Origin: a virus
DNA length: 32,947 bases
Virus record (IMG/VR): IMGVR_UViG_3300010885_023486
Coordinates: 1 to 32,947 of that record
Reading direction: 5' to 3' (one strand)
The translations under genes and the position numbers were made by a program. Shown in pieces: positions 1 through 32,947 of this stretch. The notes beneath the pieces were generated by a model. It saw only the letters and a program-made list of their open reading frames with translations, was not told where the DNA came from and did no database searches. Each line of letters opens with the position of its first letter. Positions within the stretch are counted from its first letter, which is position 1.

Positions 1-207
1 CATGTCTTGCACTCGTGCCGAGCGTCGGTACTTGCGTGTGTCGCCGGACTCCGTGAGACAGCCGTGGACAAATGCCGCACACCAGGCTGACCCTAGCGGA
101 GAGCCAAGCGATGTCAGCCAAGCATCAATCTCGGGACCACGATTGCTGCCCTTGGGCTCCTCACGGACATACAAGTACTTGTATGCAGCGTCAACTAGCT
201 TCGGCAT
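1..207 (-). CDS. CHAP/NlpC-type endolysin, N-terminal part (cut by window edge)
   Basis: Translating the reverse strand from the ATG at 207 gives 69 residues with no stop before the edge, so the gene continues outside. Residues 14-47 carry E-E-P-K-G, then N-R-G-P-E-I, then S-A-W-C-A-A-F-V. This is the layout of phage CHAP-domain peptidoglycan hydrolases of the TIGR02594 kind, with Cys43 as the expected nucleophile; the catalytic His would lie outside the window. Such enzymes cut peptide cross-links or amide bonds of the wall at lysis. The start overlaps the upstream membrane-protein gene by 17 nt, and two small membrane-protein genes precede it, as expected in a lysis cassette. What is seen is the WCAAFV motif and context; the enzyme call is inference from family resemblance. 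Confidence 0.72.
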   Translation of the reverse strand, partial: MPKLVDAAYKYLYVREEPKGSNRGPEIDAWLTSLGSPLGSAWCAAFVHGCLTESGDTRKYRRSARVQDM

Positions 208-514
208 CCCAGTGGGCCCCATCGGTACGCCGTTGGGTAATCTCCGCCTTCGTCACCTTTGTGATGTCTGCAGATGTTGAGCCGAGGCCAACACGCTGCA
301 AGAAGGCTAGCAGCACCTTCTTCCCGTAGGCCGTACAGATACCCAGCATCAGGATCCACAGGTGGACATAGGTCAGTTCCTCTTCGTGCCAGAAAATGCT
401 GTGCGCCACAAACACAAAGCAGCTGATCGCCAGCAGTCGGGTCAGGGATAGGCCGCGGAGTCGGTCGTCAAATATGGCAACAAACCATTTGGCCACGCCC
501 AGGAATCGTTTCAT
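191..514 (-). CDS. Small membrane protein, holin candidate
   Basis: 107 residues with two hydrophobic stretches, about residues 26-42 and 49-71, separated by an acidic loop (HEEEL). The C-terminus is polar. It begins in an ATGA overlap with the preceding one-TM gene and overlaps the CHAP endolysin start by 17 nt, so all three are probably translated together. Two membrane spans plus this position suggest a class II-like holin that releases the endolysin, but I recognise no specific holin family. An antiholin or another inner-membrane protein is also possible. Confidence 0.6.
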   Translation of the reverse strand: MKRFLGVAKWFVAIFDDRLRGLSLTRLLAISCFVFVAHSIFWHEEELTYVHLWILMLGICTAYGKKVLLAFLQRVGLGSTSADITKVTKAEITQRRTDGAHWDAEAS

Positions 515-720
515 TTACGACAGACCGAATCATTTACGTTCTGCTTGCAGACTAAGTACAGCACCTCATCCAGCTTCCGCTCCAGTCGCTGCAGGTCAGA
601 CGACTCTGCCTTATTCGCCACCTGAGCCTTGAGGACCTGGAAGGCGACGATACTCGAGACGAGGAATACCAGCAGCTGCCAGCCGTGGCGGTCGATGAAA
701 GCGTCCACCCGGGGGCTCAT
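511..720 (-). CDS. One-TM protein with coiled coil, holin/spanin-like
   Basis: 69 residues: a short polar N-terminus, one membrane span at about residues 13-31, then a charged heptad-like stretch (about 38-56) and two cysteines near the C-terminus. Topology resembles small i-spanins or class III holin-like proteins. It starts within the ATGA that ends the 1298-residue virion protein and itself ends in an ATGA with the next gene, so it is translationally coupled on both sides. No family is recognised; the lysis role rests on the CHAP endolysin two genes downstream. Confidence 0.55.
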   Translation of the reverse strand: MSPRVDAFIDRHGWQLLVFLVSSIVAFQVLKAQVANKAESSDLQRLERKLDEVLYLVCKQNVNDSVCRK

Positions 721-3700
721 GGTGACTTAGCCGTCATGATTCTCCTGGCGTCAAGCCTTCGGGCCTTAAGCCCAGGATCCTCAATACCCTTAGACGTAGT
801 TACGGTTGCAAGACTATCAGCAGCTTCTTCGTATTGCCCATTCCTCAATAGGTTGAATACGTTTTTGTTTTCCATCCTGCGAACTCCCATGTTGTACGAC
901 TCTGATACGAGTATCGGTGATATCGGGGATCCCTTCCGAACCATTTGCGCAACATCTTTAGCCATATGCGCCCTGGCAAGCACCTCGGATTCCTTGTCCG
1001 TAATCGTGCCGCGATTTACAATCCCTGGATCAGTCAGTCCATGGCCAATGGTAGGTGTTCCTTCCGGCTTTTTTCCATCCTTCTGTCTCCACCGTCCATT
1101 TACCATATACAGTCGTCTCTCAGTACCCTTTTTTGCCTTGTCATCATACACATACGGAACAAACCCTTCTTTGCTCCTGATGATATCCATCGCGTCGTCA
1201 TAGAAAGTCTTTGGCACATCTCCGATACGCGTGTACTGGACAAGGCCACCGGGTAGGGCAGCCGAAGTCTTTGGGCGCCCAACCTCCGCTGCAGATAACG
1301 GAGAGACTTTAAGTGCATCCCTTACACGGTCAATAACTGAGGGGCGAGGAGCCTCAATAGTAACCGGTGGCCGAGGGGTAGCTAGCCCGTCTAGCGACGA
1401 TAGGCCACGTCCATCTGGGACTTCCGGAAGTCCTCGTGGGCCGGGCGCACCCAGGGAAATGGGGTCCCCGGGCTCCACCCCCATAGGCACACGACTCCTA
1501 GGAATGTCTACCGAAGGCCTTGCCGGAGATGTATCCCGCGCAGTCGGTATAGGGGTTAGAGACGAAGGGGTTGCCGAAGCTGCCAGCCCGGAGGAGCGCT
1601 CGGGGATTTCAGCGCCCTCCGTCCCAATGACGCCCCCACTCACACGACCAAGGATTCCAGCCGCCTTCATAGCTACAGCTGCGTCCTTACCACGGATCGC
1701 CCGCAGTTGCTTAATGGCGCTTACCGTAGAGCCGGGTTCCCCCAGGACGATACGAACAATCTCCGCAGCCATGCCCTGCGTATTCGCATGTGCCCCGGAT
1801 TCAGCCAACGCATGGGCCATCCGGGAAGCAGTCCATGTAGCGCTCGGGGTGAGCTGACGAACAAACTTGTCCCACGGGCTTGCTGCATTAGGAATCGTCG
1901 CTGGCCCCTCTCCACCAACGAGTGATTCACGTAACGCCCTCGCACCAGACCATGATCTTGACGCATCCTCGAATATCTTCGCGTCTTGCGGAGACTTAGA
2001 CGCAAGGCCCAGCTGCGCAAGAAACTGGTCCGTGAACTTGCCATTGGCGTCCGGACTAACATCTCCACCCTCTCCCAAGCGAGCCTGCAGTGCGGCCCCG
2101 CCTGCCTGCTGTGCCGTGGCCCGGTCAGCTGCCGAAAGCGCAGCGCGGCGGCTGATTTCGTTTGGGATGTCAAACGCTGGATCCTTAGCGCCAGCATCCA
2201 TTGGTGTCTCGAATATCTTACGACCAGTGGCAAAGTTCTGTTCCCGTCCAGAGACCATCCCCGGAACAGGTTCCTGGGCAACCTCTGGCGGCTTAGGGGC
2301 GGACAGCCACGGTGGAATCGGGGCCTCAACCTCTGGCTCTGGCGATGGGATGTACTTCCCCTGCTTCACTAGGGATGGGACTGGCGGCTCCTTAACCGGC
2401 TTTGGCCCACCCTGGTATGAGCCCGGATTGCTAGGACGCCCCAGCTTGCCAATGATTTCCTGGCGGGCCCCGGGCCCCCAACCCAGGAGCACCATAGCAG
2501 ACTCTTTACTCTCCGACTCACCAAGGCGCTTGACGAGCTCCCCGGGACTCAGGTTGCTGTCCTTAATCATCGCACCAAACTTTGCACGGATGATGTTCTG
2601 GTCCTTAACAACATCCTCCGGGCTCATCGTAGCCCGTGCTTCAAGCCGAGCGCCGAGGGATTGATTCGGGTGCTGTGGGTTGAGGTCCCAGCTCATGGGC
2701 TTGGATGAAGCGACTAGAGCCCGTTCCTCATCCCAGCTTTTCTTGAACGCAGCATCTATCTCTTGGTATTTCGGGTGCTGGCCCTCGGCAAGCCAACCAG
2801 CGTGTTTCAGTGCCCCACTGATGGCCAGCTGAGACGTGTCGAGTGGCCTTGCCCCAGGAATAGTTTCGGACGCCTGCTGGTTAAACTGCTGCATGTCATT
2901 CCATGCCACCGCGTCCGGCACTGCAATGACCTCTCCGTTGACAGTCTTTGTTGGAAGAGGGGGGTATGAAGGATCAGCGGTGGTCACCTCCAAACGCTTT
3001 ACCACTGCGGCCCTCCACGCTTTCTGAAGAACCGGCGACTTGGCTACACGGGCAGCCATCTCTTCTGCCTTATACGGAACCCCGGCTAGACTCCTCCCCG
3101 CTTCTGGGAATGCCTTCTCCGCAAAAGTAGTCCTAGCCGTAGTAATGTTTGCAAGAGTTGTATGTGGGTTGGGGACAGCCCGACCATCCCCAACGCTCCC
3201 AAGGACATCAAGGACGTCTCCCATCCCACGCTCTGATTCGTCAAACGCCAGCTTCTTAGCTTCGTGGTCAGCCCTTCTTAACGCCTCTGTTTCTCTATAG
3301 GTTTTTCTTGCGTCAACCGACCTTCCCTCTCTGGCATCCTTGGCGGCAGCCCACGCCTCACTTGCGTCCTGCCCAGCCTTGACGTGAGCCAACCTCCTTT
3401 CGGCCTCCGTTACGTCGTATGCGTTCTTCGCTGCTGCCACCCTAGCCTGCTGGTCAGCAATCTCCTGTCCCCGGGCACGATTACCAGCAGCGTCGTTGAC
3501 CTCCCAGTTGCGGAGGGCCCCAAACTCACGCTGCTTGGCCAGTTCATATGCTGCCCTGGCCTCCTTGTTAGCAAGTTCACGGGCTTCGACAATCTTGTTG
3601 TGTGCTACGCTCAGGGCACTCCCCTGATCCCTGCTAACCCCGGTAGCGTGTTCAGCTGCGTCACGCATGGCTCCGGCTTCCCTTGCTGCATCAGACGCAA

Positions 3701-4613
3701 GCATTTCCTCTGCGACTGTCCTTCCCGCGATTGTTTTGGTCGCTCCCCTGAGAGCCGCGCCCACATCCCCCCGGGCTTTATCAACGGGCAGTCCAGCCGT
3801 ATCAATATCTCGAACGGTTGCCCCGTAGGGGACTGGGGCCGACGATTCACGAAACGGACTTCTTCCTGAGGCAGCTTCCAACGCCGCAATTGCAAGACGT
3901 CTTCCCGCTGGCATGGACGGATCTAGGGCGCCCACTGCCTCACCAAGCCACCGCGCTGACCCAGTGAATACTGGAACAGTCGCGCCGAACCCAGCCCCCA
4001 AAGCCGTTGCCGCAGCAACCTGTCCCGGATCTACTCCACGACTTGTACCGACAGTCTCGCCAAGGGCCGTGGCCCCACCACTGACACCCCCCTCAGCAAG
4101 CCGGGCGAGAGTCCTCTTTCCGAGGGCTTTCCATCCAAGCCCCTCTGCATACTTTTCAGCATACCGACCCAAGGCAGGAATAGCCTTAGCTGCGGTAAGA
4201 GCGCCCGAGCCAAGGCTGCCACCAATACTCGACCCGATCCGCAAGGCAGTCGGTAAGCTTTCCATGCGTTCTTGACGAAGATCTCGCATGTCACTAAAGC
4301 TGTAATCCGGGCGAAGGGCCGCCTCAAGGGCATCAGTGGCAATGCCGGGAGCTCCCCAAAACCGAGAATCGACCGCATTCTCAATAGCGTTCCCAGTCAG
4401 GCTTTGTGTCTCATCAATCCTCGGACGCTGGCCACTATCCACAGCGTACCCCGAACGCACGGATCCCGGCTTTGGCGTTATACCCCCAACCTTCTTTGCT
4501 ACCGGAGACGTTGATGCTTCGGAGCTTACGGATGGGTCTGACTGTCCCGTACGCCCTCGCTCCTCGCGCTCACGGGCAAGACGGTCCCTCTTCTCCGCTA
4601 AGGTTTCCTGCAC
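717..4613 (-). CDS. Large internal virion (ejection) protein with C-terminal GH24-type lysozyme
   Basis: 1298 residues from a GTG start. The GTG overlaps the upstream TAG (TAGTG) and a GGGAGG ribosome-binding sequence lies just before it. The N-terminus is highly charged; about residues 310-470 are Ala/Glu/Arg-rich and likely coiled coil; the centre is Pro/Gly-rich. The last ~150 residues read as a T4-lysozyme-like domain: K-E-G-F with Glu1149, Y-D-D with Asp1158, and P-T-I-G-H-G with Thr1188, matching the Glu/Asp/Thr triad of GH24 muramidases. A ~24-residue insertion lies between Asp and Thr. Podoviruses often carry a wall-cutting domain on the largest ejected protein (T7 gp16 is the model, with a different enzyme), so a role in DNA entry is likely. 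An added role in lysis is possible, since holin-like genes follow directly. The lysozyme-coding end looks poorer in GC than the morphogenesis genes. Confidence 0.8.
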   Translation of the reverse strand: MQETLAEKRDRLAREREERGRTGQSDPSVSSEASTSPVAKKVGGITPKPGSVRSGYAVDSGQRPRIDETQSLTGNAIENAVDSRFWGAPGIATDALEAALRPDYSFSDMRDLRQERMESLPTALRIGSSIGGSLGSGALTAAKAIPALGRYAEKYAEGLGWKALGKRTLARLAEGGVSGGATALGETVGTSRGVDPGQVAAATALGAGFGATVPVFTGSARWLGEAVGALDPSMPAGRRLAIAALEAASGRSPFRESSAPVPYGATVRDIDTAGLPVDKARGDVGAALRGATKTIAGRTVAEEMLASDAAREAGAMRDAAEHATGVSRDQGSALSVAHNKIVEARELANKEARAAYELAKQREFGALRNWEVNDAAGNRARGQEIADQQARVAAAKNAYDVTEAERRLAHVKAGQDASEAWAAAKDAREGRSVDARKTYRETEALRRADHEAKKLAFDESERGMGDVLDVLGSVGDGRAVPNPHTTLANITTARTTFAEKAFPEAGRSLAGVPYKAEEMAARVAKSPVLQKAWRAAVVKRLEVTTADPSYPPLPTKTVNGEVIAVPDAVAWNDMQQFNQQASETIPGARPLDTSQLAISGALKHAGWLAEGQHPKYQEIDAAFKKSWDEERALVASSKPMSWDLNPQHPNQSLGARLEARATMSPEDVVKDQNIIRAKFGAMIKDSNLSPGELVKRLGESESKESAMVLLGWGPGARQEIIGKLGRPSNPGSYQGGPKPVKEPPVPSLVKQGKYIPSPEPEVEAPIPPWLSAPKPPEVAQEPVPGMVSGREQNFATGRKIFETPMDAGAKDPAFDIPNEISRRAALSAADRATAQQAGGAALQARLGEGGDVSPDANGKFTDQFLAQLGLASKSPQDAKIFEDASRSWSGARALRESLVGGEGPATIPNAASPWDKFVRQLTPSATWTASRMAHALAESGAHANTQGMAAEIVRIVLGEPGSTVSAIKQLRAIRGKDAAVAMKAAGILGRVSGGVIGTEGAEIPERSSGLAASATPSSLTPIPTARDTSPARPSVDIPRSRVPMGVEPGDPISLGAPGPRGLPEVPDGRGLSSLDGLATPRPPVTIEAPRPSVIDRVRDALKVSPLSAAEVGRPKTSAALPGGLVQYTRIGDVPKTFYDDAMDIIRSKEGFVPYVYDDKAKKGTERRLYMVNGRWRQKDGKKPEGTPTIGHGLTDPGIVNRGTITDKESEVLARAHMAKDVAQMVRKGSPISPILVSESYNMGVRRMENKNVFNLLRNGQYEEAADSLATVTTSKGIEDPGLKARRLDARRIMTAKSP

Positions 4614-5941
4614 TAGAACGGCCTCCCGGTAGACAGGCTATACCCATCATAGCGAGTTTGCTGTTGCTCTTTCTTATTAAGTTTCGCAAAGTCGTCTGGG
4701 TGCATAGTTAGCGGCTTCCGGCCCATAGACGTTTGGTATCGGGCAAGCTGGTCATTGGCGATATCCTGGAACTGGTCAAGCTGCGAACCGATGTTCTTGG
4801 CCTGGCTCCCCCCGGTCAGGGTGCTCAGGGTATTATTGAAGCCCGACGTAAACGACGTTGGGTCGGCAAGGATTCCCTCCATCATCTCTGCATCATGTGC
4901 AGAAATCGCCCCAAGCTCCTCAAGCGTCTTCACCTTGAGAATAAGCTTTGTATGGGCGCTGGCGGTCAGAGCCTTACCCTCTGTGGGCCATATCTCAATG
5001 CCCGTTTTGTTCAAGTTGCTACGGTACTTCTCAATAGAATCGCGAAGGTCAGCAAACGACAGCAGCCTCTCCCTATCCTTCTGGGCAGCAGAGCCCTTCT
5101 CCGTATGCGCCACCGCCTGATCATGGCGATCATTTTGAGCATTACGGGCAGCGCTATCTGCGCTTTCAACACGTTCGTTTATATTCCCCCCTGCAAGAAC
5201 AAAGGCTTGTTGCTCGGGAGTAAGCCCAGTTGCGGCCAGTCGCTCACTAAGCTTTTTTCGCGCGTCTTCTGCGTCCTTATCTGCAAGGTTTCTAGTTCGG
5301 TCAATCGCTGCATTTGCCGCATCAGTGGCCTCATCAGCAATCACCTTTCGTCTCTTTGCAGCCAACTGAGCTGCCTCATCCGCAGTCGGAACATACATTT
5401 TCCCACCGCCCGGGACGTCGATCATCTGACTAAGCTTACGGGTTGAATCTGCCCGAAGGTCCGTATTCCCGGCGTCCTTGACCATCTCAAGGGCCTCCGG
5501 TGTGCGGAACGGATTTGCCCCTAGCGTGGGTCGTCCGCTAAGGCGAAGTGAGGCAGTGTCCTGTCCGGGAGGGCCACCAAGGAATGGGATGGCATTTCGT
5601 TCCTTTGTTGTCAGGCCCGGCCCACTAGGAACGGAGTCAAGGCCAAGCCCACCATAGCTTGCGTCACTCAGCTTGTATTCGTCTGGAGGTCCAGCGCTCG
5701 ACAGGGCAGCCCTGAGTGCATCCTCAGATTGATAGCCCATCGCCTCTCGCTCACGCCCAAGGGCGAATGCCTGCAACTGCCGCGCTGCCTCGCGGTCCTT
5801 TCGATCCTCATCTTCACGCTGCTTTAGTCGGGCGATTCGATCTGCCTCAATAGCCTCTGCACGTTGCTTCTGCTTGCTCTCTGCGTACCCACTTGCTCCA
5901 CCAGCAAGGGCAGCAAGGATGGCACCAAGTCCGTTTGGCAT
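4613..5941 (-). CDS. Ejection-type internal virion protein (442 aa)
   Basis: 442 residues. A short hydrophobic Gly/Ala stretch (about residues 4-20) is followed by a strongly charged helical region (about 22-65) rich in Glu, Arg, Lys and Gln, then mixed helical sequence with many Ala and Asp. No catalytic motif is seen. It lies between a 610-residue and a 1298-residue virion protein, the position of the internal or ejection proteins in podoviruses (P22 gp7/gp20/gp16 and T7 gp14/15/16 are functional parallels, not sequence matches). The ATG follows the previous stop after one nucleotide, and the stop overlaps the GTG of the next gene. Confidence 0.6.
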   Translation of the reverse strand: MPNGLGAILAALAGGASGYAESKQKQRAEAIEADRIARLKQREDEDRKDREAARQLQAFALGREREAMGYQSEDALRAALSSAGPPDEYKLSDASYGGLGLDSVPSGPGLTTKERNAIPFLGGPPGQDTASLRLSGRPTLGANPFRTPEALEMVKDAGNTDLRADSTRKLSQMIDVPGGGKMYVPTADEAAQLAAKRRKVIADEATDAANAAIDRTRNLADKDAEDARKKLSERLAATGLTPEQQAFVLAGGNINERVESADSAARNAQNDRHDQAVAHTEKGSAAQKDRERLLSFADLRDSIEKYRSNLNKTGIEIWPTEGKALTASAHTKLILKVKTLEELGAISAHDAEMMEGILADPTSFTSGFNNTLSTLTGGSQAKNIGSQLDQFQDIANDQLARYQTSMGRKPLTMHPDDFAKLNKKEQQQTRYDGYSLSTGRPF

Positions 5942-5942
5942 A

Positions 5943-7775
5943 TTATGTCATCCCCAGTTTGACTTTATCAGCAGCCGTTAGATGTTGATACCAGGTATCA
6001 CCCCACAAAACCTTGAGCTGGTCTATGTAGAACGTCCGCTCGGCCAAACTCAGGCGGCGTGACTCAAACGCTCCAGTCTGCTGCAGGCTGGCTACGCTGT
6101 AGTTATTGCTTAGGACGCCCTTCACGGCATCAAGGCCACGATTGAGATTGTTCATCTCCGTCTCAATGCGCATGGCCTCTCCCATCCGACCTTCCGACAC
6201 CGCGTTCTGGTACTGACTCTGCAGCGAGTTGAAGCGGTTGATTTGCTGATTGGCAATATCGTTGTACACGCTCTGCCCAGAGTTCACCGCCTGTTGACGA
6301 TCGGTGGCCTGGGTGTTGGCCGCTTCACGGAGCAGGCCTGCGGTCAGATCAGCCCGGACACGGGCCTGTCGTTCACCCAACGACTCGCCCTGTCGTGCGG
6401 CAATCGAGGACGCCCCGAGCCCACGGTTGGCCATCTGTTCGCTCAGCGCACGGTTCTCTTGGCCAAACTGAGTCCCAAGGTTGGCCTCGGCTGCATCACG
6501 AATCGACGTGAACGCTGCATTGTCGTACCGTGACGGATTCTTCAAAGCGGCCTGTACTGCCGCAATCAGGTCAGCTTGGAGGCCACGGGTCGCTTCTGGT
6601 CCCTGTTCTGCCCCTGCCATCGTGGGGGCCGTGATGCCCCCATAGGGCTTGATGTTTGGTGCACTCACGCTGAAGTTCCCACTCGATCGCCCAAGAAACG
6701 CGTTGACACGGGCCATCAGATCCTGGTCTGTGATCGCCAGCTTGGAGTAGTCTGGGAGTGGCGGAAGGGCATTGCTTCCAGTGCCAGTACCAGTACCAGT
6801 ACCAGTACCAGTGCCAGTGCCAGTACCAGTACCGGGAGTGGTGGTAGTATCAGGCATGGGGATGCCAAGGCCATTGAGGAACGCGGCCAACGCTTTGCGT
6901 GATGCGATGTAATCGGGATCACTCGCAAACCCACCATGCCCAGTTCCCGAATACGTATCAATGAAGTCCTTCTTTTCAGATTCCGACATCCCAAAAATAG
7001 CGTTCAACATTGGGATAGCGGAGTAGTTATTGAGCACGTCGATAGTCCGCGCCGTACTCTGCTGTGACTCATGGCCACCAAGGGTAGCAGAGGGACTCTT
7101 GACCGACTTCTCAAAGGCCTTTTCTGCCGTTGTGTATTTATCAAGATCGGCTTGTGACTTGAAAATCAGCTCACCGGTATTAGAGTCTGGTACCCCGGAG
7201 ACGCTATTCATAGCCGCAAATGCAGCATCACCGTCACCGCTACCCGCAGACCCCTTATACCCAATCCCGCCAAGACTATTGTTCTGGCGAGGTTTATATC
7301 TAAAGGTACCTGCGGCTGCAGCATCCTTAGCAGCCTGCTTGTCCTTTGCCTCTTTCTTTAGCCGTTCCTCGTAGTCCTCGTCAGACTCACCCTCATTCTG
7401 CGTTAAGAGCAATGAGGGGCCTGAGTTGACGTGGGTCACGTTCTTGTTTGCCACAACCGGCGGCGTGACCGCTGGGGTCTCGGTAAAGTTTGGCTGACCA
7501 TCGTACCCACTGGCCAGTTGGGCATTCACACCACTGAGCAGATTGCTTGGGGTGTCGACCGATGTAGTTTTTGGGGCAGGACGCGCAACACCCTGGCTCT
7601 GCAGCTGGGCAAAGTTTGGCTGGCCGGCAACCTGACCGCCGGGGAAGCTGATTGCCGGGGTACCACGGAAGATGTTCGCAGCGCCGACCTGCCCCTCCTT
7701 CTGGGCGTCCCCATCACTCGCCGTCGTGATAGTCTGCTGCCCGAAGAGGGACTTCTTGTAGCCTTGCAGTGCCAT
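5943..7775 (-). CDS. Ejection-type virion protein with Gly-Thr repeat linker (610 aa)
   Basis: 610 residues, starting in a TAATG overlap with the upstream gene. The first ~340 residues are Gly/Ser/Asn-rich and probably flexible. A Gly-Thr dipeptide repeat, encoded by nine near-identical hexamers, then joins a C-terminal region that is clearly helical (about residues 380-600, rich in Ala, Gln, Asn and Arg). The C-terminal part resembles the long helical regions of podoviral DNA-ejection proteins in character only; I recognise no named family. Its place in a run of four large genes downstream of the tail-nozzle gene supports a virion-internal or tail-associated role. Confidence 0.6.
   Translation of the reverse strand: MALQGYKKSLFGQQTITTASDGDAQKEGQVGAANIFRGTPAISFPGGQVAGQPNFAQLQSQGVARPAPKTTSVDTPSNLLSGVNAQLASGYDGQPNFTETPAVTPPVVANKNVTHVNSGPSLLLTQNEGESDEDYEERLKKEAKDKQAAKDAAAAGTFRYKPRQNNSLGGIGYKGSAGSGDGDAAFAAMNSVSGVPDSNTGELIFKSQADLDKYTTAEKAFEKSVKSPSATLGGHESQQSTARTIDVLNNYSAIPMLNAIFGMSESEKKDFIDTYSGTGHGGFASDPDYIASRKALAAFLNGLGIPMPDTTTTPGTGTGTGTGTGTGTGTGTGSNALPPLPDYSKLAITDQDLMARVNAFLGRSSGNFSVSAPNIKPYGGITAPTMAGAEQGPEATRGLQADLIAAVQAALKNPSRYDNAAFTSIRDAAEANLGTQFGQENRALSEQMANRGLGASSIAARQGESLGERQARVRADLTAGLLREAANTQATDRQQAVNSGQSVYNDIANQQINRFNSLQSQYQNAVSEGRMGEAMRIETEMNNLNRGLDAVKGVLSNNYSVASLQQTGAFESRRLSLAERTFYIDQLKVLWGDTWYQHLTAADKVKLGMT
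6778..6831 (+). repeat. Hexanucleotide tandem repeat (CCAGTR, 9 units)
   Basis: Nine consecutive 6-bp units, six reading CCAGTA and three CCAGTG. On the coding (minus) strand they specify alternating Gly and Thr. Because the unit is a multiple of three, copy-number change would lengthen or shorten the linker without breaking the frame. Confidence 0.9.
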
Positions 7776-8785
7776 TAGATGTGCCCCGCAGAGCCCAAGC
7801 CCTTCATGATGGAGCCGCCAAAGAGTGTGCTATCCCCACTACCCATGATGGCCTTCATGAGCTGCTCACGGACCGGAGACATTTCAGCGTCACGATTCTG
7901 CATAATCATCAGGAGGCGCTTCCGATCTTCCTCAGAAAGCTCCTGCTGACGATTTGCCCGTGCTTCCTGCCCTCGCTGGATTTCTGCATTCAGTTCATTC
8001 CGCCGCTTCTCAGCTTCCGTCTCAGCAGCCAGTCGGCGGTTGTAATAATCATTTTGGGTCTGGTTCTGCTGGTTGCTGTTGTAAGCGTCGTATCCCTTTC
8101 CAAAAATGCCTGCTGCAGTCTCAATATTTTTTGGAGTAAGCCAATCAAACGTTCCCATGGGACCACTCGGAGTAGAGGTTGAAACTGAACGAAGAACATC
8201 TGGGGCTGCTCGTGTTGCCATATTTTCGAGCGATAAAACGCCCGGCGTAGCGGTCGAACCCCCTAGAAGTCTTGCAGATGAGGGGGTGAGGGCCGCTGCC
8301 CCATTTGTGCTAGCCTTAGCAGCAGCTTGAGACACTGCGCTCATTGGACCGTTGTAGCCAAACATGCTAGAGGCAAGGCCTTGCCCACTGCTAGTGAGCA
8401 TGGCGTTATCAATGCCCGTCTTGGCAATGTTCCCAATGTTTGTTCCATGGCGAACCCCGGCTCCAGCCGCAGCACCAAGGCCGCCGAGCAGTACGCCACC
8501 AACCCCACCCGTCAGAATCCCTGCAATGGGCGCAACGTTCTTCAGCGCATTGCCCACAAAGTTGCGGTTCCGGTCCCAAATGTCGCCGGTCCCCCACTGC
8601 TGGTGGGCATTGTCTGCCGCCGTTCCCGTAGATTTTGCCAGTGCATCGGCTTCGTCATGGCTAAGCTTTTTGCCACCCTTATACCACCAGCCGTCAGAGC
8701 CAATCGTAGCCCCCATCGCCTTTGCTTGTGCAGCAGCACGAGGATCGCCCGTTTCGTAAGTACCACGATATGTGCCCTGTGGCAT
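7775..8785 (-). CDS. Ejection-type virion protein with Gly-rich hydrophobic segment (336 aa)
   Basis: 336 residues. The N-terminus contains W-W-Y-K-G-G-K and a small charged region. Residues about 82-112 form a long Gly/Ala/Val/Leu segment that could insert in or cross a membrane. The C-terminal third (about 220-320) is Asn/Gln/Glu/Arg-rich and likely coiled coil. A membrane-active segment next to helical sequence is typical of internal head proteins that form the ejection channel, which fits its place just before the 610-residue gene. It follows the 99-residue gene without a gap. No named family is recognised. Confidence 0.6.
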   Translation of the reverse strand: MPQGTYRGTYETGDPRAAAQAKAMGATIGSDGWWYKGGKKLSHDEADALAKSTGTAADNAHQQWGTGDIWDRNRNFVGNALKNVAPIAGILTGGVGGVLLGGLGAAAGAGVRHGTNIGNIAKTGIDNAMLTSSGQGLASSMFGYNGPMSAVSQAAAKASTNGAAALTPSSARLLGGSTATPGVLSLENMATRAAPDVLRSVSTSTPSGPMGTFDWLTPKNIETAAGIFGKGYDAYNSNQQNQTQNDYYNRRLAAETEAEKRRNELNAEIQRGQEARANRQQELSEEDRKRLLMIMQNRDAEMSPVREQLMKAIMGSGDSTLFGGSIMKGLGSAGHI

Positions 8786-9085
8786 TTAGTCCTCACTCCG
8801 AAAGATGATAAAGTCCAGCAGCGAACTTGCGGGCGCTGCTGTGCCAAAGGTGCACGTAAAGCTCGAGGTAGTACGGGCGGTCACGGCACGGGTGGTAAGC
8901 CACGAGGTCGTGATATGCACTCCATAGTTCGTGTCCGATTCCTTTCGGGCCAGTGGGATGACCGCAGTCACCGCCGTAACCGTCACGGGAATCTTGACCC
9001 CACATCCGCCTGACGTGGCATACCGGAACCGAACGCGCCGGACCTGTTCCTCCTCACGAGTATTCACTGCCATAGGCGCTGTCAT
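8786..9085 (-). CDS. Small beta-rich virion protein (99 aa)
   Basis: 99 residues, rich in Thr, Val, Ala and Ser with alternating hydrophobic patterns suggesting beta-strands. The ATG sits in a TGATG overlap with the upstream tail gene; a second Met at residue 5 (codon at 9073) is an alternative start. Its place between the nozzle-like protein and the ejection proteins suggests a minor structural component such as a tail or plug protein. Family unknown. Confidence 0.55.
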   Translation of the reverse strand: MTAPMAVNTREEEQVRRVRFRYATSGGCGVKIPVTVTAVTAVIPLARKESDTNYGVHITTSWLTTRAVTARTTSSFTCTFGTAAPASSLLDFIIFRSED

Positions 9086-10653
9086 CAGGTTCCCCCTCGG
9101 CGGCCCATGGCAAATGCTTGCACTTCGGCCCGTGAATACAGGGCGTCGGCTTCGCCTGAATCCACGATCGTCAAGTCAATCCACTCCCCACGGTCAGCCA
9201 ATGGGACACGAAAGACTGCTGCGTTGGTCACTGCAAGGCTCGTTGCATCGATGGCATAGCTACCGCTACCCGACTGGGTGACCCATTCGACAGACACCGT
9301 ATCAGTGCCACGAGGATCCATGAGGAGATAGCCCCACCGATAGGCCTTCTCGTTCATCGGGTCGCCAGCAAAGAATCGGTGTGGCTGGACACTCATGGTG
9401 AACGAGGTGCCGCCCGTATAGTTCACGGTTAGGTTGTCGAGGTATGCCCCGTCGGCATCACAGAGCGTGACCCACCCACTCGCATCGCCACGTAGGATCA
9501 GGAACCGACCCTCGTTGTCCTCAGACTCAAAGTGACAGGTAGTTGCTGGGGAGAGATAGCCAGCATCCCACGGACCCGACCAGGCATTGAGTCGGTAGTT
9601 GTAAACCATGATCCCAACATCCGGGACAAACCACCGGATCTCATGGTAGTTACGGGCATGAACCCCACGGACGCCAGCAACGGTATCCCCATCCCAGCCG
9701 CGCACAATACTATCGATCGGAGCGGAAATAGATTCGGGTGGGGTATGCTCACTCACCCGATAGAATCCATTGGGCCCAAGAAAATACACCTGCCCAGACA
9801 CTTCAACAATGGAGAAGGCATTGGTCGTACCGACTTCACTCGTAATGCCCGTCGCACCAGCAGCGATCGCAATGTCATCCTGAGTAAAGCCCGTCCAACG
9901 CGAGATGCCGCTGCGGTGGAAGATCATCAGGCTTGATCCACTGACCGCAAGGCCGGTGGTCACCTGATCGCCAAAGGTACGGATGATGGCTTCTCCACCA
10001 CCGCTCGCGCCAACCCCCAGTGTATCTCCGTCGTTCAGCTCAGAGTAGTACACACTCTGATTCGTGCCCGTCACCCCAAAGAGGCGCTGGTTATAGACGG
10101 CAATCTGCGTGACACTTGGGGTACTTGCCAGGTTCAGCTCGAGTGTCGTCCCATCCCATCGGTTGAGCGGCCCACCATCTGCGATATACATACACTCGGT
10201 ATCCGCAGGAGCGGTGTACAAAAAGCTGGCAAAGTCTGGGGTGCCCGTGGTGGCAAGGCCATTCCCCTGGGAAACGAATGGGGTGACGGTCGACTCCGAG
10301 AACAGCGTCAGGCTGTCCTCTGTCGTGAGTTCGTCTCCAGCACTAGTGGAAAAGCTAAACAGGGTCGACGGCGACGAGAATCCCGACGCATAGAGGTAGC
10401 CATTCTGGACTACCATAATCTTCGAGTTGGTCACCCGATACCAGGTGGTCCCATTCTGGATAGCCTGGCCGCCACCAAGGGCCGCCAATGTCAGCCGGAC
10501 AGTCCCCAGTCGTTTCCCAGCGCCACCAAACTCCGAGAGGCGCACATTCGTCGCGTCCCGGACCTGATTGGGCTGCATCTGTGACGGGTCAGCTGTCACG
10601 TTCAGGCCACCACCAAATGATGGCTGGGCGTCAGCCACGGTAGGACGGCCCAC
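9085..10653 (-). CDS. Tail nozzle/hub protein, podoviral gp10/gp12-like (522 aa)
   Basis: 522 residues from a GTG start immediately after the upstream TAA, with GGGAG about ten bases before it. The N-terminus has a pattern typical of podoviral nozzle and stabilisation proteins: a P-S-F-x-G-G-L opening, then a D-A-T-N-V stretch and G-x-G-K-R-L-G at about residues 32-50. The rest is beta-rich with many Gly, Ser, Thr and aromatic residues, consistent with a beta-propeller-like platform. In podoviruses this protein forms the distal tail tube below the adaptor and is essential for a closed, infectious particle. Length is close to the usual 450-600. Assignment is by pattern and position, not by search. 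Confidence 0.68.
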   Translation of the reverse strand: MGRPTVADAQPSFGGGLNVTADPSQMQPNQVRDATNVRLSEFGGAGKRLGTVRLTLAALGGGQAIQNGTTWYRVTNSKIMVVQNGYLYASGFSSPSTLFSFSTSAGDELTTEDSLTLFSESTVTPFVSQGNGLATTGTPDFASFLYTAPADTECMYIADGGPLNRWDGTTLELNLASTPSVTQIAVYNQRLFGVTGTNQSVYYSELNDGDTLGVGASGGGEAIIRTFGDQVTTGLAVSGSSLMIFHRSGISRWTGFTQDDIAIAAGATGITSEVGTTNAFSIVEVSGQVYFLGPNGFYRVSEHTPPESISAPIDSIVRGWDGDTVAGVRGVHARNYHEIRWFVPDVGIMVYNYRLNAWSGPWDAGYLSPATTCHFESEDNEGRFLILRGDASGWVTLCDADGAYLDNLTVNYTGGTSFTMSVQPHRFFAGDPMNEKAYRWGYLLMDPRGTDTVSVEWVTQSGSGSYAIDATSLAVTNAAVFRVPLADRGEWIDLTIVDSGEADALYSRAEVQAFAMGRRGGT

Positions 10654-11340
10654 TTAGGCTCCCGCCCATTCGTGGGCGTTGTCCGGATAGTCGAGCAGCG
10701 TCGGTGTGACCGTCTGTCGGCGGATATCGTCAAGGAGCAGCTTGCGGGTATCGCTGGCCAGCCCCTTCAGCATTGCCGCAGCTTCCGGCTCAGCCCCACC
10801 CTTCAGCAGCAGTGTAGCCGCGGCTTCATAGCAGGGCAGGAGATATGAGGCCGATGGGAAGTTGATCACACTCGTGCCGCTTGCAAGGTCCGAGAGCATG
10901 GTAGGCTTGTAGTTGACCGACACGGTGAGCGCCAAGCCCGACTGTACCGGCAGCACCTGAATCGCTTCAAGGCCAGCCCGATAATAGAGACGGGGCCGGA
11001 GATACACCGCCGTGGACGTCGTAGCCAACGGGACGTGGCGGAACTGTGTCTCCCCATACAGCTGCGCCCCATCATTCATCGACAGGATCCGGTAGAAGTT
11101 CTTCTGGGAATCGCCCGTCCCGGTACGCAACGCACTCGGATCGACGACTCCGTTTGCATCCGTGACCACCGACACGCTATTGAACGTGTAGTAGGGTGTC
11201 GCGTTCAGCAGGTTGGACCACTCGGTATCATAGGTATTGTCGAGCACGGACAACACCAAGGCGTCCGTCCACCGGGTAGAGCCTGCGGCATCCATAAACT
11301 GCCTGGTCGCTGCGATCAGTGCATCCCGCGTGACGCTCAT
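10654..11340 (-). CDS. Head-tail adaptor / tail tubular A-like protein (228 aa)
   Basis: 228 residues, helical at both ends (an N-terminal R-D-A-L-I-A-A-T-R-Q-F-M helix and a C-terminal helix with K-L-L-L-D-D-I-R-R) with a beta-rich middle. This arrangement and length suit podoviral adaptor proteins that link portal to nozzle. AGGGG lies about five bases before the ATG. It directly precedes the nozzle-like gene, the expected partner. I cannot name the family with certainty. Confidence 0.55.
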   Translation of the reverse strand: MSVTRDALIAATRQFMDAAGSTRWTDALVLSVLDNTYDTEWSNLLNATPYYTFNSVSVVTDANGVVDPSALRTGTGDSQKNFYRILSMNDGAQLYGETQFRHVPLATTSTAVYLRPRLYYRAGLEAIQVLPVQSGLALTVSVNYKPTMLSDLASGTSVINFPSASYLLPCYEAAATLLLKGGAEPEAAAMLKGLASDTRKLLLDDIRRQTVTPTLLDYPDNAHEWAGA

Positions 11341-11349
11341 TGTTGCCCC

Positions 11350-11802
11350 TTAGCTAATCGTCTTGTGGAGCGTACGCTTGCCCTTCTTTGCCACACGGTC
11401 ATCCCCAATGGGCGAACCAGAGCCCAGTACGGCCTGCAGAGCTTCATCCACCTGTGCTGCCGGAAGAACGTCTGTGTTATACCGACTCACATGTGCCAAC
11501 AAGTCCCGCGTCGAATCTTCCGTCGCCGTGCGAAGAAAGCGCTCGAGGTAGTTCGGAGCCTGGTCAATCGGACAGTCCAAAGGCAGCCAGCCCAAAATGC
11601 TGTAGCTGGCCCCACCACCAATCTCCTGCCGCTGCACCATACCCCAACGTCGATCATTCTCTGGCCATGCCATGGTGACCATCCAATGGGCAGGCGTCCC
11701 GATGTTGAACTTCAAATCCAACCCCGGATGCACCGCCTGCAGCCGCCGCCGAATCTCCGGCGACGGCTCAGGGGTTCCGGCGCTATTCAGAAGCAGCGCC
11801 AT
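11350..11802 (-). CDS. Unknown structural-region protein (150 aa)
   Basis: 150 residues with no recognised family. It contains a Trp-rich middle (W-M-V-T-M-A-W-P, then R-R-W-G-M-V), a helical stretch, and a basic C-terminus (K-K-G-K-R-T-L-H-K). It lies between the beta-rich 142-residue protein and the adaptor candidate, so a head-completion or connector role is plausible but unproven. Confidence 0.55.
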   Translation of the reverse strand: MALLLNSAGTPEPSPEIRRRLQAVHPGLDLKFNIGTPAHWMVTMAWPENDRRWGMVQRQEIGGGASYSILGWLPLDCPIDQAPNYLERFLRTATEDSTRDLLAHVSRYNTDVLPAAQVDEALQAVLGSGSPIGDDRVAKKGKRTLHKTIS

Positions 11803-11808
11803 ATTTGA

Positions 11809-12237
11809 TTACTGCCTAACCAACAGTTCCACGTTCACCGTCACATCGTCCGGTTGCACCGACACAACGCCCGTCGTCACAATCGTCACTCGAAGACTGT
11901 CCGCCGTGGTCAACGTTCGCTGAGCCTCAGTGGTGGTCGTCAGGAACGCAAACTGCAACGGCGTGTTTGCCGTCTGCGTGTTGATGTTGAGCGAACTCGT
12001 GAGGACGACCACCGTTGCGCCCGTTACTTTGGAGATGGTCGCCACGCACGAGGTAGCCGCCGTTGGGAACGTCTCCGCACAAAACGAAGCGCGGTTGATA
12101 ATACCGCTGGCGGGGAAACCGCCAAGGTTATGTGTCGCCGTACCAGCCGCCAGCACTCCGGTATTTAGCCAGCCGCCAATCGCAGTCGGCAGTGTGCCAA
12201 AACGTCCCGGTGTTGGAGCAAAGTTATTCAAAGGCAT
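11809..12237 (-). CDS. Beta-rich small virion protein, decoration candidate (142 aa)
   Basis: 142 residues dominated by Thr, Val, Ala and Ser with alternating hydrophobic residues, so almost certainly beta-structured. It lies directly downstream of the major capsid gene, the usual position of head decoration or head-fibre proteins. A GGAG sequence sits about seven bases before the ATG. Between the capsid stop and this start is a strong hairpin with a GCAA loop. Function is inferred only from composition and location. Confidence 0.55.
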   Translation of the reverse strand: MPLNNFAPTPGRFGTLPTAIGGWLNTGVLAAGTATHNLGGFPASGIINRASFCAETFPTAATSCVATISKVTGATVVVLTSSLNINTQTANTPLQFAFLTTTTEAQRTLTTADSLRVTIVTTGVVSVQPDDVTVNVELLVRQ

Positions 12238-12253
12238 TGAGAGTCTCCGACGT

Positions 12254-12281
12254 GTGGAGGGTAGGTTGCCCTACCCCCCAC
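12254..12281 (-). terminator. Hairpin with GCAA tetraloop after the capsid gene
   Basis: Bases 12254-12265 pair with 12270-12281 (12 bp, one mismatch). Read in the sense direction the loop is GCAA, a GNRA tetraloop closed by a G-C pair. It lies between the capsid stop and the next start. No U-tract follows, so it is more likely a weak terminator, a processing point or a stabiliser of the capsid mRNA than a full terminator. Confidence 0.5.
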
Positions 12282-12296
12282 GTTCGTCAGCAAGGG

Positions 12297-13610
12297 TTAG
12301 ACAACGTGCGTGTAACGCGCCGTGTCGGTGTAGCCCGTGATCGAGCCATGCGAGTTCCGCTGCAGGCAGGCCAGATTGCCATACCAGCCATAGGAGGTCT
12401 CGAAGGCATCACGGCCCTGCGTCCAACGCCACGGGCCTGCGCCTTCAAACTCCACAAAGCCCCAGTCCTTCGCGTCCACCCACGACAGCGACGGAATGTG
12501 GATCAGGTAAATCGTACCAGCCGGCACATAGTAGTCCTGTACCAGCGGGATACCACAGACGCTGATAGCCTTGTAGCCACCCTTGATCGTCGTGGAGAAC
12601 TCTGCCGAATCAAACCGGCGCTGACCAACCATCGACTCGATCAGCTTCTTGCCAACACCAGGCGTGGTCATAAGCAGGAAGTCCTGCGGACGCAGCATTG
12701 CATCCTTACCAGAACGGCCAGAGATACGCTGGATCAGATCCCAGATGTCGCTTTCCGTCGGCTGGCTGGCGTCCGGCGTGTCCGTACCAGCAACCATACG
12801 AATCGCATCCCAGATACCATACGTCGCCTGCGAAATGCTATGCAGCGAGGCATAGCTGCCACCACGGTTCGTGATGTTGATCAGGCCATTCATGGCCGAG
12901 TTGAACGACGTGTCCGACGCCGTGGCCTTCACCAGCTTATCCGCCGCCGCCATACCCGTAATCGCCGTCGTCAACGTCAGCGTCGAGTTGTCACCAGACA
13001 CCGAGATTGCCGAGATGTTCGAGCGACCCAGCACGGCGTCCGACGAGGACGTATCCAGTACGGCGATGTAATCACCGACCGACAGGAGCAGCGAACCCTG
13101 ACCAGCCGACGCAACGCCGTACGGCGAGGTCACGACAATGACGGTCGTGGAGGTCACCGAGCCAACCAGTGCCACAATACCATCGGCCTTGTTATGGAGC
13201 GCCTGCTGCATCAGCAGGGTCGAGGCATCCTTGATTTCTTCCATCGTCTTCTTGGCGATGGTCTGGAACGCGGCGTCCTTCGACTGCGTACCAACAAATG
13301 CCAGGCCGTCAATCTGACGGGTGGTGTATGCACGAACGACACCGACATTGCCCTGCACTTCAGTCGCCGTCGTGTCAGGCGGGAAGTAGCCTGCCGAGGA
13401 GAACGTTGCACCGGACGGACGACCAACAACGACATCGAAAAACACATTGTTCCCGCCCCAACGCATGTTGCGCGGGCCACCGGCCTTACCCTTGTTCAGC
13501 TGGGCAAGCAGCGGCGTGACGAGGTTCTGCACCTTCTCCCGGAACTGCGAATACACATTCTTTAGCAGACCGGTAAGTTCGGTATCGGTAATAACTGTGG
13601 GTGCTGGCAT
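12297..13610 (-). CDS. Major capsid protein
   Basis: 437 residues, the usual size for an HK97-fold coat protein. The N-terminal region (about residues 5-45) is helical, then comes a G-G-N-N-V-F-F-D-V-V-V stretch of the type seen at the start of the E-loop. The centre has Gly/Ser/Thr-rich beta segments and the last third contains A-I-S-V-C-G-I-P-L-V and Y-L-I-H-I-P. It lies directly downstream of the scaffold and portal genes, the canonical order. About 13 bases separate a short AGGA-containing leader from the ATG. Codon choice appears strongly biased, as expected for the most abundant virion protein. The HK97 fold is inference; position and size make the coat assignment strong. Confidence 0.8.
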   Translation of the reverse strand: MPAPTVITDTELTGLLKNVYSQFREKVQNLVTPLLAQLNKGKAGGPRNMRWGGNNVFFDVVVGRPSGATFSSAGYFPPDTTATEVQGNVGVVRAYTTRQIDGLAFVGTQSKDAAFQTIAKKTMEEIKDASTLLMQQALHNKADGIVALVGSVTSTTVIVVTSPYGVASAGQGSLLLSVGDYIAVLDTSSSDAVLGRSNISAISVSGDNSTLTLTTAITGMAAADKLVKATASDTSFNSAMNGLINITNRGGSYASLHSISQATYGIWDAIRMVAGTDTPDASQPTESDIWDLIQRISGRSGKDAMLRPQDFLLMTTPGVGKKLIESMVGQRRFDSAEFSTTIKGGYKAISVCGIPLVQDYYVPAGTIYLIHIPSLSWVDAKDWGFVEFEGAGPWRWTQGRDAFETSYGWYGNLACLQRNSHGSITGYTDTARYTHVV

Positions 13611-13635
13611 GTTCCTGTATTCCTAAAACAAAGGG

Positions 13636-14670
13636 TTAGCGAAGCTCAGCCAAGACGTAGGACATTGCGGATTCTACCGCATCATCCACCGACGTTGCTG
13701 GCTTCACCTTCTTCGCGTCATGCGAAGAGGTTGTCATTCCACGGGCTCCGGGCTTCAACATCTTCCCGACCTCCCGCTTAGCCTTCTGTGCTGAGACCTG
13801 TGCGGCCTCGACCTGCTTGTTCGCTGAGGCAGATGCTTGGGTGATTCGGGCCGTGCGGGTCCGATTGATCCGCTGCGCCCACGGCGTCAGTTCCTCGATG
13901 ATATACGTCCGCAGCTTGTCATAGTGCCTTGCCGGGACCATTCCATTTTCCATCAGGGGCATCGCCGCCGTAGCGAGATAGGCCCCGAGCTCATCGTCCG
14001 ACACTTCTGGCAGTGCCTGAGTAATCGCCTGCAGCGACGGAAGGATCTCCGCACTGTAGAATCGCTCTGCCTTGACCAACGCTGCTGCGTTCGTCTTCTC
14101 ATTACGAAGGTTGGTGTTCTCCTGGGCCAGCTGATGGTTCCGCATCTCAGGCGTATTGGCCTGTGCGTAGCGGTCCCGAGCGGCCAGGTACACATCTTCA
14201 TTGTCTAGCAACTGCTGCAGCTGCGATTCCCGCGTGTCAATCAGGGACTGCATCTCGGCAATCCGACTTGACGTTTCCTGTTCACGGACCGCATCACGCT
14301 CGTAGTTATACACGCCCATCTGGGCGAGCTTGACCACTTGATCGAGTCGGTCGACCCGCATCTTGCCGTTAGCCTTGTACTCCACCTGCAATGCCGGGGC
14401 TTCGATTTCTCCCGTGCTGTCGTAGAGGGCGAACGTGGATACGGCATCTGCTCCAATCGCTGGGATTGCCACATATCCGCTCGGGAGTGGGGCATCAACA
14501 GGCTCTGGGGCAGGGGCGTCGGATGACTCAGATACTGGGACAGCTTCCTCAGCGAGTGCATCGAGGTCGGGCTCAACTACTGGGGGTGCCTCTTCAGGCA
14601 ACATCCCCTCAAGTGAGGCGTTCGCGGCATCGTTGAGAGCAGTCGAAATATCTACTACGGACTCGGGCAT
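13636..14670 (-). CDS. Scaffolding protein
   Basis: 344 residues. The first ~62 are very acidic and Pro-rich; residues about 115-205 are Glu/Gln/Leu/Arg-rich and predict a long coiled coil; the C-terminus is basic (K-R-E-V-G-K-M-L-K, then K-K-V-K). Acidic N-terminus, central coiled coil and basic C-terminus are the hallmarks of phage scaffolding proteins, whose C-terminal helices bind the coat protein during procapsid assembly and are then removed. It sits between portal and coat genes. AAGGAG lies nine bases before the ATG. Confidence 0.75.
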   Translation of the reverse strand: MPESVVDISTALNDAANASLEGMLPEEAPPVVEPDLDALAEEAVPVSESSDAPAPEPVDAPLPSGYVAIPAIGADAVSTFALYDSTGEIEAPALQVEYKANGKMRVDRLDQVVKLAQMGVYNYERDAVREQETSSRIAEMQSLIDTRESQLQQLLDNEDVYLAARDRYAQANTPEMRNHQLAQENTNLRNEKTNAAALVKAERFYSAEILPSLQAITQALPEVSDDELGAYLATAAMPLMENGMVPARHYDKLRTYIIEELTPWAQRINRTRTARITQASASANKQVEAAQVSAQKAKREVGKMLKPGARGMTTSSHDAKKVKPATSVDDAVESAMSYVLAELR

Positions 14671-14680
14671 ACTGGGCTCC

Positions 14681-16906
14681 TTACTGCGGCGTCACTGCTT
14701 CTAGCTGCCGTGCGGCCTGCTCAGCATCGGGGGTGCCAGCCAACGACTGAACCATCGTCGGCGCGACCCCAATGGGCGGGTTCGTACTGCCTAGAGGCAT
14801 TTGACTCGGTGAGAGCGCGGGAACACTTGCGGTGGCCCCCGCAGAACCTTGGCCTTCTCCGGCACCGCCAGTCGGCGCTCCGGGCATAGGCCCACCCTGT
14901 TTTTGTGCTGCTTGATTTGCCAACTGGATCCACCGCGCATTAGCGTTGGCGATCACTGTTGGGTCCAGATCATCCTGCAAGAGAATGTCCCGCTCGAGCA
15001 CATCCTGATGGATGGACTCATTGTCCTGCCACCGCATTTCGGGCACGGCCAACCCTTGACGGATGGCGTCCGTGACCCGCTTGGCCCGTGCTTCCTGGTC
15101 TTCGTCTGGGCTCGAGATATCCCGCGCCACAGCAAACTGCTGGCGGCGGCGGTACTCCTTGACGTCGATAATCCCTGCCTGCAGCCAGTTGTCCAACAGG
15201 TAGAGCCGGAAGGCCATCGGCATCGGCATCATGGTTGCCGCCTCAACCTTCACATTGAGTGCGCCGTCGAGGTCCTTCCCTGTCACAGCTCGGGCAAGGT
15301 CAGGACGACCGGCCCCTACTGCACCAAGCGCACGGGGCATGTCATATCCCCACGCCATCATCGCCAAGCAGACCTTAGCCCAGTCCGTATAGGCCTGAGC
15401 GAGTGCCTGAACCGGAGGAGCGAAGACCCGCTCCAGCTGCTCACGGCTTGCAATAATGGCTCGACCTGACTCACCGGTAATCTGGCCACGGCTCACCGAG
15501 TTGTAGCCAGAGGCATCCTCAAAAGCCTGCTTCTCCAGTGCAAGGGCTTCCTTGACGTCCGTCCCAACCGAGAATCCGCTGACCGGCTGGATAGAGTCGC
15601 TCATGGCACCCGCACCACGAACCTCAATCATCGAGGTGACGCCACCCAAGAACGTTTCGGTCGAGATGGTATTCGGACGGGTCAGGAATCGGCCACCGGC
15701 ATTGACCCGGATGTTCTCAATCCACTTGGACAACAGGGCGTTGATCCGCATCTGGTGATCAATCCACTGTTCCATCACCGGACGCGGGAAATAGCTCGGA
15801 TCGCTCGACCCATCCCGTACCGGGACCACGGGGATTGAGCCAAACAGCAACTCCGTCGGCCCAAAGACCGCCGTGCTGCCGACAATCACGATCTGCAGCC
15901 CACCGGGGAGGATATCAGGCTGTGGTGCGACGTAGAGCGTAAAGCGTTCGGTTGTTTCCTGGTCACGGAGCCGGTCCCCTTCACCAACCACCGTCTGCGA
16001 CAGCACCCACGCGCCCATTCCGGACTCACCAGTCGTTGCCGTCTGGTGTCCCTGGGCGAGTTCCTGATTTGAGGCCTGCAATCCCGTGATACCGTAGCGG
16101 TAGGCCGCCTCAGACGAAGGAATCACCTCTCGAATCAGCACCCACGATGGAGCCCGGGTGGCTGTTGCATCTGGCGACACCCGCACCTGCTCCACGCGGA
16201 GGGTCTGAATGTTGATATCACCCAGCGGAGCCTGTTCGCCAGCCTTATTCCCCAGGCGATCGTCCCACGGACCGCGATCTGCGTCCCAATAGGTGTGCCA
16301 GAAGGCCACGCCGTCCGTCTGCGCCCAGTAGGACGCCTCGCGGGACATGCGATCCATCTGCAGCTGGTCATATTGATACTCACACGCCAGCTGCTGGGCC
16401 TGTGCCTTCCGCTTATCCTCGGGATCCGAGGTCATCGGCTGGATAGCAAAGCCAGGTCGCTGGTCCATCATCACCTGCAAGCGCTGGTCGAGCGCCTTGT
16501 TGATCAAGTTGTACACAATCCGCGCCGATTCCCGGGGGCGGAGGGGCTCACGCCACGGGCCAAGCCCGTTCGCACTCACCCACTGCTGCCCACCACGGAA
16601 CAACCGGTTCCGTTCCACCAAGTGCAGGTGCATCGAGACTGCACCACGGCGACTGCCCCACAGACTCCGGACCCAATCTGCCCATGCACTGTCTTCAGGC
16701 TGGACATCTTCCCCAAACGTCAGGGGGCACTGGTCTCCCAGCAAGGCTTTGAGCAACGCGGTGCGCTGCTCCTCCTCTGACCGCCCATCATCCTGCGGTG
16801 GGTTGGGCATGGTCTGGTCATTCGCCGTCGGCTGTGGAGCCGCCCCACCAGCAAGGGCTTGGTCTACCATCTGCTGCATCGCCGCTTCGTCAAATGGTGC
16901 GGTCAC
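14681..16906 (-). CDS. Portal protein (podoviral type, 741 aa)
   Basis: 741 residues from a GTG start in a GTGA overlap with the upstream gene. The size fits large P22-type portals (about 725). Residues about 115-230 read as the portal core: R-I-V-Y-N-L-I-N-K, an M-M-D-Q-R-P-G-F stretch, and D-G-V-A-F-W-H-T-Y-W-D, a pattern common in this family. The C-terminal ~150 residues are Pro/Gly/Gln-rich. The portal forms the dodecameric DNA entry ring, binds the terminase and nucleates procapsid assembly. The following scaffold and coat genes support the call. Confidence 0.78.
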   Translation of the reverse strand: MTAPFDEAAMQQMVDQALAGGAAPQPTANDQTMPNPPQDDGRSEEEQRTALLKALLGDQCPLTFGEDVQPEDSAWADWVRSLWGSRRGAVSMHLHLVERNRLFRGGQQWVSANGLGPWREPLRPRESARIVYNLINKALDQRLQVMMDQRPGFAIQPMTSDPEDKRKAQAQQLACEYQYDQLQMDRMSREASYWAQTDGVAFWHTYWDADRGPWDDRLGNKAGEQAPLGDINIQTLRVEQVRVSPDATATRAPSWVLIREVIPSSEAAYRYGITGLQASNQELAQGHQTATTGESGMGAWVLSQTVVGEGDRLRDQETTERFTLYVAPQPDILPGGLQIVIVGSTAVFGPTELLFGSIPVVPVRDGSSDPSYFPRPVMEQWIDHQMRINALLSKWIENIRVNAGGRFLTRPNTISTETFLGGVTSMIEVRGAGAMSDSIQPVSGFSVGTDVKEALALEKQAFEDASGYNSVSRGQITGESGRAIIASREQLERVFAPPVQALAQAYTDWAKVCLAMMAWGYDMPRALGAVGAGRPDLARAVTGKDLDGALNVKVEAATMMPMPMAFRLYLLDNWLQAGIIDVKEYRRRQQFAVARDISSPDEDQEARAKRVTDAIRQGLAVPEMRWQDNESIHQDVLERDILLQDDLDPTVIANANARWIQLANQAAQKQGGPMPGAPTGGAGEGQGSAGATASVPALSPSQMPLGSTNPPIGVAPTMVQSLAGTPDAEQAARQLEAVTPQ

Positions 16907-17172
16907 GGCATTACTCCAATCCCAAGGGCGCGACGGGTCTTATTCCAATCTTGACCGACGCTCAGGTACTTCTCTCGTGCGACCTGCAAGTGTTCGTCCT
17001 GCGCCCACGGTTCCGACTGTTCGGACGACCATGCAATGATGTCATCTGGAAATGCGACATGCACGGCAGCCGCCGCTTTCCCTGGCACGACTGGAGCAAA
17101 GAGCGCAACAATCGGCGCAAAGCGCCAGACCGCATACGCAAAGACTGCCGGCCAGAGAATCTGTCCAATCAC
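16903..17172 (-). CDS. Small protein with N-terminal membrane segment (89 aa)
   Basis: 89 residues starting at a GTG in a GTGA overlap with the gene before, and ending in a GTGA with the portal gene. Residues about 5-29 are strongly hydrophobic with two Trp, suggesting one membrane span or signal anchor; the rest is soluble and charged. Coupling on both sides argues it is real. Function unknown. Confidence 0.55.
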   Translation of the reverse strand: MIGQILWPAVFAYAVWRFAPIVALFAPVVPGKAAAAVHVAFPDDIIAWSSEQSEPWAQDEHLQVAREKYLSVGQDWNKTRRALGIGVMP

Positions 17173-17801
17173 AGTGCGCCAGCCAGCATCGGGTCTGCTG
17201 CGACCGGAGCAATCTGGAAATCATATATCCGCTTCACGGTCTGCAACGGACCCAAGACATTGATGACTTCCGACTGCGACGAGCCGGGAGTCAGGGTCGC
17301 CTTCCGGTTCTCCAGTTCCAGCATAAGGCTGTGCGCCTGATGCGTGTTCGGACTGGTCGTGTCAAAGGAGCCATTATCCAGCTCACCCTTCAGTTGGCTC
17401 CACATCTGAATCTCGCGCACCCGATCACGGGCCACCTGCTCCATCGAAGCCTGTCCCCATTCCGCTTCATCCAAGTCCACCTTCGCTTCCGCAGCGTCCA
17501 GTGGATCAGTCGAGTCCACGATCTTTGCCGCCAGCCGTTCCCGCTTGATGGCGTTTCGGCGCATATCAAACGAGAGCGAGACCAGATTGTCCAGCATCAC
17601 GGTTTGTTCCCGAATACACTGCCAGTACTTGCTGGCATTCGTCGGGTGTGAACCATCGTTGAGCACCGAGATCCGCGCTTCCGTATCGGTACGGAATACT
17701 TGCCGCTTGGTCCACGCATCACGAAGCTCGTCCGCGAGATGCACAACCGCCTGACGGTCGAGGTCACTCAAGACCGCAAGGGCTGGGGCAAGATCGTTCA
17801 T
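17169..17801 (-). CDS. Unknown helical protein upstream of the portal gene (210 aa)
   Basis: 210 residues, mostly predicted helix, with alternating acidic and basic residues (about residues 70-135) typical of coiled coils. It lies between the fibre array and the portal gene and is joined to its neighbours by four-base stop/start overlaps. No family is recognised; an assembly or connector role is only a guess from position. Confidence 0.6.
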   Translation of the reverse strand: MNDLAPALAVLSDLDRQAVVHLADELRDAWTKRQVFRTDTEARISVLNDGSHPTNASKYWQCIREQTVMLDNLVSLSFDMRRNAIKRERLAAKIVDSTDPLDAAEAKVDLDEAEWGQASMEQVARDRVREIQMWSQLKGELDNGSFDTTSPNTHQAHSLMLELENRKATLTPGSSQSEVINVLGPLQTVKRIYDFQIAPVAADPMLAGAL

Positions 17802-18052
17802 GCCAGCACCGGCGCAACAACAGGCTTGCCTTCAGGGTCTACTTTCCCTTCACACGCCGCATCAACCAACGCCTGTGCTGCGGCTTTGGTGCTTACCGCA
17901 AGGTCATTCCGTGTAATCCACGCCGTTGCTGCCGCCGAGCCATCCACGACCCACACATCAGCAGGGAAGCCCTCGACCTCGAACGCTTCGCGGTCGGGAT
18001 GGGTGATGAAGCCAATGCCTGTGTTCAGGCCGATCGCGTACTGGTTTGCCAT
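17798..18052 (-). CDS. Small unknown protein after the fibre genes (84 aa)
   Basis: The reading frame is open further upstream, but the ATG at 18052 (M-A-N-Q-Y-A-I-G) lies four bases after the stop of the third fibre gene and is the likely start. This gives 84 residues. The sequence contains D-V-W-V-V-D-G-S and a C-terminal K-P-V-V-A-P-V. Possibly a small fibre-associated or assembly protein; no family is recognised. Confidence 0.55.
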   Translation of the reverse strand: MANQYAIGLNTGIGFITHPDREAFEVEGFPADVWVVDGSAAATAWITRNDLAVSTKAAAQALVDAACEGKVDPEGKPVVAPVLA

Positions 18053-18056
18053 AGGA

Positions 18057-18578
18057 TTAGGCCTGGGTAAAGGTTTTGACGCCAGCGGACCGCTTACACT
18101 TGAACGTACCACTGGTCGTGTTATACCACACATCACCGTTGGCCGGTGATCCAGGGTCAGACGCAAGTGACTGAAAACTTGCAGAAGTTGCCACAACCCC
18201 TGTCATGGAAGCCGCACTACCCGTAAACGCTGTCGCCTTTAGGGTCCCGCTGACATCAAGCAGCGTTGTTGGCGTAGCGGTACCAATGCCGACGCGGTTC
18301 GTTCCTGCATCGAGGAACACCAGCGCCGCGTCCGTGTCGCCCTTGATACGGACATCGACATCGGCCTGCGTTGCATTGACCGTCAGGCTGGTTGCACCGG
18401 ACGGCACAATGTTCGTCGTGACGTAGGCACCAGCAATCCCCCGAACACCAGCCGCAAAGATTGCTGCCGTCGCTTTTTGTGTAACGGGCGTCCCGCTAGG
18501 GTCATGCTCAATCGGCAACAGGTCGTCGGCGGTAATAGCCGACGCCGCTGGCAGCGCACTAATCTGGATAGTTGACAT
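18057..18578 (-). CDS. Third tail-fibre paralogue, short form without propeller (173 aa)
   Basis: 173 residues with the same N-terminal module as the two longer fibre genes upstream. It opens with I-S-A-L-P-A-A, followed by P-S-G-T-P-V-T-Q-K-A-T, a T-Q-A-D-V-D-V stretch, R-V-G-I-G-T-A-T-P-T with a following L-D-V-S-G, and W-Y-N-T-T near residue 151. Directly after T-F-K-C it ends in K-T-F-T-Q-A, so the propeller cassette of its paralogues is missing and only the shared ends remain. The N-V-G-I-G-T-type motif is common in phage fibre shafts. It could be a minimal fibre, an adaptor that carries the others, or a deletion product. Confidence 0.65.
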   Translation of the reverse strand: MSTIQISALPAASAITADDLLPIEHDPSGTPVTQKATAAIFAAGVRGIAGAYVTTNIVPSGATSLTVNATQADVDVRIKGDTDAALVFLDAGTNRVGIGTATPTTLLDVSGTLKATAFTGSAASMTGVVATSASFQSLASDPGSPANGDVWYNTTSGTFKCKRSAGVKTFTQA

Positions 18579-18581
18579 GGA

Positions 18582-19892
18582 TTAGGCGACCGTAAAGGTT
18601 TTTGCTGTTGTTGCAACAACTAGTTTTTCGGAAGACGAAAAAGGACTAGCTCCGGCTTCGCCACCAAAGATTAGGCCAGATGACGAGGAAGCTCCAGCCG
18701 CGCCAAAATACCAGCGAGTTAATGCTGTTGAGCCACCACTTGACCACGTGCTTCCATTGTAGACTTCTGTAGATGTATTGCCTGCTCCCATTATAGCATT
18801 TGCATCTGTTGTGGTTCCAAGTGCTCTCGTCTGAGTTCGACTAGACGATGGCCCAGTCACACTTGACCACGTGCTTCCATTGTAGACTTGATTTGTGGTG
18901 TTAACAATAGACAATGCTGCTGACGATGTTCCGCAAGAAAGATTGTCTTGTACGGCTGTACTTACAGCGCCCGTCGAAGACCATGTACTCCCATTGTACT
19001 TCTCAACTCGGGCTGTTATTACAAAACTGGCATTACGCCCCGCAATACAAAGTGCCGCTGTGCTTGAGCCAGCGCCACCAGAATAGTCGCTACCGGTGGC
19101 CATGCTCCCAGTCAATGTCCATGTTGAGCCATCAAACAATCTGCAATCTGTAACGCCAGCATAAGATACCGATCCACTGAAAGCAAGGACCGTGTTAGAT
19201 GCTGCGCCAGTTGCATAGTTTGCAAGAATATTTGTTGGATACACTGTTGTACTTGACCATGTGCTGCCGTTGTATGCGTCACACACGTTAAGGTAAGCAC
19301 CGCTATAGCCACCCACGCTAATCGCAGAACTCGCTGATCCCGCGCCAGCATTTAGACGACGAGCTGCAGTCAAACTGCCCGTAGATGACCATGTGGCCAC
19401 ACCTTGCGCACACTTGAACGTGTCGCTGGTCGAGTTGTACCACACATCGCCAGCAACCAGTGGACTTGGGTCCGTCGCCACGGTACGGAACTTGGTCGCA
19501 TTACCACTAATCCCTGTAAGCGATGCCCCACTCCCAGAGAACAACGTGGCGTTCACGGTACCAGTCACATCGAGCTTCTGTGTTGGCACAGCGGTTGCAA
19601 TACCGACCTTATCCAGTCCTGCATCGACAAAGAACAGGGTCGCGGATGTCGTACCAGCAATACGGGTATCGCTGTCTGCTAGTGCCGTGTTGATAATCAA
19701 CGACGAGCCAGAGCCAACGATTGCGGAAGCAGTTGTCGCGCCAGTCAAGGCGCGGGAATAGGTCGCGGCCTGTGTGACCGTCGCCTTCTGGTCTTGCAGT
19801 GCACCAGCGCCGATGTCCGTGACGACAATGGTGAGGTCGGCAGCATCAGCGGTGGTAGCCGCTGGCAGGGCGCTAATCTTTGTGGTAGCCAT
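18582..19892 (-). CDS. Second tail-fibre paralogue with kelch-like beta-propeller (436 aa)
   Basis: 436 residues. Residues 1-160 are the module shared with its neighbours (I-S-A-L-P-A-A-T start, D-A-G-L-D-K-V-G-I-A-T, W-Y-N-S-T at 151-155). Residues ~165-425 hold about six repeats ending in Y-N-G-S-T-W or F-D-G-S-T-W, each followed by S-S/T-G and Gly-rich strands, as in kelch-type propellers. The last residues K-T-F-T-V-A match the ends of the paralogues. It probably forms a host-receptor-binding tip. It starts three bases after the previous stop with no clear ribosome-binding sequence, so coupling is likely. The propeller DNA looks less GC-rich than the shared module and holds a perfect 30-bp duplication. 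Confidence 0.7.
   Translation of the reverse strand: MATTKISALPAATTADAADLTIVVTDIGAGALQDQKATVTQAATYSRALTGATTASAIVGSGSSLIINTALADSDTRIAGTTSATLFFVDAGLDKVGIATAVPTQKLDVTGTVNATLFSGSGASLTGISGNATKFRTVATDPSPLVAGDVWYNSTSDTFKCAQGVATWSSTGSLTAARRLNAGAGSASSAISVGGYSGAYLNVCDAYNGSTWSSTTVYPTNILANYATGAASNTVLAFSGSVSYAGVTDCRLFDGSTWTLTGSMATGSDYSGGAGSSTAALCIAGRNASFVITARVEKYNGSTWSSTGAVSTAVQDNLSCGTSSAALSIVNTTNQVYNGSTWSSVTGPSSSRTQTRALGTTTDANAIMGAGNTSTEVYNGSTWSSGGSTALTRWYFGAAGASSSSGLIFGGEAGASPFSSSEKLVVATTAKTFTVA
18737..18889 (-). repeat. Perfect 30-bp direct repeat between propeller blades
   Basis: Positions 18737-18766 and 18860-18889 are identical over 30 bp, 123 bp apart (41 codons, about one blade). Each begins CACTTGACCACG and ends TTGTAGACTT, and encodes the N-G-S-T-W segment. 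Identity at the DNA level suggests a recent blade duplication or gene conversion. Confidence 0.85.
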
Positions 19893-19895
19893 GGG

Positions 19896-21179
19896 TCAGG
19901 TTACCGTAAAGGTCTTAGAGGAAGACAAAGGGCCAGTCGTGAGCACCTCGGTGCTCGTACTGCCAGAATAAGCACCCCATACCATTGCGGACGATGTAGA
20001 TCCGGCAGACCCATGATGGAAACGCCCAGTATTTAGACTGGTGATTGTGGTCCAAGCCGACCCATCAAAAGTCGCACAGCCACTACTGGCCCCTCCGCAG
20101 GTAAGGGCTGCCGTCTGAACACCAACCTGACCGGATGCTTGAATATCAAAAGGGGCTGCCGTCGAAGAAGCCCATGTGCTGCCATCGAACTTTTCGCAAT
20201 CTCGAAGAAAGTTCTGCCCACCAACGCTCAGTCCTGCCGTAGAAGTGCCACAACCTCTATTATTTCCCGCGTTATTTATCATTGAGCCAGAGGTAGACCA
20301 TGTACTCCCATCAAACTTATAAGTAGTCGTGACACTACCACCAGCCCCGTACGCCGCCGCGCTTGTCCCACCCGATGCGCAGTTACTCATTCCGCCTGGG
20401 AGTGATCCCGTAGCAGACCATGTACTCCCATTGAAGAGTTCGGCGTCGGTGCCGCCGCCAGTGCTACCCGCAACAAGGGCTGACGTTGGAGTTCCGCATG
20501 ACGTAGGAAGCTCATGGTTCGTGGGAGTACTTGTAGTCGCAGTCCACGTACTGCCGTTGAACGTAAAACAGTTGTTTGTCCCAGATCCGCTAGCGGAGAG
20601 TAGGGCTGAGGGCGTCCCGATCTTTGAAGCTGAGCCCCAGATGGACTGGGGATACGCCGTGCTTGCGGTCCATACATTTGACGACGCTGTTGTATAGCCC
20701 CTGAACGTATTAGCCGTCGAGTTGTACCAGCAGTTTGCATCGACAGGACTCGCGGGATTTCCCGCCACCGTCAGGAACGCTGCCGTCGAAGTCGCTGGCA
20801 AGCTCGTCAATGCCGAGCCGTCACCACTAAACGTCGTTGCGGTCACTGTACCAACCACCTGCAATGCCACGGTTGGCGTTGCCGTGTTGATGCCGACGCG
20901 GTTATTGCCAGCGTCCGTAAACAGCAGGTTGACCATCCCCGTACTCGACACCACCACATCCTTGTCGGCCTGTGCGGTGTTGATGGTCAACGCCCCACCA
21001 GAGCCATCCAGGGTAGTCGCAGTGAGTGACCCACCCGCGCTCCGAATGTACGCATCGAGCTGCGTACCGGTCGCCTTCTGCGTCACGGGTGTTCCCGCCG
21101 GATCGTTCACAATCGGGAACAACGTCGCAGCCACAACACTCGTTGCCGCTGGTAGATCAGGAATCGTTTTTGTGGCCAT
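19896..21179 (-). CDS. First tail-fibre paralogue with kelch-like beta-propeller (427 aa)
   Basis: 427 residues. The shared N-terminal module covers residues 1-160, with I-P-D-L-P-A-A-T, P-A-G-T-P-V-T-Q-K-A-T, N-R-V-G-I-N-T-A-T-P-T, and W-Y-N-S-T at 151-155. About six blade repeats follow, five of them with F-N-G-S-T-W or F-D-G-S-T/A-W, ending in K-T-F-T-V-T. Together with the next two genes it makes a three-member array of related fibres. The likely role is host recognition through the propeller, with the N-terminal module holding the fibre to the virion. Its ATG overlaps the stop of a 50-residue ORF upstream (TAATG). Sequence between propellers of the two long paralogues is more divergent than the shared module. 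Confidence 0.72.
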   Translation of the reverse strand: MATKTIPDLPAATSVVAATLFPIVNDPAGTPVTQKATGTQLDAYIRSAGGSLTATTLDGSGGALTINTAQADKDVVVSSTGMVNLLFTDAGNNRVGINTATPTVALQVVGTVTATTFSGDGSALTSLPATSTAAFLTVAGNPASPVDANCWYNSTANTFRGYTTASSNVWTASTAYPQSIWGSASKIGTPSALLSASGSGTNNCFTFNGSTWTATTSTPTNHELPTSCGTPTSALVAGSTGGGTDAELFNGSTWSATGSLPGGMSNCASGGTSAAAYGAGGSVTTTYKFDGSTWSTSGSMINNAGNNRGCGTSTAGLSVGGQNFLRDCEKFDGSTWASSTAAPFDIQASGQVGVQTAALTCGGASSGCATFDGSAWTTITSLNTGRFHHGSAGSTSSAMVWGAYSGSTSTEVLTTGPLSSSKTFTVT

Positions 21180-21331
21180 TACGTCTGCTCCGCCGTCAGG
21201 TATGCGCCAGTCGAGGTCACAAACAAATCGAGCGTGACCAGCTCAAGTTCCAACGCAGGAGACACTGGTGGGGGCAGATCGCCCCCTGCCGCACGACGTC
21301 TCCGACGCGCTCCCGTCTCCGCGATATCCAT
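21179..21331 (-). CDS. Small gene before the fibre array (50 aa)
   Basis: Reading the reverse strand from the ATG at 21331 gives 50 residues: an Arg-rich start (A-R-R-R-R-R-A-A), a Pro-rich turn, then a hydrophobic/acidic end with L-E-L-E-L-V-T-L-D-L-F-V. Both ends form TAATG overlaps, with the 106-residue gene upstream and the first fibre gene downstream. Without it there would be a ~150-bp gap in an otherwise gapless operon. Function unknown, perhaps a fibre-associated peptide. Confidence 0.6.
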   Translation of the reverse strand: MDIAETGARRRRRAAGGDLPPPVSPALELELVTLDLFVTSTGAYLTAEQT

Positions 21332-21651
21332 TAGCCGGGGTTGGCGACCATCGTGGTGACAATCGTGCCGCTCACGTAGGTACTGATGCGCGCCCGGAAC
21401 TGCGAGATACCAATCACGTTGGCGTAGAAAATCCCGTCCGTCGTGGTGGTCGTGGCCTGTGTCGCACTGGCGACTGGCGTGACGTAATGCGCCACCCAGT
21501 TCGTATCGTCAATCGTGGCCTCGAACGTCACCGTGGCCGACGTGATGCCCGTGATCTGAATCCCGACGCCGCCGTTCGCAAAATGCCGGAACGCAATCGT
21601 CGTACTGCCGACGGCGGTCTGCGTCCCTGAGACTTTATTTTTGTAGTTCAT
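21331..21651 (-). CDS. Beta-rich small virion protein (106 aa)
   Basis: 106 residues rich in Thr, Val, Ile, Ala and Gly with alternating hydrophobics. The middle segment V-T-F-E-A-T-I-D-D-T-N-W is common in small phage decoration or fibre-accessory proteins with an Ig-like or jelly-roll fold. It begins in an ATGA overlap with the Cys-rich protein and ends in TAATG. Its exact role is unknown. Confidence 0.55.
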   Translation of the reverse strand: MNYKNKVSGTQTAVGSTTIAFRHFANGGVGIQITGITSATVTFEATIDDTNWVAHYVTPVASATQATTTTTDGIFYANVIGISQFRARISTYVSGTIVTTMVANPG

Positions 21652-21944
21652 GCCTTCTCCTCAGCCTGGCGTTCATCCTGCGGCGGCTTCTTTTCCATCA
21701 CCGGATACTCGTCCGTCGCATCAGGCTTGGCGTCTGCCGGATCGTACTTGTTTCCACAACGCTCACAGGTGCATTCGTCGCAGGGGTCCTGCTCGTCCTG
21801 CCCCTCGTCCTGCGTATCGTCCATCGGCTTCTTGTCCGACTTGGCTTCCGGCGGGGCATGTTTCGCCTCCCCACCGATCACAATCGCAATCGTCGGGCCC
21901 TTCCGCTTGAACGCCGCTTTCCGCACTGCATCAGGTGGCAACAT
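21648..21944 (-). CDS. Small acidic protein with CxxC cluster (98 aa)
   Basis: The frame is open from a TTG at 22010, but the ATG at 21944 is preferred because AAGGAA lies about eight bases before it. The chosen start leaves a short gap after the terminase stop at 21973. The 98-residue product is basic at first (R-K-A-A-F-K-R-K-G-P) and then very acidic, with C-D-E-C-T-C-E-R-C-G-N-K in the middle, which could bind one zinc ion. No family is recognised. Position suggests a small head or packaging accessory protein. Confidence 0.55.
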   Translation of the reverse strand: MLPPDAVRKAAFKRKGPTIAIVIGGEAKHAPPEAKSDKKPMDDTQDEGQDEQDPCDECTCERCGNKYDPADAKPDATDEYPVMEKKPPQDERQAEEKA

Positions 21945-21972
21945 ATCCAGTTCCTTGCAAGAGTGACCTACG

Positions 21973-23298
21973 TTACCACGAGACGGGCAGCTGCGCTTCA
22001 GGTGCCCCAAAAAAATGTAGCGGGTTCACTTGACTCGCGTCAGCCCCCGCAAAGACCAACGCAGTTGGGTCATCACCTACTGGCCCGTCCGTCAGTAACT
22101 CCACCGGCACCGCCCCTTGTACGCGGTCCCAGCCATACAGGGCCAAGGCCAGGGCCATCACGCCATCGTCATGCAAACTGGGCGGTGCTTCGTATCGCAC
22201 CCCCGTATTGGTAAAATGAAACTCAAAACTTTCCAGCTCGCCAATCAGCCAGCCGTCGGGGATGGTCAACTCCCCACCCTGAAACGCGGCGATCAGCCGC
22301 TGCATCAGCCGGAGCTTGGATGGCTGCGTAAAAATGTGGGGGGTTACCGTCACGCCTAACACCTGCAGGTCAGCCACAATCGCATCGCCCACGCCAGTCG
22401 CATCGGCTACCAGGGGGACTTCGCCCACCTGCATCCGGATTCGCTCTTTGGTTTCGGCCCACGGTAACTGGAAGCGGTCAAGCGAACAGACGCGGCGGTG
22501 GCTATCCAAGCCAACCAACACCGTGAAGTCCAGCGACCGCGCCAAGTCCACGCCATAGACCACGGGCTTCCGTCCACTCATTTGCCCAATCGCGGCACGG
22601 ACCTTATCCACCCCAAAGGGGTTCGCGCCATCATCCGCGGGAATCCCCTCAAACTCTTGAGCAAAGACCAGCGGCGGCAGCTCCTGCTTGGCCGCCTCAA
22701 TCTCACTGGCGGGGATAAATGGATTCTCTCCGGTCGCCGCACGGAAGCTCTGCCAGTCTGGGCTACTGCCGTCCATGCCGCGCTGGAACATCTGCACGAA
22801 CGCATGACGACGACCCTTCGGCGTTCCCATGATCAGGGCTCGGCCCCCCAAATCCACCAATGTCGGGCGAATGGCGGCCTGCCAGACCGCGGTCAAGTCC
22901 TTGGCAATCCCCGCCTCATCCAGCACAACCAAGGCGTACTTCCGGCCACGGGCTGGGTCCGGCGTATCCAGCGTCCAGACCTCAATCACCCCACCGGTCA
23001 GCAGCTCGAGCCGCTTGTCCTGCTCCGAGACTCGGGCCGTGATCGGTCCCAAGCGCTCGAGGATTTCCCGCCACGCTTCTAGTGCGAGCTTGTAGGACGG
23101 AGAGAACCACCCGACGGGCTGCCCGGCAATCGCGGCATCCAACGCCAGTCGCATCCCCAACGCGGTCTTCCCAAACCGCCGTCCACACATGACCACCCGA
23201 AACCGCGCCTCATGGTCCGCAATCGCGCGTTGACCCGGATGGAGCTTTGCCAACGTCACCGTGACCGTTTCCGGTCGCTGCTTTGTATGACCGCGCAT
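21973..23298 (-). CDS. terL: Terminase large subunit
   Basis: 441 residues with both motor and nuclease domains. ATPase: Walker A G-R-R-F-G-K-T at 39-45, Walker B L-V-V-L-D-E at 123-128 with the catalytic Glu128, and coupling motif G-T-P-K-G at 158-162. RNase H-like nuclease: Asp251 in Y-G-V-D-L-A, Asp299 in V-A-D-A-T-G, and Asp377/378 in H-D-D-G. All key acidic residues are present, so the enzyme should pump DNA into the procapsid and cut it to genome length, docked on the portal. The ATG follows a 12-mer, GGTTATATTAGG, also found before the small terminase gene. The short length fits the family's compact members. Confidence 0.93.
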   Translation of the reverse strand: MRGHTKQRPETVTVTLAKLHPGQRAIADHEARFRVVMCGRRFGKTALGMRLALDAAIAGQPVGWFSPSYKLALEAWREILERLGPITARVSEQDKRLELLTGGVIEVWTLDTPDPARGRKYALVVLDEAGIAKDLTAVWQAAIRPTLVDLGGRALIMGTPKGRRHAFVQMFQRGMDGSSPDWQSFRAATGENPFIPASEIEAAKQELPPLVFAQEFEGIPADDGANPFGVDKVRAAIGQMSGRKPVVYGVDLARSLDFTVLVGLDSHRRVCSLDRFQLPWAETKERIRMQVGEVPLVADATGVGDAIVADLQVLGVTVTPHIFTQPSKLRLMQRLIAAFQGGELTIPDGWLIGELESFEFHFTNTGVRYEAPPSLHDDGVMALALALYGWDRVQGAVPVELLTDGPVGDDPTALVFAGADASQVNPLHFFGAPEAQLPVSW

Positions 23299-23308
23299 CT
23301 GTGCCCCT

Positions 23309-23337
23309 AATATAACCTATCGGGCCGCAGAACTCAA
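23309..23337 (-). promoter_or_regulatory. Putative promoter before terL
   Basis: On the minus strand TTGAGT (23332-23337) and TATATT (23309-23314) are 17 bp apart, a sigma70-like arrangement. The -10 element sits in GGTTATATTAGG and ends ten bases before the terL ATG, so the transcript would have a very short leader. The same 12-mer precedes the small terminase gene. Confidence 0.45.
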
Positions 23338-23348
23338 GCCAGGGGCCT

Positions 23349-23744
23349 TTACAGGTACACGAGGATGACACTTGGAAAAGGGGCTCCTGCTTTTGCCTCT
23401 CCAAATCTGAGCCGTCCTTTGACAAAGCGGATTGCATCTGCGTCAAGGGCGTAGTCGTGCCACCATCGAGTATCGGTTCTTGCTGGCAAGAGGAACACGG
23501 CAAGCTGCGCTGTGCGAGCTTTTGCTAACCACGCCCCAATCCCCCTGCCGTATGGCGGGTTGCAAAACACCCGCTGGCCTGACCAGTCCAGTGTGAGGCC
23601 ATCCACAACAAAATCGCCGTCTTTCTCGGTCAGAGGGCACGGGTCAAGCGTAAAGCCAAACTCAGCATCTAGCGCAGCGTACAGGTCGGTCGGCGTAGCG
23701 TGACTTCCAGACTGAGCAGAGAACAAAGTACGGCTCAGTGTCAT
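23349..23744 (-). CDS. Phage DNA N6-adenine methyltransferase (Dam type)
   Basis: 131 residues. It has T-P-T-D-L-Y near the start, T-L-D-P-C-P at 32-37, C-N-P-P-Y at 61-65 (the catalytic motif of N6-adenine methyltransferases) and G-R-L-R-F at 110-114, in the order seen in the phage Dam family (PF05869). These enzymes transfer a methyl group from S-adenosylmethionine to adenine, often in GATC, and can protect phage DNA from restriction or mark it for packaging. It is slightly shorter than most members but keeps all main motifs. It lies between the two terminase genes and starts in an ATGA overlap with the small subunit gene, so it is made together with it. Target sequence unknown. Confidence 0.85.
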   Translation of the reverse strand: MTLSRTLFSAQSGSHATPTDLYAALDAEFGFTLDPCPLTEKDGDFVVDGLTLDWSGQRVFCNPPYGRGIGAWLAKARTAQLAVFLLPARTDTRWWHDYALDADAIRFVKGRLRFGEAKAGAPFPSVILVYL

Positions 23745-24232
23745 ACGTTGCCCTCTGGCTCGGCCTCTGCATGTTCCACGTGGAACACTCTAGACGGCAG
23801 GGTCGTCATTGGCGCAGCGAGGACGGCATGGGCCATCGCTTGGATGGCCGGGGCACGGTCCTCCTCCAGCACCTTCACCGAGATCGTCTGCGACCCTTGG
23901 TGCTCCACCACCTGCTTATCCCCGTAGTCCTGTGGGGCCGCTTTGCTCGACGCCCACTTCAGCGTATCCACCACCAGCCGGTCCACCATCACGCGGTCGT
24001 TGTCCGAGCTCCGCGCAATCTGGATGGCTTCCTCCGCTAACGCGTTCCCCATCAGCACCCGCGCCCTCCGATACCGACTGTACAGTTCCTCGTCCTCCGA
24101 GAGCCAGTGCCGTACCGTCCCCGCCGACCGCCGCAGGGTCCGACACGTGTCCGCCACCGTCTTCCCGTCCGCCAATCCCGCTAACACGGCCTCGATCACC
24201 GAGGCCCGTTCCGCCGCTGGTACTTTCGCCAT
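23741..24232 (-). CDS. terS: Terminase small subunit
   Basis: The frame is open back to 24385, but the ATG at 24232 is the likely start because GGTTATATTAGG, the 12-mer also placed before terL, lies directly before it. This gives 163 residues. Residues about 5-45 form a helix-turn-helix (T-V-A-D-T-C-R-T-L-R-R-S-A-G-T-V-R-H-W-L) of the kind that recognises the packaging site; a charged helical region for ring assembly follows (about 50-100). Position ahead of terL supports the call. The C-terminal codons for F-H-V-E-H (150-154) contain a perfect parS-like palindrome, so this part of the gene may be under DNA-level rather than protein-level selection. Confidence 0.75.
   Translation of the reverse strand: MAKVPAAERASVIEAVLAGLADGKTVADTCRTLRRSAGTVRHWLSEDEELYSRYRRARVLMGNALAEEAIQIARSSDNDRVMVDRLVVDTLKWASSKAAPQDYGDKQVVEHQGSQTISVKVLEEDRAPAIQAMAHAVLAAPMTTLPSRVFHVEHAEAEPEGNV
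23772..23787. promoter_or_regulatory. parS-like centromere site (16-bp perfect palindrome)
   Basis: The sequence TGTTCCACGTGGAACA is a perfect palindrome matching the bacterial chromosomal parS consensus (TGTTNCACGTGNAACA), where ParB binds and spreads. It lies inside the 3' end of terS. A specific 16-bp match is very unlikely by chance in 33 kb. No parA or parB is present in the window. Confidence 0.75.
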
Positions 24233-24238
24233 GTGCCT

Positions 24239-24268
24239 AATATAACCGTTTTCTTTTTTTTCTGCCAG
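24239..24268 (-). promoter_or_regulatory. Putative promoter before terS
   Basis: On the minus strand CTGGCA (24263-24268) and TATATT (24239-24244) are 18 bp apart. The -10 hexamer is within GGTTATATTAGG and ends only six bases before the terS ATG, so transcription would begin at or beside the start codon, a leaderless mRNA. An A-rich tract fills the spacer. Confidence 0.45.
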
Positions 24269-24544
24269 CCGCCTGCTCTTGCGCAAACGTAGCTTCCCCT
24301 TTCCCGCTGGCTCCCGACCGTGTGGGGGTGGTAGTGTGATGCGAGCGGGTCGCGGCGGGGTAGGTGGTAAGGGAGTGCGGGACATCCGAACGACAACTAC
24401 ACGTCACCGCGACGGCGAGGCAACGCGCAAACGGGCAGGGGCCTGCAACCGCCTGCGGTACGCGGTCGCTATCGCTCCCGCTTGGTTGCGTGACTCCGTG
24501 CTTGGCGAGTTACGTTCGCAGATGGCCCATCAGCTCCGTGTGTC

Positions 24545-24572
24545 CGCGGTATCGCTTCGGCGCGATGCCGCG
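24545..24572. other. Strong hairpin, 11-bp stem
   Basis: Bases 24545-24555 pair with 24562-24572 (11 bp, one position that is G-U in plus-strand RNA) around a six-base loop TTCGGC. No T-run follows on either side, so it is not a standard terminator. It lies in the gene-free divergent region. Confidence 0.55.
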
Positions 24573-24594
24573 CCGACTGCACCGCGTTGTTGAG

Positions 24595-24645
24595 CACATG
24601 GCGTATCGGCATCGCGTGTCTTCGCGTCCGTGTTGACGCCATGTG
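24595..24645. repeat. Inverted repeat, 10-bp perfect arms, 31-base loop
   Basis: CACATGGCGT (24595-24604) and ACGCCATGTG (24636-24645) are perfect reverse complements. Together with the adjacent 11-bp hairpin it forms a structured stretch of about 100 bases in the gene-free region. It could be a binding site, an origin structure or part of an untranslated RNA. Confidence 0.5.
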
Positions 24646-24732
24646 TACTGCTGTTGCGGTGTGGGTTCTGGTTGCGTAACTGCGGTATGGCAGTGGTGGT
24701 CGTTTGGGTCAGGCGTGTCGTTATGACACAGG

Positions 24733-24769
24733 TGTCCTCTATCTAGGACAGTGTCCTCTTTCGGGGACA
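24733..24769. promoter_or_regulatory. Tandem 18-bp dyads (TGTCC...GGACA), operator candidates
   Basis: TGTCCTCTATCTAGGACA (24733-24750) and TGTCCTCTTTCGGGGACA (24752-24769) are separated by one base, so their centres are 19 bp apart, about two helix turns. Arms are six and five bases. A shorter GACAC/GTGTC dyad (24725-24736) overlaps the left end. The layout is that of a cooperatively bound repressor or activator. Confidence 0.55.
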
Positions 24770-24791
24770 ATGAACGCGCCCGCGCAAGCGG

Positions 24792-24918
24792 CTCAGTAGT
24801 GAGAGGTACAGCGCGGTACATCTCGCCACCGAGAAGCACAGCGCGAAGCATCTCGCCACCGAGAGGCGCGGCACCGAGAGACACAGCGCCGAGCATCTCA
24901 GTAGCGAACAGCGCAGCC
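24792..24918. repeat. 30-bp tandem repeat array with internal dyads
   Basis: Units lie at 24792-24821, 24822-24851, 24852-24896 (lengthened by ~15 bp) and a partial 24897-24918. Units share a CTC(A/G)..A(C/G)(C/T)GAGA start and CAGCGC middle and end in CAT. The dyad TCTCGCCACCGAGA is perfect at 24821-24834 and 24851-24864, and degenerate elsewhere. It resembles iterons or multi-site operators. Confidence 0.65.
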
Positions 24919-25091
24919 GCAGCCGCTTGGCATTCTCTTCCCTTTGGTCGCTTCCCAACTGGTGAAGCAAATGGCAGGGAGTCGAGCGCGAGAAACCCAA
25001 AAAGTTATGGAGCTTCTCAAGCTACCGTCATGGCCCTAAACGGTAGACGCCCACAGAACGCAACCTAGCGCGATTACAGGCCTATTCGTAG

Positions 25092-25121
25092 ATTTGTGAT
25101 ATACGCCAGCACATCACAAAT
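25092..25121. promoter_or_regulatory. Inverted repeat ATTTGTGAT / ATCACAAAT, operator candidate
   Basis: Perfect 9-bp arms at 25092-25100 and 25113-25121 with a 12-base spacer, so arm centres are two helix turns apart. It lies ~130-160 bp before the first rightward gene. A dimeric regulator site is the likeliest reading. Confidence 0.5.
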
Positions 25122-25145
25122 ATGTCAGCATTTCGCCCAGGAGGG

Positions 25146-25163
25146 GATAACCCCGCCGTTATC
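25146..25163. promoter_or_regulatory. Inverted repeat GATAAC / GTTATC
   Basis: Perfect 6-bp arms with a 6-base spacer (CCCGCC), just upstream of the rightward promoter candidate. Possibly a second operator. Confidence 0.4.
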
Positions 25164-25179
25164 GTTACAATCGAAACAC

Positions 25180-25209
25180 TTCCCATACCGTAGCGCAGCG
25201 GTTTATTAT
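25180..25209 (+). promoter_or_regulatory. Putative rightward early promoter
   Basis: TTCCCA (25180-25185) and TATTAT (25204-25209) are 18 bp apart. The -10 matches five of six consensus bases, the -35 only four. It is the best candidate for the first plus-strand operon, and lies just after the inverted repeats. Confidence 0.4.
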
Positions 25210-25253
25210 TATGACATGGTAGTTCAATCATCCCTTCTTAGTGAGGTCACACC

Positions 25254-25622
25254 ATGACGCCCGACGAGATGCAGAACCAGACCACCCGTAACGCCGCTTC
25301 AATCGCTACGGCAACGCACGACACAGTGACGGTGGCGTACACCGCCGAACGACTACTGCAAGAGCTTCGCGCCGAGTGCATGGGGAGTGCGATTCTGACC
25401 GCCACGCCATACGGCACCTATCTACAGGCACCGTTCGACAAAACGGCCACAACGATGTTGAAAGCAATCGGCGCTCAATGGAATCAAACGGAAAAAGTGT
25501 GGGTCATCAAATCTGAACGCCACCTGATGGCACTGCGAATCGCCACGTTTTGCTACAGCGACGTAGCCGAATACGAAGAGTTTGACGGCTACACGCAGGC
25601 CATCTACCCGGACGCGATGTAA
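25254..25622 (+). CDS. DUF5710-like small protein, first early gene (122 aa)
   Basis: 122 residues; GAGGT lies six bases before the ATG. Residues about 54-80 read Y-L-Q-A-P-F-D-K, then L-K-A-I-G-A-Q-W-N-Q-T-E-K-V-W-V-I. This resembles the DUF5710/HARP-like motif (aPF.eK..aK.lGArW....K.WyV) found in phage and plasmid proteins that handle DNA or are fused to primases and nucleases. The rest has no recognised features. As the first gene after the control region it is likely expressed immediately on infection, so a host-takeover role is possible. The motif is seen; the function is inference. Confidence 0.65.
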   Translation: MTPDEMQNQTTRNAASIATATHDTVTVAYTAERLLQELRAECMGSAILTATPYGTYLQAPFDKTATTMLKAIGAQWNQTEKVWVIKSERHLMALRIATFCYSDVAEYEEFDGYTQAIYPDAM

Positions 25623-25640
25623 CCACCAGCCACCGCCACC

Positions 25641-25661
25641 CCCTAGCAAACAGCTAGGGGA
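25641..25661. terminator. Perfect 8-bp hairpin after the first early gene
   Basis: CCCCTAGC and GCTAGGGG pair perfectly around AAACA, 18 bases after the stop of the first gene. No T-tract follows directly on the plus strand, so it may be a partial terminator or mRNA end stabiliser rather than a strong terminator. The next 250 bases hold no clear gene: a 13-bp direct repeat (25834-25846 and 25850-25862) and a short A-run are all I see. Confidence 0.45.
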
Positions 25662-25908
25662 ATGTGGAAATGTGGATAAGTCCAAAATGGAAAAAAAAAA
25701 TCGGAACAGCGTGTACGGGTGACGGTAACGCGTGAGCGAACCAAGGCAGAGCGACCAACGCCAGCCACCGCCCCCCTTTCCGCCGACAAACTTAGGTTGC
25801 CAGCGACAACTGCCCCGCCCCGCCCACCGCTGACAACATGCAGCCTCAGCAACATGCAGCCTGAAAACCACCAAGCAGTTTCCTGTAAAACCACCCCAAG
25901 GAGAACCC

Positions 25909-26355
25909 ATGTCACACATCCTGATTGGCGAACGCATCGTAAACGTCTGCGTAAACAGCGACTGGAACAGGCTCGTGCTTGAGCTTGCAACCGGCCAACT
26001 CATCATGGCCCGTCCCTACGGCTTCGCCACAATCGAAGCCTTTGTCAACGCACCAGCGCTGCTCGACGTCGTGCAAAGCGTAGAAGAGGTCTACCACAAA
26101 CGCAGCCCACTGGCATACGGCGATCTGCCACGGCAATACCACGAATGCATAATCACAACGAACCAAGGCACCTGCACAATCGACGTGGGCAGGCACGAGC
26201 TCGAGTGGGAAACCTCCGAACACCCAGCTTCAGACCTCGTGCGCCTAACCAAGTCGTACAACGAGCGGCATCAAGAAATCGACGGCCAAATGTATTTCTG
26301 CAAATGGATAGACATTGTCCAGGACAACAGGCCCATGTCCAAGCGCGTCAAGTAG
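25909..26355 (+). CDS. DUF7448-like protein, divergent copy (148 aa)
   Basis: 148 residues. AAGGAG precedes the ATG in a leader nearly identical to that of the next two genes. It starts M-S-H-I-L-I-G-E-R-I-V, as its downstream neighbour does, and aligns with it along most of its length: a short domain with S-V-E-E-V and a C-terminal T-N-Q-G-T-C-T-I-D segment. That plan resembles the small phage DUF7448 family. This copy lacks the S-N-G-Y-Y motif of its neighbour and so has probably diverged in function. No enzyme motif is seen. Confidence 0.65.
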   Translation: MSHILIGERIVNVCVNSDWNRLVLELATGQLIMARPYGFATIEAFVNAPALLDVVQSVEEVYHKRSPLAYGDLPRQYHECIITTNQGTCTIDVGRHELEWETSEHPASDLVRLTKSYNERHQEIDGQMYFCKWIDIVQDNRPMSKRVK

Positions 26356-26383
26356 CCCAACCATCCCACCTCAAGGAGTTCCC

Positions 26384-26824
26384 ATGTCACACATTCTGAT
26401 CGGCAAAAGAATCGTAAAAGTGTCACTCGCTGCAGACCGCGAAAAGCTGCTGTTCGACTTTGCAGAGGGCCTGTCAATAGTGGCCAAGGTAGAAAACATG
26501 TGCAGCGAGACCTGGATTGCGAGCCTAGACAATCCCGACGCACTACTCGGCACAGTGCATAGCGTAGAGGACCTCGTACTCAGGGCCCAAGTAGAAGTCG
26601 AACCCCATGACTATCGCACATGGTACGGATTCAAGATCAGAACAAACAAGGGCACATGCGTCATCGACTACCGCAACAGCTCAAACGGCTACTACGGCGG
26701 CGGCCTCGACTGGCCCGAAAACGAATCAGAGGTCGAAGAGGATGCACAAGACCGAGCACTCTACGAACTGCAAGAGCCCGATTACAACGAATGGAAACAA
26801 GTAGCCCCCTACCCACAAGCCTAA
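26384..26824 (+). CDS. DUF7448-like protein (146 aa)
   Basis: The ATG at 26384 is chosen because AAGGAG lies five bases before it and the product then begins M-S-H-I-L-I-G like its paralogue. 146 residues, with C-S-E-T-W-I-A-S-L-D and L-L-G-T-V-H-S-V-E-D, then I-R-T-N-K-G-T-C-V-I-D and S-S-N-G-Y-Y-G-G. This order (Cys/Glu patch, short helix, T.KG.c.I, SNGYY) is what I recall for DUF7448 phage proteins. The C-terminus is acidic. Function is unknown; tandem placement next to an amidoligase operon may mean it is a partner or substrate, which is speculation. Confidence 0.68.
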   Translation: MSHILIGKRIVKVSLAADREKLLFDFAEGLSIVAKVENMCSETWIASLDNPDALLGTVHSVEDLVLRAQVEVEPHDYRTWYGFKIRTNKGTCVIDYRNSSNGYYGGGLDWPENESEVEEDAQDRALYELQEPDYNEWKQVAPYPQA

Positions 26825-26864
26825 CTAATCCCGCTCGACCACCATCCCAACCCAAGGAGTTCCC

Positions 26865-27227
26865 GTGGCACGTATCACCCGCATGAATCTCGATGATGCC
26901 TTGATGCAAATCAACATGCTCAATGGCACCGCCAACACCACGCAGTACCGACGACACCGCGACAACCTCATCCCCAACGAAGGAGCGTACATGCTGACCA
27001 ATGCATTTGGGGGGCTGGCCCTGGTACAGATGATGGAACAGGGCACCATCCGAGATGTGTTCCCAGACCTGCCCAAGACCCGCGAACTGTACGATCAGAT
27101 GGTGGCGTATGCCAAAGGCATGAAGGCCCAGCAGCTACGTATCGCCCTCGCACAGACCTGGGTCAACCCACTCCGAGATGCCGAAGATGTCCCTCAACCA
27201 CTAACCGAAGAGGTTGTCCATGCCTGA
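26865..27227 (+). CDS. Unknown helical protein before the amidoligase gene (120 aa)
   Basis: 120 residues from a GTG; the leader CAAGGAGTTCCC is identical to that of the gene before. Mostly predicted helix (M-N-L-D-D-A-L-M-Q-I, then L-T-N-A-F-G-G-L-A-L-V-Q-M-M, and a helical C-terminus). The last eight bases overlap the amidoligase start, so the two products are made together. No family recognised; it could be the substrate or a partner of the amidoligase. Confidence 0.62.
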   Translation: MARITRMNLDDALMQINMLNGTANTTQYRRHRDNLIPNEGAYMLTNAFGGLALVQMMEQGTIRDVFPDLPKTRELYDQMVAYAKGMKAQQLRIALAQTWVNPLRDAEDVPQPLTEEVVHA

Positions 27228-28389
27228 GATACTCGATCACCCATTACCAGGGGCTGAGACAGAACTGATCGACCCGTGCGGCAGCTGCTTCCAAGAGACA
27301 GAGAACGTCTACACACTCGAAGGCCGAAGGCCATGCGTCGACTGCGTACATCAATGCGCATACTGCCCGTCTTTCGTCGTAGGATATCTGCCCGACAGCT
27401 GGAGAGAAACAGGCCCACGCAACGTACCAACGTGCAGTCACTGCAGCGAGGACTGGAACTGTTGCGAAGACTGCGGGATCAGTATCCACATCTGTAATAC
27501 GTTTTACAGTGACGATGAGCCATACTGCGACGACTGCGCACCATCGGATGACGACGAAGAGGACCCACCCGACTCGGTGATCCGTCGGTACCACGAATCT
27601 CAAGGAATCTTTACAAGCCTGACCTCACCCTGGACACGTGCCCACCGTCGATACATTGGCGTCGAGCTTGAAGTTGAGCAAGTCAACGGTAACCGTGAAA
27701 CATCTGCCTGCCGGATAATCGACGCAGTAAATAGCCAAGCGAAGCTCATCCTCACCGACCAGGCACTATACCCGGGACACCCGCACAGCCCACTCCTCGT
27801 GAGCATGGAGAACGACGGCAGCCTCAACAATGGGTTCGAGATCATCACGGCACCACTCGGACTCGATGACCAGCGCAACCTATGGGCAACGATACTTGCC
27901 TCATCCAATGTCGCGGGACTACGATCACACAACACCACAACCTGCGGGTTGCATGTGCATATCACCCGCGACGGGCTCAGCAAACTCCAGATCGCCAAGG
28001 TCGTAGCCTTCGTCAACAGCGCAACCAACTACGCCTTCATGAAGCGATTGTCCAGACGGTATGGCACACACTACTGCAAGGCCAAGAGCAAACCGCTTTG
28101 CACCGGAGCGAGTAACCTTGACTCCGATCGATATGAGATGGTCAACCTATGCAACAGGCGTACCATCGAGTTTCGGATTTTCCGGGGAACACTCAAGCTC
28201 CAGAGTCTCTTGGCTTGCATCGAGTTTGCCGCCGCGCTCGTGTCCTACTGTGCACCCGCATCAGGGTACGCTATGGATATCAGCGCCGTCACGTTCCGGC
28301 GGTTCATCAACACCCCGCGCATGAGAGCAGACACGAAACATCTACGCGGCTATCTGGCCAGCGTAATCCCCGCAACAGAAACGGAGTAA
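27220..28389 (+). CDS. Amidoligase with N-terminal Cys-rich (zinc-ribbon) region
   Basis: 389 residues from the ATG at 27220; AGAGG lies six bases before it. A TTG two codons earlier is less likely. Residues 20-106 contain Cys pairs (C20/C23, C39/C42, C46/C49, C72/C75, C82/C85, C103/C106), probably several zinc ribbons. The catalytic part resembles the putative amidoligase family (PF12224; glutamine synthetase/GCS-like fold): G-V-E-L-E-V-E at 147-153, E-N-D-G-S-L at 197-202, E-I-I-T-A-P-L at 207-213, C-G-L-H-V-H-I at 242-248, and T-I-E-F-R-I-F-R-G-T-L at 315-325. Such enzymes use ATP to join a carboxylate to an amine. A glutaminase gene follows three bases later, so ammonia may be the amine donor, or the pair may build a peptide or amide tag. 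Substrate unknown. Confidence 0.82.
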   Translation: MPEILDHPLPGAETELIDPCGSCFQETENVYTLEGRRPCVDCVHQCAYCPSFVVGYLPDSWRETGPRNVPTCSHCSEDWNCCEDCGISIHICNTFYSDDEPYCDDCAPSDDDEEDPPDSVIRRYHESQGIFTSLTSPWTRAHRRYIGVELEVEQVNGNRETSACRIIDAVNSQAKLILTDQALYPGHPHSPLLVSMENDGSLNNGFEIITAPLGLDDQRNLWATILASSNVAGLRSHNTTTCGLHVHITRDGLSKLQIAKVVAFVNSATNYAFMKRLSRRYGTHYCKAKSKPLCTGASNLDSDRYEMVNLCNRRTIEFRIFRGTLKLQSLLACIEFAAALVSYCAPASGYAMDISAVTFRRFINTPRMRADTKHLRGYLASVIPATETE

Positions 28390-28392
28390 CCC

Positions 28393-29346
28393 ATGTGCCT
28401 CTTGATTCAGCAGCCAGCTGGCTGCACCTTCTCTAAAGTTGAGCTCAAGGATTTTATCCGACGCAACCCTGATGGATACGGATATGCCAGGGCCGAACGG
28501 GGACGCATCATCTGGGGCAAGATGGTAGCCGACGCCGACACCATCATCGCAGACTACCACCAACACATGGCCGGCAAGTCTGGGATGATTCACTTTCGGA
28601 TGGCCACCCACGGAGAGACCGACGAAGCCAACGCCCATCCATTCGAGGTGACCCCGGAGATTGTCCTGGCACACAACGGCATCCTCAGCAGTGGCAATCC
28701 GTTCAGCGAGGACGAGAGCGACACGGCACACTTTGTCAAGTACATTGTGCGACCCATTGCCCTCAGCTCACCCAACCTACTGTTCAGCCCAGAATGGGGA
28801 GAGATGATCGGCAACCTGATCGGAAAAAGCAACAAGCTAACCATCCAACATGCAGACGGACGATGCGCCATCATCAACAGCAGCTGTGGTGTTCTGCATA
28901 AAGGTGCATGGATGAGCAATACTTATGCATGGTCGAACGCAGCCAATGCCCCCCTGAACTACACCCGAAGGGCCGATGCCTACGACCCACGCGATACGGA
29001 CTGGATGTACGAAGACCATCGCTCCGCCAGAGCTGGCCTGCCCACCGTATACGAAAGCCAACTCGAGGAGTGCGCCAAGTACTTCGAGAGTGGAGGCCGG
29101 AACGGAATCGCGCAATGGGTGAAGGCGAATCCACAAGAAGCCGCCGATACACTCGTTGCGTTATACGACATCGACGAGGACTACGCGGCGGAACTCGTAA
29201 CCGGAAGCGAGAACATGGTAGTCGACCACCTCGAAGAATCGCTACGGAACGAAGGATTGCTGGTCGATCTCAACCAGGAGGAGGATGCATACGTCGATGA
29301 AGACCAACTCACGCTCGGCAACTCCGAAACATTGTACACCCACTGA
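28393..29346 (+). CDS. Class II glutamine amidotransferase (GlmS/PurF type)
   Basis: 317 residues; ACGGAG lies six bases before the ATG and the amidoligase stop is three bases upstream. Cys2 follows the start Met, as needed for an N-terminal nucleophile after Met removal. Glutaminase motifs are in order: D-G-Y-G at 27-30, H-F-R-M-A-T-H-G at 67-74, N-A-H-P-F at 80-84, L-A-H-N-G-I at 92-97, and S-D-T at 109-111. The family releases ammonia from glutamine and passes it to a partner. The last ~130 residues are acidic and unlike known transferase domains, so the protein probably acts as a stand-alone glutaminase for the amidoligase. All catalytic residues seem intact. Confidence 0.87.
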   Translation: MCLLIQQPAGCTFSKVELKDFIRRNPDGYGYARAERGRIIWGKMVADADTIIADYHQHMAGKSGMIHFRMATHGETDEANAHPFEVTPEIVLAHNGILSSGNPFSEDESDTAHFVKYIVRPIALSSPNLLFSPEWGEMIGNLIGKSNKLTIQHADGRCAIINSSCGVLHKGAWMSNTYAWSNAANAPLNYTRRADAYDPRDTDWMYEDHRSARAGLPTVYESQLEECAKYFESGGRNGIAQWVKANPQEAADTLVALYDIDEDYAAELVTGSENMVVDHLEESLRNEGLLVDLNQEEDAYVDEDQLTLGNSETLYTH

Positions 29347-29348
29347 CG

Positions 29349-30221
29349 ATGACTAAGAGTCCGGCGTTTCAGTTTTACCCCGACGATTTTTTAGGATCAG
29401 GGAAAGTAGGTATGATGACAGCCCAAGAGGTTGGTGTATACATCCTGCTCCTGTGCCTTGATTGGAATGACGGGGGCTTCGCCCTCGACCCAACACGGCT
29501 TGCCCGTTGGTGCAAGACGGACGAAGAGACATTCACCGCAAGCTGGACCATCGTCGGGCAGTGCTTCGACCAGCACGAGGGTCGTTGGTACAACGAACGC
29601 CTGCAAAATGAGCGAGACAAGCAGGCAAAGTGGAGGGAGAAAAGCAGGAGCGGAGGGCTAAAGTCAGGCCGCATAAGAAGTTATCCCTCGAACCACCCTA
29701 TGAACCATTTGGCAACCACCCTTGAACCACCCTATGAACCATTTGCCAACACTCCTACTCCTACTCCTACTCCATTAACTACAACAACTACAGCAACACA
29801 CGCAGATCGGTTTGAGGATGCCGGCCAGCAGACTGCCTACCTCGAGCTCCGAAAGGCAGCCAACCTTGGGGTCAGCTTTGATGCTGGGCTGATGGCAGTA
29901 GTGACTCCAATCGGTGGAGGCAAAGCATACCCCTGGTCAATAGTCGGACGGGCCTTGCAGGATTTCTACACCATGCATGGTTCTACCAAGATGTCACCAG
30001 CAGCACTCCGTGCCTTCTGCAAACGTATCAAAGACGACGATGCTAGACCGACAGACCAGCTGCCACGAGGAGCAAGCAAACAAGAAAGAGGACGGGCCGC
30101 ACTGGCCGACACACTAACCCGAAGAGGATTTACCAATGGCCTCGATCACCCTGATAGCCAAGTACCTCGCCCTATTCCAAGAGCTCTATCCAACCCGCGA
30201 CATAACGGGTCTGACAGCTGA
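29349..30221 (+). CDS. DUF1376-type replication initiator-like protein (290 aa)
   Basis: 290 residues. Residues 1-100 match the DUF1376 pattern: K-S-P-A-F-Q-F-Y-P-D-D-F at the start, Q-E-V-G-V-Y-I-L-L-L-C-L-D-W at 26-39, then L-D-P-T-R-L-A-R-W-C. Proteins with this domain (YdaU-like) lie in phage replication modules and are thought to bind the origin or recruit helicase. A Pro/Thr-rich linker (about residues 114-150) contains two 27-bp DNA repeats and a CTCCTA run. The C-terminal ~130 residues are helical. There is no clear ribosome-binding sequence, but the ATG lies two bases after the previous stop. The last 86 bp overlap the helicase-loader gene in another frame. Confidence 0.75.
   Translation: MTKSPAFQFYPDDFLGSGKVGMMTAQEVGVYILLLCLDWNDGGFALDPTRLARWCKTDEETFTASWTIVGQCFDQHEGRWYNERLQNERDKQAKWREKSRSGGLKSGRIRSYPSNHPMNHLATTLEPPYEPFANTPTPTPTPLTTTTTATHADRFEDAGQQTAYLELRKAANLGVSFDAGLMAVVTPIGGGKAYPWSIVGRALQDFYTMHGSTKMSPAALRAFCKRIKDDDARPTDQLPRGASKQERGRAALADTLTRRGFTNGLDHPDSQVPRPIPRALSNPRHNGSDS
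29690..29773 (+). repeat. 27-bp direct repeats and CTCCTA run in the linker
   Basis: Two copies, 29690-29716 and 29724-29750, differ at one position (TTTGGC versus TTTGCC) and are 34 bp apart. A CTCCTA hexamer run follows (29752-29773). Both lie in the linker codons of the DUF1376 gene. In replication-initiator genes such repeats can be the origin itself. Confidence 0.75.
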
Positions 30222-30468
30222 GGCCTGGGAGTATGCACTGGCTGATGTCGGAGACCGTGCCTTTGAATGGGCCGCCGACAAAATCCTTCGGGAGCCAGGA
30301 CGTACCTTCTTCCCCTCACCAAATGAGATTCGATCCTACATGAGCTCGACCCGGAGAGCAACAACGGACGGGCCAAGTCGGATCAGTGCCGGGCCCGACG
30401 TGGCAGAGCCCATCACCGCAGAGCAGGCCGCGGAATGGAAGCGCGTCAAAGACTCGATGAGGAGTTAG
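30136..30468 (+). CDS. Replicative helicase loader/inhibitor, G39P-like (110 aa)
   Basis: 110 residues; AGAGG lies ~8 bases before the ATG. The first 75 residues match the pattern of phage helicase loader/inhibitor proteins (SPP1 G39P family, PF11417): a helix ending L-Y-P-T-R-D, T-A-E-A-W-E-Y-A-L near residue 27, A-A-D-K-I-L-R, and F-F-P-S-P-N-E-I-R. The C-terminus is disordered and charged. Such proteins bring the hexameric helicase to the initiator. It overlaps the upstream initiator-like gene by 86 bp in a different frame. Confidence 0.7.
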   Translation: MASITLIAKYLALFQELYPTRDITGLTAEAWEYALADVGDRAFEWAADKILREPGRTFFPSPNEIRSYMSSTRRATTDGPSRISAGPDVAEPITAEQAAEWKRVKDSMRS

Positions 30469-30471
30469 CTC

Positions 30472-30500
30472 TTGCGAACCCTAACGCACGACGCTATACT
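30472..30500 (+). promoter_or_regulatory. Sigma70-type promoter before the HTH regulator gene
   Basis: TTGCGA (30472-30477) and TATACT (30495-30500) are separated by exactly 17 bp; the -10 matches five of six and the -35 four of six consensus bases. It begins just after the stop of the helicase-loader gene and is followed by a (CA)6 run (30505-30516) and AGGAGAGG before the ATG at 30531. It is the best promoter match I found in the window. Confidence 0.65.
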
Positions 30501-30530
30501 CAAGCACACACACACACTACAGGAGAGGAC

Positions 30531-30965
30531 ATGGGGAAGCTACAGTACGGAGTAGTAAAGGCAGCCGCCGAAGCGAGTGGCTACCATCGGGTATGGGTGA
30601 GCCGTGTCGTCAACGGTCGTGCATCGTGGCGCAAGTGTAAGCCCGTACTCATCAGAGCCTTAGTGCTGCATGGCTGGGAGCCACCCGAGGGCAGGGAGTT
30701 CCTGAACAAATGGACAAAGCTAATGGCTGTCCCCATTGCGCCAGTGCAAGAGACACCACCCCAATCCCAGGAAGAAACGCCAGTGCAGATCTACGGAGAG
30801 AACGCATATGAAGACGCTGCCGCCGCAGAACAGCAGCACCAGACCACAGTAACCGAAGTCGCTGCAGAACAACACTACTCGGACATGGCAGCAATGGCCG
30901 CCGACCCGGTGCCCGAACCCTCACTACCGACTCAGGTATGGACGCAACATGAAGACACGAACTAA
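30531..30965 (+). CDS. Helix-turn-helix regulator candidate (144 aa)
   Basis: An upstream in-frame start exists, but the ATG at 30531 is chosen because AGGAGAGG directly precedes it and a sigma70-type promoter lies 30 bases upstream. 144 residues. Residues about 5-45 (V-V-K-A-A-A-E-A-S-G-Y, then V-S-R-V-V-N-G-R-A-S-W-R-K) have the spacing of an HTH with a recognition helix reading V-S-R-V-V-N-G, as in Cro/LacI-type proteins. The rest is Gln/Glu/Pro/Ala-rich and likely disordered. It could regulate the divergent region or act in a switch. It may bind one of the dyads in 24733-25163, which is untested. Confidence 0.6.
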   Translation: MGKLQYGVVKAAAEASGYHRVWVSRVVNGRASWRKCKPVLIRALVLHGWEPPEGREFLNKWTKLMAVPIAPVQETPPQSQEETPVQIYGENAYEDAAAAEQQHQTTVTEVAAEQHYSDMAAMAADPVPEPSLPTQVWTQHEDTN

Positions 30966-31134
30966 AGAAGTTGTTAGGCCAGTCGACCCCAAGCGAGAGC
31001 GGCAGGCCGAACAATGGACCGAGCAAATGGGCATGGCCGCCGCGCTCGCCCATAACCTCAACCAACCGTTGGCTGTACGACAGGCTGCTCTCTCACTCAT
31101 GAGAGAGATGGCGAAGGGCATCGTGTACGTATGA
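30949..31134 (+). CDS. Small basic helical protein (61 aa)
   Basis: 61 residues, basic at the start (K-T-R-T-K, then K-R-E-R-Q) and helical, with no cysteines. It overlaps the regulator gene by 17 bp and ends in ATGA with the next gene. No clear ribosome-binding sequence; translation coupling is likely. Function unknown. Confidence 0.5.
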   Translation: MKTRTKEVVRPVDPKRERQAEQWTEQMGMAAALAHNLNQPLAVRQAALSLMREMAKGIVYV

Positions 31135-31328
31135 CACGCGCCAACGCCGAGTGGCAGGACCCGGAAGACGGACGCGCCACCGAGATGCAGGACGTACCAC
31201 AGCCGAAGTGTTACGTGTGCAACACGGCCCTGTTAGATGCGCGGTCGCTGCACCTGGGAGCGCACCGCGTTCCAGCTGGGACTAGTGGGTATGACTGCTG
31301 GACGAGGGCACAGGAAACGATTTCGTAG
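31131..31328 (+). CDS. Small CxxC protein (65 aa)
   Basis: 65 residues starting in an ATGA overlap. C-Y-V-C near residue 27-30, His residues at about 41 and 45, and a single Cys near residue 56 (Y-D-C-W) could form a minimal zinc site. Acidic N-terminus. No family recognised. Confidence 0.5.
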   Translation: MTRANAEWQDPEDGRATEMQDVPQPKCYVCNTALLDARSLHLGAHRVPAGTSGYDCWTRAQETIS

Positions 31329-31376
31329 GACCGCACTGGACGGCATCCAGGAAACGTTAGATGGAGAGATTGCAGA

Positions 31377-32066
31377 ATGACCATCCTCAAGCTACCAAAC
31401 GAAGGCGATACTCTGACCACACTGGTCGACCGCTGCGCAGTAGAGCAGGGCAAGTACGGTGACCAAGTGGTGTTCGAGTTCGGAGGCGACCGCCTCTACC
31501 TACCCAAGCTCAGCGCTGATCGCCAGCTCCTTCGATGTGGGTTCGATCAAGGTGGCGGCTCACCGCAGGTAGACTACGAACGGGTTGGCGGCAACACCCT
31601 ATGCTTCAAGCGGGACCACAACTCCAACGCCCCAGACAAGCCGTACTGGAGCATCACTATTGCCGATGGGTTTGACATTGCAGAGGCCAAGGCACCAGCC
31701 AGCAAGCGGCTCGTAGAGACCCCTCGCGTCGAGCGTAAGCTCGTCTCCTCAACGACCCGCAGTACGATGGCCAACCCGCCACAGCCAGCCTCTACGGGGC
31801 GCACACGGGCCAAGGTTGCACAGGCCTATGCCTGGTGTTTGGATACGGCAGTAGAGATGCAGGGCAAGGCGCTCCCCAAGGGCATCATGCCAACAGCAGA
31901 TTCGGTTCAAGCAGGAGCTGCAACCTTGATCATTCAGCTCGAGAAGTCCGGGCTGGTGTTCGAGACCCTGGAGTTGTCTGACGCAATCAAGGCGCTCAAC
32001 CTGGTACAGAAGCTTGGACTAGACCAGCCCTTGCCGCCGACGCTAAACGACGATCTTCCATTCTAA
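31377..32066 (+). CDS. Putative single-stranded DNA-binding protein with SSB-type tail (229 aa)
   Basis: 229 residues; GGAGAG lies eight bases before the ATG. The C-terminus ends N-D-D-L-P-F, the acidic tip with a final Phe that bacterial SSB and phage ssDNA-binding proteins use to recruit partner enzymes. The first ~100 residues are beta-rich (Q-V-V-F-E-F, Y-W-S-I-T-I-A), fitting an OB-like fold. The middle (about 115-140) is a Ser/Thr/Pro/Arg linker; a helical segment (about 140-215) follows. It lies between replication and HNH genes. The tail is seen directly; the OB fold is inference. Confidence 0.6.
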   Translation: MTILKLPNEGDTLTTLVDRCAVEQGKYGDQVVFEFGGDRLYLPKLSADRQLLRCGFDQGGGSPQVDYERVGGNTLCFKRDHNSNAPDKPYWSITIADGFDIAEAKAPASKRLVETPRVERKLVSSTTRSTMANPPQPASTGRTRAKVAQAYAWCLDTAVEMQGKALPKGIMPTADSVQAGAATLIIQLEKSGLVFETLELSDAIKALNLVQKLGLDQPLPPTLNDDLPF

Positions 32067-32068
32067 CC

Positions 32069-32461
32069 ATGTCCAATCCAAGAGAGGCCATCGAAGCGCG
32101 TATCGGGATCCAGGGGATCGAAGAACTCCACGATCAGCGCCGTACCCTAGTGAGCGTGGCGTCTGGACTCCGCGCCCTGCACGGGCCATTCGGTTCGGGC
32201 GAGGTTCGACGCAAGATTATTCTATCGGGTATCCGCGATAAGATACGGACACAGCACCAGGTATCAGGAACCAAGGTGACGGAGGCGGCACTCGATGACA
32301 AGGCCCATGCGTCCGCAGAATACGTGGCCTATGTAGATGACATGATTCGGCAGCGGGAGCAGTTAGTCCTGGTCGACAATAGTCTGCTCGAGATCAACGA
32401 CCTGATCACCCGGGACAACACCCTGGTGTACCACCTCACCGCTGAAGTGAAGTTGCAGTAA
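32069..32461 (+). CDS. Unknown helical, coiled-coil-like protein (130 aa)
   Basis: 130 residues, nearly all helical, with heptad-like hydrophobics (I-E-E-L-H-D-Q-R-R-T-L at 17-27 and a C-terminal M-I-R-Q-R-E-Q-L-V-L-V stretch). It starts two bases after the SSB-like gene and its stop overlaps the next ATG (TAATG). No recognised family; probably part of the recombination/replication cluster. Confidence 0.55.
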   Translation: MSNPREAIEARIGIQGIEELHDQRRTLVSVASGLRALHGPFGSGEVRRKIILSGIRDKIRTQHQVSGTKVTEAALDDKAHASAEYVAYVDDMIRQREQLVLVDNSLLEINDLITRDNTLVYHLTAEVKLQ

Positions 32462-32850
32462 TGCTCAAGCGAAAGAAGAAACATCCAACTCACGCCAACC
32501 TCAAGGCGAAGCTCCCAAAGTCTCGTCGCCCCATCAACAAGGTGAACCCCGTGCGGAGGGCACGGGAGTTCGCTCGTTGCTACGGCAGCAAGGCGCGAGT
32601 CGCATTTATCAAGACGCTCGCCTGTGTGGTGTGCGGGGCAACCCCCTCCGATAACGCGCATATCCACGGGAGCAAGAGTGGCATGGGTCGGAAGGCCGAC
32701 TACGCCGACATCATTCCGCTGTGCCGGAAGTGCCACACGCTCTATGACGAATACAAAATAAAGCTCGACCCCGCTGGCCTTCGGCTGGTGGCTGCCTCGC
32801 TGGAGATGTACACCACATGGACGTTGCCCCGCAGCGTGGAGGACGCATGA
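32461..32850 (+). CDS. HNH-nuclease-like protein (129 aa)
   Basis: 129 residues, with a very basic N-terminus (K-R-K-K-K-H). A zinc-bound HNH motif is visible: C55xxC58, A-H-I-H at 66-69, and P-L-C-R-K-C-H at 86-92. The spacing resembles phage recombination-associated HNH proteins (Ref/DUF968-like), which cut or bind DNA near RecA or Holliday structures. A basic N-terminus would bind DNA. It overlaps the gene before by one base and the next by four. Confidence 0.72.
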   Translation: MLKRKKKHPTHANLKAKLPKSRRPINKVNPVRRAREFARCYGSKARVAFIKTLACVVCGATPSDNAHIHGSKSGMGRKADYADIIPLCRKCHTLYDEYKIKLDPAGLRLVAASLEMYTTWTLPRSVEDA

Positions 32851-32947
32851 ACGAGGAAGACGTATTCCGAAAGAAGCAGCCGCCCACCTTCGGCTTGTTT
32901 GAGACTGGCGCGACGTTGCGCGACACGGGCATGGCACAGGCAGACGC
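32847..32947 (+). CDS. Truncated small gene at right edge
   Basis: An ATG in an ATGA overlap with the HNH gene opens a frame of 33 codons that runs off the window. The start is M-N-E-E-D-V-F-R-K-K, then F-G-L-F and D-T-G-M-A-Q-A. The end is missing, so no function can be assigned, but the coupling makes it a likely real gene. Confidence 0.5.
   Translation, partial: MNEEDVFRKKQPPTFGLFETGATLRDTGMAQAD

Follow-up and report, generated by a model that had tools for sequence, protein, structure and literature searches.

The stretch of DNA analyzed here (hereafter the window) comes from a phage and is a linear, possibly incomplete contig of 32,947 bases. Its late genes are transcribed leftward, and rightward genes start at 25254. 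The minus-strand open reading frame at 23741-24385 has its likely start at the ATG at 24232, which gives a terminase small subunit (TerS) of 163 aa (23741-24232, minus strand), assigned from its matches to phrog_1482 and Sf6_terminase (PF20901) and from an alignment of 33 TerS. The gene of the large subunit, terL (21973-23298, minus strand; phrog_2), is separated from terS by a short Dam-type adenine methyltransferase gene (23349-23744, minus strand; PF05869, phrog_111). In the four related contigs described below, this gene is missing from that place. The leftward late block also comprises the portal (14681-16906), the major head protein (12297-13610), and a 1298-aa protein with a C-terminal lysozyme domain. 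Promoter-like sequences, recognized by consensus match only, precede terS (24239-24268, minus strand) and terL (23309-23337, minus strand). The same 11-mer, GGTTATATTAG, stands on the minus strand directly before terS (24237-24247) and terL (23307-23317), with a TATATT promoter-like box in each case. The gap between the divergent gene blocks holds two 19-nt repeats whose halves, TGTCC/GGACA, are inverted (24732-24769) and three 30-nt repeats (24801-24905), all of which are possible operators or part of an origin. Further to the right, neighboring genes at 27214-29346 have amidoligase-like and glutamine amidotransferase-like PHROG matches.

To place the phage, we compared a profile of its TerL with genome contigs of 84,980 species, using a scan for shared peptide patterns. 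There was one close match (71% identical), to a contig of 5 kb that had been binned as Verrucomicrobia and could itself be the phage; the remaining seven matches were at most 43% identical. No integrase was recognized among the window proteins tested, which are a subset of its ORFs. Since no integrase was recognized and the close TerL relative was found in a single genome record, these results weakly suggest that the phage is virulent.

The 3' end of terS holds a perfect 16-bp palindrome, TGTTCCACGTGGAACA, at 23772-23787, exactly where the first-pass annotation had placed one. Its codons in terS are gtg ttc cac gtg gaa cat (V149-F-H-V-E-H154), and they start 15 residues from the C-terminus. 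The palindrome has no mismatch to the 16-bp chromosomal parS palindrome TGTTNCACGTGNAACA, and all 16 letters are identical to those of Pseudomonas aeruginosa parS2 and parS3 as given in PMC4368675. According to the sections of that paper on these sites, they are the ones preferred by P. aeruginosa ParB, and parAB together with a single perfect parS2 stabilizes something "otherwise unstable", presumably a plasmid. A search of the whole window with up to three mismatches to either of two parS variants returned this site alone, for an expectation from dinucleotide shuffles of the window of 0.07 and 0.12 matches, respectively. The context is nevertheless different from that of a chromosomal parS, which is found near oriC on a replicon encoding ParA and ParB: the window's site is in a gene of a phage record where no ParB_N domain was found, and it is not beside a chromosomal oriC. 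The site may work like parS, yet it lies outside any chromosomal par locus.

The conservation of the palindrome was assessed among the TerS relatives found in IMG/VR. There are four such contigs, 78-88% identical; three come from one sample, and two of these three share the same terS codons. In all four, the 16 bp are unchanged and start 89-94 bp upstream of terL; in the window, the Dam gene intervenes. When four distinct sequences are compared, the invariant stretch of greatest length in terS measures 21 nt, spans the palindrome, and lies in a tail that changes fast. Of the 118 codons for the same residue elsewhere in the gene, 53 are identical in the four sequences, so that six in a row would have a probability of about 0.008. 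One might object that the site is a coincidence, a parS-like palindrome happening to code for the motif FHVEH in the TerS tail, since the motif is kept in the four relatives and the conservation test within the clade is modest on its own. However, FHVEH is missing from 30 of the 33 aligned TerS, the tail that contains V149-H154 (residues 139-163) is predicted to be disordered (pLDDT below 50), the codons of the palindrome are unchanged while their neighbors drift, and phages in general show a strong enrichment of parS (see below). We regard coincidence as quite improbable. Because the encoded residues fall in a predicted disordered tail, it is the DNA rather than the protein that looks constrained at the palindrome. 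The first-pass annotation had named an observation that would speak against a DNA site, i.e., relatives that keep the FHVEH residues and lose the palindrome, and we found none among the four related contigs. These comparisons provide moderate support for the palindrome being kept by selection on DNA within a small clade.

Beyond this clade the picture changes. A site with at most two mismatches was missing at 76 of the 80 TerL-related loci (59 of the 76 having a terS match in view) and present only in the four of the window's clade. Similarly, 33 of 37 related whole records were devoid of a parS-like site and four had one. Because the wider relatives are without it, the site would be either a gain at the level of the clade or the remnant of losses elsewhere.

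To put the site in the broader context of viruses, we made exact scans of IMG/VR for two parS variants. Both TGTTCCACGTGGAACA and TGTTTCACGTGAAACA were found in at least 120 stretches. For comparison, the palindrome read backwards gave no match, and a second control palindrome, alike in composition and sharing the CACGTG core, gave 10. When the matches listed were clustered by the similarity of their flanks, there were 92 clusters in 120 loci for TGTTCCACGTGGAACA, 96 in 119 for TGTTTCACGTGAAACA, and 6 in 10 for the control. In the cultured phages of INPHARED, 30-base BLAST probes for the two variants hit 140 and 364 records, and those for the controls 1 and 3. The probe counts include some sites with 15 of 16 letters whose match was aided by the flanks (e.g., in Mycobacterium phage Prince), with the same latitude given to the controls. 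The counts behind this enrichment are lower bounds and include relatives. Two small phage genomes of about 6 kb, bajarodino virus 3 (PQ006097) and bajarodino virus 6 (PQ006135), are unusually dense in parS, the TGTTTCACGTGAAACA probe matching at 12 places in each, probably counted on both strands, as the places reported by BLAST seem to be in general. With a crude gene caller, 106 of 272 parS sites were intergenic, compared with 7.9% of positions drawn at random from the same sequences, a five-fold excess in a set that includes related sequences. The letter-for-letter identity to parS2 and parS3, the enrichment over control palindromes, and the moderate conservation at synonymous sites within the clade are in line with the match to the conserved bacterial parS proposed from the first reading, and the sequence evidence provides good support for regarding 23772-23787 as a real parS.

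Among the cultured phages, the commonest carrier names were Pseudomonas, Mycobacterium, Microviridae, Klebsiella, and Stenotrophomonas for one variant, and Listeria, Microbacterium, Arthrobacter, and Gordonia for the other, some of the "Listeria phage" records being short unannotated contigs that are perhaps not phage. Many carriers are phages, as a phrog_2 TerL was found in 20 of 50 and 19 of 43 long carrier records for the two variants. Exact parS sites occur in Chedec 11, a phi29-like phage (Picovirinae), and the likewise phi29-like phage B103 matches a parS probe.

The absence of a parB gene from the window, noted at the first reading, was borne out by a search for ParB_N (PF02195) in the window and 19 related records, all linear and possibly partial, which identified none (0/20). 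In the carrier records tested, the domain was found in 4 of 104: none of 50 in one set, 4 of 43 for the other variant (three of them scoring above the family threshold), and 0 of 11 full records of cultured phages, six of which show an exact site in the fetched stretch and five a site with 15 of 16 letters. Hence, the data suggest that many unrelated viruses with parS, mostly without ParB, may borrow the segregation machinery of their hosts. The phage could instead encode a ParB in a missing part of its genome and use the site as phage-plasmids do. P1, N15, and Mic1 are comparable to the window in having a centromere site on phage DNA, and they encode ParA and ParB (PMC7156551, in its account of these elements). 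The window's record is linear and possibly incomplete, a ParB_N match occurs in 4 of 43 carriers of the other variant, and Mic1 exemplifies a phage with its own ParABS. Yet, ParB_N is lacking in all 20 records of the window's phage family, several of which are near 40 kb, and the parS-like palindrome described for Mic1 is a different sequence, whereas the window's site is the chromosomal consensus. We consider a ParB encoded by the phage itself very improbable.

If host ParB were used, one might have expected parS only in phages whose hosts have it. Escherichia and Salmonella phages, with at least 637 and at least 201 records in the collection, are outside the ten commonest carrier names and absent from 60 + 60 evenly spaced rows of the matches. 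Vibrio and Synechococcus phages, numerous in the collection, are outside the ten commonest names too, which does not fit such a rule. Klebsiella is not known to have chromosomal ParABS. Ten Klebsiella records match a parS probe, and the jumbo phage RaK2 has an exact parS (positions 207-222 of the fetched locus L356) in a gene that the RefSeq copy labels baseplate wedge subunit. Because Klebsiella phages carry parS as well, this simple host rule is not clean, and we did not retain it.

The explanation that we favor, and hold to be probable on balance, is that the palindrome is a working orphan parS that loads host ParB on phage DNA. The chromosomal ParB of the host, a CTP clamp, would load at the palindrome when the phage DNA enters the cell or during its replication, and would then spread across the terS/terL region. 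The phage chromosome would thereby become a client of the host's ParA/SMC machinery. Phage DNA could in this way be placed with the host origin region and, if lysis is delayed, pass on to daughter cells, in the manner proposed for phi29 and Spo0J. The binding, the spreading, and the benefit are what we infer from the sequence comparisons. As to what the loading would do, positioning and inheritance are our first choice, with the repression of packaging promoters as the main rival.

There are precedents for parts of this scheme. Spore entrapment of the phi29 genome by the host Spo0J, a ParB, is attributed to Meijer 2005 in the part of PMC9437464 that deals with it. The likeness is that phi29 is thought to use host ParB for the capture of its genome, and that the window's phage has a parS on its DNA with no ParB found in a possibly incomplete genome. 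The difference is that phi29 depends on sporulation and Spo0A, whereas the window's phage has another type of terminase and nothing in it indicates spore entry. The literature searched, which included few subscription journals and no preprints, yielded no orphan chromosomal parS in phages beyond this citation. A second parallel is the mobile element SGI1, which carries mimics of the parS of IncC plasmids and is described in PMC10954446 as gaining stability from the ParABS of the plasmid. As in the window, parS-like sites on a mobile element would use the ParABS of another replicon; in contrast, SGI1 is an integrative element relying on a plasmid ParB, and here it is a phage with a putative chromosomal ParB.

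The site lies in terS, and it had been suggested at the first reading that it might tie packaging to ParB loading. We analyzed the position of parS relative to terminase genes. A general link was discarded: in 38 parS-bearing records with a phrog_2 TerL (39 were found, and L087, where the match is broken by seven stops, was removed), four sites were within 1.5 kb of the terminase for 4.26 expected, i.e., there is no association. In loci with the 5' end of a phrog_38-type terL in view, 22 of 47 parS-bearing ones have the site at -200 to +150, nearly all in one lineage (20 of 37 loci, with 2 of 6 in a second lineage at 45% identity). A random test of near-terL placement per lineage was not significant for this type. 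We also fetched 80 phrog_38-type relatives by protein, with an alignment of 10 parS carriers, and nine of the query contigs came back among them. When these nine were excluded, 3 of 26 close relatives had a perfect site near the terL start and the other 23 had none. This corresponds to three sites in 7.8 kb near terL versus five in 161 kb elsewhere (0.24 expected, Poisson 0.002, uncorrected for relatedness), two of the three carrier contigs having also been picked up by the parS scans. With the query contigs, the figures become 12 of 35 close relatives and 12 sites in 10.5 kb versus five in 209 kb (Poisson 1e-16), which are inflated because the nine contigs were parS carriers. More distant relatives had a site near terL in 1 of 40 cases. 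Since the non-carriers of this type have at least four mismatches near the terL start, no half-decayed sites were seen. One carrier, L387, has a mixed parS variant that is beyond the reach of either scan. In an alignment of the 12 near-terL carriers, the palindrome stands out as a conserved block with paired C/G to T/A changes, which is no evidence by itself because these sequences were mostly chosen for holding the site.

Other loci place parS at the same boundary. It is found at the terS/terL junction in L301, and five copies separate terS from terL both in L243, where terS has a PHROG match and terL was identified as well, and in L270, where terL has the PHROG match and the terS-like frame was judged by eye. 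Four further loci (L049, L071, L108, and L109) have two parS 24 bp apart just before terL, of two different variants in L049. The terS/terL boundary thus recurs as a place for parS in more than one terminase type, with most of the evidence coming from one lineage. Hence, the outcome for the proposed tie to packaging is mixed, as this recurrence in other terminase lineages favors it and the lack of association in the 38 phrog_2 records does not. Of the first-pass reading as a whole, the parS itself is well supported, the packaging part is in this mixed state, and the recruitment of host ParB is the part that we infer.

The recurrent position is pertinent to the main rival, in which ParB loads for gene control. 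Clamps would repress the late packaging promoters near terS and terL at low copy number, and replication would titrate ParB away, making a copy-number timer. The palindrome is flanked on each side, at a distance of about 0.45 kb, by a promoter-like box (consensus match only), another phage clade has parS just before terL, and in L243 and L270 the five copies are ahead of terL. P. aeruginosa ParB is reported in PMC5521831 to repress promoters beside the intergenic parS3 and parS4, and phages are reported, in the part of PMC9437464 on this subject, to rely on the host factors Spo0A and LexA, and possibly on CtrA, for the timing or postponement of lysis. However, the study in PMC5521831 found no promoter effect at the intragenic parS1 and parS2, and the window's site is intragenic; moreover, terL is distant from the site in most carriers whose TerL belongs to phrog_2. 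We find such a timer unlikely.

Finally, the sites could act as decoys, many phage copies titrating ParB and disturbing the segregation of the host chromosome or the cell cycle. Carriers with multiple sites exist, extra copies of parS can lower fitness in Caulobacter (as described in PMC5815017), and the parS mimics of SGI1 help to displace a plasmid, according to the corresponding part of PMC10954446. Yet, among the matches listed for the window's variant, 107 of 120 stretches (which are not whole genomes) have one site, and the decoy would be weak bait because of these single sites; we hold it to be the least probable of the explanations. In its broadest form, the favored reading of a site that loads host ParB would make orphan host-type parS a general phage device beyond sporulating hosts, with the terS/terL boundary as a recurrent place where loaded ParB serves as a copy-number gauge or an anchor for the packaging end, tying late expression or packaging to the segregation state of the host. 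We put this forward as a doubtful extension. If phages commonly load host ParB, the chromosome segregation machinery would be a phage host factor too, and this would bear on where phage DNA lies in the cell, on its inheritance by daughter cells without lysogeny, and on the timing of late genes. In a further carrier, Pseudomonas phage M5.1 (L362, positions 4000-4015), a 15-of-16 parS directly follows a gene annotated as a DNA sulfur modification protein, and DndB is described as ParB-like in the relevant part of PMC12704722.

Follow-up and report, generated by a model that had tools for sequence, protein, structure and literature searches.

Amidoligase genes accompanied by a glutamine amidotransferase gene have been described in several groups of phages. 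The two occur together in the OM43 phages MEP401/402 and in more than 30 related marine viral genomes (PMC10580990), and amidoligase and glutaminase genes have been reported in LUZ24-like phages (PMC3890496), phage tf (PMC3517423), Pseudoalteromonas podoviruses (PMC5498523), and a Planctomycetes phage, for which the growth effect described is that of the phage and not of the genes (PMC10945688). A peptidoglycan-modification cassette has been described for phiEco32, LUZ24, phiRIO-1, and PSA-HP1 (PMC5498523; PMC3890496). In the portions of this literature available to us, the functions proposed for the pair are in the cell wall, in secondary metabolism, and in nitrogen metabolism, and none of these portions names an identified product. 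PMC10580990 cites Iyer et al. (2009) for phiEco32, with a cell-wall modification that prevents superinfection, and Mageeney et al. (2012) for Marvin, with secondary metabolites; in the same portions, the 'peptidoglycan cassette' explanation is handed on from report to report.

Here we analyzed the whole of IMG/VR record IMGVR_UViG_3300010885_023486, a stretch of 32,947 bases (the window) that encodes such a pair. The packaging and structural genes are on the minus strand, and a plus-strand block contains small genes, the amidoligase/glutaminase pair, a DUF1376/primosomal-type protein, and others (Table 1); the pair sits within an early/replication gene block. The initial annotation had placed an amidoligase gene three bases upstream of a glutaminase gene and had the amidoligase overlap a preceding short gene by 8 bp, and this arrangement was confirmed on the open reading frame list and by comparison with one close relative, locus L013. 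The overlap spans 27220-27227 and is also 8 bp long in L013 (5845-5852), and the spacer between amidoligase and glutaminase is 28390-28392. All three open reading frames are under purifying selection, with dN/dS values of about 0.23 for the 120-aa protein, 0.23 for the amidoligase, and 0.20 for the glutaminase in an NG86 comparison of the record with L013. For the amidoligase, the first start on the open reading frame list, TTG at 27214, was rejected for the ATG at 27220 (MPEIL...); since the L013 protein likewise begins with ATG and the residues MP, this ATG is most likely the true start.

Table 1. Position and strand of the principal features of the window
Feature	Position	Strand	Remarks
Major head protein	12297-13610	-	
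Portal	14681-16906	-	
Terminase	21973-23298	-	
120-aa protein	26865-27227	+	GTG start; from the open reading frame list
Amidoligase, PF12224	27220-28389	+	389 aa from the ATG at 27220; predicted glutamine synthetase/GCS-like fold
Four-cysteine module, probable zinc site	27355-27444	+	N-terminal to the amidoligase catalytic domain
Catalytic amidoligase domain	27646-28362	+	about residues 143-381; high-confidence part of the model and conserved alignment block; boundaries approximate
Class II (Ntn) glutamine amidotransferase	28393-29346	+	317 aa; Cys2 nucleophile at 28396-28398
C-terminal helical extension of the glutaminase	29044-29250	+	about residues 218-286; high-confidence predicted helices
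DUF1376/primosomal-type protein	at 29349	+	in the plus-strand block

The first protein matched PF12224 (Amidoligase_2) with 28.9 bits against a curated cut-off of 22, and the same model matched all 46 aligned relatives with E-values up to 0.01. Residues E151, D199-G200-S201, E207, H245, H247, T315, E317, and R319 are invariant among these 46 sequences. We modeled the protein with AlphaFold from an alignment of 43 sequences taken only from the record and from IMG/VR loci, and compared the model with the PDB by Foldseek. The best matches were glutamine synthetases, gamma-glutamylmethylamide synthetase (GmaS), Dop, and PafA; glutamate-cysteine ligase also appeared, at a lower rank. TM-scores to these glutamine synthetase-fold proteins were low, about 0.25-0.35, although the hits agreed with one another, and membership in the amidoligase fold is therefore judged from this agreement together with the Pfam match. 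A search of PDB sequences with the amidoligase profile returned nothing useful, its one match (E = 0.13) being to a UHRF1 fragment in the cysteine region. Thus, the structure search is in line with the amidoligase fold that the initial annotation had proposed, and the assignment of the first protein as an Amidoligase_2 protein with a predicted glutamine synthetase/GCS-like fold is supported.

The second protein begins with ATG-TGC (Met-Cys; MCLLIQQ...), with a GGAG just upstream. It scored slightly below the cut-offs of the GATase_4/6 models PF13230 (21.4 bits, cut-off 23) and PF13522 (21.3 bits, cut-off 27), and PF13230 matched 37 of 40 of its relatives with E-values up to 0.01. A profile of the family matched E. 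coli GlmS at 2e-9 and also PurF, though not EgtC, and the R..THG, N.HP, and HNG motifs aligned with those of GlmS; with an alternative alignment of the family, GlmS gave no match at 1e-8. M1, C2, R69, T72, H82, H94-N95-G96, and D110 are invariant in the 40 relatives. An AlphaFold model, again made from an alignment restricted to the record and IMG/VR loci, found its best fold matches in the glutaminase domain of GlmS and in EgtC (4zfj, 4zfk, 4zfl). The assignment of the second protein as a class II glutamine amidotransferase of predicted Ntn fold is thus supported. Its C-terminal helical extension is recognizable in the consensus of viral relatives and is a candidate docking region. Altogether, fold and conserved residues uphold the earlier designation of the two products as an amidoligase and a GlmS-type glutaminase with intact catalytic residues, and the active-site residues are kept in the homologues, being invariant in 46 amidoligase and 40 glutaminase relatives.

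A scan of IMG/VR yielded at least 575 confirmed amidoligase-encoding stretches, which shows how common such amidoligases are among phages. We compared the best 80 of these at least 575 viral loci, plus L013 and the record itself; the loci were picked by similarity to the record's amidoligase and describe one branch rather than every amidoligase, and they hold near-duplicates (68 of 89 amidoligases are left at 80% identity). A glutaminase gene lay downstream on the same strand in 77 of the 79 viral loci with readable downstream DNA, with a median gap of 21 nt, and only L090 and L094 carried an amidoligase without it. One of the 77, L091, has its glutaminase between two amidoligases (5431-6900, 6990-8045, and 8640-11120). 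Among bacterial relatives, mostly from Ruminococcus and its kin, a glutaminase was present in 73 of 80 loci, and a resolvase, relaxase, or integrase gene was nearby in 67 of 80. The survey of gene neighborhoods that the initial annotation had suggested has thus borne out the pairing in viruses and bacteria alike. Moreover, when the search was reversed and started from the glutaminase, an amidoligase was found within about 4 kb in all six of the separate phage lineages inspected. Adjacency of the two genes is therefore far beyond chance.

The two proteins have also diverged in step. Pairwise distances among amidoligases correlated with those among glutaminases (r = 0.85, 64 loci). Over 23 loci this correlation was 0.94, compared with 0.75 and 0.79 for the amidoligase and the glutaminase, respectively, with TerL, and the partial correlation given TerL was 0.86, as expected for interacting subunits. 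Clustering of the viral neighborhoods revealed no third gene that was always present, the next commonest being the terminase (33 loci), so that the pair seems self-sufficient. Together, the fold, the conserved residues, and the near-obligate pairing lend support to the earlier proposal that the class II glutaminase would supply ammonia to an amide-forming ligase.

The gene upstream of the pair stands apart from this pattern. It has an AAGGAG Shine-Dalgarno-like site 8 nt upstream of its GTG, and L013 encodes a 68% identical homologue in the same place. No further homologue turned up when IMG/VR was scanned or among the amidoligase loci of viruses, and the protein had no Pfam, NCBIfam, or PADLOC match. 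The 120-aa gene is real and belongs to the same operon as the pair, outside its core. We rejected it as a conserved partner, the role it had been given earlier, because only this one close relative has a homologue. In bacteria, 50 of the 80 loci (L096-L175) have a DUF960-type gene upstream of the amidoligase with its cysteine module (for example at 5679-5963 in L151). DUF960, amidoligase, and glutaminase there make up a three-gene unit, and the loci also carry resolvase, relaxase, or integrase genes; in several Ruminococcus genomes more than one copy is present.

The nearest described pairs are those of podovirus MW202733 (Manatee Spring), the Methylophilales phages MEP401/402, and mycobacteriophage Marvin (gp105/gp106). 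Like the record, they have adjacent amidoligase and glutaminase genes, in that order and on one strand, an N-terminal CxxC in the amidoligase, and no GGACT cyclotransferase; identity of the record to the nearest of them is 37% for the amidoligase and 46% for the glutaminase. They differ in their upstream genes, and the MEP401/402 amidoligase has a longer N-terminus. The Ruminococcus mobile-element loci likewise encode a cysteine-module amidoligase followed by a class II glutaminase, but have DUF960 upstream in place of the 120-aa protein and a more distant glutaminase (family-profile E-values of 1e-12 to 1e-4). The record's pair is therefore of an already described kind, found in phiEco32-, LUZ24-, Marvin-, and OM43-type phages, and the suggestion in the initial annotation that it could be a new system was overstated.

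Like the record, the phiEco32/LUZ24-type cassette has a PF12224 amidoligase in the early region, together with a class II glutaminase. This cassette is reportedly described by Iyer (2009) and Hardies (2013). Its layout is shown by StenR_269 and Rhizobium I3_11, in which the distance from the amidoligase start to the catalytic ExE motif is 28-36 residues and the amidoligase sits among genes for ATP-grasp, cyclotransferase, and GS-like or additional glutaminase proteins. In contrast, amidoligases of the record's branch carry an N-terminal cysteine module, which is missing from these two cassette-type amidoligases, and whereas the cassette adds a cyclotransferase, an ATP-grasp protein, and further ligases, the record's pair has neither cyclotransferase nor ATP-grasp. 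A GGCT/GGACT cyclotransferase was absent from the record and from 50 of 51 viral records of the branch, many of which are fragments, while GGACT was found in both cassette-phage controls. No ATP-grasp protein was detected in the record or in the flanks of its relatives by phmmer with two cassette ATP-grasp queries. The COOH-NH2 ligase model PF14395 matched 1 of the 51 viral records and neither of the two cassette-phage controls; the matching record, that of L086 (G045, 12437-13108), may represent a stage between the minimal pair and the complete cassette. In terms of gene content, the record's branch is a stand-alone two-gene form with a cysteine-module amidoligase and without the cassette companions. 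Since cyclotransferase and ATP-grasp were not found, the pair seems to work without the other cassette enzymes. This two-gene form, common to phages and to Ruminococcus mobile elements of gut bacteria, is a minimal unit for expression and assay.

The module that marks this branch consists of C46-x2-C49 and C72-x2-C75, ahead of the catalytic domain. The four cysteines are kept in 41, 44, 42, and 44 of 46 relatives, respectively, and at least two CxxC motifs are present in the amidoligases of 79 of 80 bacterial relatives. CxxC motifs also occur in the amidoligases of Marvin, MEP401/402, and an Acinetobacter phage, and were not seen in those of Christensenellales, Clostridioides, and Microcoleus. 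LIM, double zinc-ribbon, or zinc-ribbon models match a few of the relatives, and the module probably binds zinc. Cysteine-rich LIM- or ribbon-like modules are common protein binders, which points weakly to a protein target as the leading guess.

From these observations we propose, with about even confidence, that the pair is a two-subunit glutamine- and ATP-dependent amide synthetase whose probable zinc module would present the substrate, most plausibly a protein. The class II glutaminase would use its Cys2 nucleophile to hydrolyze glutamine to glutamate and ammonia, the amidoligase would phosphorylate a carboxylate with ATP to an acyl-phosphate, as glutamine synthetase does, and the ammonia would attack this acyl-phosphate on the amidoligase to give a carboxamide. 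The four-cysteine module, probably zinc-bound, would present the substrate to the catalytic domain; a protein side chain or C-terminus is the most plausible substrate, a peptidoglycan precursor less so. The phage would benefit by having a host or phage component modified early in infection. The proposal draws on predicted folds, intact residues, near-obligate pairing, and co-evolution, and on this basis we infer the transfer of ammonia, the binding of zinc, the kind of substrate, and what the phage gains. As a rule, a class II glutaminase domain is fused to the synthase that it serves, and among the enzymes of this class that stand alone is the hydrolase EgtC; this, the two loci without a glutaminase (L090 and L094), and the low TM-scores count against the proposal.

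The main rival takes EgtA/EgtC of ergothioneine synthesis as its model, a GCS-fold ligase with a free-standing class II Ntn enzyme. The amidoligase would then attach an amino acid, glutamate or a different one, to an amine of a small molecule or protein, and the Ntn enzyme, rather than feeding ammonia, would be an amidohydrolase that takes off or trims the gamma-glutamyl group. EgtC is indeed among the best fold matches of the glutaminase, the record's glutaminase is a separate polypeptide, and the amidoligase folds near gamma-glutamylmethylamide synthetase and glutamate-cysteine ligase, both of which make gamma-glutamyl bonds. However, the sequence matches of the glutaminase family are to GlmS and PurF and not to EgtC, and EgtA/EgtC are part of a longer pathway. 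A step between attaching and undoing is normally needed, yet the viral loci have no third conserved enzyme, and cyclotransferase is missing from nearly all of the viral records. We therefore regard such a scheme as possible but unlikely.

Rather unlikely, too, is an action on the cell wall, in which the pair would amidate or lengthen the peptide of a peptidoglycan precursor in the cytoplasm, so that the surface is altered and superinfection impeded. For related pairs, this is what the available portions of the literature propose (PMC10580990 and PMC5498523, citing Iyer 2009), and precursors are made in the cytoplasm, the presumed site of both proteins. Furthermore, a ligase and a glutaminase are known to act as a pair on peptidoglycan in MurT/GatD, where a separate glutaminase subunit likewise serves the amidation of a carboxylate (PMC3267633). 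The folds of MurT/GatD, a Mur ligase and a class I glutaminase, are nevertheless unrelated to those of the record's pair (PMC3267633 and general knowledge). Moreover, the proposal was built on the larger cassette, whose cyclotransferase and ATP-grasp were not found with the minimal form; this form is shared by elements of mycobacterial, Gram-negative, and Ruminococcus hosts, whose walls differ; and it is not obvious what the four-cysteine module would do in an enzyme acting on wall precursors. Were the target in the cell wall after all, a proposal dating from 2009 would finally be tested.

Amide chemistry on bases is known from phages, and the pair is located within the early/replication block, but a role in DNA or nucleotide hypermodification, with an amide-linked group placed on a modified base, is highly improbable, as the record proteins scanned included no thymidylate-synthase-like or queuosine-type protein and no nucleotide kinase, and no such partner is conserved beside the pair in the viral loci.

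Returning to the two-subunit amide synthetase, we suggest, tentatively and as an unlikely extension, that the stand-alone cysteine-module pair gives phages and bacterial mobile elements a protein-modification system of a distinct type, in which one specific host protein would be amidated or aminoacylated to the benefit of takeover or counter-defence and not to change the cell wall. A protein target, if true, would represent a new class of phage protein modification. The anti-defence or takeover role raised in the initial annotation found no direct support: PADLOC gave no match for six proteins of the region, and no recognizable defence neighbor was present.

Several further features of the window were observed outside the pair. 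On the plus strand, 26315-26824 encodes a clear DUF7448 protein (1.4e-13), and the open reading frame just upstream (25909-26355) may encode a divergent paralogue, as both have MSHILIG.RIV near the start. On the minus strand, the adjacent proteins at 18582-19892 and 19896-21179 both match phrog_27227, of unknown function, which suggests a tandem duplication. Also on this strand, a 131-aa DNA methyltransferase-like protein (23349-23744) is encoded between the terminase small- and large-subunit genes, and a 1298-aa protein (717-4613) carries an endolysin-like stretch toward its C-terminus (residues 1183-1291).
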